This document shows, piece after piece, positions 1-64,000 of a stretch of DNA of 64,000 nt. The notes under the pieces are model-generated. The model saw only the letters and a program-made list of their open reading frames with translations, was not told the origin of the DNA and did not search any database. The stretch is from Stappia stellulata (GTDB taxonomy: Bacteria; Pseudomonadota; Alphaproteobacteria; Rhizobiales; Stappiaceae). The stretch spans positions 248,001 to 312,000 of the forward strand of contig NZ_JAIVMF010000001.1 of NCBI RefSeq assembly GCF_020176715.1, read 5' to 3'. The translations under genes were made by a program, and so were the position numbers. Every line of letters begins with the position of its first letter. The stretch's first letter is position 1.

Positions 1-139
1 CGAGAATCTGAGCCGTGCCTTCAAGGGGCTTCAGCCCTATGGAGTCACCGTGACAGGCACCCGCATCACAATCGCAGACCAGAGCGATCTGGAGAAATTC
101 GCAAAGCCCAGTCCGTTGATCGACGATCATTCGACCTGA
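1..139 (+). CDS. Crp/Fnr-family regulator, C-terminal end only
   Basis: The window opens inside this gene; the frame from base 2 to the TGA at 137-139 gives 45 residues. They start ENLSRAFKGLQPYGV, then have a TGTRITI strand and end LIDDHST. This is the recognition helix and wing of the Crp/Fnr winged helix-turn-helix (the E-SR-F signature of Fnr/Dnr/Nnr proteins). The neighbouring nnrU and nnrS genes suggest a nitric-oxide-related regulator of the NnrR/DNR type, but the sensor domain lies outside the window, so the ligand cannot be judged. It is convergent with nnrU, 30 bases away. Confidence 0.75.
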   Translation, partial: ENLSRAFKGLQPYGVTVTGTRITIADQSDLEKFAKPSPLIDDHST

Positions 140-169
140 CCGCCGGCAAGCGGTCACCGGCCGCCCGAA

Positions 170-841
170 CTAGGACAGCGGACTGACGCCGAAGAGCCAC
201 GGATGCGCCAGGAGAAGCGCCGCATATAGCGCAAGTCCGGCACCAAGGCGCAGCAAGAGCTGCGTCCAGGAAGCCGGTTGGGAGATTACGGGTCGCGCCG
301 CGATGCGGTCCCGGAGCCTGTGCCATCGCGCCCCCAGTTCCCGCTGTTTGCGGCGGTCGACCAGCCGCCCGCCGATCAGGGCAAAGCCCGCAAAGCTGCC
401 GAACAGCAGCACATGGGCCAGATCGCCGTTCGGAATCAGATGCGCCGTGGCCCATAGCGCCAGCGCCAGCAGGAGCGGATGGCGAACAAGCCGCAGTATG
501 CCGGGACGCTCGGGGTCGAAGCGGTCGTCAGCCCCTCCGCCGAAAGACAAAGGGTTCGGGCGCGTGATGGACAGGCCCAGGATCAGGCAGACAAGCAACA
601 TCAGCACCAGCGTCACATGGTTCTGCCAGGGTGCCCAATACCACAGCGGGATGTGGGGCGCGCGACCGGCAGCGGCGATGAGCCAGGCGAGGACGCCCAG
701 GGAGAGCGCCGAATAGGCCAGCGTGAAGCCGCGCGGCCCGAGCCGGGTGATCAGGATCGGGCGGAGCGGCGGGCGGATCGGCACGGAATGCGTCACCAGA
801 AACACCGCAAAGGCGAGTGCGAATTCCGCCCAGTCGGCCAT
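170..841 (-). CDS. nnrU: NnrU family integral membrane protein
   Basis: A 223-residue polytopic membrane protein of the NnrU family, found with denitrification and NO-response genes in alphaproteobacteria; its biochemical role is not established. Seen in the sequence: an N-terminal helix (LAFAVFLVTHSVPIRP), several further hydrophobic segments, and the family signature around RHPLLLALALWATAHLIPNGD, which resembles the NnrU/isoprenylcysteine methyltransferase-like core. It follows nnrS with 9 bases between them, so the two are very probably one transcript. The start at 841 is the first ATG after the nnrS stop and gives normal family length. Confidence 0.85.
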   Translation of the reverse strand: MADWAEFALAFAVFLVTHSVPIRPPLRPILITRLGPRGFTLAYSALSLGVLAWLIAAAGRAPHIPLWYWAPWQNHVTLVLMLLVCLILGLSITRPNPLSFGGGADDRFDPERPGILRLVRHPLLLALALWATAHLIPNGDLAHVLLFGSFAGFALIGGRLVDRRKQRELGARWHRLRDRIAARPVISQPASWTQLLLRLGAGLALYAALLLAHPWLFGVSPLS

Positions 842-850
842 CTGCGCCCC

Positions 851-2056
851 CTACCCGGCCTTGGCCGGCGGACGCTGGAGCAGAGAGGGGCCGTAGACGG
901 CCGCATATCCGGCGAAGGCCAATAGCCAAAGACCGGCGGACACCGCATAGAGGAGCATTGCCTCTTCCGGCCAAAGGGCCGTCGCGACCCGCGCCAGCAC
1001 CGAGATCGCAAGCGCTGCGTAGATCGCGACCGTCGCGCCGGACGCGCGCAAGGCACGCCCGGTGTGGCCCAGGGTTGCCCGCGTCATGACGGCCAGTGTC
1101 ATCATGCCGATGGCACCGCCCGTCCACAGATGCTGCGCCGCCGTCCGTCCGAGCGTGTCTTCCCACAGGATCGCGGCTCCCAGAAGCAGCGCGCCAAGCG
1201 GCAGGAAGGCGTAGCCCGCGTGCAGCACCGTCACCAGAGGCTCGGCGAAGGTCCGGTCACCGGCCCATCGCGCAAGGCGGGCGAGGTGCAGCGCTCCGGC
1301 TACGATCAGGGCGGCTCCGGCGAAGGCACTGAGCGGCGCCGCGATCCACAAGAGCAGCGCCAGCAGCAGCGCCGCAAGCGCCAGCTTGTCGAACCGCTGC
1401 ATGGGCGGAACGGGCAAGCGTCCGGGTTTGCGTTTCGCGAGCCAGTTGCGGGTGAACGAGGGAATGATGCGCCCGCCGATCACCGCGATCATCATGAGGG
1501 CTGCACCGAGACCGATCCGCAATCCGGTGCCGCCGGCGGCATAGCCGCCCTGTGCGGCCTCCCAGTGAAACACGGCATTGCCGAGAATGAAGACCGCGAG
1601 CATGCCGATCACGACCAGATTGCGCCAGTTCCTGCCCGCGACGATCTCCCGCCCGATTGCCAAGGCGAAGACCACCGGAAAGGCAAGGTCAATGGCGGCG
1701 ACGAGACCAGGCGACAGCCCGGCCGAGAAAGCGACGGCGATGCGCCCCGAAAGCCAGATCAGCGCGAGAATGCCCAGCCGCCAGCCGACGATGGGCAGCC
1801 GCCCGGTCCAGTTCGGCACGGCTGTCAGCATGAAGCCTGCGACGACTGCTCCCAGATAGCCATAGAGAAACGCATGAGCATGCCAGGACACCGGGTCGAA
1901 GGCCGTCGGCAGCGTGATCGCACCGGCGAGCATCGCCATCCAGAGACCCATGGCGAGCGCGGCCCAAAGCGCCGCGCCAAGAAAGAACGGACGAAACCCG
2001 TAGCTCAGGAGCGCGCTCCCGCGCCAGGCACGCATTTGTGCGGCTGTCGAGGTCAT
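851..2056 (-). CDS. nnrS: NnrS family haem-copper membrane protein
   Basis: A 401-residue NnrS protein: about twelve hydrophobic helices, with the family landmarks YGFRPFFLGAALWAAL near the N-terminus, SWHAHAFLYGYLGAVVAGFMLTAVPNWTG, and the later MTRATLGHTGR. The His in WHAHAF and GHTGR are conserved in the family and are proposed haem/copper ligands. NnrS proteins reduce nitrosative stress and are typical NsrR or NNR targets. The gene leads the nnrS-nnrU pair. The start at 2056 (MTSTAAQMRAWRGSALLSYGFRPFF) gives full family length. A near-perfect NsrR-like palindrome lies about 110 bases upstream. Confidence 0.92.
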   Translation of the reverse strand: MTSTAAQMRAWRGSALLSYGFRPFFLGAALWAALAMGLWMAMLAGAITLPTAFDPVSWHAHAFLYGYLGAVVAGFMLTAVPNWTGRLPIVGWRLGILALIWLSGRIAVAFSAGLSPGLVAAIDLAFPVVFALAIGREIVAGRNWRNLVVIGMLAVFILGNAVFHWEAAQGGYAAGGTGLRIGLGAALMMIAVIGGRIIPSFTRNWLAKRKPGRLPVPPMQRFDKLALAALLLALLLWIAAPLSAFAGAALIVAGALHLARLARWAGDRTFAEPLVTVLHAGYAFLPLGALLLGAAILWEDTLGRTAAQHLWTGGAIGMMTLAVMTRATLGHTGRALRASGATVAIYAALAISVLARVATALWPEEAMLLYAVSAGLWLLAFAGYAAVYGPSLLQRPPAKAG

Positions 2057-2158
2057 CGCACAGCCTCCCGCATGAGCGCATGCAATCCGAAATCCGCGAA
2101 GACCGTCCGTCGCATCACCAACCCCATATTCAAGAGTTGATCGACACCTACTCCCTTT

Positions 2159-2181
2159 AAGCGGTATTTAAAATACCTGTT
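2159..2181 (-). promoter_or_regulatory. NsrR-like operator upstream of nnrS
   Basis: Bases 2163-2177 read GGTATTTAAAATACC, a perfect 7-bp inverted repeat around one central base, flanked by A/T-rich ends. This matches the core of the published NsrR motif (ATGyATTT-n-AAATrCAT). NsrR is the NO-sensing Rrf2 repressor and nnrS is one of its classical targets. The site lies 107-121 bases before the nnrS start. No nsrR gene is in this window, so the assignment is by motif and context. Confidence 0.6.
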
Positions 2182-2251
2182 TTTAGCTTGATGAAGGTCT
2201 GCGGCGTCATGTCACGCGCCGGCTTCGGCCCGCGTGTCCGGGACGACCGCC

Positions 2252-3274
2252 TCAGAACGCCGCCGTGCCGACGAGACCGATCTCGACCGCGATCAGCGCC
2301 AGGATCAGCAGGAACAGGGTTTCCACGAGGATCACGGCGACATGCTGCCAGCCGAGCTGAAGCATGTCCTTCATGTTGGTGCGCACGCCGAGCGCGGAAA
2401 TCGCGATCACCAGCATCCAGGACGAGGCGTTGACGCCAACCGTCGTCACGACTTCGGGAATGACACCGAAGCTGTTCAAGGTGGTCAGCGCCGCGAAACC
2501 GATCACGAACAGCGGCAGGCGGACCTTTCCCCCACCGCTGGCGCCGGAGCGGGCGAGCACCAGAACGACGATGATCAGCACGACGGGGAGCATGGTCACC
2601 CGCAACAGCTTGATGATCGTCGAGACGTCGCCGGCTTCCGAGGAGATCGAATAGCCGGCACCGACGACCTGCGCGACATCGTGAATGGTCGCGCCGACCA
2701 GGAACCCGCTTTGCGGATCGCTCAGGCCGAGCAGCGAAAACAGGATCGGATAGACGATCATCGCGATGGTCGAGATCGTGGTGACGGAAACGACCGTGAA
2801 CAGCGTGTTGCGTTCCGTCTTGTCGTTGTGCGGGATGATGGAGGCGATGGCGAGCGCCGCCGAGGCTCCGCAGATCGCGACCGACCCGCCGGTCAACAGC
2901 GAGAACCGCCAGCCCTTGCCGAAGATCCGGCCGCAGACGAAGCCGCACCCGATGGTCAGCGCCATCAGGCCGACGACCGTCAGAAAGGTCGAGAGCCCGA
3001 GCGAGGCGATATCGGCGCCGGTGATGCGCATGCCAAGCAGCACGATGCCGGCCCGCAGCAAGGACTTGGAGGCGAACTCGATGCCCTTGGCAAAACGGTC
3101 GTCGCTCGCCAGGAAATTGAAGGCCATGCCGATCAGGAGCGCAAACAGCATGACGGGCGCGCCGTAGTGCTCGCCCAGGAATTTCGCCGCCGTCGCGACC
3201 GTGGCGGCGAGCAGCAGGCCGGGGAAAAGGGGGCCCCAACCGGACTTGAACTTCGTGAGCGAGGTTGAAACCAC
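2252..3274 (-). CDS. YeiH/PSE-family exporter (probable sulfite/sulfate efflux)
   Basis: A 340-residue protein of the UPF0324/YeiH (putative sulfate exporter, TC 2.A.98) family with about ten membrane segments. Family features include the LLGMRITGADIASLG region, GGSVAICGASAALAIASII and GATIHDVAQVVGAGYSIS. It is the last gene of the DHPS operon, directly after the sulfo-lyase genes; since that enzyme releases sulfite, export of sulfite or sulfate is the likely job (inference from context). I chose the GTG at 3274 (VVSTSLTKFKSGWG): an AAAGGTG ribosome site sits just before it. Longer in-frame extensions run into suyB. Confidence 0.8.
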   Translation of the reverse strand: MVSTSLTKFKSGWGPLFPGLLLAATVATAAKFLGEHYGAPVMLFALLIGMAFNFLASDDRFAKGIEFASKSLLRAGIVLLGMRITGADIASLGLSTFLTVVGLMALTIGCGFVCGRIFGKGWRFSLLTGGSVAICGASAALAIASIIPHNDKTERNTLFTVVSVTTISTIAMIVYPILFSLLGLSDPQSGFLVGATIHDVAQVVGAGYSISSEAGDVSTIIKLLRVTMLPVVLIIVVLVLARSGASGGGKVRLPLFVIGFAALTTLNSFGVIPEVVTTVGVNASSWMLVIAISALGVRTNMKDMLQLGWQHVAVILVETLFLLILALIAVEIGLVGTAAF

Positions 3275-3288
3275 AAGGCACCTTTGAG

Positions 3289-3315
3289 GCTGCCCGGACG
3301 ACGCGCCCGGGCAGC
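3289..3315 (-). other. Intercistronic hairpin between suyB and the exporter gene
   Basis: GCTGCCCGG (3289-3297) and CCGGGCAGC (3307-3315) form a perfect 9-bp stem with a 9-base loop. It lies in the 62-base gap between suyB and the exporter and leaves the exporter's ribosome site free. There is no T-run, so an mRNA-processing or attenuating element is more likely than a full terminator. Confidence 0.55.
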
Positions 3316-3336
3316 ATTGACTGTTGACCCTAGCGT

Positions 3337-4518
3337 TTAGGCGCTGCGGTAAAGCTTTGTCATCGAGAATTCGCGATGACCGAGCGCTTCGGCCGCCGTC
3401 GCGCGACCGTTGGACGTGCGCCGGATCATCTCGATCAGCTCGTCTCCGGCCTCGTCGATGGTCATCTCGCGCCGGAGAATGCCGGATACGTCGACGTCGA
3501 CATGCTCGCTCATGGTGCGCACCGTGCGCGGGTTGGCCGTGATCTTGATCACCGGCACGATGGGGTTGCCGATCACATTGCCCTGCCCGGTCGGGAAGGT
3601 ATGCACGACATAGCCGCCGGCCGCCATCAGCGTCACGCATTCCGCGGCCGCCGAGGAACTGTCCATGAAGTAGAGGCCCTTGCCCGACTTCGGCGCCTCG
3701 GCAGGACCGAGAATGTCGATGAACTGCGACGTCCGGCCGATCTTCTCCAGATTGCCGAGCGCCTTTTCCTCGATTGTGGTCAGGCCGCCCTCGATGTTGC
3801 CCTTGGTCGGCTGGCTGTCGGAGAGATCATCCGTCTGATGGGCGAAGATGACATCATCTTGATACGCCTTCCACATCTTGTACCAGCGCTCGCCAACCTC
3901 CTCGTTGATCGCCCGCTTCTGGCAGATGTGCTCCGCGCCGGTGATCTCCGAGGTTTCGCCGAAGCAGCCGTAGATGCCCTCGGGAAGCAGCTTGTCGTAC
4001 ATGTTGCCGACCGTCGGGCACGAGCCGAGACCGGTCGTCGTGTCGCTCTCGCCGCATTTGGTGGAGACCCACAGCTCGGAGATCGAGCATTCCTCGCGCT
4101 GAAGCTCCGAGGCGAAATGAACGAACTCCTTGGCCGTGCGCGAGGCGTCCATGATCGTCTTGAGGTCGCCGTTCTGCTCGATGGAAAAGCCCTTCACCGG
4201 CTTGCCGGTGGCGGCGATGCCGTCCACGACCTTCTGGGTCCAGCCCGGCTCGATGCCGATCACCACGCAGGCGGCGACATTCGGGTTCGCGCCGGTGCCG
4301 ATGATGGTGCGGAAATGCAGATCGAGGTCCTCGCCGAACTGCAGCCGGCCATAGGCATGCGGGATCGCCAGCGTGCCCTTGATGTTATTGGCCACCGCCT
4401 CGCAGGCCGCGTTGGAAATATCGTCGAGCGGCAGGATGACCACGTGGTTGCGCACGCCGACCCGGCCGTTCTCGCGCCGGTAGGCATTGATGGTGATGTT
4501 TGAGTATTTCGAAGCCAT
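3337..4518 (-). CDS. suyB: (2R)-sulfolactate sulfo-lyase, large subunit
   Basis: A 393-residue protein of the UxaA/GarD (altronate/galactarate dehydratase) large-subunit family. With SuyA it cleaves (R)-sulfolactate to pyruvate and sulfite. Family features: the [17 protein letters not shown] start, [14 protein letters not shown], the [10 protein letters not shown] segment and the [31 protein letters not shown]-terminal signature (quoted in part). On homology alone it could be an altronate dehydratase. The adjacent split small subunit, HpsN/O/P dehydrogenases and TRAP genes argue for SuyB, which belongs to the same family. Start ATG 4518 ([13 protein letters not shown]) has AAGGA upstream and leaves an 11-base gap to suyA; a longer frame to 4551 would overlap suyA. 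Confidence 0.85.
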
Positions 4519-4529
4519 GGGAACCGTCC

Positions 4530-4820
4530 TTACCAGCGCTTGGTTTTGCAATTGTGGGTGTGGACGTGAGCGCCCTTCTCGATGTCGGCGATGAACTTGC
4601 CGATATCCTCACCGTATTTGATCGCGGTGTCGCCGGCCTTGATGTCCTTCAGCGCGATCTTGTGCCCGATCGGCACATCCGCCTTGGAGGTCAGCCGAAA
4701 CGTCGAGTTGTCATGCGTGATGCAGCACAGCATGTCGGTGCCCGCCTTGAGCCCTTCGACGACGACGACGCCGACGTTGTCCTCCGCTTGGTGGACGAGC
4801 AGGTGTGGGATTTCAGCCAT
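4530..4820 (-). CDS. suyA: (2R)-sulfolactate sulfo-lyase, small subunit (SAF domain)
   Basis: A 96-residue protein made of one SAF domain, the small-subunit fold of the UxaA/SuyA group. It opens [21 protein letters not shown] and carries the family [20 protein letters not shown] and the C-terminal [14 protein letters not shown], with the VHTHN histidines typical of these subunits. It works with SuyB, encoded 11 bases downstream, to remove sulfite from sulfolactate. It sits 12 bases after the hpsP stop inside the same operon. A hexuronate dehydratase small subunit is the alternative; the gene neighbourhood makes sulfolactate the better substrate. Confidence 0.85.
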
Positions 4821-4832
4821 CCGGCTTTCCTT

Positions 4833-5831
4833 TCAGGTCAGATGTGGTTTCAGGATGATCTTCGGCGCGGTGACGGAGCCGGAGAGAAGATCGGCAAATG
4901 CCGCCGCGCCCTCCCCCAGCGGGCGCTGCAGCACCCAGTCGAGCGCGCCCAGGCGACCGTCGAAAATCGCGGCCGCCGTCTCGCGGAAGTCGTTTGCCGT
5001 ATAGGTGTAGGTGCCGATGAAGGTGATCTCCTGGAGCGTCATGCGGCGGATATCGAGACCGCCGCTCGCCTGCCCCAGGCCGATATGGACGATCACCCCT
5101 CCGGGTGCTGCACGCCGGGATGCCTCCTCGCGCGTCGCCGCATAGCCGACGGCATCGACGATCAGGTCGAACATCCGCTGCGCCTGAAGGGCACCCGGAT
5201 CGCGGGCGTCAAGCTTCACCTGATCGGCCAGATAGGCACAGCGCGGACCGTTCGGCTCCACCACGGTGATGTCGCTTGCCCCTTGCGCCCTGAGCGACAG
5301 CGCCGCGCCGACACCAATGGCACCGCCGCCGATCACCAGGACGCGTGCCTCTGAAAACGGCTTGACCAGCGCGCGTTGCGCCATTTTCGCCGCATGCCAG
5401 CCGCAGGCGACCGGCTCCGCCAGCGCCGCATGGTCGAAGGACACGTGATCAGGCACGGTCACGAGATTGCGCTCGGGGATGGCCAGGAACTGCGCGAAGG
5501 CGCCTTCGCGCGGCGGCATGGAGATGATCTGACGGTCGGCGCAGAGGTTTTCCCGGCCCGAGCGGCAGGCCTCGCAGGCCATGCAGGTCACCAGCGGATT
5601 GACGGTCACCCGCCGGCCGGTCTCCGGCCCGGACACGACCGTTCCGGCCGCCTCGTGACCGAGGATAAGCGGCGCCGGGCGGCGCTCGTCATGCCCCAGA
5701 TAGGCATGCATGTCGGAGCCGCAGATACCGACGCTTTCGACGCGCAGCAGCGCCTCGCCCTCGGCGGGAACCGGGCTGTCGACCTCGCGGAGGTCCAGCG
5801 TCTTCTCGCCGGTATAGACAAGCGCCTTCAT
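4833..5831 (-). CDS. hpsP: Zinc-dependent alcohol dehydrogenase, DHPS dehydrogenase HpsP-like
   Basis: A 332-residue medium-chain dehydrogenase. Catalytic zinc ligands are C37 and the H59-E60 pair (GICGSD, LGHEAAG); the structural zinc site is C83, C86, C89 and C97; the Rossmann motif is VIGGGAIGVGAAL. In DHPS degraders HpsO and HpsP convert (S)-DHPS to (R)-DHPS through 3-sulfo-dihydroxyacetone, preparing it for HpsN. Which of the two acts on which step here is taken from the known pathway, not from residues. The ATG at 5831 overlaps the hpsO stop by four bases, indicating translational coupling; a longer frame would run into hpsO. Confidence 0.78.
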   Translation of the reverse strand: MKALVYTGEKTLDLREVDSPVPAEGEALLRVESVGICGSDMHAYLGHDERRPAPLILGHEAAGTVVSGPETGRRVTVNPLVTCMACEACRSGRENLCADRQIISMPPREGAFAQFLAIPERNLVTVPDHVSFDHAALAEPVACGWHAAKMAQRALVKPFSEARVLVIGGGAIGVGAALSLRAQGASDITVVEPNGPRCAYLADQVKLDARDPGALQAQRMFDLIVDAVGYAATREEASRRAAPGGVIVHIGLGQASGGLDIRRMTLQEITFIGTYTYTANDFRETAAAIFDGRLGALDWVLQRPLGEGAAAFADLLSGSVTAPKIILKPHLT

Positions 5832-6595
5832 TTCGCGGTGAACCCCCCGTCGACCATCAGCGTCTGCCCGGTGACGTAACCGCCGGCATCCGAGCACAGG
5901 AACAGCACCGGTCCGTCGATGTCGCTCGGCTCGCCGTTGCGGCCGATGCAGGTGGCCGCCGCATTGCGCGCGGCACGCTCCGGATCGGCGAAAACGGCCG
6001 CCGTCAGCTCGGTGCGGAAGAAGCCCGGACCGATGGCATTGGCGGTAATCCCCTCCGCCGACCAGGCCTGCGCCATGGCCCGCGTCATCTGCACCACGCC
6101 GCCCTTGGTGGCGCCATAGGACAGCCCGCCGGGAAAGGCGCGATAGCTTTGCAGGGAGGCGAAGTTGAGAATGCGTCCCCAGCCGGCCTTGCGCATGCCC
6201 GGTACCAGCGCCTGCGCCAGAAAGAAGGGCGCGGCCAGATTGAGGTTGAGCGTCACATCCCAGCCTTCCGGGGTGATTTCATCCGCCGGTTCGCGGGTGT
6301 TGATCCCTGCCGCATTCACCAGAATGTCGGGCGGGCCGAAAGCGGCGCTCACGCGCTCCGCGATCCCGGCGACCTGATCGCGCTGCGCCAGATCGCCGAC
6401 GACGAAACCGGCAGCCTCCCCCGCCTGACCGGCCCAGTCCTCGAGGGCGTCGCCCCGGCGCGCGACGCCGACGACCTTTGCGCCGGCGGCGAGCAACACA
6501 TCGGCCGCGCGCCGGCCAAGCCCGGCACTGGCCCCGGTGACGCAGGCGGTCCTGCCGGTCAGGTCAAACAATGCGGAAGGAGACGGAACGGACAT
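5828..6595 (-). CDS. hpsO: Short-chain dehydrogenase, HpsO-like
   Basis: A 255-residue SDR: cofactor motif TGASAGLG, NAAGIN, catalytic Ser in NFASLQSY followed by YGATK (Tyr-x3-Lys), and the usual VTGQTLMVDGGF end. In the DHPS pathway HpsO oxidises (S)-DHPS and HpsP reduces the ketone to the R-isomer. Position between hpsN and hpsP supports the name. Two starts are possible: ATG 6595, used here, with a GAGAG site upstream, or GTG 6607, which overlaps the hpsN stop as GTGA and adds four residues. SDR homology alone would not define the substrate. Confidence 0.75.
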   Translation of the reverse strand: MSVPSPSALFDLTGRTACVTGASAGLGRRAADVLLAAGAKVVGVARRGDALEDWAGQAGEAAGFVVGDLAQRDQVAGIAERVSAAFGPPDILVNAAGINTREPADEITPEGWDVTLNLNLAAPFFLAQALVPGMRKAGWGRILNFASLQSYRAFPGGLSYGATKGGVVQMTRAMAQAWSAEGITANAIGPGFFRTELTAAVFADPERAARNAAATCIGRNGEPSDIDGPVLFLCSDAGGYVTGQTLMVDGGFTAK

Positions 6596-6603
6596 TGTGG
6601 CTC

Positions 6604-7911
6604 TCACATCCCCGAGGTCAGGTCGAAGGTCTCATCGGGGAAATATTTCTTCAACCGGATGTCCGCCGTGCGGGCGTGGCCTTCCATGCCCTCAAGCCGC
6701 GAGATCCGCGCGGTTGCCTCGGCAACCGGCTTCGCGCCGTCGCGGGTAGCGCGCTGCCAGGTCACGATCTTCATGTATTTGTGGACCGACAGGCCACCGG
6801 TGTAATTCGCCGCACCCGAGGTCGGCAGCACGTGGTTGGTGCCCGACGCCTTGTCGCCGAAAGCGACTGTCGTTTCCTCGCCGAGGAACAGCGAGCCGTA
6901 GCACTGCAGGCGTTCCAGCCACCAGTCGAGGTCCTGCGCCTGCACCGTCAGGTGCTCCGGCGCGTAGTCGTCGGAGGTGGCAGCCATTTCCTCGCGGTCG
7001 TCGCAGACGATCACCTCGGCATAATCGCGCCAGGCCGCCTCGGCATTCTTGCCGTTCATCTCCGGCAGGTCGGCGATCAGGCGCGGCACGATCTCCATCA
7101 CCTTGCGGGCCAACGGCTCATTGTCCGTCACCAGCCAGACCGGCGAATTGTAGCCATGCTCCGCCTGACCGACGAGGTCGGCGGCGACGATCTCCGGATC
7201 CGCCGTTTCATCGGCCAGGATCAGGCTGTCGGTCGGGCCGGCGAACATGTCGATGCCGACGCGGCCGAAGAGAATGCGCTTTGCTTCCGCCACGAACTGG
7301 TTGCCCGGACCGACGAGAATATCGGCCTTCGGCAGATCGAACAGGCCGAAGGCCATGGAGGCCACGCCCTGCACGCCCCCCATGGCGAGGATCGTGTCCG
7401 CGCCGCAGAGGTCAGCGGCATAGATGATCGCGGGCGCGATGCCGACGTCTGGGCGCGGCGGCGAACAGGCGGTGATGCTGCCGCAACCGGCGACCTTTGC
7501 CGTCGTCACCGTCATGATCGCAGACGCGATGTGACTGTAGCGCCCGCCCGGGATGTAGCAGCCGGCAGCCCGCACGGGGATGCTCTTCTGCCCGGCAACA
7601 AGGCCCGGAACCACCTCGACTTCGATGTCCTTGAGCGTCGCCTTCTGGGCCTCGGCAAAGCGGCGGACATTGTCATGGGCGAACTGGATATCCTTCTTCA
7701 GCTTTTCCGGAACCTTGGCGATCGCCGCGTCGATCTCGGCGCGCGTGAGCTTGATGGCGCCGTCGTAGCGGTCGAATTTCGCGGCATATTCCAGTGCTGC
7801 CGGCTCGCCGCGGGTCTCGATGTCGTCGAGGATGGCTTGCACCGTGTCACGCACGTCGGAGGCACCGCTGGTCGGCGTGAGATCGGCTTTCTTGAGATAT
7901 TTGCGGGACAT
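6604..7911 (-). CDS. hpsN: Sulfopropanediol 3-dehydrogenase (HisD family)
   Basis: A 435-residue member of the histidinol dehydrogenase family. HisD hallmarks are retained: GPGNQFVAEAKR, the zinc-ligand segment GQAEHG, the PEHL acid/base pair, SGTNHVLPT, and the C-terminal EGMEGHA. HpsN uses NAD to oxidise (R)-DHPS twice, through the aldehyde, to (R)-sulfolactate, the substrate of SuyAB. It is called HpsN rather than HisD because no his genes are near and it sits between TRAP genes and hpsO-hpsP-suyAB, as in known DHPS degraders such as roseobacters. The GDKASG segment (GDYA in biosynthetic HisD) fits the sulfonate branch. GGAG precedes the ATG at 7911. Confidence 0.88.
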   Translation of the reverse strand: MSRKYLKKADLTPTSGASDVRDTVQAILDDIETRGEPAALEYAAKFDRYDGAIKLTRAEIDAAIAKVPEKLKKDIQFAHDNVRRFAEAQKATLKDIEVEVVPGLVAGQKSIPVRAAGCYIPGGRYSHIASAIMTVTTAKVAGCGSITACSPPRPDVGIAPAIIYAADLCGADTILAMGGVQGVASMAFGLFDLPKADILVGPGNQFVAEAKRILFGRVGIDMFAGPTDSLILADETADPEIVAADLVGQAEHGYNSPVWLVTDNEPLARKVMEIVPRLIADLPEMNGKNAEAAWRDYAEVIVCDDREEMAATSDDYAPEHLTVQAQDLDWWLERLQCYGSLFLGEETTVAFGDKASGTNHVLPTSGAANYTGGLSVHKYMKIVTWQRATRDGAKPVAEATARISRLEGMEGHARTADIRLKKYFPDETFDLTSGM

Positions 7912-7923
7912 CCGAAACGGCTC

Positions 7924-9252
7924 CTACTGGTAGATTGCTGGCAGCAGCGTCGTGGAGATCGCCGGAACGAAGGCGATCAACAGAACCACGATCAGCATGC
8001 AAAGGACGAAGGGCACGGCGTAGACGGCGATCTTGAGGATCGATTCACCGGTGAGGCCCGAGACGACAAAGAGGTTCAGTCCAAGGGGCGGCGTGATGAA
8101 CCCGACGCCCAGAGCCGTGATCATCATGATGCAGAACTGGATCTCGTTCATGCCGATGTTGTCGGCGAGCGGCTTGAGGATCGGCGCCAGGATCACGATG
8201 TTCGGCGTTGTCTCCATCACGCAGCCGGCCGCGACCAGGATCAGGATCATCATGATGATCAGAACCGTGGGGTCTTCCGAAATGCCGGTTGCCGCTGCCA
8301 CGAAGCCCTGCGGCACGCCCATGATCGCCAGCGCCTGAGCGAGCGGCAGCGAAAAGGCGATGATCGGCAGGATCACGCCGTTCACCTTGGCCGAACTGAT
8401 CAGCATCGAGGGGAAGTCGGACAGTTTCAGCGTCTTCAGGATGAACCCGAGAATGATCGTCACGATCACCGCCGTGGCGCCGGCTTCCGTCGGCGTCAGA
8501 CGGCCGGAGAAAATCCCGTAGAAGATGATCCCGGGCACGAGAAAGGCATACCAGCCCGACTTGAGTGTGGTTCCCAGACGCGCAGCCCATTCGCCGAATG
8601 TCATCTGACCGCCGCCCTCGAAGGAGTAGATGCGGTTCATCACGATGTTGGTGATCAGGATGGAAAGCAGGATCGCGACGCCCGGAATGACCGCGGCGAG
8701 AAACAGTGTCGACGCCGAGATGCCGAGCACGAGACCGATGATGATATAGGCGATGGACGGCGGGATCAGGATGCCCGTGCAGGCACCGGCCGCGACCAGC
8801 GCGCAGGCATAGGGACGCGGATAGCCGCTTTCCACCAGCCGGGCGATGGTCATGCGCCCGACCGCAGCCGCTCCGGCAGCATCCGAGCCGGAGATCGCGG
8901 CGAACATGCCGCAGACCAGCACCGTCGCGGAGCCGAAGCCGCCCTTGGTCCAGCAGGTCAGCGCCTCGGCGACATCCAGGAACTTGCGACTGAGACCGGT
9001 GCGCACGAGCACGTCGCCGGTGAGGATGAACAGCGGGATCGCGGTCAGCGCGAAGGCGTCGATCCCGTCAAAGAGGGATTCCCCCAAAAGCGAGAGCGGC
9101 AGCGCGCCCGAAAGATAGAGCATGGCGATGGCGGCGGCACCGATCGCGGCCCACACCGGGATCGCAAGCGCGCACATCACGACGAAGATCAGAACCGGCA
9201 GGTAGAAATCCCAGCCAAGCTCGACCGTGTTGAGTTGTTGTTGCCACAGCAT
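7924..9252 (-). CDS. hpsM: TRAP transporter large permease, HpsM-like
   Basis: A 442-residue DctM-type membrane subunit with about twelve helices. Typical DctM features: AIPLFILTGDVLVRTG, SGSDAAGAAAVG, and GILIPPSIAYIIIG; the GSD/IPPS loops belong to the substrate and sodium sites of the family. It gives the channel of a tripartite sodium-driven importer, with HpsL and the binding protein HpsK. The next gene, hpsN, begins 12 bases after the stop. DHPS as substrate is inferred from the operon. Confidence 0.85.
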   Translation of the reverse strand: MLWQQQLNTVELGWDFYLPVLIFVVMCALAIPVWAAIGAAAIAMLYLSGALPLSLLGESLFDGIDAFALTAIPLFILTGDVLVRTGLSRKFLDVAEALTCWTKGGFGSATVLVCGMFAAISGSDAAGAAAVGRMTIARLVESGYPRPYACALVAAGACTGILIPPSIAYIIIGLVLGISASTLFLAAVIPGVAILLSILITNIVMNRIYSFEGGGQMTFGEWAARLGTTLKSGWYAFLVPGIIFYGIFSGRLTPTEAGATAVIVTIILGFILKTLKLSDFPSMLISSAKVNGVILPIIAFSLPLAQALAIMGVPQGFVAAATGISEDPTVLIIMMILILVAAGCVMETTPNIVILAPILKPLADNIGMNEIQFCIMMITALGVGFITPPLGLNLFVVSGLTGESILKIAVYAVPFVLCMLIVVLLIAFVPAISTTLLPAIYQ

Positions 9253-9261
9253 TGCGCGCCC

Positions 9262-9768
9262 TCAATCAAACATCTTGTTGCCTTCGAAGACCGGCGCACC
9301 GGTTCGAAGGGATTGAAGATCGTGGGCGAATGACTGAAGCAGTCGAACGACCATCAGCGAAAAGCCAACCGGCACGGCCATCAGGAACCACACCTTGGAC
9401 ACCCTCAGACCGTCGGTGACGGACCCGAACTTCCAGGACACGAGAACTGTCTCGAACGACCAGTAGAGAGCGACCAGAGCCACCGCGAACATCACCACAT
9501 CGCCGAGGATGTAGATGAAGGCTTTCGCACGCGGCCCGAGATAGTGAAGGATCACATCTATGCGGATATGGGCGCGCTCGCGCACTGCCGAGGCGGCACC
9601 GATCCAGGCGAGGTAGATGAACGAGTAGCGGACGATTTCCTCGCCCCAGATCGACGAATAGGCAAAGACCTCCCGCCGAACGACCTCGATGGCCATCGTC
9701 AGCACGAGCATGACGTAGAAGCCGAGAAGCGCCCACCGCTCCGCGTTTGCATTCAGGGTTTTCAACAT
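9262..9768 (-). CDS. hpsL: TRAP transporter small permease, HpsL-like
   Basis: A 168-residue DctQ-type subunit with four helices; the family segment WGEEIVRYSFIYLAWIGAASAVRE is followed by the usual HIRIDV. It scaffolds the large permease. Its stop lies 9 bases before the hpsM start. I chose ATG 9768 (MLKTLNANAERW), which puts the first helix at the normal distance; a TTG at 9795 would add nine poorly conserved residues. Confidence 0.82.
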   Translation of the reverse strand: MLKTLNANAERWALLGFYVMLVLTMAIEVVRREVFAYSSIWGEEIVRYSFIYLAWIGAASAVRERAHIRIDVILHYLGPRAKAFIYILGDVVMFAVALVALYWSFETVLVSWKFGSVTDGLRVSKVWFLMAVPVGFSLMVVRLLQSFAHDLQSLRTGAPVFEGNKMFD

Positions 9769-9844
9769 GGTCGCTGCACCCGGTTTCAGGCACAAAGGTG
9801 CCGTTGGCGGACAGGGTCCGCAGGCGATGTGCGTCTGGAGCTGG

Positions 9845-9870
9845 GGCCGGCGCCGGAAACGGCGCCGGCC
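9845..9870 (-). other. Intercistronic hairpin between hpsK and hpsL
   Basis: GGCCGGCGCC (9845-9854) and its exact complement GGCGCCGGCC (9861-9870) make a 10-bp GC stem with a 6-base loop in the 117-base gap between the binding-protein gene and the permease genes. There is no T-run. Such hairpins usually protect the upstream binding-protein mRNA or reduce transcription of the membrane genes. Confidence 0.65.
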
Positions 9871-9885
9871 GGATCATCCACGCCC

Positions 9886-11028
9886 TCAGGCGTCGTGGAC
9901 GTAGTAGCGACCCATGGTGCCGGCCGCCTCGTCGAACTTCGCGAAGGTGTCCATCGAACCGGCGAGATCGGCCTTGAATCCGTCCCACTCGCTGCGCTGG
10001 TAGCCGCCGGCCTCCTTCCACTCGGCGAGCTGGTCGTCGCTGAGCGCATGGAACTCGACACCGGACTTGCGAAGTTCCGCCATCGCGTAGTTGCGGGCAG
10101 CGGGAACCTTGGCGAGGTTCTGCTGCGCGGTGATCTCGGAGGCAAACTCGATGCCTTCCTGAACGTCGGCCGGCAGGCTGTTGAACCACTCGAGATTGCA
10201 CGAGTAGATCTGGCTGTCGGGCACCGCCTGGGTGAAGGTCACATGGCTCAGGATGTCCTTGAAGCCGAAGACGTAGAGCGCGCCGACGGACGGATCGAGC
10301 GCATCCGCAACGCCCTGCTTGATCGCCGAGGGCGTTTCACCCCAGGCAACCGGCGTCGGGTTGGCGCCGACAAGGCGGTAGTACTGCTGCAGCATCTCGG
10401 AGCCCGGCACGCGGAACTTCACGCCCGACAGGTCACCCGGCGTCATCACCACATTGCCGCCCTTGCGCACGGCGACGACGCGCGGATCGATCACCACATA
10501 AAAGAGCGGCTTGAAGCCCTTGGCCTCGACCTTGGGATGCACCTGATCCTTCCAGGCTTTCGAGTTCACGAGGTTCACGAACCGCTGGTTGGATCCGCAG
10601 AAATAGGGAAGATTGATCAGATCGGCGGCCGGCGCGAAGGGCGCGAAATTCGAGATCGAATGCTGCGCGGCCTGAATGGTGCCGCCCTGCACCTTCTGGA
10701 CAAGCGCGCCACCGGCACCGAGCTGACCGCCCGGCGCGAGCTTCACATAGACCTTGCCGTTGGTGGCGTTCTGGATGTTTTCCTTCAGGTCGAGCTGCAG
10801 GATCGGATAGCTGCGCGACGCGCCAAGCACATAGGCCGTGGCGATGGTCATGACGTGCTCGGCCGCGGCCTCGCGCTCCCGCTCTTCCTTGGCGGTCTGG
10901 GCGGCAGCCTCCGACGACCACAGCATGCCACCTGCGCCGGCGACGATCGCGGCGGTAAAGGCGCCAGCGCTGGTCAGCTTGAGAAAATTCCGGCGCTCGG
11001 CCGATTGAATCGTGTCGTCTGCAGTCAT
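9886..11028 (-). CDS. hpsK: TRAP substrate-binding protein, HpsK-like, Tat-exported
   Basis: A 380-residue DctP-family periplasmic binding protein. It starts with a twin-arginine signal: R12-R13-N-F-L-K (RRNFLK), a hydrophobic stretch (LTSAGAFTAAIVAGAGG) and an AAAQ-type cleavage region. The body shows DctP features such as KVYVKLAPGGQLGAGGALVQ and GVKFRVPGSEMLQQ. In this operon the ligand is expected to be DHPS (inference). It is separated from hpsL by a strong hairpin, as expected if the binding protein is made in excess. Start ATG 11028 is preceded by GGGAGGAAAGC. Confidence 0.85.
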   Translation of the reverse strand: MTADDTIQSAERRNFLKLTSAGAFTAAIVAGAGGMLWSSEAAAQTAKEEREREAAAEHVMTIATAYVLGASRSYPILQLDLKENIQNATNGKVYVKLAPGGQLGAGGALVQKVQGGTIQAAQHSISNFAPFAPAADLINLPYFCGSNQRFVNLVNSKAWKDQVHPKVEAKGFKPLFYVVIDPRVVAVRKGGNVVMTPGDLSGVKFRVPGSEMLQQYYRLVGANPTPVAWGETPSAIKQGVADALDPSVGALYVFGFKDILSHVTFTQAVPDSQIYSCNLEWFNSLPADVQEGIEFASEITAQQNLAKVPAARNYAMAELRKSGVEFHALSDDQLAEWKEAGGYQRSEWDGFKADLAGSMDTFAKFDEAAGTMGRYYVHDA

Positions 11029-11063
11029 GTGCTTTCCTCCCAGTCAGCAACCTTGAAGAATTG

Positions 11064-11240
11064 TTATTTTTGATACTCGCGCTTTTCAGCCTGAAGCACG
11101 GCGACAACGAAACAAACCGTTGCGACAACCAGAAGGGCCAACTCGCCGAGATTTCCCAGCGGCGACACCCATCCGGCGGATGCGAACAACACATTCGCGA
11201 AAAATATGGCGAACGAAATCGCGGCCAATATCAAAAACAT
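11064..11240 (-). CDS. Small two-helix membrane protein, first gene of the DHPS operon
   Basis: A 58-residue protein, MFLILAAISFAIFFANVLF and onward, with two predicted membrane helices (about residues 2-22 and 30-49) and a charged tail AEKREYQK. A strong GGGAGG site precedes the ATG at 11240, and the gene ends 35 bases before hpsK starts. I know no function. As the first gene after the LacI-type operator it is made together with the TRAP transporter and may be a small accessory subunit. A longer frame upstream would cross the operator and the divergent regulator, so it is unlikely. Confidence 0.7.
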   Translation of the reverse strand: MFLILAAISFAIFFANVLFASAGWVSPLGNLGELALLVVATVCFVVAVLQAEKREYQK

Positions 11241-11281
11241 CGAGACCTCCCTTCGGCGTCCTCCAACGCCGATGCCCCATT

Positions 11282-11295
11282 TGTAAGCGCTTACA
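11282..11295. promoter_or_regulatory. LacI-family operator between the DHPS operon and its regulator
   Basis: TGTAAGCGCTTACA is a perfect 14-bp palindrome with the central CG step typical of LacI/PurR/CcpA-family sites. It lies 42 bases before the first gene of the minus-strand operon and about 97 before the LacI gene, so one site could control both. Binding by the adjacent LacI protein is inferred. Confidence 0.75.
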
Positions 11296-11391
11296 TTTAG
11301 AATTGCAAGCTTTTCCACCCATGGAATTGCGCCGTTTGCGGATTTGGCAAAACCCAGTATATCTGGACCCAAACAGGGGTCCTTGCCGACG

Positions 11392-12444
11392 ATGGAGCTG
11401 AAACCGCCAAAGTCCGATCTGCCGACGTTGGAAGATGTCGCCAGGGCCGCCGGCGTATCCACCGCCACCGTCTCGCGCAGCCTGAACTCACCGGATCAGG
11501 TTTCCGAACGCACGCGCCAGCGCGTGATGGCAACCGTTCGCGCGCTGCGCTATTCGCCGAACTTCGGCGCCCGCGCGCTTGCCGCCAAGCGCACCAACAC
11601 GTATGGCGCGGTTATCCCGACGATGGAAAACGCCATTTTCGCGCGCGGCCTCGAGGCATTTCAGAAGGTTCTGGTCGCCAATGGCGCGACCATGCTGGTG
11701 GCAAGCTCGTCCTACGATCCGGCAATCGAGGAAGACCAGATCCGCACCATGATCGCCCGCGGCGCGGACGGCATCCTGCTGATCGGCGCCGAGCGCGACC
11801 CGGAGATCTACGACTTCCTCAAGGAACGGCATATCCCGGTGGTGATCGCCTGGTCCGGGACGGGTGTCTCCGCCCTCTCCTGCGTCGGCTTCGACAACCA
11901 GGCCGCCGCCCGCGAGCTGGCCGCCAGGGCCATCGGGCTCGGGCACCGGCGGATCGCATTCATCTCCGCCTATACCGAAAACAACGACCGCGCCCGCGAC
12001 CGTGTGGCGGGTGCGCGGGCCGCGCTCGAGGCGGCCGGGCTCGACCCGTCGGCCATGCCGGTACTGGAAACGAAATACTCCATCCAGTGCGGACGCGACG
12101 CCTTCGTCGAGCTGATGCGGGAGAGCCCCCGCCCGACGCTGGTGATGTGCGGCAATGACGTGCTGGCCGCCGGCGCGATGCGCGCGGCGCATGAGCTTGG
12201 CCTGAAGGTTCCGGCCGACGTCTCGATCACCGGGTTCGACGATATCGAACTGGCGACGGTCATCCAGCCGGCGCTGACCACGGTGCATGTGCCGCACCGC
12301 CAGATGGGCGGGCTTGCCGCCGAAGTGCTGCTGGCGCAGGTCCGGGACAATTCTGCGGCCCAGCAAGTCAATCTGGAAACCTATATCGTCGAGCGCGCGT
12401 CCCTCGCCGCGCCCGGCTTTCAGCCGACCGTGGCCGCGGAATAA
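11392..12444 (+). CDS. LacI-family transcriptional regulator, probable DHPS-operon repressor
   Basis: A 350-residue LacI/GalR protein. The helix-turn-helix is at the N-terminus (LPTLEDVARAAGVSTATVSR, then a hinge with YSPNFGARALAAK), followed by a periplasmic-binding-protein-like ligand domain with the usual GFDDIELATVIQPALTTV near the end. It is divergent from the sulfonate operon and faces a perfect LacI palindrome. Some DHPS degraders are controlled by other regulator families, so this looks like a different regulatory wiring. Start ATG 11392 is chosen because the DNA-binding domain begins normally there; TTG 11344 is also in frame. Confidence 0.85.
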   Translation: MELKPPKSDLPTLEDVARAAGVSTATVSRSLNSPDQVSERTRQRVMATVRALRYSPNFGARALAAKRTNTYGAVIPTMENAIFARGLEAFQKVLVANGATMLVASSSYDPAIEEDQIRTMIARGADGILLIGAERDPEIYDFLKERHIPVVIAWSGTGVSALSCVGFDNQAAARELAARAIGLGHRRIAFISAYTENNDRARDRVAGARAALEAAGLDPSAMPVLETKYSIQCGRDAFVELMRESPRPTLVMCGNDVLAAGAMRAAHELGLKVPADVSITGFDDIELATVIQPALTTVHVPHRQMGGLAAEVLLAQVRDNSAAQQVNLETYIVERASLAAPGFQPTVAAE

Positions 12445-12466
12445 CGCGGACGCGGCTTCGACCTGT

Positions 12467-13452
12467 TCAGCCGGCCAGGTGACAGGCCGCCTCGTGATCG
12501 CCGGACAGGACCCGCAGGCGCGGATCGTCGGTGCGGCAGACCGCTTCGGCAATGGGGCAGCGCGGATTGAAGTGGCACCCCGGCGGCGGCGCGAGCGGCG
12601 ACGGAATTTCCCCGAGGATCGGCTTGAAGTGAACGAGTTCATCCTCTTCCACGCGCAGTTTGGGAACGCTCTCCATCAAGCCTTGCGTATAGGGATGCTT
12701 GGGATTGGCGTAGATCTCGCGGGTCTTTCCCGATTCCACAATCCGGCCCAGATACATGATCGCCACGTCGTCGGAAACATGCCGCACGACCGACAGGTCA
12801 TGCGAGATGAACACCAGCGTGATCGCCATCTCCCGCCGCAGTTTCAGGAACAGATTGACGATCTGCGCCTGGATCGACACATCGAGCGAGGCGACCGGCT
12901 CGTCGCAGACCAGAACGTCCGGCTGCATGGCAAGGGCGCGGGCGATCGCGATCCGCTGGCGCTGACCGCCCGAAAACTGATGCGGAAACCGGTCGACGAA
13001 GGAGCCGTCGAGACCGGCGCGTTCCAGATAATCGGCGACATAGGCCTTGGCATCGGCCTTTGTGGTCAGCCCGTGGGCAATCGGCCCTTCGGCGATGATA
13101 TCGCCGACCCGCATGCGGGGATCGAGCGAGGCGAAGGGATCCTGGAAGATCGTCTGGATGCGGGTCCCCGCCTTCTTGCCGTCCTTCATCACCGGTTCGC
13201 CGTCGAGACGCACCTCGCCCGAAGTCGGCTCCATGATCCCGGCGATCATCCGTCCAAGCGTCGACTTTCCGCACCCGGATTCCCCGACCAGCCCGAGCGT
13301 CTTGCCGCGTTCAACGCGAAGCGTCACGCCGTCCACGGCCCGCACGGGGCGCATGTCGACCTTGGCGCCGAGCTTCGCGACGATCTTGTCGGTCAGCGTG
13401 ACGCGCGGCGCGAACCGCTTGTAGACATCCTCGATGGTGATGAAGGCATCGC

Positions 13453-13456
<4 letters not shown>
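12467..13456 (-). CDS. Dipeptide/oligopeptide ABC transporter ATPase (DppF-like)
   Basis: A 329-residue ATPase of the DppF/OppF group: Walker A GESGCGKST, signature FSGGQRQRIAIARAL, Walker B VLVCDEPVASLD, and the C-terminal oligopeptide-transporter extension PLAPPPGCHFNPRCP with its conserved cysteines. It drives uptake by the five-gene system encoded here. ATG 13456 overlaps the preceding gene's stop by four bases. It ends 22 bases from the convergent lacI gene with no clear terminator between them. Confidence 0.88.
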
Positions 13457-14450
<994 letters not shown>

Positions 14451-14454
<4 letters not shown>

Positions 14455-15335
14455 CGGTTCAGCCTCGGGTTCAGGATGTCGCGGACATGATCCCCGACAA
14501 GGTTGATGGCAACGATCAGGATGATCAGGGCGATCCCCGGATAGACCGAGATCCAGTAGCGGCCGGACATCATGTATTTCACGCCGTTGGAGATCAGCAT
14601 GCCGAGCGAGGGCTCGGTGACGGGAAGCCCGAGCCCGAGAAACGACAGCGTCGATTCAAGCGCGATGGCATAGGCGACCTGCACCGTCGCGACGACGATC
14701 AGCGCGGGCATGGCGTTCGGCAGGATGTGGCGGAACACGATGCGCGTGTTGGAGAGCGGTGTGGCACGCGCCGCCTCGATGTAGTCCTTGGAGCGTTCCG
14801 CCGAGGCGGCACCGAAGGCCGTGCGCGCGAAATAGGCGTATTGGGCAGCGACAAGTGCTGCGATCAGCTGCGCCTTGCCCTGTCCGAGTGCTGCGACCAG
14901 CACCAGCGCAAGCAGGATCGGCGGGAACGACAGCTGAAGGTCGATGATGCGCATCAGCACGGTCTCGAACCAGCCGCGATGATAGGCGGCCAGAATGCCG
15001 ATGGTCGTTCCGATGACCAGGCCGACGGCGCCGGCGAAGATGCCGATCTGGATCGACACGCCGAGACCGTAGAGGATCGCCGACAGCAGATCGCGCCCCT
15101 GCGCGTCGGTGCCGAGCCAATGGACATATCCGCCCGATCCGACCCAGCCGGGCGGACGCCGCGCATCGCGAAGCGACAGGCCCGACAGGTCGTAAGGGTC
15201 CTGCGGCGCGATGAAGGGCGCAAAAAGGGCCAGCAGCAAGATGATGCCGACGACCACCAGCGCTGCGAGCGCAATTCGGTCCTCGCGAAAGCGGACCCAG
15301 AGGTTGCGCCAGGGGGAAACGGCTTTATCGGTCAT
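14451..15335 (-). CDS. Dipeptide/oligopeptide ABC transporter permease (DppC-like)
   Basis: A 294-residue inner-membrane permease with six helices. It has the DppC N-terminal pattern (WRNLWVRFREDRIALAALVVVGIILLLALFAPFIAP region), HWLGTDAQGRDLLSAILYGLGVS, and the EAA loop EAARATPLSNTRIVFRHILPN. ATG 15335 overlaps the stop of the preceding permease by four bases. The frame stays open upstream and would fuse it to the antisense of dppB, but the conserved start is clear. Confidence 0.87.
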
Positions 15336-16306
15336 TCGGCTCTGCCCCGCCGCAGGCGCGGATCGAGCAGCGCATAGGCGATGTCGACGCACAGGTTGAT
15401 GGTGACGAAGAGCCCCGCCGTGAGGATGAGATAGGCGACCATCACCGGGCGGTCGAGGTTCTTGATGGAATCGATGATCAGCTTGCCGACGCCCGGCCAG
15501 GAGAAAATCGTCTCGGTGACCACGGCGAAGGCGAGCGTCGAGGCCAGTTCCAGCCCGAAGACCGTGACGATCGGGATGGAAATCAGCTTCAGCACATGCC
15601 GCGACAGGATCGTCATTTCCGAAAGGCCGGCGGCGCGGGCGAATTTCACCGTGTCGGAGAGCATCACCTCCCGCGTGCCGGCACGGGCCAGACGCACCAT
15701 GATGGCAAGCTTGAACAGCGCCAGATTGATCGCCGGCAGGACGAGATGCGACCAGCCGTTCAGCGTCAGCACGCTCCACTCGATCCCCAGAAACTCCACC
15801 GTTTCGCCGCGTCCGCCCGACGGCAGCCAGCCAAGCGAGACGGCAAAGGTGAGAATGAGGATCAGCCCGACCCAGAAGGTGGGCACGGAGAACCCGAGGA
15901 TCGAAATCGCCATGATCGCGCGCGCCGCAAAGCCATGCGGCTTGTAGCCGGCGTAGATGCCGAGCGGCACGCCGATCAGCGTCGCGCCGAGAACGGCGGT
16001 GAGCACGAGTTCGAGCGTCGCCGGGAGGCGGTTGCCGATCAGGCTGAGCACAGGCTCGTTGTAGATGTAGGACAGCCCCAGATCGCCCTTGAGCAGATTG
16101 GAGATGAACAGGAAATATTGCTCGACCAGGGACTTGTCGAGACCGAAGCGGGCGATCGTGCGCTCCCGCACGTCCTGGGTCGCCTCCGGCGGTATCAATA
16201 CATCGAGCGGGTTGCCGATGGCATAGACGCCGGCGAAGACGATCACCGACATCGCCGCCATGATGACGACCCCTTGGAGCAGGCGTTTCAGAAGAAAGCT
16301 CGACAT
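15332..16306 (-). CDS. Dipeptide/oligopeptide ABC transporter permease (DppB-like)
   Basis: A 324-residue permease beginning MSSFLLKRLLQGVVIMAAMS, as DppB proteins do, with a periplasmic ARFGLDKSLVEQY segment, several helices and the EAA loop near FARAAGLSEMTILSRHVLKLI. It forms the channel together with the DppC-like subunit. It is separated from the binding-protein gene by 99 bases that hold a long GC palindrome. Confidence 0.87.
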   Translation of the reverse strand: MSSFLLKRLLQGVVIMAAMSVIVFAGVYAIGNPLDVLIPPEATQDVRERTIARFGLDKSLVEQYFLFISNLLKGDLGLSYIYNEPVLSLIGNRLPATLELVLTAVLGATLIGVPLGIYAGYKPHGFAARAIMAISILGFSVPTFWVGLILILTFAVSLGWLPSGGRGETVEFLGIEWSVLTLNGWSHLVLPAINLALFKLAIMVRLARAGTREVMLSDTVKFARAAGLSEMTILSRHVLKLISIPIVTVFGLELASTLAFAVVTETIFSWPGVGKLIIDSIKNLDRPVMVAYLILTAGLFVTINLCVDIAYALLDPRLRRGRAE

Positions 16307-16362
16307 TTCGGTCCAGTCTCGGGTCGTGCCAGACGATGAAGGTGATGACGGACGAATGGAGA

Positions 16363-16390
16363 GGCGGCCGCAGCACGTGCCGCGACCGCC
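16363..16390 (-). other. Intercistronic palindrome between the ABC binding-protein and permease genes
   Basis: A 28-base imperfect palindrome (26 of 28 positions pair with the opposite arm), centred on CACGTG with arms starting GGCGGCCGCAG. It lies between the binding-protein gene and dppB, the same location as the hairpins in the three TRAP operons of this window. No T-run follows. Confidence 0.5.
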
Positions 16391-16405
16391 CGTTATGCCA
16401 ACGGC

Positions 16406-17989
16406 TTACTTCGCCGGCTTGATGTAATAGGCAAGGGTTTCCTCGTCGGCGCGCGGGGTGACGACGACCTTGTCCTTGTCACCGGCCCACACCGACTGCA
16501 GAACGACGATGGAGATGTAGGCACGGTCGGCCATCGTCTTTTCCATCGCTTCCTCGAAGAGCGCCTTGCGCTTGTCGGCGTCGAGTTCCTGCGCACCGGC
16601 CTGGAGAAGGCGGTCGACCTCATCGTTCTTGTATTCGATGCGGTTGAACGCCCCCATCTTCACCTCGTCGTTCGGCGAATGGGCCAGCGAGCCGAGCGTG
16701 TAGGAAGCCTCGCCGGTGAGCGTGCCCCAGCCGTTCATGAAGACCGAGTATTCCTTGCGCGCCTGCGTGGGGAAGTAGACGGTCTTGGAGATGGCATTGA
16801 CGTTGGTGTCGATGCCGATCTGGGCGAACATCTGGCCAAGCCCCTCGCAGATTGCGCCATCGCCCGGCAGACGGTCGTTGGTGCAATAGAGGTCGATCTG
16901 GAACCCGTCCGGATACCCGGCCTCCGCCAGCAGCGCCTTCGCCTTGTCGACGTCGTATTCCGGGGTCGGAATGTCGTCGGAATAGCCGAAGAAGCCTTCC
17001 GGCATCATCTGGTTGGCCGGCTTGCCGAGACCTTCAAGAACGATCTCGACCATGGTTTCGCGGTCGATCGCCAGATCGATGGCCTCACGCACGCGCGGAT
17101 CCCGCAGCGGGTTTTCCGCAAGCGCGCTGCCGTCCTTGGCCCGCACCTTCGGCGTTTCCTCGCGCTGATCGAGCTGCAGGTTCATCACATAGACGGAATC
17201 ACCGATGAAGGTCGCGATATTGGGATCGGAATCCAGCGCCAGATAGTCGGCGGAGGAGACGTAGTTGATCACGTCGACATCGCCGGCCTTGAGCGCGGCA
17301 AGACGCGATGCATCATCGGAGATCTCCTTGCGCACCACCGTCTCCCAGGGAGCCGGGCCGCGCCAGTAGTCGTCGAACCGCTCAAGCACGAGATCGCCCT
17401 TCGGCGACCAGGACGCATATTTGAACGGGCCGGTTCCGATTGCCGCCTTGCCGGAGTTGAAGCCTTCCGCCGAGGTCTCGGAGGTGGAGTAGTCCTTCGC
17501 CGCATCGGCGGAGACGATGAACAGGCGCACGAAGTCATACGGCAGGGTCGCCGCCGGACCATTGGTGTGAATGTTCAGCGTGTGGTCGTCGACGATCTCG
17601 ACCTCGCTGACCCGGCGGACATAGATCTCCGTCGTGGTCGGGCCGGTAACGCTCGGGATGCGCTCGATCGAGAACTTCACATCCTCGGCGGTAAAATCGG
17701 AACCGTCGTGGAATTTCACGCCTTCGCGCAGCTTGAACTCCCAGGTGTCCTCATCGACCGGCTTCCAGGAGACGGCAAGACCCGGCTCCAGCTGCAGGTC
17801 ATCCCCGGTCCACACCAGCGGATCGAAGATGTGCTTCACCGCATCGGCCTGGGATCCCAGCGCGGAATAATGCGGGTCCATCGATTCGGGTCCGCCGCGC
17901 ACGCCGACGGTCAGGTCCGCGGCGCTCACCGTTGTCGCGACCGCAGACAGGGCCACGGCAAAGGCAAAGGCTTTCGAGTGTCGTTTCAT
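16406..17989 (-). CDS. ABC transporter substrate-binding protein (SBP_bac_5, DppA-like)
   Basis: A 527-residue periplasmic binding protein of the peptide/nickel class. It has a Sec signal peptide (MKRHSKAFAFAVALSAVATT, cleaved around VSA-AD), then GVRGGPESMDPHYS and the family motif TWEFKLREGVKFHDGSDFTAEDVKFS. Ligands of this family range from peptides to opines, sugars and glutathione. Here the divergent MarR operon with creatininase-family and M20 enzymes suggests an amide- or peptide-like compound. It is the first gene of its operon. Confidence 0.88.
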   Translation of the reverse strand: MKRHSKAFAFAVALSAVATTVSAADLTVGVRGGPESMDPHYSALGSQADAVKHIFDPLVWTGDDLQLEPGLAVSWKPVDEDTWEFKLREGVKFHDGSDFTAEDVKFSIERIPSVTGPTTTEIYVRRVSEVEIVDDHTLNIHTNGPAATLPYDFVRLFIVSADAAKDYSTSETSAEGFNSGKAAIGTGPFKYASWSPKGDLVLERFDDYWRGPAPWETVVRKEISDDASRLAALKAGDVDVINYVSSADYLALDSDPNIATFIGDSVYVMNLQLDQREETPKVRAKDGSALAENPLRDPRVREAIDLAIDRETMVEIVLEGLGKPANQMMPEGFFGYSDDIPTPEYDVDKAKALLAEAGYPDGFQIDLYCTNDRLPGDGAICEGLGQMFAQIGIDTNVNAISKTVYFPTQARKEYSVFMNGWGTLTGEASYTLGSLAHSPNDEVKMGAFNRIEYKNDEVDRLLQAGAQELDADKRKALFEEAMEKTMADRAYISIVVLQSVWAGDKDKVVVTPRADEETLAYYIKPAK

Positions 17990-18065
17990 GGCTTAGTTGC
18001 TCCTCTCCCCTCATGCGGCAAGCGACCGTGCCGCCGCCGTGAGTTCAACAGATTCCATCTGGATT

Positions 18066-18096
18066 AGTTCCTATTTGTATATTTCCAAATGGAACT
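18066..18096. promoter_or_regulatory. Palindromic operator candidate between the ABC operon and the MarR gene
   Basis: AGTTCC (18066-18071) and GGAACT (18091-18096) are inverted, with a nested ATTTG/CAAAT pair (18073-18077, 18086-18090). The whole 31-base element is AT-rich in a GC-rich surrounding and sits in the divergent region. It is a good candidate for MarR binding controlling both directions. Confidence 0.55.
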
Positions 18097-18163
18097 TGTT
18101 TATCTCAGAATGATGGGCCACTCTGGTGCCGTCAAGTCGATTTTGAAGGCAGAGATTTTCGGC

Positions 18164-18793
18164 ATGGAGCCAGAACGAGCACGGCGGAAACGCGCGGACC
18201 AGGTCGGTATCGCATCCGCAACCACGAGCATCGCGGAGAGCGCGATGCCCGAAATGTCACCCGGCGCGCCCTTGTCCGACCTCGACGAGATGACGGCGGC
18301 GAAGCTGTGGAACAATCCCTGCTGGCTCACCTACCGGCTGAACTATCTGGCATTGCGCTACAACGTCCCGCTCTACGAATGGGTGGAGCGAACCTACGGC
18401 CTCTCGCGGCCGGAATATGTGGTGATCTATTCGCTCGGACTGAAGGACGGCTCCGTCGCCCGCGACATCGCGATCTCCTCCGGCTTTCCGCAAAACACCC
18501 TCAGCCGCGCCACCCAGAAACTCGTCGGCCTCGGACTGATTGAACGCAGCTCCGATGACGCCGACCGGCGGCGCAACGTGCTTCGGCTGACGAAGGCCGG
18601 ACGCACCCTCTTCAATGAATCGCTCCCGCGGTTCGTCGACTACGAGCACATGATGCTCGAGGCGCTGGACGAAACAGAACGCGAGACGCTGTCCGGCCTG
18701 ATGGCCAAACTGGTCATGGCCTCAACCCGCTGGCCCGCCCGCATCGAGACGGACGGGGATCAGCCAAAAAAACAAACACGTCGTGTGGAGTGA
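18164..18793 (+). CDS. MarR-family transcriptional regulator
   Basis: A winged-helix MarR protein. The core runs from WLTYRLNYLALRYNVPLYEWVERTYGLSRPEYVV (in part) through ARDIAISSGFPQNTLSRATQKL (recognition region) to the wing DDADRRRNVLRLTKAGR. It probably controls the divergent ABC importer and the enzymes downstream. The start is uncertain: an ATG at 18089 lies inside the palindrome and is unlikely; ATG 18164 is used here (209 residues); ATG 18245 is also possible and would be closest to usual family length. The creatininase gene starts six bases after the stop. Confidence 0.8.
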   Translation: MEPERARRKRADQVGIASATTSIAESAMPEMSPGAPLSDLDEMTAAKLWNNPCWLTYRLNYLALRYNVPLYEWVERTYGLSRPEYVVIYSLGLKDGSVARDIAISSGFPQNTLSRATQKLVGLGLIERSSDDADRRRNVLRLTKAGRTLFNESLPRFVDYEHMMLEALDETERETLSGLMAKLVMASTRWPARIETDGDQPKKQTRRVE

Positions 18794-18799
18794 ACTGCG

Positions 18800-19516
18800 A
18801 TGCGCATCAGTGAGATGAACTGGATGGACGTTGAGGCGAGGGTCGCGGAGGACGACCGTTGCATTCTGCCCATCGGCTCGACCGAGCAACATGCCCAGCT
18901 GTCGCTGAGCGTCGATTCCATCCTGGCGGAGCGCGTTTCCGTCGAGGCGGCCGAACCGCTCAAGGTTCCCGTCTTTCCCGTGATGCCCTTCGGGCTCGCC
19001 CCTTATTTTGCGGGCTATCCCGGAACGATCACGCTGCGCGTGGAAACGCTGACGGCCGTGATCCGAGACGTCATCGCCTCGCTCGACCGCTCCGGGTTCC
19101 GCCGGATCCTGATCGTCAACGGCCATGGCGGCAACCAGCCGGCCGGCGCCGTCGCCAACGAGCTGATGATCGATTCTCCGCATTTGAGCATCAAGTTCCA
19201 CAACTGGTGGAGCGCCCCGAAAACATGGGCGAAGGTCCAGTCGGTCGACCCCAGCGGCAGCCATGCCAACTGGATGGAAAACTACCCCTGGACGCGGCTG
19301 GCCCATGCGCCTGCCCCGCGCCCGGCGACGCCCAAGCCCGCACCCGACATGGTCGCGACCAAGGCGGCCGAACCCGTCCTTGCCCGCGAGTTGCTCGGCG
19401 ACGGCGCCTTCGGCGGCGACTATCAAAAAGACGATGCCGTGATGCTCGACATCTGGAACACCGGCGTTGCGGAAGTGCGAGACGCTCTGGAGGGACCATG
19501 GCCGACCCGATCCTGA
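18800..19516 (+). CDS. Creatininase-family amidohydrolase
   Basis: A 238-residue creatininase-superfamily protein. The metal-binding residues are visible: E29 and H31 in PIGSTEQH, D39 in SVDSILAE, and H109 in NGHGGN. The family includes creatinine amidohydrolase, formamide hydrolases such as ArfB, and MftE, so the substrate is open. The stretch after STEQH reads AQLSLSVD instead of the common G.HLPL.TD, a deviation near the active site. It is coupled to the MarR gene (6-base gap) and overlaps the next gene by 19 bases. Hydrolysis of a cyclic or linear amide delivered by the neighbouring importer is inferred. Confidence 0.82.
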   Translation: MRISEMNWMDVEARVAEDDRCILPIGSTEQHAQLSLSVDSILAERVSVEAAEPLKVPVFPVMPFGLAPYFAGYPGTITLRVETLTAVIRDVIASLDRSGFRRILIVNGHGGNQPAGAVANELMIDSPHLSIKFHNWWSAPKTWAKVQSVDPSGSHANWMENYPWTRLAHAPAPRPATPKPAPDMVATKAAEPVLARELLGDGAFGGDYQKDDAVMLDIWNTGVAEVRDALEGPWPTRS

Positions 19517-20517
19517 TCTGGGGCGCGGGCGCCATCGGCGGAACGCTCGGGACCTATTGGGCCCGCGCGGGCGAAGACGTCGTGATGGTCGATATCGTTC
19601 CCGAACACGTGGAGGCATGCCGCACGACCGGCCTGTCGATCACCGGCCCCGTGGAGGAATTCCGCCAGGTCGTGCCGTGTGTGACGCCCGAGGAGCTTTC
19701 GGGCACCTACCGACGCGTCGTCCTGGCGGTGAAGGCGCAGGCAACGCTCGGCGCTGCCACAGCCCTCAAGCCGTTCCTCGCCGAGGACGGATATGTCCTC
19801 TCCGCCCAGAACGGCCTGAACGAACTGGAGATCGCCGAGGTCGTCGGCGCCGACCGCACCATGGGCGCCTTCGTCAACTTCGGCGGCGACTGGCACGGCC
19901 CGGGCGAGATCCTGTTCGGCAATCGCGGCGCCGTCGTGATCGGCGAGATCGACGGATCGATCCGCGAGCGCACCCGCGACATGTTCCGCCTGATGCAGAT
20001 CTTCGAGCCGGACGCCGTGTTGAGCGACGACATCTGGGGCTGGCTCTGGGGCAAGCTCGGTTATGGCGCGATGCTCTTCGGCACCGCCCTCACCGACGAT
20101 TCCATGGCGGCGAATTTCGCGGATCCCGACCGCCGTCCGGCCTGGCGCGCGCTTGGGCGCGAGGTCATGGCCGTTGCCCGCGCGCGCGGCGTGACGCCGC
20201 GCGGCTTCAACGGCTTCGACCCTTCCGCCTTTGCGCCGGAAGCCACCGACGAGGTCACCGATGCCTCGATCGAGGCGCTCGTCGGGTTCACCAGCAAGAC
20301 GGCGAAGACCCACACCGGGATCTGGCGCGACCTTGCCGTGCGCAAGCGCAAGACCGAGGTCGACCAGCAGATCGGCACCATCGTGCGTCTGGCGCAGGAA
20401 GCCGGCGTCGAGACGCCGGCACTGCGGGCTGTGGTCGATCTGATCCATGACATCGAGGACGGACGGCGTCCGCAAGCGCCGGAGACCCTTCAGGAGTTGA
20501 TTTCCCGATGCAGCTGA
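19498..20517 (+). CDS. Ketopantoate reductase (ApbA/PanE)-family oxidoreductase
   Basis: A 339-residue NAD(P)-dependent enzyme: Rossmann motif GAGAIGG at residues 9-15, a conserved lysine in LAVKAQAT, and the C-terminal all-helical ApbA domain with KLGYGAMLFGTALTDD. PanE enzymes reduce a 2-oxoacid to a 2-hydroxyacid, but a catabolic setting points to a relative acting on another 2-oxo or 2-hydroxy compound. ATG 19498 lies inside the end of the creatininase gene and the stop overlaps the SDR start, so translation is coupled on both sides. I would not call it panE. Confidence 0.78.
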   Translation: MADPILIWGAGAIGGTLGTYWARAGEDVVMVDIVPEHVEACRTTGLSITGPVEEFRQVVPCVTPEELSGTYRRVVLAVKAQATLGAATALKPFLAEDGYVLSAQNGLNELEIAEVVGADRTMGAFVNFGGDWHGPGEILFGNRGAVVIGEIDGSIRERTRDMFRLMQIFEPDAVLSDDIWGWLWGKLGYGAMLFGTALTDDSMAANFADPDRRPAWRALGREVMAVARARGVTPRGFNGFDPSAFAPEATDEVTDASIEALVGFTSKTAKTHTGIWRDLAVRKRKTEVDQQIGTIVRLAQEAGVETPALRAVVDLIHDIEDGRRPQAPETLQELISRCS

Positions 20518-21263
20518 ATTTTGCCGGAAAGCGCGCGTTGGTGACCGGCGCCGCGCAGGGAATCGGGCGCGCCATCGCCCTCGGCCTGCAGCAGGCCGGC
20601 GCCTCCCTCACCCTCGTCGACATCGACGAGGCGGGGCTTGCCGCTTCCGCCAAGGACCTCGACGCGGACTGCTTCGGCGTCGACCTTGGCGACCGGGCCG
20701 CGGTGCACGCGATGGTCGGCGACCTCGCCGGCCAGGGCAAGGCACCGGATATTCTGGTGCATGCCGCCGGCGGCACGCGCGGCCAGGCCGGGCGTCCGCT
20801 GGAAGAGATCGACGAGGACGCCTGGCACGAGATCTTCCGGGCCAATGTCGATGCCGCTTTCTGGCTGGCGCAGGCCTGCGCTCCGCATATGCGCGACAAG
20901 GGCGCCGGACGGATCGTCGCCATTGCCTCGGGTGCGGGCCTGCGCCCGTCGCTGACCGGCATTCAGGCCTATACGGCCGCCAAACACGCACTCGTTGGCA
21001 TCGTGCGCCAGCTTGCACTGGAACTCGGGCCGCAGGGCATCACGGTCAACTCCGTCGCCCCCGGCTTCGTGCGCTCCAATCCGACCACCGAGCGTCAGTG
21101 GGAGGCGATGGGCGCCGACGGCCAGCAGCGCCTCGTGCAATCCATCCACACCCGGCGCCTCGGCACGGCGGAGGATATCGCCGCCGCAACGCTCTTCCTG
21201 GCGTCAGACCAGGCGGCCTGGATCACCGGGCAGATCCTGAGCGTCGACGGGGGCCGCGCATGA
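20508..21263 (+). CDS. Short-chain dehydrogenase/reductase
   Basis: A 251-residue classical SDR: TGAAQGIG cofactor motif, HAAGGTRG, catalytic Ser in IASGAGLRP, YTAAKHA (Tyr-x3-Lys), and ITGQILSVDGGRA at the end. It begins ten bases before the end of the ketopantoate-reductase-like gene and its stop overlaps the next start as ATGA. The substrate is unknown; being beside a second oxidoreductase suggests sequential oxidation of one intermediate. Confidence 0.83.
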   Translation: MQLNFAGKRALVTGAAQGIGRAIALGLQQAGASLTLVDIDEAGLAASAKDLDADCFGVDLGDRAAVHAMVGDLAGQGKAPDILVHAAGGTRGQAGRPLEEIDEDAWHEIFRANVDAAFWLAQACAPHMRDKGAGRIVAIASGAGLRPSLTGIQAYTAAKHALVGIVRQLALELGPQGITVNSVAPGFVRSNPTTERQWEAMGADGQQRLVQSIHTRRLGTAEDIAAATLFLASDQAAWITGQILSVDGGRA

Positions 21264-22666
21264 GCGATCCCGTCCTCACCCGACTGCAAGGCGACCGCGA
21301 CGGTATCCTTGAGCGTCTTTGCACGCTCGTTTCCGCGCCCTCCGTCAGCACCGACCCGGCCTACGCGGACGGCATGGCCCGTGCCCGCTCGATCCTGCGG
21401 GAGCGGCTTGCCGCGGCCGGCTTTGACGGCGTGCGGGAGATCGATGCCGGCGGACATCCGGCGGTCTATGCCGAATGGCTCGGCGCGCCGAACGCGCCGA
21501 CCTTCATCGTCTACGGCCATTACGACGTCCAGCCGCCGGATCCGCTCGTGCTTTGGCACTCCGAGCCTTTCGCACCCGAGATCCGCGACGAACGGCTCTA
21601 CGGTCGCGGCGTCTCCGACGACAAGGGCCCGGTCTCCATCGCCATCGAAACGCTCTCCGCCTTTCTCGCGGGCGAGGGCAAGTTGCCGGTGAATGTCCGC
21701 CTGCTGATCGAGGGCGAGGAGGAAATCGGCAGCGCCACGCTCGGCGACATCCTGGAGCGTCACCGCGATCTCTTTCAGGCCGACGCGGTGATTTCCGCCG
21801 ACGGCGCCCGCTGGCGCGCCGATCTTGCCAGCATCAACGTCGGCTCGCGCGGCAGCCTGCGCTGCGAGGTCGCTTTAAGAACCGCCTCCAAGGACCTGCA
21901 TTCAGGGCGTTTCGGCGGCGCCGTGCGCAATGCTCTGCACGAGATGGCGGCACTGCTTGCGAGCCTCCACGACGCCGACGGTCGCATCGCGGTCGAAGGC
22001 TTTGCGAATGACGCCACCCCGCTCGCCGCAGAAGAGCGCGAGCGGATTGCAGAGATCCCCTTCGACGAGGCGGCCTTCTTTGCCGGGATCGGGGCGGACA
22101 GCCACGGCGAACCCGGATTTACCGCGCTGGAGCGCCTCTGGTACCGACCGACGGTCGAGGTCAACGGCATGTGGGGCGGCTATCAGGGCAAGGGTTCCAA
22201 GACCGTGACGCCCTGCGAGGCCTTCGCCAAGATCACCACCCGCCTCGGCCCCGGCCAGGACCCGGCACGCGCGGTGCGCCTGCTTGAAGACCACCTGCGC
22301 CGTCATTGCCCGCCGGGCGTGGAGCTGACGCTCGACATGCGTGACAGCGGCACGGCGGCCTATACGGTTCCGGCCGATCACCCGCTGCTCTTGACGGCGG
22401 AAGCAGCGCTTGAGACCGCCCTCGCCCAGCCGCCTGTCCGGGTGCGCATGGGCGGAACGCTTCCGCTTTCGGACATCGTCCGCGACGCGCTCGGGCTCGA
22501 CACGGTGACCATGTCCTTTTCCACGGCGGACGAGGATTTTCACGCGCCCAACGAGTTCTTCCGCCTCAGCGCCATCGACGACGGTGTGGTCGCCTGGGTG
22601 GACTTCATTCGCCGTCTGGGCGACCAGACGCCGGATCTCTACGCCCCTTACAAGGCGTCGACGTGA
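21260..22666 (+). CDS. M20-family metallopeptidase (dipeptidase/deacylase type)
   Basis: A 468-residue M20 enzyme with the dinuclear-metal motifs YGHYDVQPPDPL, SDDKGP and EGEEEIGSA, and HSGRFGG in the lid/dimerisation domain. It has the length and layout of the carnosinase-like dipeptidase group (about 460 residues). It would hydrolyse a dipeptide or N-acylated amino acid, which fits the divergent peptide-type ABC importer. ATG 21260 overlaps the SDR stop. Confidence 0.85.
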   Translation: MSDPVLTRLQGDRDGILERLCTLVSAPSVSTDPAYADGMARARSILRERLAAAGFDGVREIDAGGHPAVYAEWLGAPNAPTFIVYGHYDVQPPDPLVLWHSEPFAPEIRDERLYGRGVSDDKGPVSIAIETLSAFLAGEGKLPVNVRLLIEGEEEIGSATLGDILERHRDLFQADAVISADGARWRADLASINVGSRGSLRCEVALRTASKDLHSGRFGGAVRNALHEMAALLASLHDADGRIAVEGFANDATPLAAEERERIAEIPFDEAAFFAGIGADSHGEPGFTALERLWYRPTVEVNGMWGGYQGKGSKTVTPCEAFAKITTRLGPGQDPARAVRLLEDHLRRHCPPGVELTLDMRDSGTAAYTVPADHPLLLTAEAALETALAQPPVRVRMGGTLPLSDIVRDALGLDTVTMSFSTADEDFHAPNEFFRLSAIDDGVVAWVDFIRRLGDQTPDLYAPYKAST

Positions 22667-22691
22667 GCCGGCGACAGCACGGGATGCGGCC

Positions 22692-23558
22692 ATGAGCGGC
22701 AATCTCAAGGGTGCCTTGCTGCTCATGCTCGCCGCCGCCGTCTTCACCGGCGAGGTGCTGCTTGTACGGCTTGCCGGCGATGCGGCGGCGACATCCCAGA
22801 TCGTCTTCTTCCGGGCCTTCGCGCAGCTGCTACTCGGCACGGCGATGGTGGTCGCGGCCCGCGGCGGCTTCGGAACGAAACGCCCGGGGCTACAGATTGC
22901 CCGCGGCCTGACCAGCCTCGGCGTCTGGTCGCTCTATTACATCAGCTTCCTGCTGCTCGACCTGGCGCTTGCCTCGACGCTGACCTTCTCGACATCGCTC
23001 TTCGTCGCGCTGCTGGCGGCACCCGTATTGGCCGAGCGCATCGGCGCCGCGCGCTGGATCGCGACGCTGGTCGGCTTCGCAGGCGTGGTGATTGCCGCGG
23101 GCGTAACGCCTGCCTCCTTCGAGCCGGCAGTGCTTCTCGGGATCGCAAGCGCGGCCCTTGCCGCCGTGCTGGTGATCATGAACCGGATTCTGGTACGTAC
23201 GGAGAAGACGCCGACGATCATGTTCTACATCGGCGTGGTGACGACGCTCGGCACCCTGCCCTTCGCCAGCGCCAACTGGCAGCCGCTGTCCGACACCGGG
23301 TTCCTGCTGCTCGCCACGGCCGGGCTCGTCGGGGCCGGCGGCATGTGGCTGACAATCGAGGCCTATCGCGCCGGCGAGGTGTCGGCGCTTGCCCCCTTCC
23401 CCTATCTCAGGCTCGTCTTCGCGGTCGCCGCGGGCTACCTCGTGTTTGCGGAAATCCCGGCCTGGAACACGGTGCTCGGCATGGCGATCATCGTGGCAAG
23501 CACGATCTATGTGGCACGCGCCGAGCACCGGCGCGGGCTCGCCGCCCCGCACCGATAA
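22692..23558 (+). CDS. EamA-family transporter (DMT superfamily)
   Basis: A 288-residue membrane protein with ten helices arranged as two EamA repeats (from GALLLMLAAAVFTGEVLLVRL and from AVLLGIASAALAAVLVIMNRIL). EamA proteins are usually metabolite or amino-acid exporters. It is the last gene of the MarR-headed operon, 25 bases after the M20 gene, so efflux of a product or excess amino acid is likely. It converges with the aldehyde dehydrogenase gene 12 bases away. Confidence 0.82.
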   Translation: MSGNLKGALLLMLAAAVFTGEVLLVRLAGDAAATSQIVFFRAFAQLLLGTAMVVAARGGFGTKRPGLQIARGLTSLGVWSLYYISFLLLDLALASTLTFSTSLFVALLAAPVLAERIGAARWIATLVGFAGVVIAAGVTPASFEPAVLLGIASAALAAVLVIMNRILVRTEKTPTIMFYIGVVTTLGTLPFASANWQPLSDTGFLLLATAGLVGAGGMWLTIEAYRAGEVSALAPFPYLRLVFAVAAGYLVFAEIPAWNTVLGMAIIVASTIYVARAEHRRGLAAPHR

Positions 23559-23570
23559 GCCCCTCTCGCC

Positions 23571-25076
23571 TCAACGCGCGTCGGCCGGCAACAGGTCGGC
23601 CGGCAGGTTCTGATAGCTGACCGGCCGCAGGAACCGGCGGATTGCCATCGTGCCGACCGAGGTGGCGCCGAAGTTCGTCGAGGCCGGATACGGCCCGCCA
23701 TGCACCATGGCATCGCAGACCTCGACCCCGGTCGGAAAGCCGTTCGCGAGAATACGCCCGGCCTTGCGCTCCAGCACCGGCATCAGCCGGGACGCCATCT
23801 CGGTGTCGGCGGCATCCATCTGCAGGGTGCAGGTCAACTGCCCCTCCAGCATGCGGGCAATCGCCAGCATCTCGTCACCGTCATCCACGATCACCACGAT
23901 CCCGAGCGGGCCGAAGACCTCATGCAGCAGCGCATTGCTGGCAAGCAGATCCTTGCCCGCCACGCGGTAAAGCTGCGGCGTGACCGCCCGGGTGTCGCAG
24001 CTCCCCTCAAACAGCGCCTCGACTCCCGTCACGTCGCGCACGCGTGCCCGTCCCGATGCGAAGGCCGAGGCGATCCCCTCGGTCAGAACCGTCTGGCTTG
24101 CGACCGAGGACAGGCTCGCGACGGCATCGGCGACAAAGGCGTCGGCTTGAGCTCCTTTTTGCAGGATCACCACGCCGGGATTGGTGCAGAACTGCCCGGC
24201 GCCCAGGGTCAGCGACGCGGCCCAGCCGCTGGCAATGTCGGCCCCGCGCGCCGCAAGCGCCGTCGGCAGGACGAACACCGGATTGACCGAACCAAGCTCG
24301 CCGTAGAAGGGGATCGGCTCGTCGCGCGCGGCGCAAAGGTCGAAGAGCGCACGCCCGCCGCCGAGCGATCCCGTAAAGCCGACGGCCTTGATCAGCGGAT
24401 GCTGCACCAGGGCCGCGCCGAGCGCATTGGTGTTGCCCTGGATCAGCGAGAAGACGCCGGGATCCATCCCCTCGGCTTCAATCGCGGCGGCAAAGGCCTG
24501 CGCGACAAGATCGCTGGTGCCGGGATGAGCGGGATGGCCCTTGACCACCACGGGGCAGCCGGCGGCCAGCGCGGAGGCGGTATCGCCGCCAGCGACCGAA
24601 AAGGCCAGCGGGAAATTCGACGCGCCGAAAACCGCGACCGGCCCGATCGGCCGCTGAAGCAGCCGGATTTCGGGGCGCGGAAGCGGCTTGCGGTCGGGGA
24701 GTGCCGGATCATGCCGGCGGTCGAGATAGGCGCCCGCCTCGATGTGATCCGCGAACAGCCGCAGTTGCCCCGTGGTGCGGCCGCGCTCGCCCTCGATCCT
24801 CGGCACGGGCAGCCCGGATTCCCGCGTCGCGATCTCGGTGATTTCCGCACCGCGTGCCTCGATCTCGTCGGCGACACGGCGCAAGAACCGGGCCCGGGCG
24901 CTTCTTTCGCTGTAGCCGAACGACCAGAACGCCTCTTCCGCCGCGCGTACGGCGGCATCGACCTCGGCGGCGCCACCGACCGGGAAGGCCAGCGCCTCTC
25001 CGGAAACCGGCGCGGACTGGAACGTCGCGTCGCCGCCGACCCATTCGCCCGCGATCAGATGCTTGCCGATGATCAT
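23571..25076 (-). CDS. Aldehyde dehydrogenase (NADP), 2,5-dioxovalerate/ketoglutarate-semialdehyde type
   Basis: A 501-residue aldehyde dehydrogenase. Catalytic Cys is in GQFCTNPGV, the general base Glu in FYGELGSVNP, and GASNFPLAFS holds the oxyanion Asn. GELGSVNPVFVLP and the overall length match the alpha-ketoglutaric semialdehyde dehydrogenase group that ends the pentose/hexuronate and hydroxyproline pathways. In such loci a DapA-family dehydratase or deaminase gene is next to it; here only a broken remnant of one precedes it. The neighbouring GntR gene is divergent from that remnant. The exact aldehyde is therefore uncertain. Confidence 0.83.
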   Translation of the reverse strand: MIIGKHLIAGEWVGGDATFQSAPVSGEALAFPVGGAAEVDAAVRAAEEAFWSFGYSERSARARFLRRVADEIEARGAEITEIATRESGLPVPRIEGERGRTTGQLRLFADHIEAGAYLDRRHDPALPDRKPLPRPEIRLLQRPIGPVAVFGASNFPLAFSVAGGDTASALAAGCPVVVKGHPAHPGTSDLVAQAFAAAIEAEGMDPGVFSLIQGNTNALGAALVQHPLIKAVGFTGSLGGGRALFDLCAARDEPIPFYGELGSVNPVFVLPTALAARGADIASGWAASLTLGAGQFCTNPGVVILQKGAQADAFVADAVASLSSVASQTVLTEGIASAFASGRARVRDVTGVEALFEGSCDTRAVTPQLYRVAGKDLLASNALLHEVFGPLGIVVIVDDGDEMLAIARMLEGQLTCTLQMDAADTEMASRLMPVLERKAGRILANGFPTGVEVCDAMVHGGPYPASTNFGATSVGTMAIRRFLRPVSYQNLPADLLPADAR

Positions 25077-25249
25077 GAGTGCCCTCGTCTGTTGAATGCC
25101 AAAACGCGAGGGACTTTACCGTCCCCCGCGACGTTCGTTGTTTGCACGAATTTCTAAAGCAAAGCAGGATCTTACGAAACCGCCAGTCTCCGCGAATTCG
25201 AGGATTGCCCCTTCGCCTTCGAGCTGACGGACTGCTCGGACCCAGCGAC

Positions 25250-25547
25250 GGCGGGTCCGGGCGGGGCTCCAGAGCCGTCTCCACCGGCTTGCAGATCGCG
25301 ACAGTCTCTTGGGAAACGCCGCGACGAGACCCGTCACGGAACTCGCCAAGGCAAGGGTCTAAAGCTTTTCATCAGGCTCCAGCGTCATCGCCTTGCCAAG
25401 CGAGCCGCACACGATGAAGCCGTCGACGCCTGCTTCCATCCGGAGCGTGAAACAGCGCTCGCTTTCCTGTGCGTCGAGCGCGTCATCGCTCGCGAATTTC
25501 GTCGGCACCGCCGGGAAAACGCCACGCCACGTGCGAGCTGCCCCCAT
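25250..25547 (-). pseudogene. Remnant of a DapA-family (dihydrodipicolinate synthase-like) gene
   Basis: Reading on the minus strand from 25547, about 62 codons match the N-terminus of DapA-family enzymes: WRGVFPAVPTKF, AGVDGFIVCGSLG, TLEPDEKL, then a TAG at 25359. Immediately after, a piece of the far C-terminal part appears, VTGLVAAFP, then a one-frame shift to QETVAICK. About two thirds of the gene, including the Schiff-base lysine region, is missing between the two pieces. This is an internal deletion with a frameshift, not a small protein. The family position suggests a lost 2-keto-3-deoxyacid dehydratase or hydroxyproline-pathway deaminase that once worked with the aldehyde dehydrogenase downstream. 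Confidence 0.75.
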
Positions 25548-25548
25548 A

Positions 25549-25560
25549 TTGATATATCAA
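25549..25560. promoter_or_regulatory. GntR-type operator, copy 1
   Basis: TTGATATATCAA is a perfect 12-bp palindrome directly before the DapA-like remnant and 75 bases before the proposed gntR start. The same TGATATATCA core recurs 45 bases away, centre to centre. Confidence 0.65.
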
Positions 25561-25594
25561 TGATATTCACATGCGCTTGCGCGGCATCAACCCC

Positions 25595-25604
25595 TGATAT
25601 ATCA
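25595..25604. promoter_or_regulatory. GntR-type operator, copy 2
   Basis: TGATATATCA repeats the core of the copy at 25549-25560. A pair of identical palindromes between divergent genes is typical for a dimeric FCD-type GntR repressor that controls itself and its neighbour. Confidence 0.65.
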
Positions 25605-25634
25605 ATTCGGTCGGACGCCACACGGAGTGACACG

Positions 25635-26276
25635 TTGGAAAGACCGAACACGTCTCAGGCGCATGCCGCCTATCTCTGTCTTGAGGAAAAAATCGTGTCC
25701 CTCGCGCTGCGGCCCGGCAGCGCGCTTACGGAAAAGCAGATCATCGAACAGATCGGGCTGGGCCGCACGCCGGTGCGCGAGGCGATCCAGCGGCTCTCCT
25801 GGGAGGGGCTGCTCGAGATCGTGCCGCGCTCGGGCATCCGCATTTCGGATATCCGCCCGGAAGACTATCTGCGCGTGTTGGAACCGCGCCTGGCGCTGGA
25901 ACCGATCTTTGCCGGAAAGGCGGCCCGCTTCGCGGACGCCTCCCACCGCGAGCGCCTGGCCGAGTGCGCCGCAGCGATGGAGACGGCGGCGCGGACGGCG
26001 GACGTCCCGCTTTTTCTCAAGGCCGACAAGACCTTCGACGCCATTCTCGAGACGGCTTGCGCCAATCCGTTTTTGGGAAAGATGCTCTCCCCCCTGCAGA
26101 CCCATTCCCGCCGGTTCTGGGTGCGCTACAGCTCGGACCGGGACCTGGGCGCGTCGGCGGCCCTGCATGTGCAGGTGATGAAGGACATCACCCGACACGA
26201 CGAAGCGGCCGCCGAGCGCAGCATGGCCGCACTCATGGAGGCGTTGAATTCCAAAGCGCGCTCGCTCGTGCGGTAG
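25635..26276 (+). CDS. GntR-family (FCD) transcriptional regulator
   Basis: A 213-residue protein. The N-terminal winged helix shows ALRPGSALTEKQIIEQIGLGRTPVREAIQRL, followed (quoted in part) by the all-helical FCD ligand domain. I chose TTG 25635 (LERPNTSQAHAAY): GGAGTG lies five bases upstream and both operator palindromes then fall outside the coding region. An ATG at 25560 would place both operators within or at the edge of the gene. It probably controlled the sugar-acid or amino-acid genes on the minus strand, now partly lost. Confidence 0.8.
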   Translation: MERPNTSQAHAAYLCLEEKIVSLALRPGSALTEKQIIEQIGLGRTPVREAIQRLSWEGLLEIVPRSGIRISDIRPEDYLRVLEPRLALEPIFAGKAARFADASHRERLAECAAAMETAARTADVPLFLKADKTFDAILETACANPFLGKMLSPLQTHSRRFWVRYSSDRDLGASAALHVQVMKDITRHDEAAAERSMAALMEALNSKARSLVR

Positions 26277-26291
26277 CGAAGCCTGGGATGC

Positions 26292-26528
26292 TCAGTCCAC
26301 CGATCGCGACCAGAGCGCCTGCGATGTCACCCCGACGATGATCGTGAACATGACGGCGGTCATCACAAGGGCCGCCACGATGATCACCGGGTAGCCGAAG
26401 ATCGCGACGCAGATGCCGAAAAGCGCGAGGATATTGATCGCGAAGGCCAGCCGCTCGGCATAGGAGCCTTGCACGGCACTGCGAATGAACAGCCCGACAA
26501 GCGGGATGCGATAGACCAAATTCAGCAT
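26292..26528 (-). CDS. Small hypothetical membrane protein
   Basis: A 78-residue protein (MLNLVYRIPLVGLFIRSAV and onward) with two hydrophobic segments (about residues 28-46 and 48-68). I recognise no family. A GGAC/GGAAAG-type site precedes ATG 26528; a longer frame to 26654 adds only low-complexity arginine-rich sequence. It is convergent with gntR (15 bases) and lies downstream of the extensin-like gene. Confidence 0.6.
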   Translation of the reverse strand: MLNLVYRIPLVGLFIRSAVQGSYAERLAFAINILALFGICVAIFGYPVIIVAALVMTAVMFTIIVGVTSQALWSRSVD

Positions 26529-26644
26529 GTCTTTCCGTCCTGGGTTCAAGCCATATTGCCCCTCAAGTACGTATTTCGGCGTAGGTCGCCTCCGGCACCA
26601 TGTGACAGACCGCCGCTGCGCCAAAAGTGACCAGCCGTGCGCGG

Positions 26645-27454
26645 CTACCGGCAATAGGCGGCGTTGCGCGGCGCCAGGTCGAAGTGAAAATGGTCGTCGT
26701 GATAGGCATCAGACCCCGGCCCCAAAACCGTGGTGAAGGGACCGCAGGCGAGCGCCCGGACCCGCCGCTGGAACCGGGCCGCGGGCGAGGTATCCTTCGG
26801 GTCCCGTGGCGATACAGCCCAGTCGCCGCCATCTGCAAGGGTCAGCCCGCGAACGTCGATTGCGCGCCCGTAGCCATGCTCGCTCAGCTTCGCCCCCGCC
26901 TGCCGGTTGCGTCCGCGACAATCGTAGGAGGCGGCGACATGCAACATGGCGATCTCCGTGTTCATCGTGGCGCGAACCTCTTCCCTCAGCGGCTTCCGGA
27001 CAAACCGCACCAGCTTCAGGGCGGTCGTGCAGGACAGCGTCGCCGCAGGGCTCAACCGGGTATCGCCGATCCGCTCCAGCTGGACAGGGTCGTCGATCCG
27101 GCACCCGAGAGGTCCGGGATCGGGCACTGGAAGAGAGCGGAAAACCGCACCGGCCTCGGCGAGCTGCACAGCACAGGTCGAGGCAGCCTGCGGCGGGGCG
27201 TCGTTGTTTGCGACCGTTTCGACAGGCTTGGGCTGAGGCAGCGGAACCGGATCCGCCACGGCCTGGCCGCCGGCACCCGCAGCGCTCCCTGTCGCGGCAC
27301 ACAGGGAAAGGACCACGAGACCGAGCGCGCGCAAATGGCGCGTGCGGCGCGTGACGGTCGATGCACGGGTTCCGGCCCGAGCGTCACGACGCGCTGCATC
27401 TGCGCGTCTCTCCGGGCACCAAACTCCATCCCTTGCACCTGCCCGCATTGCCAC
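26645..27454 (-). CDS. Extensin-like domain protein (periplasmic, M15-like)
   Basis: A protein of up to 269 residues whose C-terminal half is an extensin-like domain (PF06904): SYDCRGRNRQ, LSEHGYGRAIDVRGL, GPGSDAYHDDHFHFDL and the terminal YCR. The His/Asp arrangement (SEHGYGRAID and HDDHFHFD) recalls the zinc site of D-Ala-D-Ala peptidases, so a cell-wall role is likely. The N-terminus has a signal-like stretch LGLVVLSLCAATGSAAGAGG about 46 residues in, so the true start may be further downstream than 27454. A Pro-rich linker follows the signal. Confidence 0.75.
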   Translation of the reverse strand: MAMRAGARDGVWCPERRADAARRDARAGTRASTVTRRTRHLRALGLVVLSLCAATGSAAGAGGQAVADPVPLPQPKPVETVANNDAPPQAASTCAVQLAEAGAVFRSLPVPDPGPLGCRIDDPVQLERIGDTRLSPAATLSCTTALKLVRFVRKPLREEVRATMNTEIAMLHVAASYDCRGRNRQAGAKLSEHGYGRAIDVRGLTLADGGDWAVSPRDPKDTSPAARFQRRVRALACGPFTTVLGPGSDAYHDDHFHFDLAPRNAAYCR

Positions 27455-27590
27455 CGTCCGCTTTCTCTTCAGTGCCGGGTATCGCCTTGCGACACCGCCC
27501 GTGTATCCTGCGCGGCAACACGCGCCCTGTCACGCGCTCCCGACCATCAAGAAGCGATGACGTGCAATCAGGGCCAACCAGAGGCCGACC

Positions 27591-28904
27591 TTGGAAAAAT
27601 CCCAATTCATCCTCCGCCTCAGACGAACCGTGCGGGGGTTCTTGTTCATTCCCGCCGTTCTTGCCCTGCTTGGACTGGTGCTTGCGCCCGCCGCCGTCTG
27701 GGTCGACCGGACGGACGTGTTCGGGCCGGTCTTCGATCTCGTTCCCTTCCTCGCGATCAGCGCGAGCGGCGCCCGCGCTGTGCTTGGAACCATTTCCGGG
27801 GCAACGATGACGGTCATCAGTCTTGTCTACTCCCTGACGCTGGTCGTCTTCACCCTGGCCGCGGGAAACATCGGGCCGCGGCTGCTTGAAACCTTCACCG
27901 ACAACCGCGTCAATCAGACGACGATCGGGATGCTCGGGGGAACCTTCCTCTATTCGCTGATTGTTCTTTACGTCGTCGGAGAGACGGAAGTCCCGCGCAT
28001 CGCCGTGGCCGTCGCGATCCTGCTGGCCACGACCAGCTTCTTCGTGGTCGTATACTTCGTGCACGACACGGCGCAACGCGTCATGGTCGACAATGAAATC
28101 GGGCGCACCCAGCGCAAGCTTCGCGCCGCGATCGACCGGTTGCTCGATGACGAACCGCATGAATCCGCGAACGATCGCGACGCCCTGCCAACAACGAAGG
28201 GGCGGCCTGTCCATTCCACGAAATCCGGCTATGTCACCGCCGTGCAATCGAACCTGCTGCTTTCGGCCGCCCGGTCCGGCGACGGCTTCGTGCGGGTGAT
28301 TGCCCGCCCCGGTGCCTTCGTCGTGGCAAAGACGCCCGTTGCCTACATTCATGACGATGACGGGAAAATCGACCCGCAGGCCGTTCGCGATGCGATCTAT
28401 CTGGAGGATGTGCGGGCGTCCGATGGCGACATCCAGTTCAACGTCCACCTGAATGTCGAGATCGCCCTGCGGGCGCTGTCGCCCGGCATCAACGATCCCT
28501 ATACGGCGATCAGCGCGCTCGATCACCTGTCGGCATCGCTTGCCATGGTCCTGCAACGCGGAGCGCCCTCCTCTCTGATCTGCGACAAGGACGGAAACCC
28601 GAGGGTGTGGCTTGAAATTCTCGACGTGAAGGAGATCGTCGGCGCCGCGCTCCATCCCCTGCGCCGGGCCGCGCGGGGCAACGTGATGGTGCTCCTGCAT
28701 CTGATCGCCGCCATCGGACGCATGGCGGTGGTGGTGCGCGACGAACATGCCGGCGTGCTGCACCAGCATCTGCGGCTGATCGCCAGCGATGCGGCCCATT
28801 CGATCGGAAACCGGGACGACAGGCGGGAAGTGGCAGAGGCGCTGCGCAAGGCCCGCGTGCAGACACCGGGACACCGCAGCCTGGCCGCCGCCAGCGACAA
28901 CTAG
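27591..28904 (+). CDS. DUF2254 family membrane protein
   Basis: A 437-residue protein of the DUF2254 family. Four helices lie in the first 160 residues (from FLFIPAVLALLGLVLAPAAVW; ISGATMTVISLVYSLTLVVF; IGMLGGTFLYSLIVLYVV; VAVAILLATTSFFVVVYF), followed by a soluble domain with the conserved ALSPGINDPYTAISALDHL. The function is unknown. The start is a TTG at 27591 with GAGG upstream and gives normal family length. It converges with zur; the two stops overlap by four bases. Confidence 0.82.
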   Translation: MEKSQFILRLRRTVRGFLFIPAVLALLGLVLAPAAVWVDRTDVFGPVFDLVPFLAISASGARAVLGTISGATMTVISLVYSLTLVVFTLAAGNIGPRLLETFTDNRVNQTTIGMLGGTFLYSLIVLYVVGETEVPRIAVAVAILLATTSFFVVVYFVHDTAQRVMVDNEIGRTQRKLRAAIDRLLDDEPHESANDRDALPTTKGRPVHSTKSGYVTAVQSNLLLSAARSGDGFVRVIARPGAFVVAKTPVAYIHDDDGKIDPQAVRDAIYLEDVRASDGDIQFNVHLNVEIALRALSPGINDPYTAISALDHLSASLAMVLQRGAPSSLICDKDGNPRVWLEILDVKEIVGAALHPLRRAARGNVMVLLHLIAAIGRMAVVVRDEHAGVLHQHLRLIASDAAHSIGNRDDRREVAEALRKARVQTPGHRSLAAASDN

Positions 28905-29311
28905 GCGCTTGCGCAATCCGCGCAAAGGCCGCGCAGCTCGACGGTCGACTTGGCCACGCGGAACCCGCTGGCGTCGGCGATTTCGCGGATGCGCTCGACC
29001 AGCGCGGTGTCGCTCACCTCGGCCACGCGGCCGCATTGCTCGCAGATCGTGAAGGCGACCGTGGTATGCCCGTCGCATCCCGGGTGCTGGCAGGCGACAA
29101 AGGCGTTCAGGCTCTCCAGCCGGTGCACCCGGCCGCTCTCGACCAGCTTTTCCAGTGCCCGGTAGACCTGGGGCGGCGCCCGAAACCCGGCGTCGCGCAA
29201 CTGATCGAGGATCGTATAGGCGCTGAGCGGGGCGTCGGCGCGCGAGAGCGCTTCGAGCACCAGGCCCTGGTTGCGGGTCAGTCCCGTGCGGTCGTCTTCA
29301 CTGACACTCAT
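28901..29311 (-). CDS. zur: Zinc uptake regulator Zur (Fur family)
   Basis: A 136-residue Fur-family repressor: winged helix (LTRNQGLVLEALSRADAPLSAYTILDQL in part, then PPQVYRALEKLVESGRVHRLES), and the metal-binding half with HPGCDGHTTVAFTICEQCGR and the C-terminal CADCASA cysteines forming the structural zinc site. It represses znu genes when zinc is sufficient. Its start overlaps the znuB stop as ATGA, so it is made with ZnuBC; two Zur boxes precede the operon. Confidence 0.92.
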   Translation of the reverse strand: MSVSEDDRTGLTRNQGLVLEALSRADAPLSAYTILDQLRDAGFRAPPQVYRALEKLVESGRVHRLESLNAFVACQHPGCDGHTTVAFTICEQCGRVAEVSDTALVERIREIADASGFRVAKSTVELRGLCADCASA

Positions 29312-30150
29312 CGGTGCATAACCTCAGACTGCGGGCCCGCGCTGCGGCGCAGGGCGCGTGTGATCCAGGACGCCAGCGGACTGAGGCTGGCAAGAAACAG
29401 CGCAAGTGCCGCGACGACGATCGATGGCCCCGAGGGCGTGTCCCACTCCAGCGAGGCAAACAGTCCGCCAACGACGGAGACAATGCCGAACAGGGCCGCA
29501 AGCACGGCCATCTGTTCGGGGCCGGTGGAGAACCGCCGCGCGGTCGCGGCCGGTATGATCAGCATCGCGGTAATGAGCAAGACGCCGACGATCTTCATCG
29601 CAATGGCGATCACACCGGCCATCAGCAGCATGAAGACGATGTTCGCGCGCTGCGGATCAAGGCCCTCCGCTTCGGCCAGTTCCTGATTTACGGTGGCGGC
29701 GAACAAGGGCCGCCAGATCCAGGCAAGCACTGCCAGAACCACCACGCCGCCGCCATAGACGAGCGCGATGTCGTGGACGGATACCGCAAGAATGTCGCCG
29801 AAGAGCAGCCCCATCAGGTCGAAACGGACCCAGGTCATGAAGGCGAGCGCCACCAGGCCCAGCGCCAGCGCGGAATGAGAGAGCAGACCGAGCAACGCAT
29901 CGGACGACAGCGAGGCACGGCGTTGCAGCGCCAGCAGCGCCAGCGACACGCCGGCCGAGACCGCGAAAACGGCAAGGGTGACATTCACCTGAAGCAGCAG
30001 CGCCAGCCCGACGCCGAGCAGCGCGGCATGGGAGAGTGTATCGCCGAAATAGGCGAGCCGCCGCCAGACGACGAAACAGCCAAGCGGCCCCGCCACGGCG
30101 GCAACGCCGATGCCGGCGACAAGCGCGCGGACGAAGAAATCATCCAGCAT
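29308..30150 (-). CDS. znuB: Zinc ABC transporter permease ZnuB
   Basis: A 280-residue ABC-3 family permease with eight to nine helices: FFVRALVAGIGVAAVAGPLGCFVVW at the start, RLAYFGDTLSHAALLGVGLALL (family signature), and the later EGLDPQRANIVFMLLMAGVIAIAMKIVGVLLI region. ATG 30150 lies eleven bases inside the znuC end. It forms the zinc channel of ZnuABC. Confidence 0.92.
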   Translation of the reverse strand: MLDDFFVRALVAGIGVAAVAGPLGCFVVWRRLAYFGDTLSHAALLGVGLALLLQVNVTLAVFAVSAGVSLALLALQRRASLSSDALLGLLSHSALALGLVALAFMTWVRFDLMGLLFGDILAVSVHDIALVYGGGVVVLAVLAWIWRPLFAATVNQELAEAEGLDPQRANIVFMLLMAGVIAIAMKIVGVLLITAMLIIPAATARRFSTGPEQMAVLAALFGIVSVVGGLFASLEWDTPSGPSIVVAALALFLASLSPLASWITRALRRSAGPQSEVMHR

Positions 30151-31015
30151 GGCGGGTCTTCTCCTCGCTCGTCGTGGCACCCTCTGCACCGGGATCCTGT
30201 GCGACGTCGTGCGGATGGCAGTGATCGGTGACCGTGCCGTCGGCATGGCGCACGCGCCCGTCCGGCAAATGGGTGTGATCGTGATGGTGTTCGTAAACGG
30301 CCAGCGTGTCCGATGCCCGGCCGCCGAACAGGCGCCGGTACTCCGCGCTGGAGGCGACCGCCACCGGCGCACCCTGGCAGCAGACATGCCCGTTCAGGCA
30401 GATGACGTGATCGGTCGCCGCCATCACCACATGCAGGTCGTGGGAGATCAGCAGCACACCGCAGCCGAGATCGTCGCGGATGCGCTTGATCAGATCGTAG
30501 AGCGCGATCTCGCCGGTATAGTCGACGCCCTGGACCGGCTCATCGAGCACGAGCAGGTCGGGCTTGCGGCACATCGCCCGCGCCAGAAGCGCCCGCTGGA
30601 ACTCGCCCCCGGAGAGATTGCGCACCTCCGCAGAGCGCAGATGCGAGATCCCGGTCGCGGCAAGCGCTGCCCTGGCGTCTTGCGGATCGGCCCTTGCCGT
30701 GAGCGACAGGAAGCGTTCAACGGTCAGCGGCAACGTCCAGTCGATCATCACCTTTTGCGGAACATAGGCGACGCGCACATCCGGGCGGCGCTCCGCCCTG
30801 CCCTCGTCGGGCGACAGGATGCCGAGGGCCATCTTGGCAGTGGTGGATTTGCCGGAGCCGTTCGGCCCGATCAGCGTGACGATCTCGCCGGGGCGAACCG
30901 CGAGATCGACCCCGCGCACAAGCCACGCGCCGTCGCGTTGGACACCGGCATTCGACAATGAGACGAGCGGGCTGCTCGGCGCAGAAGCGCCGGTCGGATC
31001 GGAATTCGAAATCAC
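30140..31015 (-). CDS. znuC: Zinc ABC transporter ATPase ZnuC
   Basis: A 291-residue ATPase: Walker A GPNGSGKST, signature LSGGEFQRALLARAM, Walker B LLVLDEPVQGVD, and the switch His in LLISHDLHV. After the ATPase core it has a C-terminal tail of about 50 residues rich in histidine (EHHHDHTHLPDGRVRHADG, then TDHCHPHD), which probably binds zinc. This tail is longer than in E. coli ZnuC (251 residues) and is seen in several alphaproteobacterial homologues. It is the first gene of znuC-znuB-zur. Confidence 0.92.
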   Translation of the reverse strand: MISNSDPTGASAPSSPLVSLSNAGVQRDGAWLVRGVDLAVRPGEIVTLIGPNGSGKSTTAKMALGILSPDEGRAERRPDVRVAYVPQKVMIDWTLPLTVERFLSLTARADPQDARAALAATGISHLRSAEVRNLSGGEFQRALLARAMCRKPDLLVLDEPVQGVDYTGEIALYDLIKRIRDDLGCGVLLISHDLHVVMAATDHVICLNGHVCCQGAPVAVASSAEYRRLFGGRASDTLAVYEHHHDHTHLPDGRVRHADGTVTDHCHPHDVAQDPGAEGATTSEEKTRHAG

Positions 31016-31083
31016 GGGATCCCCATGTCCGGAACAGAGACCGGAATTTTTCGGTCACAGGTGTTGCGTCAACCTATGCCACA

Positions 31084-31098
31084 CGTTATAGCATAACG
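31084..31098. promoter_or_regulatory. Zur box 1
   Basis: CGTTATAGCATAACG has perfect 6-bp arms around three bases and matches the alphaproteobacterial Zur motif GTTATR-n-YATAAC. It lies in the 129-base region between the divergent znuC and znuA starts. Confidence 0.8.
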
Positions 31099-31105
31099 CA
31101 ATGAT

Positions 31106-31118
31106 GTGATTTTATAAC
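31106..31118. promoter_or_regulatory. Zur box 2
   Basis: GTGATTTTATAAC matches GTTAT-n3-ATAAC with one substitution. Its centre is 21 bp (two helical turns) from the centre of box 1, which would put two Zur dimers on the same face of the DNA. Confidence 0.65.
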
Positions 31119-31144
31119 ATGACAAACGCCACCCTGGAGCTTCC

Positions 31145-32149
31145 ATGTCCCGTATCAAAACCCTGTTCCTGTCCGCCTCTTTGCTCGGCCTGTCGTCCGG
31201 CGTGGCAATCAGCGCCGAGATGACGGTTCTCGCCTCGATCAAGCCGGTGCATGCGCTGGTCGCGGGCGTCATGAAGAATGTCGGCACGCCGGGCCTTCTC
31301 GTGGAGGGCAACGCCTCCCCCCATGCCTACAGCCTGAAACCCTCCCAGGCGGCCGCACTTCAGCAGGCGACCCTGGTGTTCTGGGTCGGGCACGATCTGG
31401 AAACCTTCCTCGACAAGCCGCTGGAGACCATCGCGACGGACGGGGTTTCAATCTCCCTCGCCGAGGCGCCGGGCGTCACTCGACTGCCGTTTCGCGACGC
31501 CGGAGCCGATGTGCACGACGACCACGGACATGATGACCACAAGCATGACGACCATAGTCATGACGACGACGGGCATTCCGAGGCGGCGCATGCCGATGAC
31601 GGCCATGGTCACGACCATGGCGAAGGCGCGACCGACCCGCACGTCTGGCTCGACCCTGCCAATGCCAAGGCAATGACCCTGCATATCGCCGAGACGCTCT
31701 CCCAAGCCGACCCGCAAAATGCCGAGCGCTATCGGCAGAATGCCGCGGACCTGACAGCCCGCATCGAAACCATGACGCAGGAGATCGCCGCGGAGCTCGC
31801 TCCCGTCCAGGAGCAAGGCTATGTCGTCTTCCACGACGCCTATCAGTACTTCGAGAAACGGTTCGGCCTTTCTCAGGTGGGCGCCATCACGCTTTCCCCC
31901 GAAGCCACGCCAAGTGCGGCGCGCATTGCCGAGATCCAGCACAGGATCGAGGACACCGGGGCGGTCTGCGTCTTCTCCGAACCGCAGTTCAATCCCAAGT
32001 TCGTCAACGTGGTGATCGAGGGCACCCCGGCGCGCACCGGCACGCTGGACCCTCTCGGCAGCTCATTGCCGGACTCAGCCGACCTTTACGTCGAGCTGAT
32101 GCACGGGATGGCGCGCGCCTTCACGGACTGCCTTGCGCCGGCCGAATAG
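31145..32149 (+). CDS. znuA: Zinc ABC transporter substrate-binding protein ZnuA
   Basis: A 334-residue periplasmic zinc-binding protein: signal peptide (about residues 1-24, LSASLLGLSSGVAISA), zinc ligands H60 (EGNASPHAY), H166 (DPHVWLD) and the His in VVFHDAYQYF, plus a His/Asp-rich loop at about residues 123-160 (HDDHGHDDHKHDDHSHDDD and following) typical of ZnuA. It delivers zinc to ZnuBC, encoded divergently. TGGAG precedes ATG 31145. Confidence 0.95.
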   Translation: MSRIKTLFLSASLLGLSSGVAISAEMTVLASIKPVHALVAGVMKNVGTPGLLVEGNASPHAYSLKPSQAAALQQATLVFWVGHDLETFLDKPLETIATDGVSISLAEAPGVTRLPFRDAGADVHDDHGHDDHKHDDHSHDDDGHSEAAHADDGHGHDHGEGATDPHVWLDPANAKAMTLHIAETLSQADPQNAERYRQNAADLTARIETMTQEIAAELAPVQEQGYVVFHDAYQYFEKRFGLSQVGAITLSPEATPSAARIAEIQHRIEDTGAVCVFSEPQFNPKFVNVVIEGTPARTGTLDPLGSSLPDSADLYVELMHGMARAFTDCLAPAE

Positions 32150-32199
32150 CGCGGGCGTGCCAAGCCGGTTGCGCGGGACCGCGCAATCTGCAAGTTTCG

Positions 32200-32395
32200 C
32201 ACTGGATGGTTGTCGAGGGCCAAAGCGCCCGAGACATGAAAAGGGAACACGGTGAGGCGTACCCAGAAGGGACCGAGACCGTGGCTGCCCCCGCAACTGT
32301 GAGCGGAAAGCCGACCGCACATGCCACTGCCCCACGTTCGGGCGGGAAGGCGCGGCCCGGCGACGACCCGCAAGCCAGGAGACCTGCCATCCACG
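32200..32395 (+). ncRNA. Cobalamin riboswitch
   Basis: Most conserved elements of the B12-sensing leader are present in order: GGGAACACGGTG (32243-32254), GCTGCCCCCGCAACTGTGAGC-like core (about 32284-32304), GCCACTG (about 32323-32329), CGGGAAGGCG, and the B12 box AGCCAGGAGACCTGCC (32373-32388). It lies about 130 bases before the DUF1636 gene and should reduce expression of the four-gene uptake operon when adenosylcobalamin is plentiful. The exact ends are approximate. The leader fills most of the 372-base gap after znuA. Confidence 0.93.
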
Positions 32396-32521
32396 CGCAA
32401 CTTTTCTATCCGGGCGGGGCGTCCGGGAGGATGGACAAAATGACCGATCTACGGCCCCAGAGCCAAAATCAGACATGGCGACGTCTTTCCCGCACCCGGC
32501 CGACCGGTTTGCAGGAGCGCC

Positions 32522-32992
32522 ATGACCCGCGACCTGACACACACGTCTGACGTGGTTTTCCCACTCTCTGCGCAAGCATGTCCGCACCGCATCGCGGTCT
32601 GCACGACATGCGGCAGGCGCGCGGACGGCTCGCCCGGTGCCGGCGCGCGCCTCTTGGAGCGTTTGCGCGATGCGATAGCGTCAGACCCGCGCCGGACCGG
32701 ATCGTTTGCGGCGTTCACGCTCGTCGACGTTGCCTGCATGGCCGGCTGCGCGCGCCCCTGCACGATCGCGTTTCAGGCAGAGGGAAAGGCGTCCTACCTC
32801 TTCGGCGACATCGACCCGGAAGCCGACGTTGCGGCCCTTGTCGCCTTTGCCGTTCAATACGCAGGGCTTGCGGACGGATGGTGTTCTGCAAGCAGCCGAC
32901 CGCCGGCGCTCGTCAACAAGACGCTCGCGCGACTGCCGGCGCTTGCGCCGAACATCCCTGCGTCCCGATCCCTTAAGGAGAAAGCGCGATGA
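32522..32992 (+). CDS. DUF1636 metal-binding protein in a B12-controlled operon
   Basis: A 156-residue DUF1636 protein. Six cysteines are notable: C20, the C27-x2-C30 pair (VCTTCGR), and C72-x3-C76-x3-C80 (ACMAGCARPC). This suggests a metal or Fe-S site resembling thioredoxin-like ferredoxins. The family is recurrently found beside cobalamin genes; its role is not defined. It is the first gene after the riboswitch, with AGGAG before ATG 32522, and its stop overlaps the ABC ATPase start. Confidence 0.78.
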   Translation: MTRDLTHTSDVVFPLSAQACPHRIAVCTTCGRRADGSPGAGARLLERLRDAIASDPRRTGSFAAFTLVDVACMAGCARPCTIAFQAEGKASYLFGDIDPEADVAALVAFAVQYAGLADGWCSASSRPPALVNKTLARLPALAPNIPASRSLKEKAR

Positions 32993-33813
32993 GCCACACC
33001 ACAGGCAAGCCGGTCGCGATCTCGCTGGAAGGCGTCGGCTACGCTCCACCGGGCAAGGCCAGGCTGGTGGAGGACATGAGCTTTCATGTCCATGCCGGGG
33101 AAATCCTGGCGGTTGTCGGCCCCAATGGCGCCGGCAAGACGACGCTTGTGCGCATGATCGCAGGTCTCTGCGAGCCGACCGACGGCGATATCCGTCTCTG
33201 GGGCCAGCGCTTTTGCGACATCACGCCGGCAGAACGGGCGCGTCGCATCGCCTATGTCGGCCAGCTTGAGGAACCGGACACCCGGCTCACCACCGCGCAA
33301 TACGTCAGCCTCGGCCACCTGCCGCACACGGGGTGGCGTGGCACGCCTGCGCCGGGCCGGACCATGGCTGAGGTCATCGCGCTGTGCGGGCTGACCGATC
33401 TCGCGCACAGGCGCATCGGAAATCTTTCGGGCGGCGAACGACAGCGCGCGAAGCTTGCCCGGGCGATCTGCCAGCGGCCTGAGCTTCTCGTTCTCGACGA
33501 GCCGACCAACCACCTCGATCCGAATGCCCGCGGTGCGCTCTTGGGTCTGGTGGCCAGTCTTGGCATCACCGTGGTCGCCGCCTTGCACGACCTGACCCTG
33601 ATCGACGCCTTTGCAAGCCACGTTGCGCTTGTTCGTGGCGGCCGGCTGGAGGCCTATGGCCACCCGGAAGAGGTGCTCAGTCTCGCCAACATCCGCAAGG
33701 TCTTCGATGTCGGCTTCCATCGCCTACCCCACCCGAGCGAAGACCGGCACCTGACCGCCCTCGATGTCTCGCTCGCTCACATATCGTCTCTCGCACACTC
33801 GAAAGGACTTTAG
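32989..33813 (+). CDS. Cobalamin/iron-complex-type ABC transporter ATPase (BtuD/FecE-like)
   Basis: A 274-residue ATPase: Walker A GPNGAGKTT, signature LSGGERQRAKLARAI, Walker B LLVLDEPTNHLD, switch His in AALHDLTL. It belongs to the FecE/BtuD/HmuV class. The B12 riboswitch makes cobalamin, cobinamide or another corrinoid the expected substrate. AAGGAG precedes ATG 32989. Confidence 0.87.
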   Translation: MSHTTGKPVAISLEGVGYAPPGKARLVEDMSFHVHAGEILAVVGPNGAGKTTLVRMIAGLCEPTDGDIRLWGQRFCDITPAERARRIAYVGQLEEPDTRLTTAQYVSLGHLPHTGWRGTPAPGRTMAEVIALCGLTDLAHRRIGNLSGGERQRAKLARAICQRPELLVLDEPTNHLDPNARGALLGLVASLGITVVAALHDLTLIDAFASHVALVRGGRLEAYGHPEEVLSLANIRKVFDVGFHRLPHPSEDRHLTALDVSLAHISSLAHSKGL

Positions 33814-33817
33814 TCCA

Positions 33818-34768
33818 ATGCGGCGTTTTCTTGTTTCCCTCACCGCCTTGCTCACCACGGTCGCGGGCGCTGTCGCGGATCCCGTGACGGTGGACAATTG
33901 CGGGACACCGCTCACCTTCGAAAGCGTGCCGCAGCGCATGGTGGTGCAGGACATCAACATGAGCGAGATGGCCTTCGCGCTCGGCCTTCAGGACCGGATG
34001 GTCGGGGTCAGCGGCATCAGCGGCTGGTACAAGACAAGCCCGGCCTTCGACGAGAAGCGCGGCGACATTCCGGAAATTGCGCCCAAATACCCGACGCTTG
34101 AAAACCTCGTCGCAGCCGCACCCGATCTCTTCTTCGCCGGCTGGTACTACGGCATGAAGCCCGGCGGCGAGGTCACCCCCGACACGCTCGCACCCCATGG
34201 CATCAAGACGCTGATCCTCACCGAAAGCTGCGTCCATCTCGACAAGGACCGCCCGGCGGCAAGCCTCGACCTTCTCTACGATGACATGCTGCGGCTTGGC
34301 CGGATCTTCGACAAGGAGGTTGCGGCGCAGACCCTTGTGGACGGCTGGAAGGCGAAGGTAGCCGAGATCTCGGGGCGCATCGGCGACGGCGCACCGCTGC
34401 GGGTCTTTCTCTATGATTCCGGCGAGGACAAGCCCTTCACCGCCGGCAAATACGCGATGCCGACCGCGATGATCTCCAGCGCCGGGGGCACCAATATCAC
34501 CGGCGACATGGACACGAGCTGGGGCACGACCTCCTGGGAGACCGTTGCCGCTGCCGACCCCGAATTTCTGATCCTGCTCGACTACCAGAATGGTGCCGGC
34601 GGCGACGCGCTCTTCCGCTTCCTCAAGATCCACCCGGTGATGCAGCACACCAGCGCCGTCAAGAACGAACGCTTCATCAAGCTGCGCTATGAGGAACTGA
34701 CGCCGGGACCGGCCAATATCGCGGCAATCGACAAGCTCGCCCGCGCCCTCCACCCAGACGCGTTCTGA
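33818..34768 (+). CDS. Periplasmic binding protein for corrinoid uptake (BtuF/FepB-like)
   Basis: A 316-residue class III binding protein with a signal peptide (MRRFLVSLTALLTTVAGAVA) and the PBP2-like fold: VTVDNCGTPLTFESVPQRMV, then APDLFFAGWYYG and the C-terminal PANIAAIDKLARALHP. Sequence class (FepB/BtuF) does not separate siderophores from corrinoids; the riboswitch favours B12 or a precursor. It follows the ATPase gene by four bases. Confidence 0.83.
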   Translation: MRRFLVSLTALLTTVAGAVADPVTVDNCGTPLTFESVPQRMVVQDINMSEMAFALGLQDRMVGVSGISGWYKTSPAFDEKRGDIPEIAPKYPTLENLVAAAPDLFFAGWYYGMKPGGEVTPDTLAPHGIKTLILTESCVHLDKDRPAASLDLLYDDMLRLGRIFDKEVAAQTLVDGWKAKVAEISGRIGDGAPLRVFLYDSGEDKPFTAGKYAMPTAMISSAGGTNITGDMDTSWGTTSWETVAAADPEFLILLDYQNGAGGDALFRFLKIHPVMQHTSAVKNERFIKLRYEELTPGPANIAAIDKLARALHPDAF

Positions 34769-34773
34769 GCCCC

Positions 34774-35760
34774 GTGCGCTTTGCACTGTCCATCGCCGGG
34801 CTCGCGCTTCTGTTGCTCGCACTGCTGGTCGCGGCCATCGCCACCGGCTCCACCGCCCTGCCCTTCGGCAAGGTGGTGGCGACGCTCGTCGGTGCCGCGT
34901 CCGACGCAAGCGCAAGCAGCCGCATCATCCTCGACCTGCGCCTGCCGCGCGCGCTTCTGGCGCTGATGGTCGGTGCCGGTCTCGGCATCGTCGGCTGCCT
35001 GCTCCAGACGGCGACGCGCAACGATCTGGCCGACCCGTTTCTCTTCGGCCTGTCGTCGGGTGCGGCCGCCGGCGCGGTTTTCGTGATCACGATCACCGGG
35101 GATCTCTTCGGCATCTGGACCCTGCCGGCCGCCGCCTTCACCGGCGGCATGGCCGCCTCCGTCATCGTGCTGATGTTGGTCACCCGCATGGGCGACCAGG
35201 GACCGGCGCGGCTGGTCCTGGCGGGCCTTTCCGTCTCCTTCCTGTTCATGGCCTTCACCAACTATCTGGTGTTCGCGGGCGACCAGCGCGCGGCGCATTC
35301 CGTCCTGTTCTGGTCGCTTGGCGGTCTCGGGCTCGCGCGCTGGGACCTTCTGCCCGTGGCTCTTGCCGGCCTTGCGGTCATTCTCGTCTTCGCCCTTGCG
35401 CAGCACCGGCGCTTCGATGCCCTGCTCGCCGGCGACGACACCGCCCGCACGCTTGGCGTCGACGTTGCCCGCTTGCGCAAACTGACGTTTCTCGCCTGTG
35501 CCTTCGCCACCGCCGCCTTCGTCTCGATCAGCGGGGTAATCGGCTTCGTCGGGCTGATGGTGCCTCATATCGCGCGCGCGCTTGCCGGCCCGCTGCATGG
35601 CCGGCTGATCCTGCTCTCCGCCCTGATCGGCGGCTGCCTCTTGCTGCTGAGCGATATCGTCGCGCGCAGTCTGCTGGCGCCGCAGGAACTTCCGGTCGGG
35701 ATCGTCACCACCTCCATCGGCGCGGCCTTCATCCTCGCGCTGCTCGGGCGGTCACGCTAG
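34774..35760 (+). CDS. FecCD/BtuC-family ABC permease
   Basis: A 328-residue permease of the FecCD family with nine to ten helices. Landmarks: LRLPRALLALMVGAGLGIVGCLLQTATRNDLADP (in part), GLSSGAAAGAVF, and GVIGFVGLMVPHIAR, the ATPase-contact and channel motifs of BtuC. It starts with GTG at 34774, five bases after the binding-protein stop, and ends the B12-type uptake operon. It is convergent with the Lrp gene. Confidence 0.87.
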   Translation: MRFALSIAGLALLLLALLVAAIATGSTALPFGKVVATLVGAASDASASSRIILDLRLPRALLALMVGAGLGIVGCLLQTATRNDLADPFLFGLSSGAAAGAVFVITITGDLFGIWTLPAAAFTGGMAASVIVLMLVTRMGDQGPARLVLAGLSVSFLFMAFTNYLVFAGDQRAAHSVLFWSLGGLGLARWDLLPVALAGLAVILVFALAQHRRFDALLAGDDTARTLGVDVARLRKLTFLACAFATAAFVSISGVIGFVGLMVPHIARALAGPLHGRLILLSALIGGCLLLLSDIVARSLLAPQELPVGIVTTSIGAAFILALLGRSR

Positions 35761-35774
35761 GCCGGCGCGACGGC

Positions 35775-36242
35775 TCAGTCCGGGACGAAGGACACGACTT
35801 TCTTCAGGCAGCGCAGCGAGAAGCTCGACTTCGAGTGGCGAAGGCCGGCGACCTTGAACAGGCGTTCGCGCAGGAACGCCTCCACCCCTTGAGTCCCATT
35901 GGCGGCGATCTTGACGAAATAGTCGTAATCGCCGGCCATCAAATAGACCTCGAGAACCTCGGGGATCTCGGCCATCACCCGGCCGAACTCCTCCAGCACC
36001 TCCGCGTCATGACGGTCGAGGGACACCTCCACCATCACGGTCTCGCCGACGCCGAGCGCCGCATGGTCGAGAACAGCGGTATAGCCGGAGATGATCCCCT
36101 CTTCCTCCAGCCTGCGCACCCGCTGCCAGCAGGGGGATGGCGACAGGCCGACCTCGCGCGCCAGTTCCGTGTTGGACAGCCGCCCGTCCGCGACCAGCGC
36201 CTTGAGAATGCGACGGTCGATTTCATCCAGCATTCGCCCCAT
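35775..36242 (-). CDS. Lrp/AsnC-family regulator, probable BkdR-type activator
   Basis: A 155-residue Lrp protein: N-terminal helix-turn-helix (LDEIDRRILKALVADGRLSN, ELAREVGLSPSPCWQRVRRLE) and a C-terminal RAM domain (VMVEVSLDRHDAEVLEEFG and the GDYDYFVKI segment that contacts the amino-acid ligand). It is divergent from the acyl-CoA dehydrogenase and bkd genes. Lrp-type BkdR regulators respond to branched-chain amino acids in other proteobacteria, so that role is inferred here. GGAGATTTCC precedes the ATG at 36242. Confidence 0.85.
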   Translation of the reverse strand: MGRMLDEIDRRILKALVADGRLSNTELAREVGLSPSPCWQRVRRLEEEGIISGYTAVLDHAALGVGETVMVEVSLDRHDAEVLEEFGRVMAEIPEVLEVYLMAGDYDYFVKIAANGTQGVEAFLRERLFKVAGLRHSKSSFSLRCLKKVVSFVPD

Positions 36243-36421
36243 GGAAATCTCCTTTTGCGAATTCCCGATACGTAAAAAGAATATTCCGCACCATCCGCGA
36301 TATTCAGCAAATACGGCAAGAAATTTCGACCATTGCGCGCAATCATACGGGCTATTACACGCCGCCGGATTTCCGCTGGGTCACTTCCCGGCGGCGGGGC
36401 TTGCCAGGGAGCGGAGGCGCA

Positions 36422-38864
<2,443 letters not shown>

Positions 38865-38865
38865 C

Positions 38866-39879
38866 ATGGCCCGCATGACTATGATCGAGGCGATCCGCAA
38901 CGCCCATGATCTCGCCATGGAGCGGGACAAGCGCGTTGTCGTGTTCGGCGAGGATGTCGGCTATTTCGGCGGCGTGTTCCGCTGCACCGCCGGCCTGCAG
39001 AAGAAATACGGACCGCACCGCTGTTTCGACGCGCCGATCAACGAGAGCGGCATCGTCGGCGCCGGGATCGGCATGGCGGCCTACGGGCTGAAGCCGGTCG
39101 TGGAGATCCAGTTCGCCGACTACATGTATCCCGCCTACGACCAGATCGTGTCGGAGGCCGCGCGTCTCAGGCATCGCTCCGCCGGTGACTTCACCTGTTC
39201 CATGGTGATCCGCATGCCGACCGGCGGCGGCATCTTCGGCGGCCAGACCCACAGCCAGAGCCCGGAGGCGCTGTTCACCCATGTCTCGGGGCTGAAGGTC
39301 GTCATGCCGGCCAATCCGCGCGACGCCAAGGGGCTGCTGCTCGCCGCCATCGAGGACCCGGATCCGGTGATCTTCCTGGAGCCGAAGCGGCTCTACAACG
39401 GTCCCTTCGACGGCCATCACGACCGCCCGGTGGTGCCTTGGAAGAACCATGAACTGGGCGATGTGTCGGAGGACTATTACACGGTCCCGCTCGGCAAGGC
39501 GGAAATCGCCCGTGCCGGCGAGGCGGTGACCGTCCTGGCCTATGGCACCATGGTCTATGTCGCGCAGGCGGCGGCCGAGGAAGCCGGCGTCGACGCCGAG
39601 ATCATCGACCTGCGCACGCTGCTCCCGCTCGACCTCGACGCCATCGAGCAGTCGGTGCGCAAGACCGGGCGCTGCATCGTCATTCACGAGGCGACCAAGA
39701 CCTCCGGCTTCGGCGCGGAGCTGAGCGCATTGGTTCAGGAGCGCTGCTTCTATCACCTGGAAGCGCCGATCGTGCGGGTCACCGGCTGGGACACGCCCTA
39801 TCCGCATGCGCAGGAATGGACCTATTTCCCGGGGCCGGAGCGCATCAAGCAAGCCTTCACCCAAGTTCTGGAGGGTTAG
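38866..39879 (+). CDS. bkdA2: Branched-chain 2-oxoacid dehydrogenase E1, beta subunit
   Basis: A 337-residue transketolase-like beta subunit: VFGEDVGYFGGVFRCTAGL, INESGIVGAGIGMAAYGLKP, GGIFGGQTHSQSPEALFTH, and the C-terminal transketolase domain with VIHEATKTSGFGAE. It completes the alpha2beta2 E1. It begins two bases after the alpha stop. Confidence 0.93.
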   Translation: MARMTMIEAIRNAHDLAMERDKRVVVFGEDVGYFGGVFRCTAGLQKKYGPHRCFDAPINESGIVGAGIGMAAYGLKPVVEIQFADYMYPAYDQIVSEAARLRHRSAGDFTCSMVIRMPTGGGIFGGQTHSQSPEALFTHVSGLKVVMPANPRDAKGLLLAAIEDPDPVIFLEPKRLYNGPFDGHHDRPVVPWKNHELGDVSEDYYTVPLGKAEIARAGEAVTVLAYGTMVYVAQAAAEEAGVDAEIIDLRTLLPLDLDAIEQSVRKTGRCIVIHEATKTSGFGAELSALVQERCFYHLEAPIVRVTGWDTPYPHAQEWTYFPGPERIKQAFTQVLEG

Positions 39880-39882
39880 AAC

Positions 39883-41202
39883 ATGGGCCTTTACACGATT
39901 ACCCTGCCCGACGTCGGCGAAGGCATCGCGGAAGCGGAGCTGACCGAATGGCAGGTCGCCGTCGGCGACGAGGTGGCGGAGGACGACGTCCTCGGCACGG
40001 TGATGACCGACAAGGCCGCCGTCGAGGTTCCCTCGACCGTTGCCGGAAAGGTTGTCTGGCTGTGCGGCGAGCCCGGCGATGTCATCGCCATCGGCGACAA
40101 GTTCATCCAGATCGAGGTCGAGGGCGACGGCAACGACACCGCCGCGCCCGCACCTGCCAAGGCACCCGAACCGAAGGCGGCGGAACCGGAAGAAACCGGA
40201 ACCGCCGATGCCGACGCCGACCAGCCCGCGCCCAGGGCCACGGGCGCGGAAACGCCCGCAACGGCAAAGACACCGGCCGCCGAACCGCACCGTGCCGGCA
40301 CGACGGTCCGGCGCGAGCCGCTCGCCAAGGGCGAGAAGCCGCTTGCATCCCCGGCGGTGCGCCGGCGTGCGCAGGACGCCGGCATCGACCTTCGCCTCGT
40401 CGGCGGTTCGGGTCCGGCCGGGCGCATCCTGCACGAGGATCTCGACGCCTATGTCGAGCACGGACCGGTGACGGGCCGAGGCGGCGCGCGGCTTCCCGCA
40501 ACCGGCACCCGCGAGGTGAAGGTCGTCGGCATGCGCCGTAAAATCGCGGAAAAGATGGCGCTTTCCTGGTCGCGCATTCCGCATATCACCATCGTCGAGG
40601 AAATCGACGTGACGGCGCTGGAGGAGTTGCGCGCCAAGCTCAACGCCGCGCATGGCGCGGAGCGCGGCAAGCTCACGGTGCTGCCCTTCGTGATGCGGGC
40701 CATCGTCAATGCGGTTGCCGCCCAGCCGGAGATGAACGCCCGCTACGACGACGACGCCGGCGTGATCCACCAGTCGGATGCCGTGCACATCGGTATCGCG
40801 GCGCAAACGCCGGCGGGCCTCACCGTGCCCGTCGCCCGCCACGTCGAAGCGGCAAGCCTGTGGGAGAACGCGGCCGAGCTCGCGCGCCTTGCAGAAGCGG
40901 CGCGCACGGGCAAGGCGACGCGCGAGGAATTGAGCGGGTCGACCATCACCATCACCTCGCTCGGACCGCTCGGCGCGCTGGCGACGACGCCGATCATCAA
41001 TCACCCGGAAGTCGCCATCGTCGGGATCAACAAGATGACCACGCGCCCGATGTGGGACGGCGAGGCGTTTCGCCCGCGCAAGATGATGAACATCTCCTGC
41101 TCCTTCGATCACCGGGTGATCGACGGATGGGATGCCGCCGTCTTCGTCCAGAAGCTGAAAACGCTGCTGGAAACTCCAGCGCTGATGTTTGTCGAGGAGT
41201 GA
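39883..41202 (+). CDS. bkdB: Branched-chain 2-oxoacid dehydrogenase E2 (dihydrolipoyl transacylase)
   Basis: A 439-residue E2. Order: lipoyl domain (residues 1-80, lipoyl lysine K44 in MTDKAAVE), an Ala/Pro/Glu-rich linker (about 85-140), the E1/E3-binding domain (ASPAVRRRAQDAGIDLRLV, about 153-190), and the acyltransferase domain with HIGIAAQTPAGLTVPV and the catalytic His in SFDHRVIDGWDAA. It transfers the branched acyl group to CoA. It lies three bases after bkdA2. Confidence 0.93.
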   Translation: MGLYTITLPDVGEGIAEAELTEWQVAVGDEVAEDDVLGTVMTDKAAVEVPSTVAGKVVWLCGEPGDVIAIGDKFIQIEVEGDGNDTAAPAPAKAPEPKAAEPEETGTADADADQPAPRATGAETPATAKTPAAEPHRAGTTVRREPLAKGEKPLASPAVRRRAQDAGIDLRLVGGSGPAGRILHEDLDAYVEHGPVTGRGGARLPATGTREVKVVGMRRKIAEKMALSWSRIPHITIVEEIDVTALEELRAKLNAAHGAERGKLTVLPFVMRAIVNAVAAQPEMNARYDDDAGVIHQSDAVHIGIAAQTPAGLTVPVARHVEAASLWENAAELARLAEAARTGKATREELSGSTITITSLGPLGALATTPIINHPEVAIVGINKMTTRPMWDGEAFRPRKMMNISCSFDHRVIDGWDAAVFVQKLKTLLETPALMFVEE

Positions 41203-41206
41203 GGCG

Positions 41207-42595
41207 ATGAGTGACCTGACCTGCAAGCTCTTGATCGTCGGCGCCGGCCCCGGCGGCTATATCTGCGGCATTCGTGCCGGACAGCTCGGCATCGACGCCA
41301 TCGTCGTCGACGAGCAGAAGCCGGGCGGAACCTGCCTCAACGTCGGCTGCATCCCCTCCAAGGCGCTGATCCACGCGGCCGAGGAATTCCACAAGCTGAC
41401 CCGCTACAACGGCCAGTCGCCGCTCGGCATTCGCGCGGAGCAGCCTTCCATCGACCTTGCCCAGACCGTCGCCTGGAAGGACGGCATCGTAAGTCGGTTG
41501 AATGCCGGCGTCGCGGGCCTGCTGAAGAAGGCGGGAACCCGGCTCGTCACCGGCCGCGCCACCTTTCTCGACGGCAAGACCGTGAAGGTCACCACCGGCG
41601 ACAGCACCGTCCAGATCCGCGCCCAGGCCGTCGTGATCGCGACCGGCTCGGAACCCGTGGAGCTGCCGTTCCTGCCGTTCGGCGGCAAGGTGATCTCCTC
41701 CACCGAGGCGCTTGCGTTGACGAAGGTCCCGGAAACCCTTTGCATCGTCGGGGCCGGCTACATCGGCCTGGAGATCGGCATCGCCTTCGCCAAACTCGGC
41801 GCCAAGGTCTCCATCGTCGAGGCGGAAGACCGCATCCTGCCGCAATACGACAGCGCCCTCACCCGCCCTGTGCTCAAGACGCTGCATGGCCTCGGCATCG
41901 ACGTGCACCTTGCGACGAAAGCAAAGGGCGAGAGCGGCGACGGCCTCGCAGTGGAAACGGCGGACGGCGCGGAAAAGGTTATTCCCGCCGACCGGATCCT
42001 CGTCACCGTCGGACGGCGACCGCGCTCGGAAAGCGCCAATATCGCAAGCCTCGGACTTGCGACCGACGGCGCGTGCCTGCTCATCGACGACAACTGCCGG
42101 ACCTCGATGAACGGTGTCTATGCCATCGGCGATGTCGCCGGCGAGCCGATGCTCGCCCATCGGGCCATGGCACAGGGGGAGATGGTGGCGGAGATCGTCG
42201 CCGGTCACCGACGCTCCTGGGACAAGCGCTGCATTCCAGCGGTCTGCTTCACCGATCCGGAGATCGTCACCTGCGGCCTGTCGCCGGAAGACGCCAAGGG
42301 CGCGGGCCTCGACGTGTCGACCGGCCAGTTCCCCTTCAGCGCCAATGGGCGCGCCATGACGATGGAGGCCGAGGACGGGTTCGTGCGCGTGGTCGCACGA
42401 AAATCCGACGGCCTGATCGTCGGGCTCCAGGCCGTTGGCAGCGGCGTCTCCGAACTCTCGGCCGCCTTTGCCATCGCCATCGAGATGGGCGCGCGCACCG
42501 ACGATCTCGGCGCGGTGATTCACGCCCATCCCACCCAGAGCGAAGGCCTGCAGGAAGCCTGTCTGGCCGCGCTCGGGCACGCCTTGCACATCTAG
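41207..42595 (+). CDS. lpdV: Dihydrolipoyl dehydrogenase, E3 of the branched-chain complex
   Basis: A 462-residue flavoprotein disulfide reductase: FAD motif IVGAGPGGYICG, redox disulfide C43/C48 (GGTCLNVGCIPSK), NAD motif VGAGYIGLEIG, and the C-terminal HAHPTQSEGLQEA with the His-Glu dyad. It re-oxidises the lipoyl group of BkdB. ATG 41207 is preceded by GAGTGAGG; an upstream in-frame start would overlap bkdB. Confidence 0.92.
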   Translation: MSDLTCKLLIVGAGPGGYICGIRAGQLGIDAIVVDEQKPGGTCLNVGCIPSKALIHAAEEFHKLTRYNGQSPLGIRAEQPSIDLAQTVAWKDGIVSRLNAGVAGLLKKAGTRLVTGRATFLDGKTVKVTTGDSTVQIRAQAVVIATGSEPVELPFLPFGGKVISSTEALALTKVPETLCIVGAGYIGLEIGIAFAKLGAKVSIVEAEDRILPQYDSALTRPVLKTLHGLGIDVHLATKAKGESGDGLAVETADGAEKVIPADRILVTVGRRPRSESANIASLGLATDGACLLIDDNCRTSMNGVYAIGDVAGEPMLAHRAMAQGEMVAEIVAGHRRSWDKRCIPAVCFTDPEIVTCGLSPEDAKGAGLDVSTGQFPFSANGRAMTMEAEDGFVRVVARKSDGLIVGLQAVGSGVSELSAAFAIAIEMGARTDDLGAVIHAHPTQSEGLQEACLAALGHALHI

Positions 42596-42679
42596 CAGGC
42601 GAAGCCGCTCATCGATGCGAGAGGCCTGGTCGCCCGGCCGGGCCTGACGGTGATGGCAAAGAGTGCGATTGCTTTCCTG

Positions 42680-42809
42680 CGTCATACCGCGCAAGCGAAG
42701 CGCGACCCGGTATCGGAGAGCCAGGGATTCTTGCTTTTCGTACGACACCCGCAAGAAACAGCGGCTCTCCGATCCCGGATCTCCGCTTGCGCGGAGTCCG
42801 GGATGACGA
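42680..42809. repeat. 130-nt imperfect hairpin repeat between lpdV and the TRAP operon
   Basis: An outer stem begins CGTCATACCGCGCAAGCG and is answered on the other side by CTTGCGCGGAGTCCGGGATGACG-like sequence. The stretch TCGGAGAGCC pairs exactly with GGCTCTCCGA. An inner stem pairs TTCTTGC with GCAAGAA around a short loop. The layout is that of a mobile palindromic (REP/MITE-like) intergenic element. The flanking GGCCTGGTCGCC (about 42622) and the terminator arm GGCCCGGTCGCC are similar, as if the element had inserted beside or into a terminator-like repeat. Confidence 0.7.
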
Positions 42810-42834
42810 AGCTTGGTGGTTTTGGCAATTCCAG

Positions 42835-42861
42835 GCCCGGTCGCCCGACCGGGCCTTTTTC
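42835..42861 (+). terminator. Rho-independent terminator of the bkd operon
   Basis: GGCCCGGTCG (42835-42844), two-base loop region, CGACCGGGCC (42847-42856), then TTTTT. A perfect 10-bp GC stem with a T-run, downstream of lpdV and its hairpin repeat. Confidence 0.88.
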
Positions 42862-42883
42862 GTGTCGCTCCTGCTTGCGGACA

Positions 42884-42919
42884 AAAAACGACCGGCACCC
42901 GTCTGCCGGGCACCGGTCG
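42884..42919 (-). terminator. Rho-independent terminator of the minus-strand TRAP operon
   Basis: Read on the minus strand, GACCGGTGCCCG and CGGGTGCCGGTC form a 12-bp stem (two G-U pairs) with a 5-base loop, followed by GTTTTTT. The wobble pairs only form on this strand, which supports the direction. It lies 28 bases after the dctM stop. Confidence 0.85.
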
Positions 42920-42946
42920 AGGTGGGGAGATCCGGACGCCGGATGG

Positions 42947-44308
42947 TCAGTCGAACAAGAGGTTCGGCAGCCATAGCGCCACTTGCGGGAACGCCAGGAC
43001 GAGCGCGAGCGCCAGTCCCTGCAGAAGAACGAAGGGAACGATGCCCCGGTAGATCTGTTTCAAGGTCACGAGACCCCGGGCCGTGCCCTTGAGATAAAAC
43101 AGCGCGAAGCCGAAGGGCGGCGTCAGGAAGCTGGTCTGAAGGTTGAGCGCAACCAGGATCGCGAACCAGTAGACCGCATCGGCCGGGGCGACATGGGCGC
43201 CGAAATCGAGGGCGCCAACGATCGGCGCGAAGATCGGCAGGATGATCAGCGTGATCTCGATCCAGTCGAAGAAGAAGCCGAGCAGGAAAATCAGCAGCAT
43301 CAGGACCGCAAGCACGCCCCAGGGACCAAGCGCCGTCGCGTCGACGAGCGAAAGCACGAAGTGTTCGCCGCCGAAACGGCGGAACAGATAGGAAAAGGCG
43401 GTCGCCCCCACGAAGATGAAGAAGATCATCGACACGGTGTCGAGCGAGCGCGACAGCACCTCGTGCAAGCCCTTGAAATTGAGCCGCCGGCGAACGAGCG
43501 CAAGCACCAGCGCGCCGAGCGCGCCGACGCCGCTCGCCTCCGTGGGCGTGGCCCAGCCGCCCAGGATCGAGCCGAGCACCAGCCCGATCAGGAGCGCCGG
43601 CGGCACCAGTCCGCCGCCGAGCTTGATCCAAAGCAGCCGCTTTTCCTCACGCGTCAACGGCGTCGCGGCGCGCGGCGCCAGTTGCGGCTTCAGGAAACTC
43701 GCCGTGACGATATAGAGAAGATACAAGGCCGACAGCATCAGTCCGGGAATGAGCGCCGCCATGAAGAGCTTGCCGACGGAAATCGTCAGCAGGTCGCCCA
43801 TGATCACGAGCATGATGGACGGCGGGATTAGGATCCCGAGCGTCCCGGATGCGGCGATGGTGCCGGTGGCAAGCGAGGGGGCATAACCCGAGCGCAACAT
43901 CATCGGCAACGCGAGGAGCGTGAGCATTGCGACCGAAGCGCCAATGATGCCGGTGGACGCCGCCAGGATCGTGCCCATCATCGTCACCGCGATCGCCAGT
44001 CCGCCGGGCACACGCCGCATCAGGATTTGCAAGCCGTCGAGCAGATCCTCGGCGATCCCGCTTTTTTCCAGAAGCGTTCCCATCAGGACGAACATCGGCA
44101 CGGCCACCATCACCGGATTGGCGACGATGCCGCTGAAGATCCGGTTGACCACCAGAGGCAGATGCGCGAGGCGGATTTCGCCGAGCGCCAGCCCCAAAAG
44201 CGCGAAGAACAGCGACACGCCGCCGAGCACCACCGCGACGGGCAGTCCGGAAAAAATGAAAAGGACCAGCGTGACAAACATGAGCGCCGGCAAAAGGTCC
44301 ACGAGCAT
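42947..44308 (-). CDS. TRAP transporter large permease (DctM), unknown-substrate operon
   Basis: A 453-residue DctM-type subunit with about twelve helices: SGLPVAVVLGGVSLFFALLG at the start, VPMFVLMGTLLEKSGIAEDLL, GILIPPSIMLVIMGDLL, and FLLGFFFDWIEITLIILPIFAP, where the DW/IE residues mark the subclass of large TRAP permeases. It is the last gene of an eight-gene operon and ends before a strong terminator. Confidence 0.88.
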   Translation of the reverse strand: MLVDLLPALMFVTLVLFIFSGLPVAVVLGGVSLFFALLGLALGEIRLAHLPLVVNRIFSGIVANPVMVAVPMFVLMGTLLEKSGIAEDLLDGLQILMRRVPGGLAIAVTMMGTILAASTGIIGASVAMLTLLALPMMLRSGYAPSLATGTIAASGTLGILIPPSIMLVIMGDLLTISVGKLFMAALIPGLMLSALYLLYIVTASFLKPQLAPRAATPLTREEKRLLWIKLGGGLVPPALLIGLVLGSILGGWATPTEASGVGALGALVLALVRRRLNFKGLHEVLSRSLDTVSMIFFIFVGATAFSYLFRRFGGEHFVLSLVDATALGPWGVLAVLMLLIFLLGFFFDWIEITLIILPIFAPIVGALDFGAHVAPADAVYWFAILVALNLQTSFLTPPFGFALFYLKGTARGLVTLKQIYRGIVPFVLLQGLALALVLAFPQVALWLPNLLFD

Positions 44309-44358
44309 TTTCGCAGGTTCCTTGTAGTCAAGGGCAAGAAAAGACGACGGCCAGGCGT

Positions 44359-44889
44359 TCAGGCATCACCGGCGAAGGGCCAGGCGGCGCCGTCCCTGCG
44401 TCCGAGATAGGCGACACATCGCAGCAGGACCGATACGGCGGACAGGATCACCAGCGAAAAGCCGATGAAGAGAAACGACTTGATGATCCAGCGATTGGGC
44501 AGGCCGGCGCCGCCGACCGACCCTTCGCCGGAGACGAAGGCCCGCATCGCGTAATCGATGGAAAACCACGCGAGCGCCGACACATAGGGGATCAGGAACG
44601 CGACAATGCCGAAGGTCTCGAGCCAGATTTTCGTCCGGTCCGGGAAGTTCTCGCGAAACAGGTCCACGCGCACATGGGCATCGCGGAGATAGGCCGCGCC
44701 GAACCCCAGCATCATTGCCGCGCCGTGCAGATGCCATTGCAGGTCCTGCAGGCGAATGGAGCCGGTGTTGTAGAACTTGCGCCCGACCACGTCGTATCCG
44801 ATGACGAGCGCGAGCAGCAGAAGCAGCCAGCCGCCGAACGCGTGCCCCGCACGCGGCAGCGCGGCAAAGAGCCGTGCCAGAGAGGTCAT
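44359..44889 (-). CDS. TRAP transporter small permease (DctQ)
   Basis: A 176-residue DctQ-type subunit with four helices (AFGGWLLLLLALVIGYDVVGRKF, LHGAAMMLGFGAAYLRDAHVRVD, and two later segments). The DVVGRKF and RDAHVRVD motifs are typical. It lies 50 bases before dctM and 174 after the binding-protein gene, with a long hairpin in that gap. Confidence 0.85.
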   Translation of the reverse strand: MTSLARLFAALPRAGHAFGGWLLLLLALVIGYDVVGRKFYNTGSIRLQDLQWHLHGAAMMLGFGAAYLRDAHVRVDLFRENFPDRTKIWLETFGIVAFLIPYVSALAWFSIDYAMRAFVSGEGSVGGAGLPNRWIIKSFLFIGFSLVILSAVSVLLRCVAYLGRRDGAAWPFAGDA

Positions 44890-45023
44890 GTAACCGCACT
44901 TTCCAAGCTGAGGAGCCGAGGGCGCGCCGGGCGGCCGCTCAAGACGGGAGCGTCACCCGCAACCGCGCCCGGAGACCGAACGCCGCGCGGCCCTGTCGGG
45001 CCGGCACGGGCCGGCCGGCGACA

Positions 45024-45058
45024 GCGCCGCATCGGACCGGAACGGCCCGATGCGGCGC
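45024..45058 (-). other. Intercistronic hairpin between the TRAP binding-protein and permease genes
   Basis: GCGCCGCATCGG pairs exactly with CCGATGCGGCGC, and after one mismatch CCG pairs with CGG around a GAA loop: a stem of about 16 bp directly after the binding-protein stop. No T-run follows, so partial termination or 3'-end protection of the binding-protein mRNA is likely. Confidence 0.65.
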
Positions 45059-45063
45059 AAGCG

Positions 45064-46101
45064 TCAGCGCATATAGCCGAGCGTCCGCCACTGCTCGTGC
45101 GCGGAGCGGAAGTCGGAATAGGACTTCCAGACCTTGGCGAAATCCGCGTCGGCGGAGAGCTCCTCGACCACCTCGCCCCAGGCCGCTTCCATCGCCTCAA
45201 GCACCTCCGGCGACCACTTGTGCAGGGTCACGCCCGCTTCGGTGAGCTCCTGAAGCGCCTCGAACTGGATGGCCTCGCCCCAGGCGATGGACTCCGTCAC
45301 CGCCGACCGGCAGACCTCGTTGACCGCCATCTTGTTGCGCTCGCTCAGACCGTCCCAGACGTCGCGGTTGATCAGCAGCGAGAACAGCGACGTCTGCTGG
45401 TGCCACCCCGGGAAGTAATAGTGCTTGGCATAGGCCTGCATGCCGAGCTTGAGGTCGAGCGCCGGCATGGAAATCTCCGCAGCGTCGATGGTGCCGAGTT
45501 CAAGCGCGGGCACCGTGTCGCCGACGGGAAGCGTCTGGGCGGACACGCCGAGCTTTTCCATCACGCGGGCGCCCAGCCCGAAGAAGCGCATCTTCTTGCC
45601 CTTCAGTTCCTCGACCGAGTTGATCGGCTCGCGGAACCAGCCGGAGGCCTCCGGCGGCAGGGTCGCGCACAAAACGCTCTTGATGCCGTGCTTGGCGGTG
45701 ATCTCCTCCCAGATCTCCTGACCGCCACCGTGGTAGTACCAGGCGAGATATTCCGGCGCTTCCGGACCGAAGGGCACGGAGGTGAACATGGCGGCGGAGG
45801 GAATGATCCCTTGCGCGAAGCCGGGCGAGTACCAGGCCGCATCGACCGCGCCGGTCGACACCGCGTCCCAGGCTTCGGGAGCCGGGACAAGCGCGCCCGG
45901 CTCGTTGAAGACGAGGTTCAGGTCGCCGTCGGTCAGCACCGAGATCCGCCGGCCGATGTCCTTGCCGATGTCGCCGATGATCGGGAAGGATCCCGGATAG
46001 ACGCTCGTCATATCCAGATCCCGGGCGGACGACGCCGTGGTGGCCCACAACAGGGCAGCCGCCGCGGTCGCGAGGGTCAGCGTTGCTTTTGTCGACTTCA
46101 T
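45064..46101 (-). CDS. TRAP transporter substrate-binding protein (DctP)
   Basis: A 345-residue DctP-family periplasmic protein. Signal peptide about residues 1-26 (LTLATAAAALLWATTASSA), then DMTSVYPGSFPIIGDIGKDI, GALVPAPEAWDAVSTGAVDAAWYSPGF (in part), and KKMRFFGLGARVMEKLG. The pattern resembles TakP-like proteins for 2-oxo or hydroxy acids, but the ligand cannot be read from the sequence. ATG 46101 is used; the longer frame is the antisense-free extension into the SDR gene and is not real. Confidence 0.85.
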   Translation of the reverse strand: MKSTKATLTLATAAAALLWATTASSARDLDMTSVYPGSFPIIGDIGKDIGRRISVLTDGDLNLVFNEPGALVPAPEAWDAVSTGAVDAAWYSPGFAQGIIPSAAMFTSVPFGPEAPEYLAWYYHGGGQEIWEEITAKHGIKSVLCATLPPEASGWFREPINSVEELKGKKMRFFGLGARVMEKLGVSAQTLPVGDTVPALELGTIDAAEISMPALDLKLGMQAYAKHYYFPGWHQQTSLFSLLINRDVWDGLSERNKMAVNEVCRSAVTESIAWGEAIQFEALQELTEAGVTLHKWSPEVLEAMEAAWGEVVEELSADADFAKVWKSYSDFRSAHEQWRTLGYMR

Positions 46102-46124
46102 GTCTTTCCTCCCTTGAAAACACG

Positions 46125-46907
46125 TCAGGATCTGTCGGTGGCATCCACCCCGGCCGACAGATATCCGCCATCCACCGCCAGCACTTCGCCGGTGACGTAG
46201 CTTGCAGACGGTGAAACCAGAAAGCCGATTGCCTCGGCCAGTTCTTCCGGCTCCGCGTAGCGGCGGAGCGGAATGCGCGCGGTCCAGCGGGCCGCAAACT
46301 CCGCGGTGTGAAGGCCCGCGACCATCGGCGTGCGCACTGGTCCGGGCGACACCGCATTGACCCTGATGCCGAGGGCGGCGAATTCGGTCGCCAGCACCTT
46401 TGTCAGGGCGATCACGGCCCCTTTCGACGCGCCATAGGCCGCGCGCCCCGTGTTGCCGATCATGCCGGAGACCGAGGCCAGGTTGACGATGGCCGCCTCC
46501 GGCGCACGCCATGCGCTGGCGAACGCCTGGCAGGGAACGAAACTTCCAACGACATTGACGTCGAGGACCTCGCGGAAGGTCTGGGCGCTCGTATCTAGGG
46601 AATGGATGTTGCGCGCGATGCCGGCCGAATTGACCAGCCCCGACAGGGGGCGGTCGAAGTGATCGCAAATGCGCGAAAGCGCCGCGCGGATCGCCGCCTC
46701 GTCGCAGACATCGGCCGCAAGCCCGAGAACCCGCGATTGCGCATCCGCAAAGGCCTTGCGCGCGGCCGCGACCCTGTCCCCGTCGAGATCGATCAGGGCA
46801 ACACTGGCGCCGGCCTCCAGCAGCCAGGCCGACGTCGCAAGGCCGATGCCCGACGCACCGCCGGTGACCACATAGATGCGATCGGCAAGCAGGGGAGCCG
46901 CGCTCAT
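46125..46907 (-). CDS. Short-chain dehydrogenase in the thiolase/PPC operon
   Basis: A 260-residue SDR: TGGASGIG, NSAGIARN, catalytic Ser in LASVSGMIG, YGASKGA, and VTGEVLAVDGGYL. It might act on a hydroxyacyl or ketoacyl intermediate before thiolysis; that is an inference from the operon. Start ATG 46907 overlaps the preceding stop by four bases; an upstream start at 46952 lies inside that gene. Confidence 0.83.
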   Translation of the reverse strand: MSAAPLLADRIYVVTGGASGIGLATSAWLLEAGASVALIDLDGDRVAAARKAFADAQSRVLGLAADVCDEAAIRAALSRICDHFDRPLSGLVNSAGIARNIHSLDTSAQTFREVLDVNVVGSFVPCQAFASAWRAPEAAIVNLASVSGMIGNTGRAAYGASKGAVIALTKVLATEFAALGIRVNAVSPGPVRTPMVAGLHTAEFAARWTARIPLRRYAEPEELAEAIGFLVSPSASYVTGEVLAVDGGYLSAGVDATDRS

Positions 46908-47326
46908 GTGCCCGCGGCTCCCTGCCCGACCGCGGGATCGCTCGCGAGCCATTCCTCAAACACGATCTCGAAGGTCACGCAGACCGGATTCTGACCGCGC
47001 ACGAAACGCCCGCCGCAGATCCGGCCGCTCGGCTCGGCCAGCACCCCCGTCACGCTGGCAACCGGGTTGCCGTCCGCATCGGAGCGCACCTCGCCGGACA
47101 GTCCGACAACCTCTACCGCCGGACCGCGAAGCACCTGGACCGTCTCGTCGGAAAGGCTCACGCAGGCGTCGTTGAGACTGCCGAGGCTGCCGCGAATGAA
47201 ACAGCGGGCAATCCCCTCGCGCAGACAGATCTTCTCGATGCCGTGAACGAGATCCTCGTTCGGCCGCACACGCGCATAAACGATCCGCCCAGTGGTTCCC
47301 GTTTCGATTTCTGATCCATCGCTCAT
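46904..47326 (-). CDS. PPC/DUF296-domain protein A (lacks the usual histidines)
   Basis: A 140-residue PPC-domain (DUF296) protein. The fold is recognisable from RPNEDLVHGIEKICLREGIARCFIRGSLGSL and AVEVVGLSGEVRSDADG (in part). The normally His-containing strand reads VASVTGVLAEPSGRICGGRF: the usual H-x-H and the GGH histidine are absent (GGR). It is encoded directly beside a second PPC protein that keeps them, and overlaps it by four bases. PPC proteins form trimers; a mixed trimer is possible. The function is unknown. Confidence 0.75.
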   Translation of the reverse strand: MSDGSEIETGTTGRIVYARVRPNEDLVHGIEKICLREGIARCFIRGSLGSLNDACVSLSDETVQVLRGPAVEVVGLSGEVRSDADGNPVASVTGVLAEPSGRICGGRFVRGQNPVCVTFEIVFEEWLASDPAVGQGAAGT

Positions 47327-47889
47327 GCGCGTGCCTCCACGTATCCAACGGGGGAAAAGATCGCGTGGTTGGTTTCCGGGTCCTCCACCTGACGGATCTT
47401 CAGCCGGCCAAGCACGTTGACGCGCACGACAAGACCCTCGCCGCCGATCCGCGTCGCCCGGGTATCCAGATGGCCGCCGGCGACATGCCCGCGTTCGGGA
47501 TCGACGAACCAGGCGTGGCAATGCACCATCGGCTCGCCGGACAGCGCGAGCCCAAGCGTCGCCGCACCGCCCAGGACCCGGACCGCGCCCGCATCGCGCA
47601 TCGGCGTATAGGTGGCGACCGTGTGCCCGCTCGCATCCCTCGCGGCGAGGCAATAGACGCAAGGGCCGAAGGCTCCCCCGATCAGCGTGACGGCAGCCGC
47701 GCGGGCCTCCCCCTTGCACATCCGGCGCACTGCCGCGTCCAGCGCATCGACCAGGCTTTGCCCGGCCTTAAGGCGCACGCGCGCCGTCCGGGAAGCGACG
47801 TCGGACAAAATGGAAAACCGCTCGTGCGCCACCGGTCCTGGATGGCGCAACAGGCGGGACGACGGTCTGGCCGTCTGTGCCCGGCTCAT
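47323..47889 (-). CDS. PPC/DUF296-domain protein B (histidines intact)
   Basis: A 188-residue PPC-domain protein: LKAGQSLVDALDAAVRRMCKG, TLIGGAFGPCVYCL, and the metal-type strand MVHCHAWFVDPERGHVAGGHL with H-x-H and GGH present. It has N- and C-terminal extensions compared with protein A (about 45 residues more). Its start overlaps the acyl-CoA synthetase stop. Bacterial PPC proteins lack the plant AT-hook and are thought to bind a metal or small molecule; no reaction is assigned to them with certainty. Confidence 0.75.
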   Translation of the reverse strand: MSRAQTARPSSRLLRHPGPVAHERFSILSDVASRTARVRLKAGQSLVDALDAAVRRMCKGEARAAAVTLIGGAFGPCVYCLAARDASGHTVATYTPMRDAGAVRVLGGAATLGLALSGEPMVHCHAWFVDPERGHVAGGHLDTRATRIGGEGLVVRVNVLGRLKIRQVEDPETNHAIFSPVGYVEARA

Positions 47890-49499
47890 TGCGCGGCCTC
47901 CAGCGACGATCCGCCGTCCGCCATCCGCTTTTGCAGCGCGTCGCGCACGAGCGCCTTGGTGACCTTGCCGTATCCCGACTTCGGCAGCGCATCGAAGACC
48001 TCGAACCGTTTCGGGATCTTGTAGCCGGCAAGCCGCTCGGCCAGCGTCGCCTTCAGGGCCGGGACGTCCAGCACAGCCCCGGGTTCCAGGACCAGCGCTG
48101 CGACCCCGATCTCGCCCCATTTCGCGTCGTCCATCCCGACGACACAGGCCTCGACCACCGACGGGCAGGCGACCAGCTTTTCCTCGATCTCGAGCGGATA
48201 GATGTTCGACCCGCCGGAGATGAACATGTCCGAGGCGCGGCCGGTGATGTAGAGAAAGCCGGCATCGTCGAAATGCCCGATGTCGCCGGTGCGGAACCAT
48301 CCGTTGCGAAAGGCCGCCTCATTCGCCGCGTCATTGCGGTAGTAGCCGTTGAATACGGCCGGCCCGATCACGCAGATCTCGCCGTTTTCATAGGCGGGCA
48401 GCGCGCGCCCGCTGTCGTCCTGGATTTCGATCTGGATGCCCGTTCGGGCCACCCCGCAGGTGCCGATGCGCACGCCCGGGCCGTCTGTAATGTCGTGCAG
48501 ATGCGGCGGCAGGACGGTGATGTTGCCCGTCACCTCCCCCAGGCCGAAATACTGCACCAGACAGGGCCCGAGCTTTTCGAGCGCGGCCTTTTGATGCTCG
48601 CGCAACATGGGCGCGCCGGCATAGATCACATAGCGCAGCGACGCGTGATCGTGGGCGTCGACTGCGGGATCCGACACCAGCGCGCTCAGGATGCTTGGAA
48701 CGGTGAAGATGTTGGTCACGCGATGTGTCTCGATCAGGCGAAACACCTCGGATGCCTCCAGGCTGCGCGCCTCGGTCAGAACGCTCGGCACTGCGCGCGC
48801 CACCTGGATCAGCTGGTGGATCCCCGCGCCGTGGGACAGGGGCGCGACGACGAGTGAGACGTCGTTTTCCGTCATGCCGGGCATGAGGTCGGCCAGGTGG
48901 TTGTTGATGACGAAGGCCATCTGCCCGTGGCTGAGCACGGCGGCCTTGGGCTTGCCCGTGCTGCCCGAGGTGAAGAAGAACCAGCAGGGGTCGTCCCTTT
49001 CAACCGGTGCGGCCCTGAACTCCGTACCGAGACCGGCCGTGACGAGGTCGGCGTAGCGGTGCTCGCCGTCGCGCGGCCTGTCGAAACAGACAAGGATCTG
49101 CGCGCCCGCGGATCTGGCAGCATCCGCCTGTGCGGCGAACTCCGCGTCATAGATGATCGCCCGTGCGCCCGAGGCTTCGGCGACATGCGCCACATCCGCC
49201 GGCAGGATGCGGAAATTCGTCGGCACCCAGACGGCGCCGAGCTTAAACACCGCAAACATCGTTTCGAACATCTCGAGCGAATTGCGCGCGTGGATAATGA
49301 CCTTGTCGCCCGGACCGATGCCAAGCGCTGCCAGCGAAAATGTAAAGCCGTCGACACGGGCGTTCATCTCCGCCCAGCTCCAGCTCCGCTCCCCCTGGAT
49401 CACCGCCGGCCGGTCCGGGAAGCGGCGGGCCGCCTCGGTGAGCAAGTCGCCAAGGTTCATCACCCGGTTGGAGATGCGGTCGCGACCCGAGCCGCTCAT
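47886..49499 (-). CDS. Acyl-CoA synthetase (AMP-forming)
   Basis: A 537-residue ANL-superfamily ligase: P-loop-like FFFTSGSTGKPKAAVLSH, QYFGLGEVTG, the hinge WFRTGDIGHFDDAGF, GRASDMFISGGSNIYPLEIEE and the catalytic lysine in SGYGKVTK. It would activate a carboxylic acid with CoA for the thiolase encoded upstream. The substrate is unknown. ATG 49499 overlaps the thiolase stop by four bases. Confidence 0.88.
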   Translation of the reverse strand: MSGSGRDRISNRVMNLGDLLTEAARRFPDRPAVIQGERSWSWAEMNARVDGFTFSLAALGIGPGDKVIIHARNSLEMFETMFAVFKLGAVWVPTNFRILPADVAHVAEASGARAIIYDAEFAAQADAARSAGAQILVCFDRPRDGEHRYADLVTAGLGTEFRAAPVERDDPCWFFFTSGSTGKPKAAVLSHGQMAFVINNHLADLMPGMTENDVSLVVAPLSHGAGIHQLIQVARAVPSVLTEARSLEASEVFRLIETHRVTNIFTVPSILSALVSDPAVDAHDHASLRYVIYAGAPMLREHQKAALEKLGPCLVQYFGLGEVTGNITVLPPHLHDITDGPGVRIGTCGVARTGIQIEIQDDSGRALPAYENGEICVIGPAVFNGYYRNDAANEAAFRNGWFRTGDIGHFDDAGFLYITGRASDMFISGGSNIYPLEIEEKLVACPSVVEACVVGMDDAKWGEIGVAALVLEPGAVLDVPALKATLAERLAGYKIPKRFEVFDALPKSGYGKVTKALVRDALQKRMADGGSSLEAAQ

Positions 49500-50665
49500 T
49501 TCAGCCGCTCCAGCACGGACACATAATTGGCGACGGCCGCGCCTCCCATGTTGAACACCCCGGCAAGGCGGGCGTCGTCGAGCTGCATCTCGCCGGCGAC
49601 CCCGGCAAGCTGCATTGCCGCCATCACATGTTGGGACACGCCGGTCGCGCCGATCGGATGGCCCTTGGATTTCAGTCCGCCCGAGGGATTGACCGGCAAC
49701 CGTCCTGTGCGCGTCGAGACGCCCTCGTCGATGACGCGATGCCCCTGCCCGGCCGCCGCCAGCCCCATCGCCTCGTATTCCATCAGCTCGGCGATGGTGA
49801 AACAGTCATGCGTTTCCACGAAGGACAGATCGTCGATGGAGATGCCGGCCGTTTCATAGGCCTTCGTCCAGGCCTGCGCCGCCCCTTCGAAGGAGGTGCG
49901 CGAGCGCCGGCTGAGCGGCAGGAAATCATTGACGTGCTCGGCTGCGCGGAAATAGATCGCGCGCGGTGCGGAGGCGAGAGCCACATCCAGGTTGCACAGC
50001 ACGACGGCCGCCGCGCCATCGGATATCAGCGAGCAGTCGGTCCGCCGCAGCGGTCCGGCAACGACCGGGTTCTTCTCCGAAACCGTGTTGCAGAACTCGA
50101 AGCCGAAATCCTTGCGCATATGCGCGTAAGGATTGCGGACGCCGTTCTCGTGGTTCTTCGCGGAGATGCGGGCGAGACTTTCGCGGCAGTCGCCGTATTC
50201 CTGGAAATAGGCCTGTGCGATGTTTCCGAAGACGCCCGCGAACCCGCCGTCGATGCCGGCTTCTTCCCGGCGATAGGACGCCCCCAGAAGAATATCGCCA
50301 ACCTCAGGGGTCGGCGTTGCAGTCATCTTTTCGACGCCGACGACAAGCACCCGACGTGCGCGGCCGCTCTCGATCTGTCGCAGCCCGGCGTGAAGGGCAG
50401 CCGACCCCGTCGCGCAGGCGTTTTCCACCCGCGTCGCCGGCGTGAACCGCAATGCAGGCTCTGCGAGCGCCACGAGAGAGGCCTGAAAGTCCTGTTTCGA
50501 GAAGCCGTTGTTGAATGCCCCGACGAATATCGCGTCGATCTCGGAAGCGTCCGTTTGGGCATGCGCCAAACAATCCTTGACCACTTCCGCAATCAAATCC
50601 TCTGCTGAATCAGCACCCGACTTACCGAACACTGTATGTGCCCAGCCGGTGATACACGAACCCAT
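49496..50665 (-). CDS. Thiolase (acetyl-CoA acetyltransferase, SCP-x-like)
   Basis: A 389-residue thiolase of the type with a degenerate second half: nucleophilic Cys in RVENACATGSAALHAGL, FVETHDCFTIAE, and the His in GLKSKGHPIGATG. The GHPIGATG and NACATGSA motifs are intact. It probably cleaves a 3-oxoacyl-CoA. It is the first gene of the operon; ATG 50665 is preceded by GGGAGGGG, while an ATG-like start at 50686 has none. Confidence 0.87.
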   Translation of the reverse strand: MGSCITGWAHTVFGKSGADSAEDLIAEVVKDCLAHAQTDASEIDAIFVGAFNNGFSKQDFQASLVALAEPALRFTPATRVENACATGSAALHAGLRQIESGRARRVLVVGVEKMTATPTPEVGDILLGASYRREEAGIDGGFAGVFGNIAQAYFQEYGDCRESLARISAKNHENGVRNPYAHMRKDFGFEFCNTVSEKNPVVAGPLRRTDCSLISDGAAAVVLCNLDVALASAPRAIYFRAAEHVNDFLPLSRRSRTSFEGAAQAWTKAYETAGISIDDLSFVETHDCFTIAELMEYEAMGLAAAGQGHRVIDEGVSTRTGRLPVNPSGGLKSKGHPIGATGVSQHVMAAMQLAGVAGEMQLDDARLAGVFNMGGAAVANYVSVLERLK

Positions 50666-50808
50666 CCGATCCCCTCCCAAGGACACAAGTCACTCGCTCG
50701 CTGATCGAAATATATCGGCACCCAATTAGCTGTTCTTGCCTTTTTGAGCCGCATGTATACGCTTACGCGCATATTTCTCGCGCATTGGTATCGATATGGA
50801 GTTTTTGC

Positions 50809-51270
50809 ATGCAACCGCTTGATGAGACCGACCTGAAGATTCTCCGCGTGCTGCAACTGGACGGCTCGCTCTCCGTCTCGGAGGTCGCCGACCGCGTCGG
50901 CCTGTCCCAGTCCCCCTGCTCGCGCCGCATCAACCGAATGCAGGAGGACGGCGTCATCACGGGCCGTTCGGTGCTGCTCGACCGCCGCAAGCTCGGTTTC
51001 GACGCAACCATCCTCGTGCGGATCAAACTCTCCGGCCACGGGCGCCAGTCGATTTCCGTCTTTCAGGAGGCGGCGATGCGGATCCCGGAGGTTCAGGTCG
51101 TCCAGCTGATGCTCGGGGAATTCGACTTCAACCTGCGTGTGGTCGTCCGAGACATGGATCATTTCCAGACATTGCTGCGCGATAAGCTGGTGATGCTTCC
51201 GGGCCTTCACGAAATCCAGAGCACAGTGATCCTCGAGGAAATGAAGTATACCGCACATCTTCCAATCTGA
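50809..51270 (+). CDS. Lrp/AsnC-family regulator of the thiolase/PPC operon
   Basis: A 153-residue Lrp protein: LDETDLKILRVLQLDGSLSV, SEVADRVGLSQSPCSRRINR, and a RAM domain with LMLGEFDFNLRVVVRDMDHF. It is divergent from the thiolase gene across 143 bases that include AT-rich sequence and a GCGCATATTTCTCGCGCA element (50767-50784). Lrp proteins usually sense amino acids, so the operon substrate may be an amino-acid-derived acid. TGGAG precedes the ATG. Confidence 0.83.
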   Translation: MQPLDETDLKILRVLQLDGSLSVSEVADRVGLSQSPCSRRINRMQEDGVITGRSVLLDRRKLGFDATILVRIKLSGHGRQSISVFQEAAMRIPEVQVVQLMLGEFDFNLRVVVRDMDHFQTLLRDKLVMLPGLHEIQSTVILEEMKYTAHLPI

Positions 51271-51435
51271 TTTTTTGAATCAACACGCTTCACAAAGACC
51301 GACGCAAAGATTGAATGACGTGTCCGGTATCGACAAATCTGAATATAGACATTGAGAATATGCAGCGTTCCGATAGCTTTTGGATCACAAGACTGCAAAG
51401 GAAATAATTTCGATTGCGTCTTTTCAGAACTTCAG

Positions 51436-51509
51436 GGCCTCGTGGCGGAATGGCTACGCAAGGGATTGCAACTCCCTTTATCCTGGTTCGACTCCAGGCG
51501 AGGCCTCCA
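51436..51509 (+). tRNA. tRNA-Cys (GCA)
   Basis: A complete cloverleaf: acceptor GGCCTCG/CGAGGCC, anticodon stem AGGGA/TCCCT around TTGCAAC (anticodon GCA), T arm CCTGG-TTCGACT-CCAGG, discriminator T and an encoded CCA (51507-51509). It lies alone between the Lrp gene and the adenylation gene. Confidence 0.96.
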
Positions 51510-51567
51510 TTCCCTCCGACATCTTCACCGTCTGCCATCCGGCCGGACGCAACCTTCGCTTTGCCGG

Positions 51568-53160
51568 TCACGGATGGGCGGGCTCAAGGTCCGTTGCGGC
51601 TTTCAGCGCCTGACGGTCGACCTTGCCGGTCGAGGTCTTCGGCAGTTCCGCGACAATCTCGAGGGTCTCCGGTGCCATATAGGCGGGCAGGCTCTCCGAA
51701 AGGTGGCGCTTGAGCGCACGCAGGCTCAGCTCCGCGCCCTCCGTCGTCTCGACGACGGCGGCAAGATAGCGCGTTGCGTCGTCAGCGACCCTGTCGACCA
51801 CCGCGACGGCCGCGACCTCCGGGTGTTTCAGCACCGCTTCCTCGACCTCGCGCAGATTGATGCGATAGCCGCGGATCTTCACCTGCGCATCCCGGCGTCC
51901 GACATAGGCAAGAACCCCGCCCCGGCGGATCTCGACCAGATCGCCGCTGCGGTACAGACGGTCTTCATAATCGTCGTGCACCGGGTTCTGGACGAATTTT
52001 TCGGCGGTCATCTTCGGGTCACCCCAGTAGCCCTTGGCGACGGTGGGGCCGCGCGCGCATAATTCGCCGATGCTGCCGGTTTCCGTCAGGGGGCGGTCGT
52101 TCTCGTCCAGAACGACAACCTCCATGTGCCCGCAGGGCTTTCCGATCGGCAATGGCGCGTCATCGGGAAGATGCTCGATCGCATGGCAGGTCACATCGTT
52201 GATCTCGGTGGCGCCGTAGATGTTGAAATAGCGGGCGCCGGGCAGTTTCTTCATCAGGCCGCGCAGGGCCTGCGGCGGATAGGGCTCGCCGGCGAAGAAC
52301 ACGACCCGAAGCGCGCCAAGGTCCGTCTGCCGCTCCTTGATATGCTTTTCCACGATCATCAGCACGGACGGCACCGACTGCCAGATCGTAATGCGGTTGT
52401 CGGCGATGAATTTCACCAGGTCCACACCGAGAAAACCGATCCCCTGCGGCACCAAGCACACGGTGGCGCCGCGCGCGAGCGTGACATAGAGATCGAAGAG
52501 CGAGAGGTCGAAATGAAACGGCGCATGTGAGGACACCCGGTCGGCCGGGCCGACACCAAACTGCCGCGCCGCCCATTCCACGAAGGCGACGATGTTGCGG
52601 TGGGTGAGCATCACGCCCTTGGGACGCCCGGTCGAACCCGACGTGTAGAGGATATAGGCGAGGTCTCCTTCAAGGGCGTGGCGCGGCGGCGCCGTGCCCG
52701 AGGCCTGGGCGACTTGCGCGGCGGACACGATGCGCACGCTCGCGTCGGCCAGGTCCAGCGGCCTGTCGCCAACCACCACGACCGTGTCCAGCTCGCCGCC
52801 GTCCGCGAGAAGGGTTTCCAGCCGGCCCTGCTTGTTACCGCTCGTGATCAGCACGCGGACACCGCAATCGGCGACGATGAAGGCCATCCGCGCCACCGGG
52901 CCCGTCGGATCGAGCGGCACGCAGACGGCATCGGCCTTCATGATGCCGATCAGGCTGGCAAGCGAGGCGATCGACTTGTCGAGATAGACCCCGACCCGGT
53001 CGCCCCGCTTCACACCGCAGGCCTTCAGCGCGTTGGCGATCCGGTTGCTCTCGGCCATCAGTTCGCCATGCGTCATCGACGCCGCGCCGCAGCTCACCGC
53101 AATCGCACTGGTGCGCAGGGCATGAGCCTCTTCCAGAAGCCGGGGAACGGTGGTCGGCAT
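51568..53160 (-). CDS. Free-standing amino-acid adenylation enzyme (NRPS A-domain type)
   Basis: A 530-residue A domain without condensation or carrier domains. Core motifs: A3 YTSGSTGRPKG (171-181), A4 HFDLSLFDLY with D217 at the position that binds the substrate amino group, A5 NIYGATE (312-318), A7 YRSGDL (402-407), A8 GRRDAQVKIRGYRINLREVE (in part), A10 lysine K512 in PKTSTGKVD. Such enzymes load an amino acid onto a separate carrier protein. One is encoded on the opposite strand at the right edge of this window. The specificity is not readable by eye. It is the last gene of a TRAP-YggS-kinase-like-adenylation run. Confidence 0.85.
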   Translation of the reverse strand: MPTTVPRLLEEAHALRTSAIAVSCGAASMTHGELMAESNRIANALKACGVKRGDRVGVYLDKSIASLASLIGIMKADAVCVPLDPTGPVARMAFIVADCGVRVLITSGNKQGRLETLLADGGELDTVVVVGDRPLDLADASVRIVSAAQVAQASGTAPPRHALEGDLAYILYTSGSTGRPKGVMLTHRNIVAFVEWAARQFGVGPADRVSSHAPFHFDLSLFDLYVTLARGATVCLVPQGIGFLGVDLVKFIADNRITIWQSVPSVLMIVEKHIKERQTDLGALRVVFFAGEPYPPQALRGLMKKLPGARYFNIYGATEINDVTCHAIEHLPDDAPLPIGKPCGHMEVVVLDENDRPLTETGSIGELCARGPTVAKGYWGDPKMTAEKFVQNPVHDDYEDRLYRSGDLVEIRRGGVLAYVGRRDAQVKIRGYRINLREVEEAVLKHPEVAAVAVVDRVADDATRYLAAVVETTEGAELSLRALKRHLSESLPAYMAPETLEIVAELPKTSTGKVDRQALKAATDLEPAHP

Positions 53161-53202
53161 GGTGTCCTCCTGCGGTGCGGTCGGTCCGGTCTGTCCTGCG
53201 TC

Positions 53203-54549
53203 TCAAAGAGCCGGCTGGCGCATCAGATAGGCGAAATACTCGTAGCGCTCGCCGAGGAACCGCTCCGCCTTCGCCCACATGTCTTCCTCGGTGATCGCAT
53301 GGGGGTATTTCTCCCCCACCCGAGAGCGGGCGAAGAGCGGCCGGAGCGTGGTCATTGCGAGGATGTAGAAGAGGTCGTGATCCATCTTGTAGCTCTTGCG
53401 CCGGTCGCCATCCCAGTCGTTGCGGATCGCTTCGCGGTGCTTCTTCAAGAGGAACAGATGCGGGATGAAATAGCCCCAGAGCCGGCGGGACAGCGGGCGG
53501 ATCTCCTCTTCGGGAATGTCGGGAAAATAGCCGCTGATCTTCGCCGTGATCGGATCGAACTCCATCAGGTTTTCCAGCGTGTATTTGTCGAGCGCGGTCG
53601 GATAGCCGATCTTGCCGACCATGCGGTAGATCGCGCTGACGAGATCGCGCCAGGCCTGCATCGCCTTGGCCGGCCCCGGCAGGTGGTTGATGTCCTGCAC
53701 GCTGTCGAGATCGATCAGGAAGAGCTGCTTGCTCTCCACCGAATAGACGAAGTTCCCCCAGTCGCCGGAGTAGCGGTACATCTCCGTCAGCGAGAAATCG
53801 TGCAGCAGCTTTCCGGCCTCGCGGGCGAGCGCCTGGATCACCTTCAGCCGCACGCGCTCGTCGTCCGGATCGCCCTCGATGCCGAGGCTTTCGCGGATGC
53901 CGTCATAGTGGACGTCAAAGGCGGGATCGGTCCCCCGCGTCAGCCCCGCGCCGAACAGGATCTCCGAGATCCGATAGGAGGCCGATCCCGGCGACAGCGT
54001 GATCACCGCGCCCATCGGCTGGCCCTGAAACCGCAGGGTCTCGTCGTATTCGATCACCGCCAGCGGCGCGATGCTCGGGACGCCGTGCTCGATCAGTCGT
54101 TGCGACGACCAGAACTCGCGATGCGCGCGCTCGTGCACGATCCCGCCGATCGGGCTCGGCGAGGAATAGGCGTATTTGTACTCGCCCTCGTTGGAAATGC
54201 CGAAATGCGGATAGGTGACCAGATATTCCAGCAGGTCGGTGAGCGGCGGGACGGGATCGTTGCTCGCGTCGTCATGCAGCTTGTTGGAATATTCCGCATC
54301 GCCTGGCAGGATCGGGTTCCACAGGCCGACGCCCTTGAGCTTGGCGGCATGGAAGGTGACCGAGGGATCGCTCTTCAGCGCCACCGGCTCGTGCAACTGC
54401 TCCCAAGCGCCGCGCCCGCGGCGGGTGAAGGTCGGCACGTGCCCGTTCCAGCTGGCGATATCGAGAAGCCGCCGCCTCTCGGCGTCGGAAATATCCAGCC
54501 CATCGAAGCTGTGGGTCACGGTGTAGTTGAGCTTGTGATGCATGTTCAT
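53203..54549 (-). CDS. Protein of unknown family with a kinase-like fold
   Basis: I do not recognise this 448-residue family. Several features resemble the protein-kinase/aminoglycoside-phosphotransferase fold. K70 is in a beta-strand-like VTFHAAKLKG, and E145 in a helix before a beta strand (ERAHREFWSSQRLIEHGVPS). H250-D251 follow in LLHDFSL. GDWGNFV (D263, N266) resembles a catalytic loop, and LIDLDS (D280, D282) a metal-binding DFG-type site. The remaining 165 residues are mostly helical. It lies between yggS (37 bases) and the adenylation gene (42 bases), so it should act on the same compound, perhaps as an ATP-dependent phosphotransferase. Start ATG 54549; the longer frame lacks support. 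Confidence 0.6.
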   Translation of the reverse strand: MNMHHKLNYTVTHSFDGLDISDAERRRLLDIASWNGHVPTFTRRGRGAWEQLHEPVALKSDPSVTFHAAKLKGVGLWNPILPGDAEYSNKLHDDASNDPVPPLTDLLEYLVTYPHFGISNEGEYKYAYSSPSPIGGIVHERAHREFWSSQRLIEHGVPSIAPLAVIEYDETLRFQGQPMGAVITLSPGSASYRISEILFGAGLTRGTDPAFDVHYDGIRESLGIEGDPDDERVRLKVIQALAREAGKLLHDFSLTEMYRYSGDWGNFVYSVESKQLFLIDLDSVQDINHLPGPAKAMQAWRDLVSAIYRMVGKIGYPTALDKYTLENLMEFDPITAKISGYFPDIPEEEIRPLSRRLWGYFIPHLFLLKKHREAIRNDWDGDRRKSYKMDHDLFYILAMTTLRPLFARSRVGEKYPHAITEEDMWAKAERFLGERYEYFAYLMRQPAL

Positions 54550-54586
54550 GGCAATACGTCCCGAAAAAAGCGGTCGGCGATTGGGG

Positions 54587-55258
54587 TCAGGCGTAGGTGC
54601 GGCTGCCGAAGATCGCCGAGCCGACGCGCACGCTGCTGGCACCGTGGCGAATGGCGGTCTCATAGTCGCCCGACATGCCCATCGAGCGGCGCTTGAGACC
54701 GGTTTCGTCCGCGAGTTTGGCGAGCAGGTCGAAATGCGGCGCCGGGTCCTCGCCGGCGGGCGGAATGCACATCAGCCCCTCGATCTCCAGGCCGTGCACG
54801 TCCTGGCAGCGCGTGACGAAGGCGACCGTCTCGTCCGGGTCGATGCCGGCCTTTTGCGGCTCGCGTCCCGTGTTGACCTGCACATAAAGGCGCGGCGCGC
54901 GGCCCTGCTTGCGGATCTCGCGGGAAAGTTCCGCGGCGAGCTTCTCCCGGTCGACCGTCTCGATGACGTCGAAGAGCGCGACCGCATCGCGGACCTTGTT
55001 GGTTTGCAGCGGGCCGAGCAGGCGAAGCTCAAGATCGGCGAACTCCTGCTTCAGTCCCGGCCATTTGTCGCGCGCCTCCTGGACCTTGTTCTCGCCGAAG
55101 ACGCGCGCGCCCGCCTCGATCACCGGCCGGATCTCGTCCGCGCTCCAGGTCTTGCTCACCGCGACCAGCGTGACCGGGTCGCCCGTGCCGTCGCGGTCCT
55201 TTTCGGCGGCGGCGATTTTCGCCTGCACCGCGTTCAGTCGTTCAACCGATTGGTTCAT
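54587..55258 (-). CDS. YggS/PLPBP-family pyridoxal-phosphate protein
   Basis: A 223-residue YggS-family protein with an alanine-racemase-like barrel: PLP lysine K36 in LVAVSKTWSADEI, FGENKVQEA, LGPLQTNK (HxGxLQxNK relative; here LLGPLQTNK), and GMSGDYETAIRHGASSVRVGSAIFG. The family keeps PLP homeostasis and is usually near cell-division or pilus genes. Here it sits within an operon with a TRAP transporter and an adenylation enzyme, and the usual His of IHxIGxLQxNK is Leu. It may be a specialised paralogue. ATG 55258 is used; ATG 55267 is equally possible. Confidence 0.8.
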   Translation of the reverse strand: MNQSVERLNAVQAKIAAAEKDRDGTGDPVTLVAVSKTWSADEIRPVIEAGARVFGENKVQEARDKWPGLKQEFADLELRLLGPLQTNKVRDAVALFDVIETVDREKLAAELSREIRKQGRAPRLYVQVNTGREPQKAGIDPDETVAFVTRCQDVHGLEIEGLMCIPPAGEDPAPHFDLLAKLADETGLKRRSMGMSGDYETAIRHGASSVRVGSAIFGSRTYA

Positions 55259-55322
55259 GATCCTCATCCATCCATTCTTCTGTTCCTCCACCCCTCGAGC
55301 CAGACGGCGACGGGCGGAGCGT

Positions 55323-56606
55323 CTAGCCGGCCACCCCGAACAGCCTCGGGACGGCGAGCGTGATTGCCGGAAAGGTCGCCGCCAGAACGACGATCACGAT
55401 ATGCGCGCAGATGAAGGGCACGGCTTCCCGCACCGCGCCCTCGTATGGCGCGTTGGCGATGCGCGCCGCCGTCATCAGCGTGAGGCCGACCGGCGGGGTG
55501 ATGTTGCCGAGGTTCAGGGCAAGCAGCATCACCATGCCGGCGTGCAGCGGATCGAAGCCGAGCTCCACCAGGGCGGGCGCGAGAACGGGCACCGCGATGA
55601 TGATCGCCGGCAGCACGTCGATGAACATGCCGATGACGATCAGCAGCGCCGCCACCGCCAGGATCTGGACATGCGGACTGTCGCTCATCGTCGAGATGGT
55701 CTCGGCCGCGTGGCGGGCGATGCCGGAGCGCGTCACATACCAGCCAAGTACGTTCGACGCGCCGAGCAGCAGGAACACCACGCCGCTGAAACTCACCGTG
55801 GAGACAAGCGCCTCCCAGAGATCCCGGCGCGACAGGCGGCGATAGGCCACGCCGCCGAGCACGAGCGCGTAGATGCAGGCGATCACCGAGGCTTCCGTCA
55901 CCGTCGTCAGGCCGGTGAGAACGCCGACGATGATCACCAGCGGAATGCCCATCGCGGCAAGCGCACCGATACCGGTGCGCAAGATCACCTGGAAGCGGAC
56001 CGGCCCATGGGCGCGGTATCCGCGCCGCCAGGACACGACACTGCTGACGGCGAGCATTCCGACCCCCATCAGGACCCCGGGAAGGATCCCGGCGGCGAAA
56101 AGCCCGAGAATGGAAATGTCCCTCAGGGTCGCGGCATAGGCGATCATGATGATGCTCGGCGGGATGATCGGGCCGACCATCGCCGAACAGGCCGTCACCG
56201 CCGCGCAATAGGAGGCGCTGTAGCCCTCGCGTCGCATCGCGGGGATCAGCGTGCGCCCGATCGCCGCCGTCTCCGTGACCGCCGCGCCGGTCAGCCCGGC
56301 GAACATCAGGCAGGTGGTGACATTGACGTGCGACAGGGCGCCGGGCACCCGCCCGAACAGGCTGCTTGCAAAGGCGATCAGCCGGTCCGTCAGGCCGGCG
56401 CGGTTCATGATCTCGGCGGTGATGATGAAATAGGGAACGGCGATCAGGACGTAGCCGGACACGCCCGAATAGAAGCGGTCCGGCAGAATGCTCAGGAAAT
56501 CCGCGCCGCCGATGGAGACGGCCCCGGCAAGGCCGGCAGCGGTCAGCACAAGGCCGAGCGGCAGCCCGATCACCATCAGGAAGACGAAGACGAAAGTGGC
56601 GCTCAT
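55323..56606 (-). CDS. TRAP transporter large permease (DctM), adenylation operon
   Basis: A 427-residue DctM subunit: FVFVFLMVIGLPLGLVLTAAG, LIAVPYFIITAEIMNRAG, SAMVGPIIPPSIIMIAYAA, and GMFIDVLPAIIIAVPVLAP. Around twelve helices. ATG 56606 overlaps the dctQ stop by four bases. It ends 64 bases before yggS, so uptake and the three enzymes downstream are likely co-transcribed. Confidence 0.88.
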   Translation of the reverse strand: MSATFVFVFLMVIGLPLGLVLTAAGLAGAVSIGGADFLSILPDRFYSGVSGYVLIAVPYFIITAEIMNRAGLTDRLIAFASSLFGRVPGALSHVNVTTCLMFAGLTGAAVTETAAIGRTLIPAMRREGYSASYCAAVTACSAMVGPIIPPSIIMIAYAATLRDISILGLFAAGILPGVLMGVGMLAVSSVVSWRRGYRAHGPVRFQVILRTGIGALAAMGIPLVIIVGVLTGLTTVTEASVIACIYALVLGGVAYRRLSRRDLWEALVSTVSFSGVVFLLLGASNVLGWYVTRSGIARHAAETISTMSDSPHVQILAVAALLIVIGMFIDVLPAIIIAVPVLAPALVELGFDPLHAGMVMLLALNLGNITPPVGLTLMTAARIANAPYEGAVREAVPFICAHIVIVVLAATFPAITLAVPRLFGVAG

Positions 56607-57289
56607 CGTGTCGTCTCCAGTGACCGGCTTGCCGGCGCGGACGCCGGCTTGGCCTCCGCCTCCGCCTCCGGTCCGGCATAGCCGCCCGGGGTCCAAACCA
56701 TGCCGCCGTCGGTTGCAGCCGCAAGCTCGCCGTCGAGCGCCAGGTCCGCGTCGCGCTCCTCCAGCAACGCCACGCCGTCGACGAGATGCAGGCACAGCAC
56801 GACGCCGGCGACCGGAACGGCGGCCGCGGTCCAGCGATGCGAGACCTGGATCGTGTCTGAGACGATGAAGAGATGCGTCGCGCCGAGGAAGAACTCGGCT
56901 CCATACCAGACCAGCGCCACCGCGAAGATCGCCACGGCCGCCAGATTGACCGCCTGCGCGATCCGGCGCCCCCAGCCGGGCAAGGCCCGAGCGGCGACCA
57001 GGATCGCGATATGCTCGCCGTATTTGAAGGCGACGGTGATGCTGAGCATGCCGAACCAGGGAAGGAACAGGCGCAGGATGGAGGGGCGTGTGTTGGCGTA
57101 GAGCCACGCAAGAATGCCCTCGTCGAACATCTCGCGCCGGCCGGCGGCCGAGAGCGCGGAGGCCAGAAGCTCCAGCGCCACGCCAAGGGCGGAGACGAAC
57201 AGCATCGCAAGCAGCAACACCGCGCACACGGCAATGGTCGCCTTGTTCGCGACATCGCTTATCCGGTGGAGACGGTGTCTCAGGGTCAT
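56603..57289 (-). CDS. TRAP transporter small permease (DctQ), enlarged
   Basis: A 228-residue DctQ subunit, longer than the usual 160-190. It has helices from ATIAVCAVLLLAMLFVSALG onward, an inserted loop (AGRREMFDEGILAWLYANT), the family segment TVAFKYGEHIAILV, and a C-terminal Ala/Glu-rich tail of about 40 residues (PEAEAEAKPASAPASRSLE). ATG 57289 is chosen; the frame further upstream has no ribosome site. Confidence 0.8.
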   Translation of the reverse strand: MTLRHRLHRISDVANKATIAVCAVLLLAMLFVSALGVALELLASALSAAGRREMFDEGILAWLYANTRPSILRLFLPWFGMLSITVAFKYGEHIAILVAARALPGWGRRIAQAVNLAAVAIFAVALVWYGAEFFLGATHLFIVSDTIQVSHRWTAAAVPVAGVVLCLHLVDGVALLEERDADLALDGELAAATDGGMVWTPGGYAGPEAEAEAKPASAPASRSLETTR

Positions 57290-57437
57290 TGCGAAAGGGT
57301 CCTTGATCGTGCACCGGATGGCGGTTTCGCAGACAGTTGCGCGACACAAGCGCCAGAACGGGCCTCAGAACCGGGCTTCAGAACCGGGCGCCGGCAGTCC
57401 CGCTTCTCAGGGACGCGCGGAGTTCCCGCCGCGCGTT

Positions 57438-57457
57438 CGCTCGTCACCCGACGAGCG
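57438..57457 (-). other. Intercistronic hairpin between TRAP binding-protein and permease genes
   Basis: CGCTCGT (57438-57444) pairs exactly with ACGAGCG (57451-57457) around a 6-base loop, inside the 191-base gap between the binding-protein gene and dctQ. No T-run. Same location as in the other SBP-first operons of the window. Confidence 0.5.
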
Positions 57458-57480
57458 GGACGTGTCGCTGCGGACCGTCG

Positions 57481-58668
57481 TCAGTCCAGATACCGCTCGA
57501 GATTTGCCTGTCGCTGGCTTTGATGAATGCGATCGATCTCGGCGCGCATGTCATCGAACAGCTTCGCCTTCGGGCCGAATTCCTCCACGAGCCAGTCGCG
57601 GTAGATCGGTTGCGCGATGTCGCGCATCCGCATCTTTTCCGCGTCCGAAAGAACGTGGCATTCCTTGAATTTCTCGCAGGAGTTCACCCAGCCGACCACG
57701 GTGATCTGCGTGGCGATGCCATGGGCCATCGCCACAGCCTCGCGGGCGGAGGCGACGATGATTTCCTGATAGTCCCGCGGCAGGTCCTTGAACCACGCCT
57801 CGCTGACGCTCCAGGTGATCGTGTTGTACACGTGCCCGCTCCAGGTCGTGTAGTCGGTCACGTCATAGAGCTTGAAGATGTCGTTGACGCCCGGCGCATG
57901 GAAATGCCCATCGACGAGACCCGTTGCCAGCCCGGTCTGCAACTCGCCCCAGGGCAAGGGCGTGGGCGCGGCGCCGAGCGCCCGCATGATCGTCATATGG
58001 GCCTGGTTTTCCTCGACGCGAATGCGCATCCCCTTGAGGTCCTCGACCGTCTTGATCAGCCGCTTGTTGTTGGCGAAGGCAACAAAGCCGCCGCCATCGT
58101 CGAGCGTGCCGAGATAGCGCAGCCCGCTTTCGGCGACCATCGGCTTCATGAACTCCGCAAACCACGCGGAATCGAAGAAGGCCCAGGCCGTGCGGTAGTC
58201 GGGAAAGAGAAACGGCGCCGTGATCATTTCGTAGTTGCGGTAGAAGGATGCCTGCGTTCCCGATCCCAGCATCACCGACTGAATGGTCTTTCCCGCACGC
58301 GCCTGCTGGGCGGCCTCGACCTCGCCACCGAGCGCGCCATTGCCGAAGACCTCGACCTGGACCGCGCCCCCGGTTGCGGTTTCGACGAGCTGCTCGAAAT
58401 GCTTCAGCGCAGGCGCTGTCTCGTTGTTGGTGAGATCGTCGGGATAGAGGTGGGCGATGGTCATCGTGTAGTCCGCCGCCTGCGCCGCGGAGGTAACGCC
58501 GAACAGCGCCATCAGCAGCCCGGCCAGCCACCCGCCGCGGAAATGCGGCCTGGCCGACGTCCCGGGTTCCGGACCGCCGCGATCGTCGTGGACCGAGCTC
58601 TCGAACAGGTTGCAGGCCCGACCGGTCTCGCCGCTCGAGGGGCAAGACATTCGCACGGCGTCGATCAT
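57481..58668 (-). CDS. TRAP transporter substrate-binding protein (DctP), adenylation operon
   Basis: A DctP-family protein of up to 395 residues. A signal peptide (GGWLAGLLMALFGVTSAAQA) starts about 45 residues in, so the N-terminal part before it (rich in polar residues and Cys) may not be translated or may be an unusual leader; no better ATG lies nearer. Family motifs: HLYPDDLTNNETAPALKHFEQ, GALGGEVEAAQQARAGK, KGMRIRVEENQAHM and LATGLVDGHFHAPG. Several cysteines (WVNSCEKFKECH) near the C-terminus are uncommon in DctP proteins. Confidence 0.82.
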   Translation of the reverse strand: MIDAVRMSCPSSGETGRACNLFESSVHDDRGGPEPGTSARPHFRGGWLAGLLMALFGVTSAAQAADYTMTIAHLYPDDLTNNETAPALKHFEQLVETATGGAVQVEVFGNGALGGEVEAAQQARAGKTIQSVMLGSGTQASFYRNYEMITAPFLFPDYRTAWAFFDSAWFAEFMKPMVAESGLRYLGTLDDGGGFVAFANNKRLIKTVEDLKGMRIRVEENQAHMTIMRALGAAPTPLPWGELQTGLATGLVDGHFHAPGVNDIFKLYDVTDYTTWSGHVYNTITWSVSEAWFKDLPRDYQEIIVASAREAVAMAHGIATQITVVGWVNSCEKFKECHVLSDAEKMRMRDIAQPIYRDWLVEEFGPKAKLFDDMRAEIDRIHQSQRQANLERYLD

Positions 58669-58838
58669 TGACCCCTCCAGGTTCAGAAGACCAGCTGCAG
58701 TTTCAGCCTCTTCAAAACCTATTCAGCAACCAATGGTCGGTCTAATTCTATTTTTCTATTTCTGGTAACACTTGGGACTTGCCTGTCGGCCGGCGTCTGT
58801 CCCTCAAAAAACGGGTCTCAAAACACACAGCGCGCGCA

Positions 58839-58868
58839 ACGACCGGGACCGTTTCCGATCCCGGTCGT
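58839..58868 (-). terminator. Hairpin, probable ilvD terminator
   Basis: ACGACCGGGA (58839-58848) and TCCCGGTCGT (58859-58868) form a perfect 10-bp stem with a 10-base loop, 31 bases after the ilvD stop on the minus strand. A T-rich stretch comes only about 30 bases later, so termination may be partial and read-through into the TRAP genes is possible. Confidence 0.5.
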
Positions 58869-58898
58869 CGTGCCCGCCGTGGGGCATCGCTTGCCGCG

Positions 58899-60572
58899 TC
58901 AACCGCTGACGGCGCCTTTGCTGGCCGAGGTCGCGAGTTGCGAGTATTTGCTCAGCACGCCCGACTTGTAGCGGGCCTCGGGCTGGCGCCAGGCGGCCGC
59001 CCGCTTGTCGAGTTCCGCCTGATCGACGTTGAGCTGCAGGAGCTGCGACGGTGCGTCGATGGTGATGCTGTCGCCCTCCTGAACAAGCGCGATCGGGCCG
59101 CCGTCGAAGGCCTCGGGCGTGACGTGGCCAACGAGCATGCCCCAGGAGCCGCCGGAGAACCGGCCGTCGGTGATCAGCCCCACCTTGTCGCCCAGACCGC
59201 GCCCGATGATCGCCGAGGTCGGTGCCAGCATCTCGGGCATTCCCGGACCGCCTCTCGGTCCGAGATAGCGCAGGACCAGCACGTCGCCCGGCCGGATCCG
59301 GTCCGACTGGATGGCGTCCATGGCCGACTGCTCGTCGTCGAAGACCCGCGCCGGACCGGTGATCGAGGTGGACTTGAGGCCGGTGATCTTCGCCACCGAC
59401 CCTTCCGGCGCGAGGTTGCCGCGCAGGATCGCGAGATGGCCTTCCGGATAGAGCGCCTTGTCGATCGGGCGGATGACATCCTGATCCGCCGGCGGCGCAT
59501 CCGGCACGCTCTCCAGTTCCTCCGCCAGCGTCCGGCCGGTGATCGTCATGCAATCGCCATGCAGCAGGCCCGCATTCAGAAGGATCTTGAGCACCTGCGG
59601 GACCCCGCCCGCCTTGTGCAGATCGACCGCCATATATTTGCCCGAGGGCTTGAGGTCGCAGATCACCGGCACCTTGCGGCGCACCCGCTCGAAATCGTCG
59701 AGGGTCCACTCGACCTCGGCGGCATGGCAGATCGCGAGGTAATGCAGGACGGCATTGGTGGAGCCGCCGGTCGCCATCACCAGCGCGATGGCGTTCTCGA
59801 CGCTCTTGCGCGTGACGATGTCACGCGGCTTCAAGCCCTTCTTGACCGCCTCGACCAGCACCCGGGCCGACTGGGCCGTGGAGTCCCTCTTCTCCTCATC
59901 GATGTTCGCCATCGTCGAGGAATAGAACAGCGCCATGCCAAGCGCCTCGAAGGAGGAACTCATGGTGTTGGCCGTATACATGCCGCCGCAGGCCCCGGTG
60001 GTCGGGCACGCATTGCGCTCGATGCCCTCGAAATCCTCCTGGCTCATGCGCCCGGCCTTGATCGCGCCCACCGCCTCGAAGGCGGAAATGACGGAAAGGT
60101 CCTCGCCCTTCCATTTGCCCGGCTTGATCGTGCCGCCATAGACGTAGATCGCCGGCACATTCGCCCGCACGATCCCGATCATGCCGCCCGGCTTGTTCTT
60201 GTCGCAGCCGCCAAGCACCAGAACACCGTCCATCCACTGGCCCTGCACCGTCGTCTCGACGCAATCGGCGATGACCTCACGGGAAATAAGGGAGTATTTC
60301 ATCCCTTCCGTGCCCATTGCCATTCCGTCGGAAATCGTCGGAACGCCGAAAATCTGCGGGTTTGCACCAGCGTCCTTGATGGCCGCAACGGCAATGTCGG
60401 CAAGCGGCTGAATGCCCGCATTGCACGGCGTGATGGTCGAATGACCATTGGCAACACCGATCATGGGATTGTCGAAATCTTCCTTCGTATAGCCGAGGCC
60501 GTAAAACATGGCCCTGTTCGGCGAACGCTCGATCCCTTGCGAAATCGTCTTCGAACGCTCGTTGTATGGCAC
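58899..60572 (-). CDS. ilvD: Dihydroxy-acid dehydratase
   Basis: A 557-residue IlvD/Edd-family Fe-S dehydratase: [31 protein letters not shown] and [16 protein letters not shown] hold two of the cluster-binding cysteines, and the end has [17 protein letters not shown]. It converts dihydroxyisovalerate and dihydroxymethylvalerate to 2-oxoacids in Val/Ile synthesis. The start is GTG 60572 (VPYNERSKT) with AAGGAGG seven bases upstream. The position between LysR and the TRAP/adenylation run may be chance, or it may be a pathway-specific copy; the residues look like a normal IlvD. Confidence 0.92.
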
Positions 60573-60984
60573 CCGATATCCTCCTTGCGGGACTGTTTCG
60601 TTGTCGTCATCCGCCGACCGCACGCCCCCGGGCTTCCCCGATTTCGGCCGTCGCCGGGCGACGCCCCCCCCTTTCCGGTCGAGCCCCGACCGCGCGGCGC
60701 GAAACCGCCGGCGCACGCCCGCGATACCTGGCGGAGGCCCGAGCGCCCACCCGGCGCGCGGTCCGCCGCTCTCCAGCGCAGCTCCGTCAGGTCCACCAGC
60801 TGTGTCAGGGGTGTACCGTCCCTGCCGCTTTCCCGCTTCGTCCCGTGGAAGCATTTGAGAAATAGACAGATTTCAGGAAACTACCGCGCCCCTCCATATT
60901 TCAGAAATATATTTGTCTTTATCCATTAGGTCGAAATTCATATCAAACAAGCGCCGGACGACAGCCGTGTCGCCCGGCTGGAAC
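60573..60984. other. Intergenic region between lysR and ilvD with palindromes
   Basis: 412 bases without a convincing gene. The part next to ilvD is GC-rich leader with the ilvD ribosome site. About 300 bases upstream is an AT-rich stretch with ATATTTCAGAAATAT (60896-60910), a perfect 7-bp inverted repeat around one base, and a related TTTCAGGAAA (60871-60880) about 28 bases away. These look like a promoter with operator for ilvD; no binding protein can be assigned. Confidence 0.45.
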
Positions 60985-61992
60985 CTATCCCCCGTGGCCG
61001 TTGAGGACCACGCCGGGGGAGCCGCCAACGGGCGGACTTGCGGCGCAAGCGCCCACGGGGTCGCCCGGATCTCCGGCCGGGGCCGCCGCGTGCTCGCCGA
61101 TGGCCTGAGAAATCTCGACAAGCCGGGTCACGGTCGGCGAGGGATCGTCGCGCCGCCACACCAGCCCGGTCTCGATCATCGGCGGCTCGCCGTCGAGATC
61201 GACATAGACCACGCCCTGCCGGCCGAGCCGCTTCAGGGAGCCCGGCACCAGCGCGATCCCCATCCCGGCGGACACCAGGCTGATGATCGTCTGCATCTGG
61301 ATGGCCTCCTGCCCGATGGTCGGCTGGATCCCGTTGGTGACGAAATAGGTGGTGATGATGTCGTGGAAGGCCGGCGCGCTTCGTCGCGGGAACAGCACGA
61401 GAGGCGCCTCCGCGACATCCTGAAGGCGCAGCCGTCCCTGTGCCAGTTCGATGCGCCCGCGACGCACCCACTCCTCCGGCACGGCCGCGACCAGCGGCTC
61501 GCGCAACAACGGCAGATAGGCAAGCGAGGCATGCAGCGTCGCGTGCAAGGGGATGATCAACCCGGCGTTGATCTCGCCCTGGAGCAGCGCTTCGACCTGA
61601 AGGTCGCTCGTCATTTCCTTCAAGGAGACCTTCACGTCGGGATAGGTCGCGCCATAGTGGCTGATCAGATCCGGCAGGAGGTTGTAATCCGCCGTCGTCA
61701 CGAAGCCGAGCTTCAGGCTTCCGATCTCGCCGCGCGAAAGCTGCCTGGCCAGCCCGGGCAGCGCCTCGACATCCTCCAGCAGTTTGGTCACATGCGACAG
61801 AAGGTGTTCCCCGACGGGCGTCAGGGCGACATTGCGTTTCGTTCGCTTGAAGAGCGTGACCGAGAGTTCCTCCTCCAGAGCAAGGATGGCCTGACTCAAC
61901 GGCGGCTGCGTCATGCAGAGCCGCTCGGCCGCGCGACCGAAATGCAACTCCTCCGCAACCGTCACGAAAAACTTAAGCCTCCGAAGATTCAT
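60985..61992 (-). CDS. LysR-family transcriptional regulator
   Basis: A 335-residue LysR protein: N-terminal helix-turn-helix MNLRRLKFFVTVAEELHFGR, AAERLCMTQPPLSQAI, ALEEELSVTLFKR, and a periplasmic-binding-like effector domain with GSLKLGFVTTADYNLLPDLI. The unusual C-terminal tail (about 30 residues rich in Gly/Ala/Pro) extends past the normal end. It is divergent from the acyl-CoA dehydrogenase/carrier-protein genes and faces a T-N11-A-type inverted repeat at 62120-62140. ATG 61992 fits the family start. Confidence 0.87.
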   Translation of the reverse strand: MNLRRLKFFVTVAEELHFGRAAERLCMTQPPLSQAILALEEELSVTLFKRTKRNVALTPVGEHLLSHVTKLLEDVEALPGLARQLSRGEIGSLKLGFVTTADYNLLPDLISHYGATYPDVKVSLKEMTSDLQVEALLQGEINAGLIIPLHATLHASLAYLPLLREPLVAAVPEEWVRRGRIELAQGRLRLQDVAEAPLVLFPRRSAPAFHDIITTYFVTNGIQPTIGQEAIQMQTIISLVSAGMGIALVPGSLKRLGRQGVVYVDLDGEPPMIETGLVWRRDDPSPTVTRLVEISQAIGEHAAAPAGDPGDPVGACAASPPVGGSPGVVLNGHGG

Positions 61993-62463
61993 TGCTTGCC
62001 TTCTTCTATTTTGGGATCGCCTACCAATGGACGATCTTTTCATTCGAAGCACGTCTTTTTCCGCACGCAATCATATATTTTTGAACCTTCAGGGAACGCC
62101 TTATTAAGGTTGCATTTTAGATTAGTTTCGCGTGCTAATCGCAAATATAATACACGCAATATGATTTTGTCACTCGTATGGCGATAACAGCAATCGGAAC
62201 TATAAATATAAAATTTATATAAACATGCATTTGCGTCTATCTGGAATGCAACCAAATCAAAACGAATGAGGCGAAGAGTTGTCCATCATCAAGTTCAGAA
62301 CCAAACAAGATAACTCTTCCGACAATGGTATATTCTTAAAATTGTAAATTATGATTTGTCTTTATGAAACGAGCGGAAATCTGAGGCATTGCCGGGCACG
62401 ACCCACGACCCCACCGAAACGCCCTCTCCCGCAAGGATGCAACCAAGCCGACAGGAGCGACCA
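61993..62463. other. AT-rich divergent regulatory region
   Basis: 471 bases between lysR and the acyl-CoA dehydrogenase gene with a clearly lower GC content than the genes around it, and no gene I can support. It holds a LysR-type repeat (62120-62140) and AT-rich palindromic sequence such as TATAAATATAAAATTTATATA-like bases near 62203-62222. The composition suggests either a foreign origin or a strongly regulated promoter region. Confidence 0.55.
62120..62140. promoter_or_regulatory. LysR-type binding site candidate
   Basis: GATTAG (62120-62125) and CTAATC (62135-62140) are exact inverted repeats separated by nine bases, giving the ATTAG-N9-CTAAT form of the LysR T-N11-A box. It lies about 130 bases before the lysR start and 325 before the acyl-CoA dehydrogenase start. 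Confidence 0.6.
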
Positions 62464-63612
62464 ATGGATTTCAGTTTCTCTCCCGAGCAAGACGCCTTCA
62501 AAGACAAGGTCACGGGGTTCGCGCAGGCGGAGTTGAACGAGGGCGACCTGAAGCAACGCGATGCCGATTGCATCCTGTCCCGGGACTTGTGGAAGAAGAT
62601 CGCCGACTTCGGAATTCTCGGCCTGCCCTTCGACAAGGACTACGGCGGGAGCGAACAGGACATCATCACCACCGTTCTGGCGATGGAGGCGCTTGGCTAC
62701 GGCTGCCGCGACAACGGCCTGCTGTTCAGCATGAACGGGCAGATGTGGACCGTGCAGATGCCGATCGCGCAGTTCGGGACCGACGCGCAGAAGGACAAAT
62801 ATCTCCGCGGCCTGATCAAGGGCGAGTTGATCGGCGCGCATGGCATCACCGAGGCCGAGGCCGGCTCCGACGTGATGGCGCTCGGCACCACCGCGACGCG
62901 CGACGGCGACGACTATGTGCTGAACGGCGCGAAGGTGTTCTGCACCAACGGGCCGGTCGCCGACGTCTTCGTGATCTTCGCCACCGTCGACAAGAGCGCC
63001 GGGTCCCTCGGCCTCACCGGCTTCGTCGTGGAACGCGACACGCCCGGCCTCATCGTCAGCGAGAACCGCAAGAAGATGGGCCTGCGCACCTCTCCGATGG
63101 CCTGGCTGACGCTGGAGGACTGCCGCGTTCCGGTCACCGCACGCATCGGCAAGGAAGGCCAGGGCGGGCGGATCTTCAACAACTCCATGGAGTGGGAACG
63201 GGCCTCGATCCTGGCCAATCTCGTCGGCGCGATGGAGCATCAGGTCGAGGAGTGCATCCGCCACGCCAACAAGCGCACCCAGTTCCGCAAGCCCATCGGC
63301 AAGTTCCAGTCCGTCTCCAACCGCATCGTCGACATGAAGCTCAGGCACGAGACGTCCCGGCTGCTGCTCTACAAGGTCGCCTGGCTGAAGAAGACCAAGG
63401 GCAGCGCGGCGATGGAGGCGGCGCTCGCCAAGCTCTACCTCAGCGAGGCCTGGGTCGCGTCGTGCCAGAACTCCGTCGTGATCCACGGCGGCTACGGCTA
63501 CATGGCCGACCATGAGGTCGAACGCGATTTCCGCGACGCGGTCGGAAGCCTGCTCTATTCGGGGACATCCGACATCCAGCGCACCATCGCGGCCCGTGCC
63601 CTCGGGCTTTGA
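62464..63612 (+). CDS. Acyl-CoA dehydrogenase family protein, carrier-protein-linked type
   Basis: A 382-residue FAD enzyme: ITEAEAGSDVM, FCTNGPVADVFVIFATVD, RTQFRKPIGKFQ and HGGYGYMADHEVERDFRD. The usual C-terminal catalytic Glu is missing: the motif reads YSGTSDIQ with S366. A Glu is instead available at E245 in SMEWERASIL, the position used by isovaleryl-CoA dehydrogenase. The MEWER pattern is one I associate with dehydrogenases that act on carrier-protein-bound acyl groups (FkbI-like). The next gene encodes an acyl carrier protein, which supports that. AGGAG precedes ATG 62464. Confidence 0.82.
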   Translation: MDFSFSPEQDAFKDKVTGFAQAELNEGDLKQRDADCILSRDLWKKIADFGILGLPFDKDYGGSEQDIITTVLAMEALGYGCRDNGLLFSMNGQMWTVQMPIAQFGTDAQKDKYLRGLIKGELIGAHGITEAEAGSDVMALGTTATRDGDDYVLNGAKVFCTNGPVADVFVIFATVDKSAGSLGLTGFVVERDTPGLIVSENRKKMGLRTSPMAWLTLEDCRVPVTARIGKEGQGGRIFNNSMEWERASILANLVGAMEHQVEECIRHANKRTQFRKPIGKFQSVSNRIVDMKLRHETSRLLLYKVAWLKKTKGSAAMEAALAKLYLSEAWVASCQNSVVIHGGYGYMADHEVERDFRDAVGSLLYSGTSDIQRTIAARALGL

Positions 63613-63722
63613 GCAATGTCTTCAATAGTATAAATCACAATAAATCCCGAAATGCATATCAGTCTATATGAATATAATCTGAGCGATTAATTGACTTGAT
63701 CGGGGTTATACGTATCATTTAC

Positions 63723-63764
63723 TGAAGTTTATTCCAGTAAATTCGAAAAACGGAATGAACTTCA
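63723..63764. promoter_or_regulatory. Long inverted repeat upstream of the carrier-protein gene
   Basis: TGAAGTTTATTCC (63723-63735) and GGAATGAACTTCA (63752-63764) pair at 12 of 13 positions around 16 bases. TTTACTG and CAGTAAA form a second, overlapping 7-bp inverted repeat (63719-63725, 63735-63741 region). It is in an AT-rich 287-base gap before the carrier-protein gene and could be an operator or an mRNA hairpin. Confidence 0.5.
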
Positions 63765-63899
63765 TTCAGGGCAATCGCATCGAACGCCGCGTTGGCAACG
63801 CGGGGAGCTTGCCCCGCCGGCGAAGGTCCGAGGGTCCGGCCCGGTGCCGCTTCCGGTCGCGAATGCCGCCCGGCCGCCAGTTTGCAGGAGGAGACCGAC

Positions 63900-64000
63900 A
63901 TGGACGCGCAGACGGTAGAACAAGACGACGTTCACAAGACGATCTACGACTATCTGATTGAAAACTCCGGCGTGAACGTCTCCGGGGGGATCGATCCCGA
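63900..64000 (+). CDS. Acyl/peptidyl carrier protein, N-terminal part (cut by the window end)
   Basis: An AGGAGG site and seven bases precede ATG 63900. The 33 visible residues (MDAQTVEQDDVHKTIYDYLI, then ENSGVNVSGGIDP) look like helix I and the first loop of an acyl carrier protein (IYDYLIEN followed by a variable loop before the DLLESGLLDS motif). The Ser that carries phosphopantetheine lies beyond the window. Adjacent to a carrier-type acyl-CoA dehydrogenase this is the likely partner. A different small protein cannot be excluded from 33 residues. Confidence 0.6.
   Translation, partial: MDAQTVEQDDVHKTIYDYLIENSGVNVSGGIDP

What the first reader, a model, noticed from the sequence alone, without database searches (positions are those of the whole stretch)
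51568..64000. Candidate new carrier-protein pathway: adenylation enzyme, kinase-like protein, YggS, TRAP importer, acyl-CoA dehydrogenase and carrier protein
One end of the region has a TRAP importer followed within 64, 37 and 42 bases by yggS, a kinase-like gene and a free-standing A domain. About 10 kb away, divergent across an AT-rich region beside a LysR gene, are a dehydrogenase with FkbI-like features and the start of a carrier protein. A domain, carrier and dehydrogenase are the parts needed to load an amino acid and oxidise it as a thioester, as in prolyl-carrier or extender-unit cassettes, but there are no condensation or ketosynthase genes in view. Coupling this to a TRAP importer suggests tethered catabolism or the making of a small signal. 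I know of no described system with this set.
Basis: partly seen in the sequence, partly recalled or inferred. Interest (0 to 1): 0.78.

Follow-up and report, generated by a model that had tools for sequence, protein, structure and literature searches.

The report
Rare amino-acid-loading gene cluster in Stappia
A rare, tightly conserved set of about fourteen genes in marine Stappia bacteria looks like a pathway that hooks an unusual amino acid onto a carrier protein, oxidises it and builds it into an unknown small molecule, with duplicate copies of two housekeeping genes that may supply it or protect the cell from it.

Summary
Left: IlvD-TRAP-YggS-kinase-like-A domain. Right: acyl-CoA dehydrogenase-carrier protein, continuing beyond the window into a B12 radical-SAM protein, two KASIII-like synthases and an ECH2 protein. 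All 14 genes are syntenic in 11 of 11 fetched Stappia relatives (one cut by a contig end). They recur in a Mesorhizobium and, rearranged, in a Salinarimonadaceae MAG, where the dehydrogenase starts 15 bases behind the kinase-like gene. The radical-SAM marker is rare: 12 of 14 genus genomes, 1 of 146 Mesorhizobium-group genomes, only the window's own genome in class (385) and phylum (398) samples. The dehydrogenase groups with prolyl-ACP dehydrogenases (AnaB, PigA), but the A domain lacks the proline code. IlvD and YggS are second, locus-specific copies. Best reading: an undescribed pathway that loads a polar, non-proline amino acid on a carrier protein, oxidises it and condenses it. Substrate, product and the kinase-like role are unknown. 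Boldest open reading: the extra dihydroxy-acid dehydratase is a self-resistance enzyme.

The parts
51568..53160 (-). Free-standing amino-acid adenylation (A) domain, 530 aa; pocket code D-L-F-Q-F-A-I-D-V-K
   Evidence: TIGR01733 387 bits, cutoff 317; PDB matches: linear gramicidin synthase A 434 bits, L-proline--[prolyl-carrier protein] ligase 6o6e 268 bits; code
53203..54549 (-). Kinase-like protein, 448 aa, no database family; invariant AAKLKG, HRE, GDWGNF, IDLDS motifs
   Evidence: no family; motifs invariant in 5 of 5 aligned; 12 of 14 genus genomes
54587..55291 (-). YggS/PLPBP family protein, second copy in the genome
   Evidence: TIGR00044 162 bits, cutoff 106; other copy 59% identical at G000:C8:86261
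55323..56606 (-). TRAP transporter large subunit DctM
   Evidence: PF06808 343.5 bits
56603..57349 (-). TRAP transporter small subunit DctQ
   Evidence: PF04290
57481..58668 (-). TRAP solute-binding protein DctP
   Evidence: PF03480; NF037995 147 bits, cutoff 50; ligand unknown
58899..60854 (-). Dihydroxy-acid dehydratase IlvD, locus-specific second copy (conserved part starts near residue 97)
   Evidence: NF002068 838/644 and TIGR00110 737/618; housekeeping copy of a different type at G000:C1:572084-573904
60985..62070 (-). LysR-type regulator
   Evidence: PF00126 + PF03466
62071..62463 (.). AT-rich divergent intergenic region, candidate regulatory site
   Evidence: 34-35% GC at 62100-62399
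62464..63612 (+). Acyl-CoA-dehydrogenase-type protein, probable aminoacyl-ACP dehydrogenase
   Evidence: PDB best 4irn prolyl-ACP dehydrogenase 441 bits; PigA model 418 bits, cutoff 500; tree
63900..64000 (+). Start of carrier protein (92 aa, to 64178 in the continued contig); GILDSLGI
   Evidence: PF00550; best NCBIfam AmcB 43.5 bits, cutoff 80. Continues outside the window as radical SAM 64226-65950, KSa 66096-67085, KSb 67100-68110, ECH2 68124-69221 and an MFS transporter at about 69389-71011 = L006:7890-9512

Best explanation
The two divergent operons, which meet at a LysR gene and continue past the window, are one dedicated carrier-protein pathway. Shown: a conserved, co-travelling gene set with the stated families. 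Inferred: (1) the A domain activates an amino acid that is not plain proline and loads it on the small ACP; (2) the AnaB/PigA-type dehydrogenase oxidises the ring or side chain of the ACP-bound amino acid; (3) the KASIII-like pair, one with a Cys-His-Asp and one with a Ser/Cys-His-Asp signature, condenses or transfers the acyl group; (4) the B12 radical-SAM protein methylates or rearranges it; (5) ECH2 hydrates or hydrolyses the thioester, and where present the MFS protein exports the product. TRAP imports an acidic precursor or takes the product back, the kinase-like protein probably phosphorylates precursor or product, YggS guards the PLP pool, and the extra IlvD either feeds the precursor or replaces an inhibited housekeeping enzyme.
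For: Synteny of all 14 genes in 11 of 11 fetched Stappia relatives, one of them cut by a contig end inside the A domain. Kinase-like and radical-SAM genes are both missing in the same 2 of 14 genus genomes. Same set in Mesorhizobium sp. Root554. In a Salinarimonadaceae MAG the dehydrogenase starts 15 bases behind the kinase-like gene, ACP-radicalSAM-KSa-KSb lie on the same 44.8-kb contig, and an A domain (50%) is elsewhere in that assembly. Dehydrogenase on the carrier-linked side of a 100/100 branch, with a Microvirga gene that stands beside a proline-code A domain as nearest neighbour at moderate support, 85/93. ACP serine motif GILDSLGI in 12 of 12 Stappia, KSb motifs in 12 of 12 Stappia plus two outgroups. 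Locus-specific second copies of IlvD and YggS.
Against: No substrate, product or enzyme activity is known. A domain (52-60%), KSa (55-71%), ACP (52-74%) and ECH2 (45-49%) have drifted far in the eight more distant Stappia. ECH2, LysR and the A domain are not found on the MAG contig. The MFS gene is only a fragment in S. stellulata and gave no match in L041, Mesorhizobium or the MAG locus. A TRAP importer is unusual for biosynthesis. A LysR gene survives where the rest is gone, so it may not be dedicated. The loss in the two negative genomes is of the whole block, so it does not test single genes. The kinase-like name has no statistical support. No curated model for PigA, RedW, AmcB, TIGR04190 or NF005308 reaches its cutoff.
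Confidence: 0.72

Rival explanations
1. Tethered catabolism: TRAP imports an acid or amino acid, the A domain fixes it on the ACP, and dehydrogenase, ECH2 and thiolase-fold enzymes degrade it.
For: TRAP importer in all 11 Stappia relatives, in Mesorhizobium and in the MAG, and a second TRAP set inserted in Mesorhizobium; ECH2 passes the 3-hydroxyisobutyryl-CoA hydrolase subfamily model (280.5 bits, cutoff 274); LysR beside it.
Against: Dehydrogenase lies on the side of carrier-linked ones and not with four other ACADs of the same genome; a B12 radical-SAM enzyme and a KASIII pair are not typical of catabolism (general knowledge); MFS transporter at the operon end in 6 of 7 Stappia loci.
Confidence: 0.15
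2. Plain prolyl/pyrrolyl cassette: proline is loaded and oxidised to pyrroline or pyrrole as in anatoxin or prodigiosin.
For: 4irn, a prolyl-ACP dehydrogenase, is the best PDB match of the dehydrogenase; A domain 41% identical to a proline-code A domain next to such a dehydrogenase.
Against: Code D-L-F-Q-F-A-I-D-V-K against D-L-L/F-Y-L-A-L-V-C-K; Q278, D330 and V331 are kept in 9 of 9 aligned Stappia, Mesorhizobium and the MAG. PigA cutoff not reached.
Confidence: 0.15
3. Two unrelated neighbouring operons kept together by chance in Stappia.
For: G579 and G588 lack the whole block, so absence is not independent for each gene.
Against: Both halves recur together in Mesorhizobium and the MAG, the only other lineages in which a close radical-SAM relative was found, and in the MAG one right-hand gene is inside the left operon. 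The kinase-like gene was not searched for in the wider genome samples, only in the genus, three handles, plasmids and viral contigs.
Confidence: 0.05
4. Methoxymalonyl-ACP-like extender-unit cassette (FkbG-K type) for a PKS.
For: ACAD + ACP side by side.
Against: No FkbH/HAD-IIIC or PKS family hit among the downstream ORFs scanned up to L006:18101; an amino-acid type A domain is present.
Confidence: 0.03

Closest known systems
AnaC-AnaD-AnaB (anatoxin starter) and PigI-PigG-PigA / RedM-RedO-RedW (prodiginine) prolyl-carrier oxidation cassettes (gene names of the pig/red sets recalled)
   Same: Free-standing A domain, small carrier protein and an acyl-CoA-dehydrogenase-type enzyme on the same side of the tree; for AnaC/AnaD/AnaB the reactions are summarised in PMC3252866 (passages).
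   Different: A-domain pocket is not the proline code; followed by a KASIII-like pair and a B12 radical-SAM protein instead of modular PKS; TRAP, kinase-like, YggS and IlvD attached.
KASIII-like acyltransferases/synthases CerJ, ChlB3, DpsC
   Same: Cys and GHxxxxD in KSb, matching the C-H-D triad described for ChlB3 and CerJ (PMC9573744, passages); Ser at the nucleophile position in KSa in 11 of 12 Stappia, DpsC also having Ser (same paper, as Ser-His-His).
   Different: Encoded as a pair; best NCBIfam model is NF005308 but far below its cutoff (154.6 and 88.5 against 315).
Cispentacin type II PKS-like system (AmcB-H)
   Same: Small ACP is nearest, weakly, to AmcB (43.5 bits, cutoff 80); an adenylating enzyme plus a two-subunit synthase acting on one ACP (PMC10698177, passages).
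   Different: AmcH loads 2-oxoglutarate and AmcF/G are KS-CYF; here an amino-acid A domain and KASIII-like enzymes.
TIGR04190 B12-binding/radical-SAM family
   Same: B12-binding domain and CxxxCxxC (the Pfam radical-SAM hit, 28.2 bits, is just under its cutoff of 29.5); 390.6 bits over almost full length.
   Different: Below the family cutoff of 500; no assigned function that I know of (recalled).
astD / aspterric acid self-resistance DHAD
   Same: A second DHAD gene inside a likely biosynthetic locus, with a separate housekeeping DHAD (concept from PMC11528067, passages).
   Different: Here the product is unknown, inhibition untested, and the two DHADs are of different types rather than near copies; entrance-channel residues were not compared.

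Membership tests
Prolyl-ACP oxidation cassette (AnaC/D/B, PigI/G/A) | free-standing amino-acid A domain | tested here: met
   TIGR01733 387/317; D at 235-position and K at 517-position (GrsA numbering recalled)
Prolyl-ACP oxidation cassette (AnaC/D/B, PigI/G/A) | carrier protein with phosphopantetheine serine motif | tested here: met
   PF00550 28.8/20.8; DSL motif in 12 of 12 Stappia, Mesorhizobium and MAG
Prolyl-ACP oxidation cassette (AnaC/D/B, PigI/G/A) | proline pocket code | tested here: not met
   DLFQFAIDVK, DIFQFSIDVK, DLFQLAIDVK against DLLYLALVCK/DLFYLALVCK in reference loci
Prolyl-ACP oxidation cassette (AnaC/D/B, PigI/G/A) | dehydrogenase grouping with carrier-linked ones, with the WE glutamate | tested here: met
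   100/100 branch; glutamate in alignment, its role as base recalled
Prolyl-ACP oxidation cassette (AnaC/D/B, PigI/G/A) | curated PigA / RedW model cutoff | tested here: not met
   418.4/500 and 389.5/650
Prolyl-ACP oxidation cassette (AnaC/D/B, PigI/G/A) | oxidation of aminoacyl-ACP | not testable with these tools
   needs enzyme assay
KASIII with C-H-D triad (CerJ/ChlB3) | Cys, His, Asp at the expected positions | tested here: met
   KSb GGCAS and GHVQESD in 12 of 12 Stappia and both outgroups; assigned by motif and spacing by eye, not by structure or by aligning CerJ/ChlB3
TIGR04190 B12 radical SAM | curated cutoff | tested here: not met
   390.6/500
FkbG-K methoxymalonyl-ACP cassette | FkbH-type HAD-IIIC enzyme nearby | tested here: not met
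   no such family hit among downstream ORFs scanned
Dihydroxy-acid dehydratase | curated cutoffs | tested here: met
   838/644 and 737/618
Self-resistance DHAD | extra copy in the cluster plus separate housekeeping copy | tested here: met
Self-resistance DHAD | insensitive to the cluster product, housekeeping copy sensitive | not testable with these tools
   product unknown
YggS/PLPBP | TIGR00044 cutoff | tested here: met
   162/106
Protein/aminoglycoside-type kinase fold | profile match to any kinase family | tested here: not met
   AlphaFold single-sequence model unusable, pLDDT 37
Protein/aminoglycoside-type kinase fold | Lys, Glu, Asp/Asn, Asp motif order | tested here: inconclusive
   AAKLKG, HRE, GDWGN, IDLDS invariant in 5 of 5, judged by eye from recalled motif logic

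The most novel reading that the evidence does not exclude
The locus makes an amino-acid-derived antimetabolite that blocks dihydroxy-acid dehydratase (branched-chain amino acid synthesis) and burdens PLP; the cluster carries its own insensitive DHAD and its own PLP-guarding YggS as self-resistance, and builds the compound by oxidising a novel, non-proline amino acid on a carrier protein, with a KASIII-like pair and a B12 radical-SAM enzyme. It would be a bacterial counterpart of aspterric acid/astD with a new chemistry.
Probability: 0.15. Interest if true: 0.88.

Novelty: new variant of a known kind. Interest (0 to 1): 0.62.

Why it matters
Carrier-bound oxidation of amino acids is a known trick, but the cases I know (recalled) use mainly proline. 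Here a cousin of that cassette has a changed, conserved pocket and is wired to a KASIII-like pair, a B12 radical-SAM enzyme of unknown function and a kinase-like protein that matches no family. The set is compact, present in 12 of 14 sampled genomes of the genus, several of them from strains (record titles), and so directly testable. If the second IlvD is a resistance enzyme, it points to the target of the product before the product is known.

Tried and rejected
Fold of the kinase-like protein: AlphaFold on the single window sequence gave pLDDT 37 and pTM 0.26, so no fold search was run. No relative of it was found in plasmids at E<=1e-3 or viral contigs, and none of the radical-SAM protein in plasmids at E<=1e-10. 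The plasmid search with KSb gave 59 records, all under 60% identity and 23.5-28.6% in the 30 listed, not followed. Sugar-acid dehydratase reading of IlvD: missed cutoffs (L-arabinonate 419/882, NF004784 441/539), so true DHAD is preferred. DctP ligand: only general TRAP matches, best 115 bits; nothing can be said. Fkb-type extender cassette: rejected. Acyl-CoA ligase, thiolase and Lrp to the left as pathway members: an Lrp gene at 79-98% identity is beside the locus in 9 of 11 relatives. Mesorhizobium has only a 32% match, but it is a true Lrp-type gene in the same place next to the A domain. I left Lrp out; this is open. Siderophore genes to the right: no match in the Mesorhizobium locus L070, so counted as a separate neighbour.

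Literature: none of the listed titles or abstract starts of searches describes this gene set; the lists were capped, and (4 of 5 terms: free-standing adenylation, TRAP transporter, acyl carrier protein, radical SAM, acyl-CoA dehydrogenase) gave 0 papers. The library is open-access only. PMC12997852 (passages and section 16) lists an antiSMASH region 'PKS-like, ectoine, NRPS-independent-siderophore' of 14.3 kb in a Stappia; I think that is the right-hand end of this locus plus its siderophore/ectoine neighbour, but I did not look at that genome.


Full report
Check of the observation. The window is bases 248001-312000 of the first contig of a 4.5-Mb genome. It sits in the genus Stappia by its relatives: the best named matches of its radical-SAM protein are a MAG at 100% and Stappia stellulata at 97%. 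The divergent region beside LysR is 34-35% GC.

What follows the window. The contig continues (L006). Behind the dehydrogenase (62464-63612) and carrier protein (63900-64178) come a protein with B12-binding and radical-SAM domains, two KASIII-like proteins and an ECH_2 protein, all on the + strand with gaps of 13-145 bases after the ACP, then an MFS transporter. Beyond it is a minus-strand block with a 2OG-Fe(II) oxygenase, an IucA/IucC siderophore synthetase, a lysine/ornithine monooxygenase and an ectoine-synthase-like gene.

Linkage. In the genus sample the kinase-like and the radical-SAM genes are each in 12 of 14 genomes and absent from the same two. I fetched all 11 other positive genomes; in 11 of 11 the order A domain-kinase-YggS-DctM-DctQ-DctP-IlvD-LysR | ACAD-ACP-radicalSAM-KSa-KSb-ECH2 is the same, one being cut by a contig end inside the A domain. 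In the two negative genomes the block is missing, and a LysR gene (76% DNA identity) sits within about 1 kb of a homologue of window 46147-46874, an SDR gene. Because the absence is of the whole block, those two genomes are not independent evidence for each gene.

Outside Stappia. A scan of a collection of 84,980 species genomes with two conserved heptapeptides gave 10 loci: 7 Stappia-type (six so labelled, one MAG labelled Rhodobacteraceae), Mesorhizobium sp. Root554 (81%), a Salinarimonadaceae MAG (80%) and a distant Thermodesulfobacteriota protein (34%). This scan finds only loci that keep a heptapeptide, so more distant ones may be missed. Sampled whole genomes gave 1 of 385 in the class and 1 of 398 in the phylum, both the window's own; in the order 6 of 199 had a match at E<=1e-10, of which 4 are full-length (all Stappia, the window's own among them) and 2 are short and 27% identical; and 1 of 146 in the Mesorhizobium group, Root554 itself. 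Root554 has the whole set in the same order plus a second TRAP set between LysR and the dehydrogenase. In the MAG, IlvD-DctP-DctQ-DctM-YggS-kinase-dehydrogenase form one run, the dehydrogenase starting 15 bases behind the kinase-like gene, with ACP-radicalSAM-KSa-KSb on the same 44.8-kb contig 26.5 kb further on. No A domain, LysR or ECH2 is found on that contig by tblastn, but an A domain at 50% identity lies on another contig, far above the next match in that genome (500 against 130 bits). The distant Thermodesulfobacteriota locus has none of the other genes in its 7.5 kb, and its genome has no kinase-like match. The position of the dehydrogenase in the MAG is the strongest single sign that the two operons act together.

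Dehydrogenase and A domain. The dehydrogenase's best solved relative is 4irn, prolyl-ACP dehydrogenase (441 bits, next 316). In an unrooted tree of 16 proteins, a 100/100 branch puts it with nine dehydrogenases from named plasmid records and apart from four other acyl-CoA dehydrogenases of its own genome (one of these a flagged long branch); its nearest neighbour, at moderate support (85/93), is a Microvirga gene 3 bases behind an A domain with the code DLFYLALVCK. The nine were picked by similarity to this protein, so the tree shows nearness, not function. In the stretches fetched, an A domain or AMP-binding gene is annotated or readable within about 7 kb of 8 of the 9 (all but the Pseudoalteromonas one). 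The A domain gives D-L-F-Q-F-A-I-D-V-K; over 9 Stappia (the window and 8 of the 11 relatives) only position 236 (L in 8, I in 1) and 322 (I in 8, V in 1) vary. Mesorhizobium has DIFQFSIDVK and the MAG DLFQLAIDVK. Brasilonema, used as a check of the mapping, gives DLLYLALVCK, the code that I recall for free-standing proline A domains. Q at 278 and D at 330 therefore argue for a polar or cationic amino acid. This is inference.

Condensing pair. KSb keeps GGCAS and GHVQESD in 12 of 12 Stappia and both outgroups; KSa keeps the H and D, with Ser at the nucleophile position in 11 of 12 Stappia and Cys in the twelfth, in Mesorhizobium and in the MAG. A Cys-His-Asp triad with this spacing is described for ChlB3 (C113, H296, D301) and CerJ; the same paper gives Ser-His-His for DpsC (PMC9573744, passages). 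Whether the pair makes C-C bonds or transfers acyl groups cannot be told.

Second copies. The genome has a separate IlvD of the type that I recall from E. coli (G000:C1:572084-573904), while the locus copy passes the curated DHAD cutoffs and is nearest in the PDB to 6nte. Likewise YggS has a 59% identical partner elsewhere. In the two cluster-free genomes only distant IlvD-family matches remain (34-36% over longer stretches, 48-49% over a C-terminal one), and YggS genes at 60% or less. A dedicated DHAD in a biosynthetic locus can be precursor supply or self-resistance; the fungal precedent is astD (PMC11528067, passages). YggS proteins have no known enzyme activity and act in PLP homeostasis (PMC9605639, passages). 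Pyrroline-5-carboxylate inactivates PLP (PMC9492674, start of abstract in a search listing), so a guard for PLP would make sense if the dehydrogenase makes a pyrroline-like product. Both points are inference.

Transporter at the end. The MFS gene is intact in 6 of 7 Stappia loci, a fragment in the seventh (S. stellulata), and without a match in L041, Mesorhizobium and the MAG locus. It is therefore an accessory, not a core gene.

Selection. Against three relatives every one of the 14 genes differs most at the third codon position; IlvD, ACAD, radical-SAM, KSb and kinase-like are among the most conserved, and A domain, ACP, KSa, DctQ and ECH2 the least.

Verdict. It works most likely like a prolyl-carrier oxidation cassette, but it fails the proline-code test, so I do not file it as one. 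It is a new variant of a known kind, with three parts of unknown function, and its product is unknown.

Noticed in passing
L006:9641-15176 (right of the locus): Minus-strand block with 2OG-Fe(II)/WelO5-like oxygenase, IucA/IucC siderophore synthetase, lysine/ornithine monooxygenase and a 322-aa cupin plus ectoine-synthase-like protein; the oxygenase or siderophore gene is also beside the locus in L014, L039 and L041.
   Followed up: partly
L006:7890-9512: MFS transporter behind ECH2, intact in 6 of 7 Stappia loci, only a fragment in S. stellulata (L065), no match in L041, Mesorhizobium or the MAG locus.
   Followed up: partly
L088:4129-7058: A second TRAP transporter set (DctM, DctP confirmed by Pfam) inserted between LysR and the dehydrogenase in Mesorhizobium sp. 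Root554.
   Followed up: partly
window 50785-51270 and L088:17678-18127: Lrp/AsnC-type regulator next to the A domain, opposite strand; kept at 79-98% in 9 of 11 Stappia relatives, and a 32% identical Lrp-type gene stands in the same place in Mesorhizobium. It may be a second regulator of the locus.
   Followed up: partly
G579:C1:736452-738645 and G588:C1:92830-95026: In the two Stappia genomes without the cluster, a LysR gene (76% DNA identity) lies close to a homologue of window 46147-46874: possibly the empty or deleted site.
   Followed up: partly
window 46125-50686: SDR reductase, PCC-domain protein, acyl-CoA ligase-like and thiolase-like ORFs (Pfam run only on the first two; the last two named from their translations); another TRAP DctM at 42947-44308. 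Looks catabolic.
   Followed up: no
L100:7426-10143 (Microvirga sp. VF16 megaplasmid, unannotated in PLSDB): A proline-code A domain directly followed by the closest outside dehydrogenase (52.6%).
   Followed up: partly
L101:7721-11898 (Roseovarius pelagicus plasmid): ACP-dehydrogenase-methyltransferase-A domain set with another unusual code, DIFFIGSMCK; a dehydrogenase of the same identity (49.7%) is on a Pseudohalocynthiibacter plasmid.
   Followed up: no
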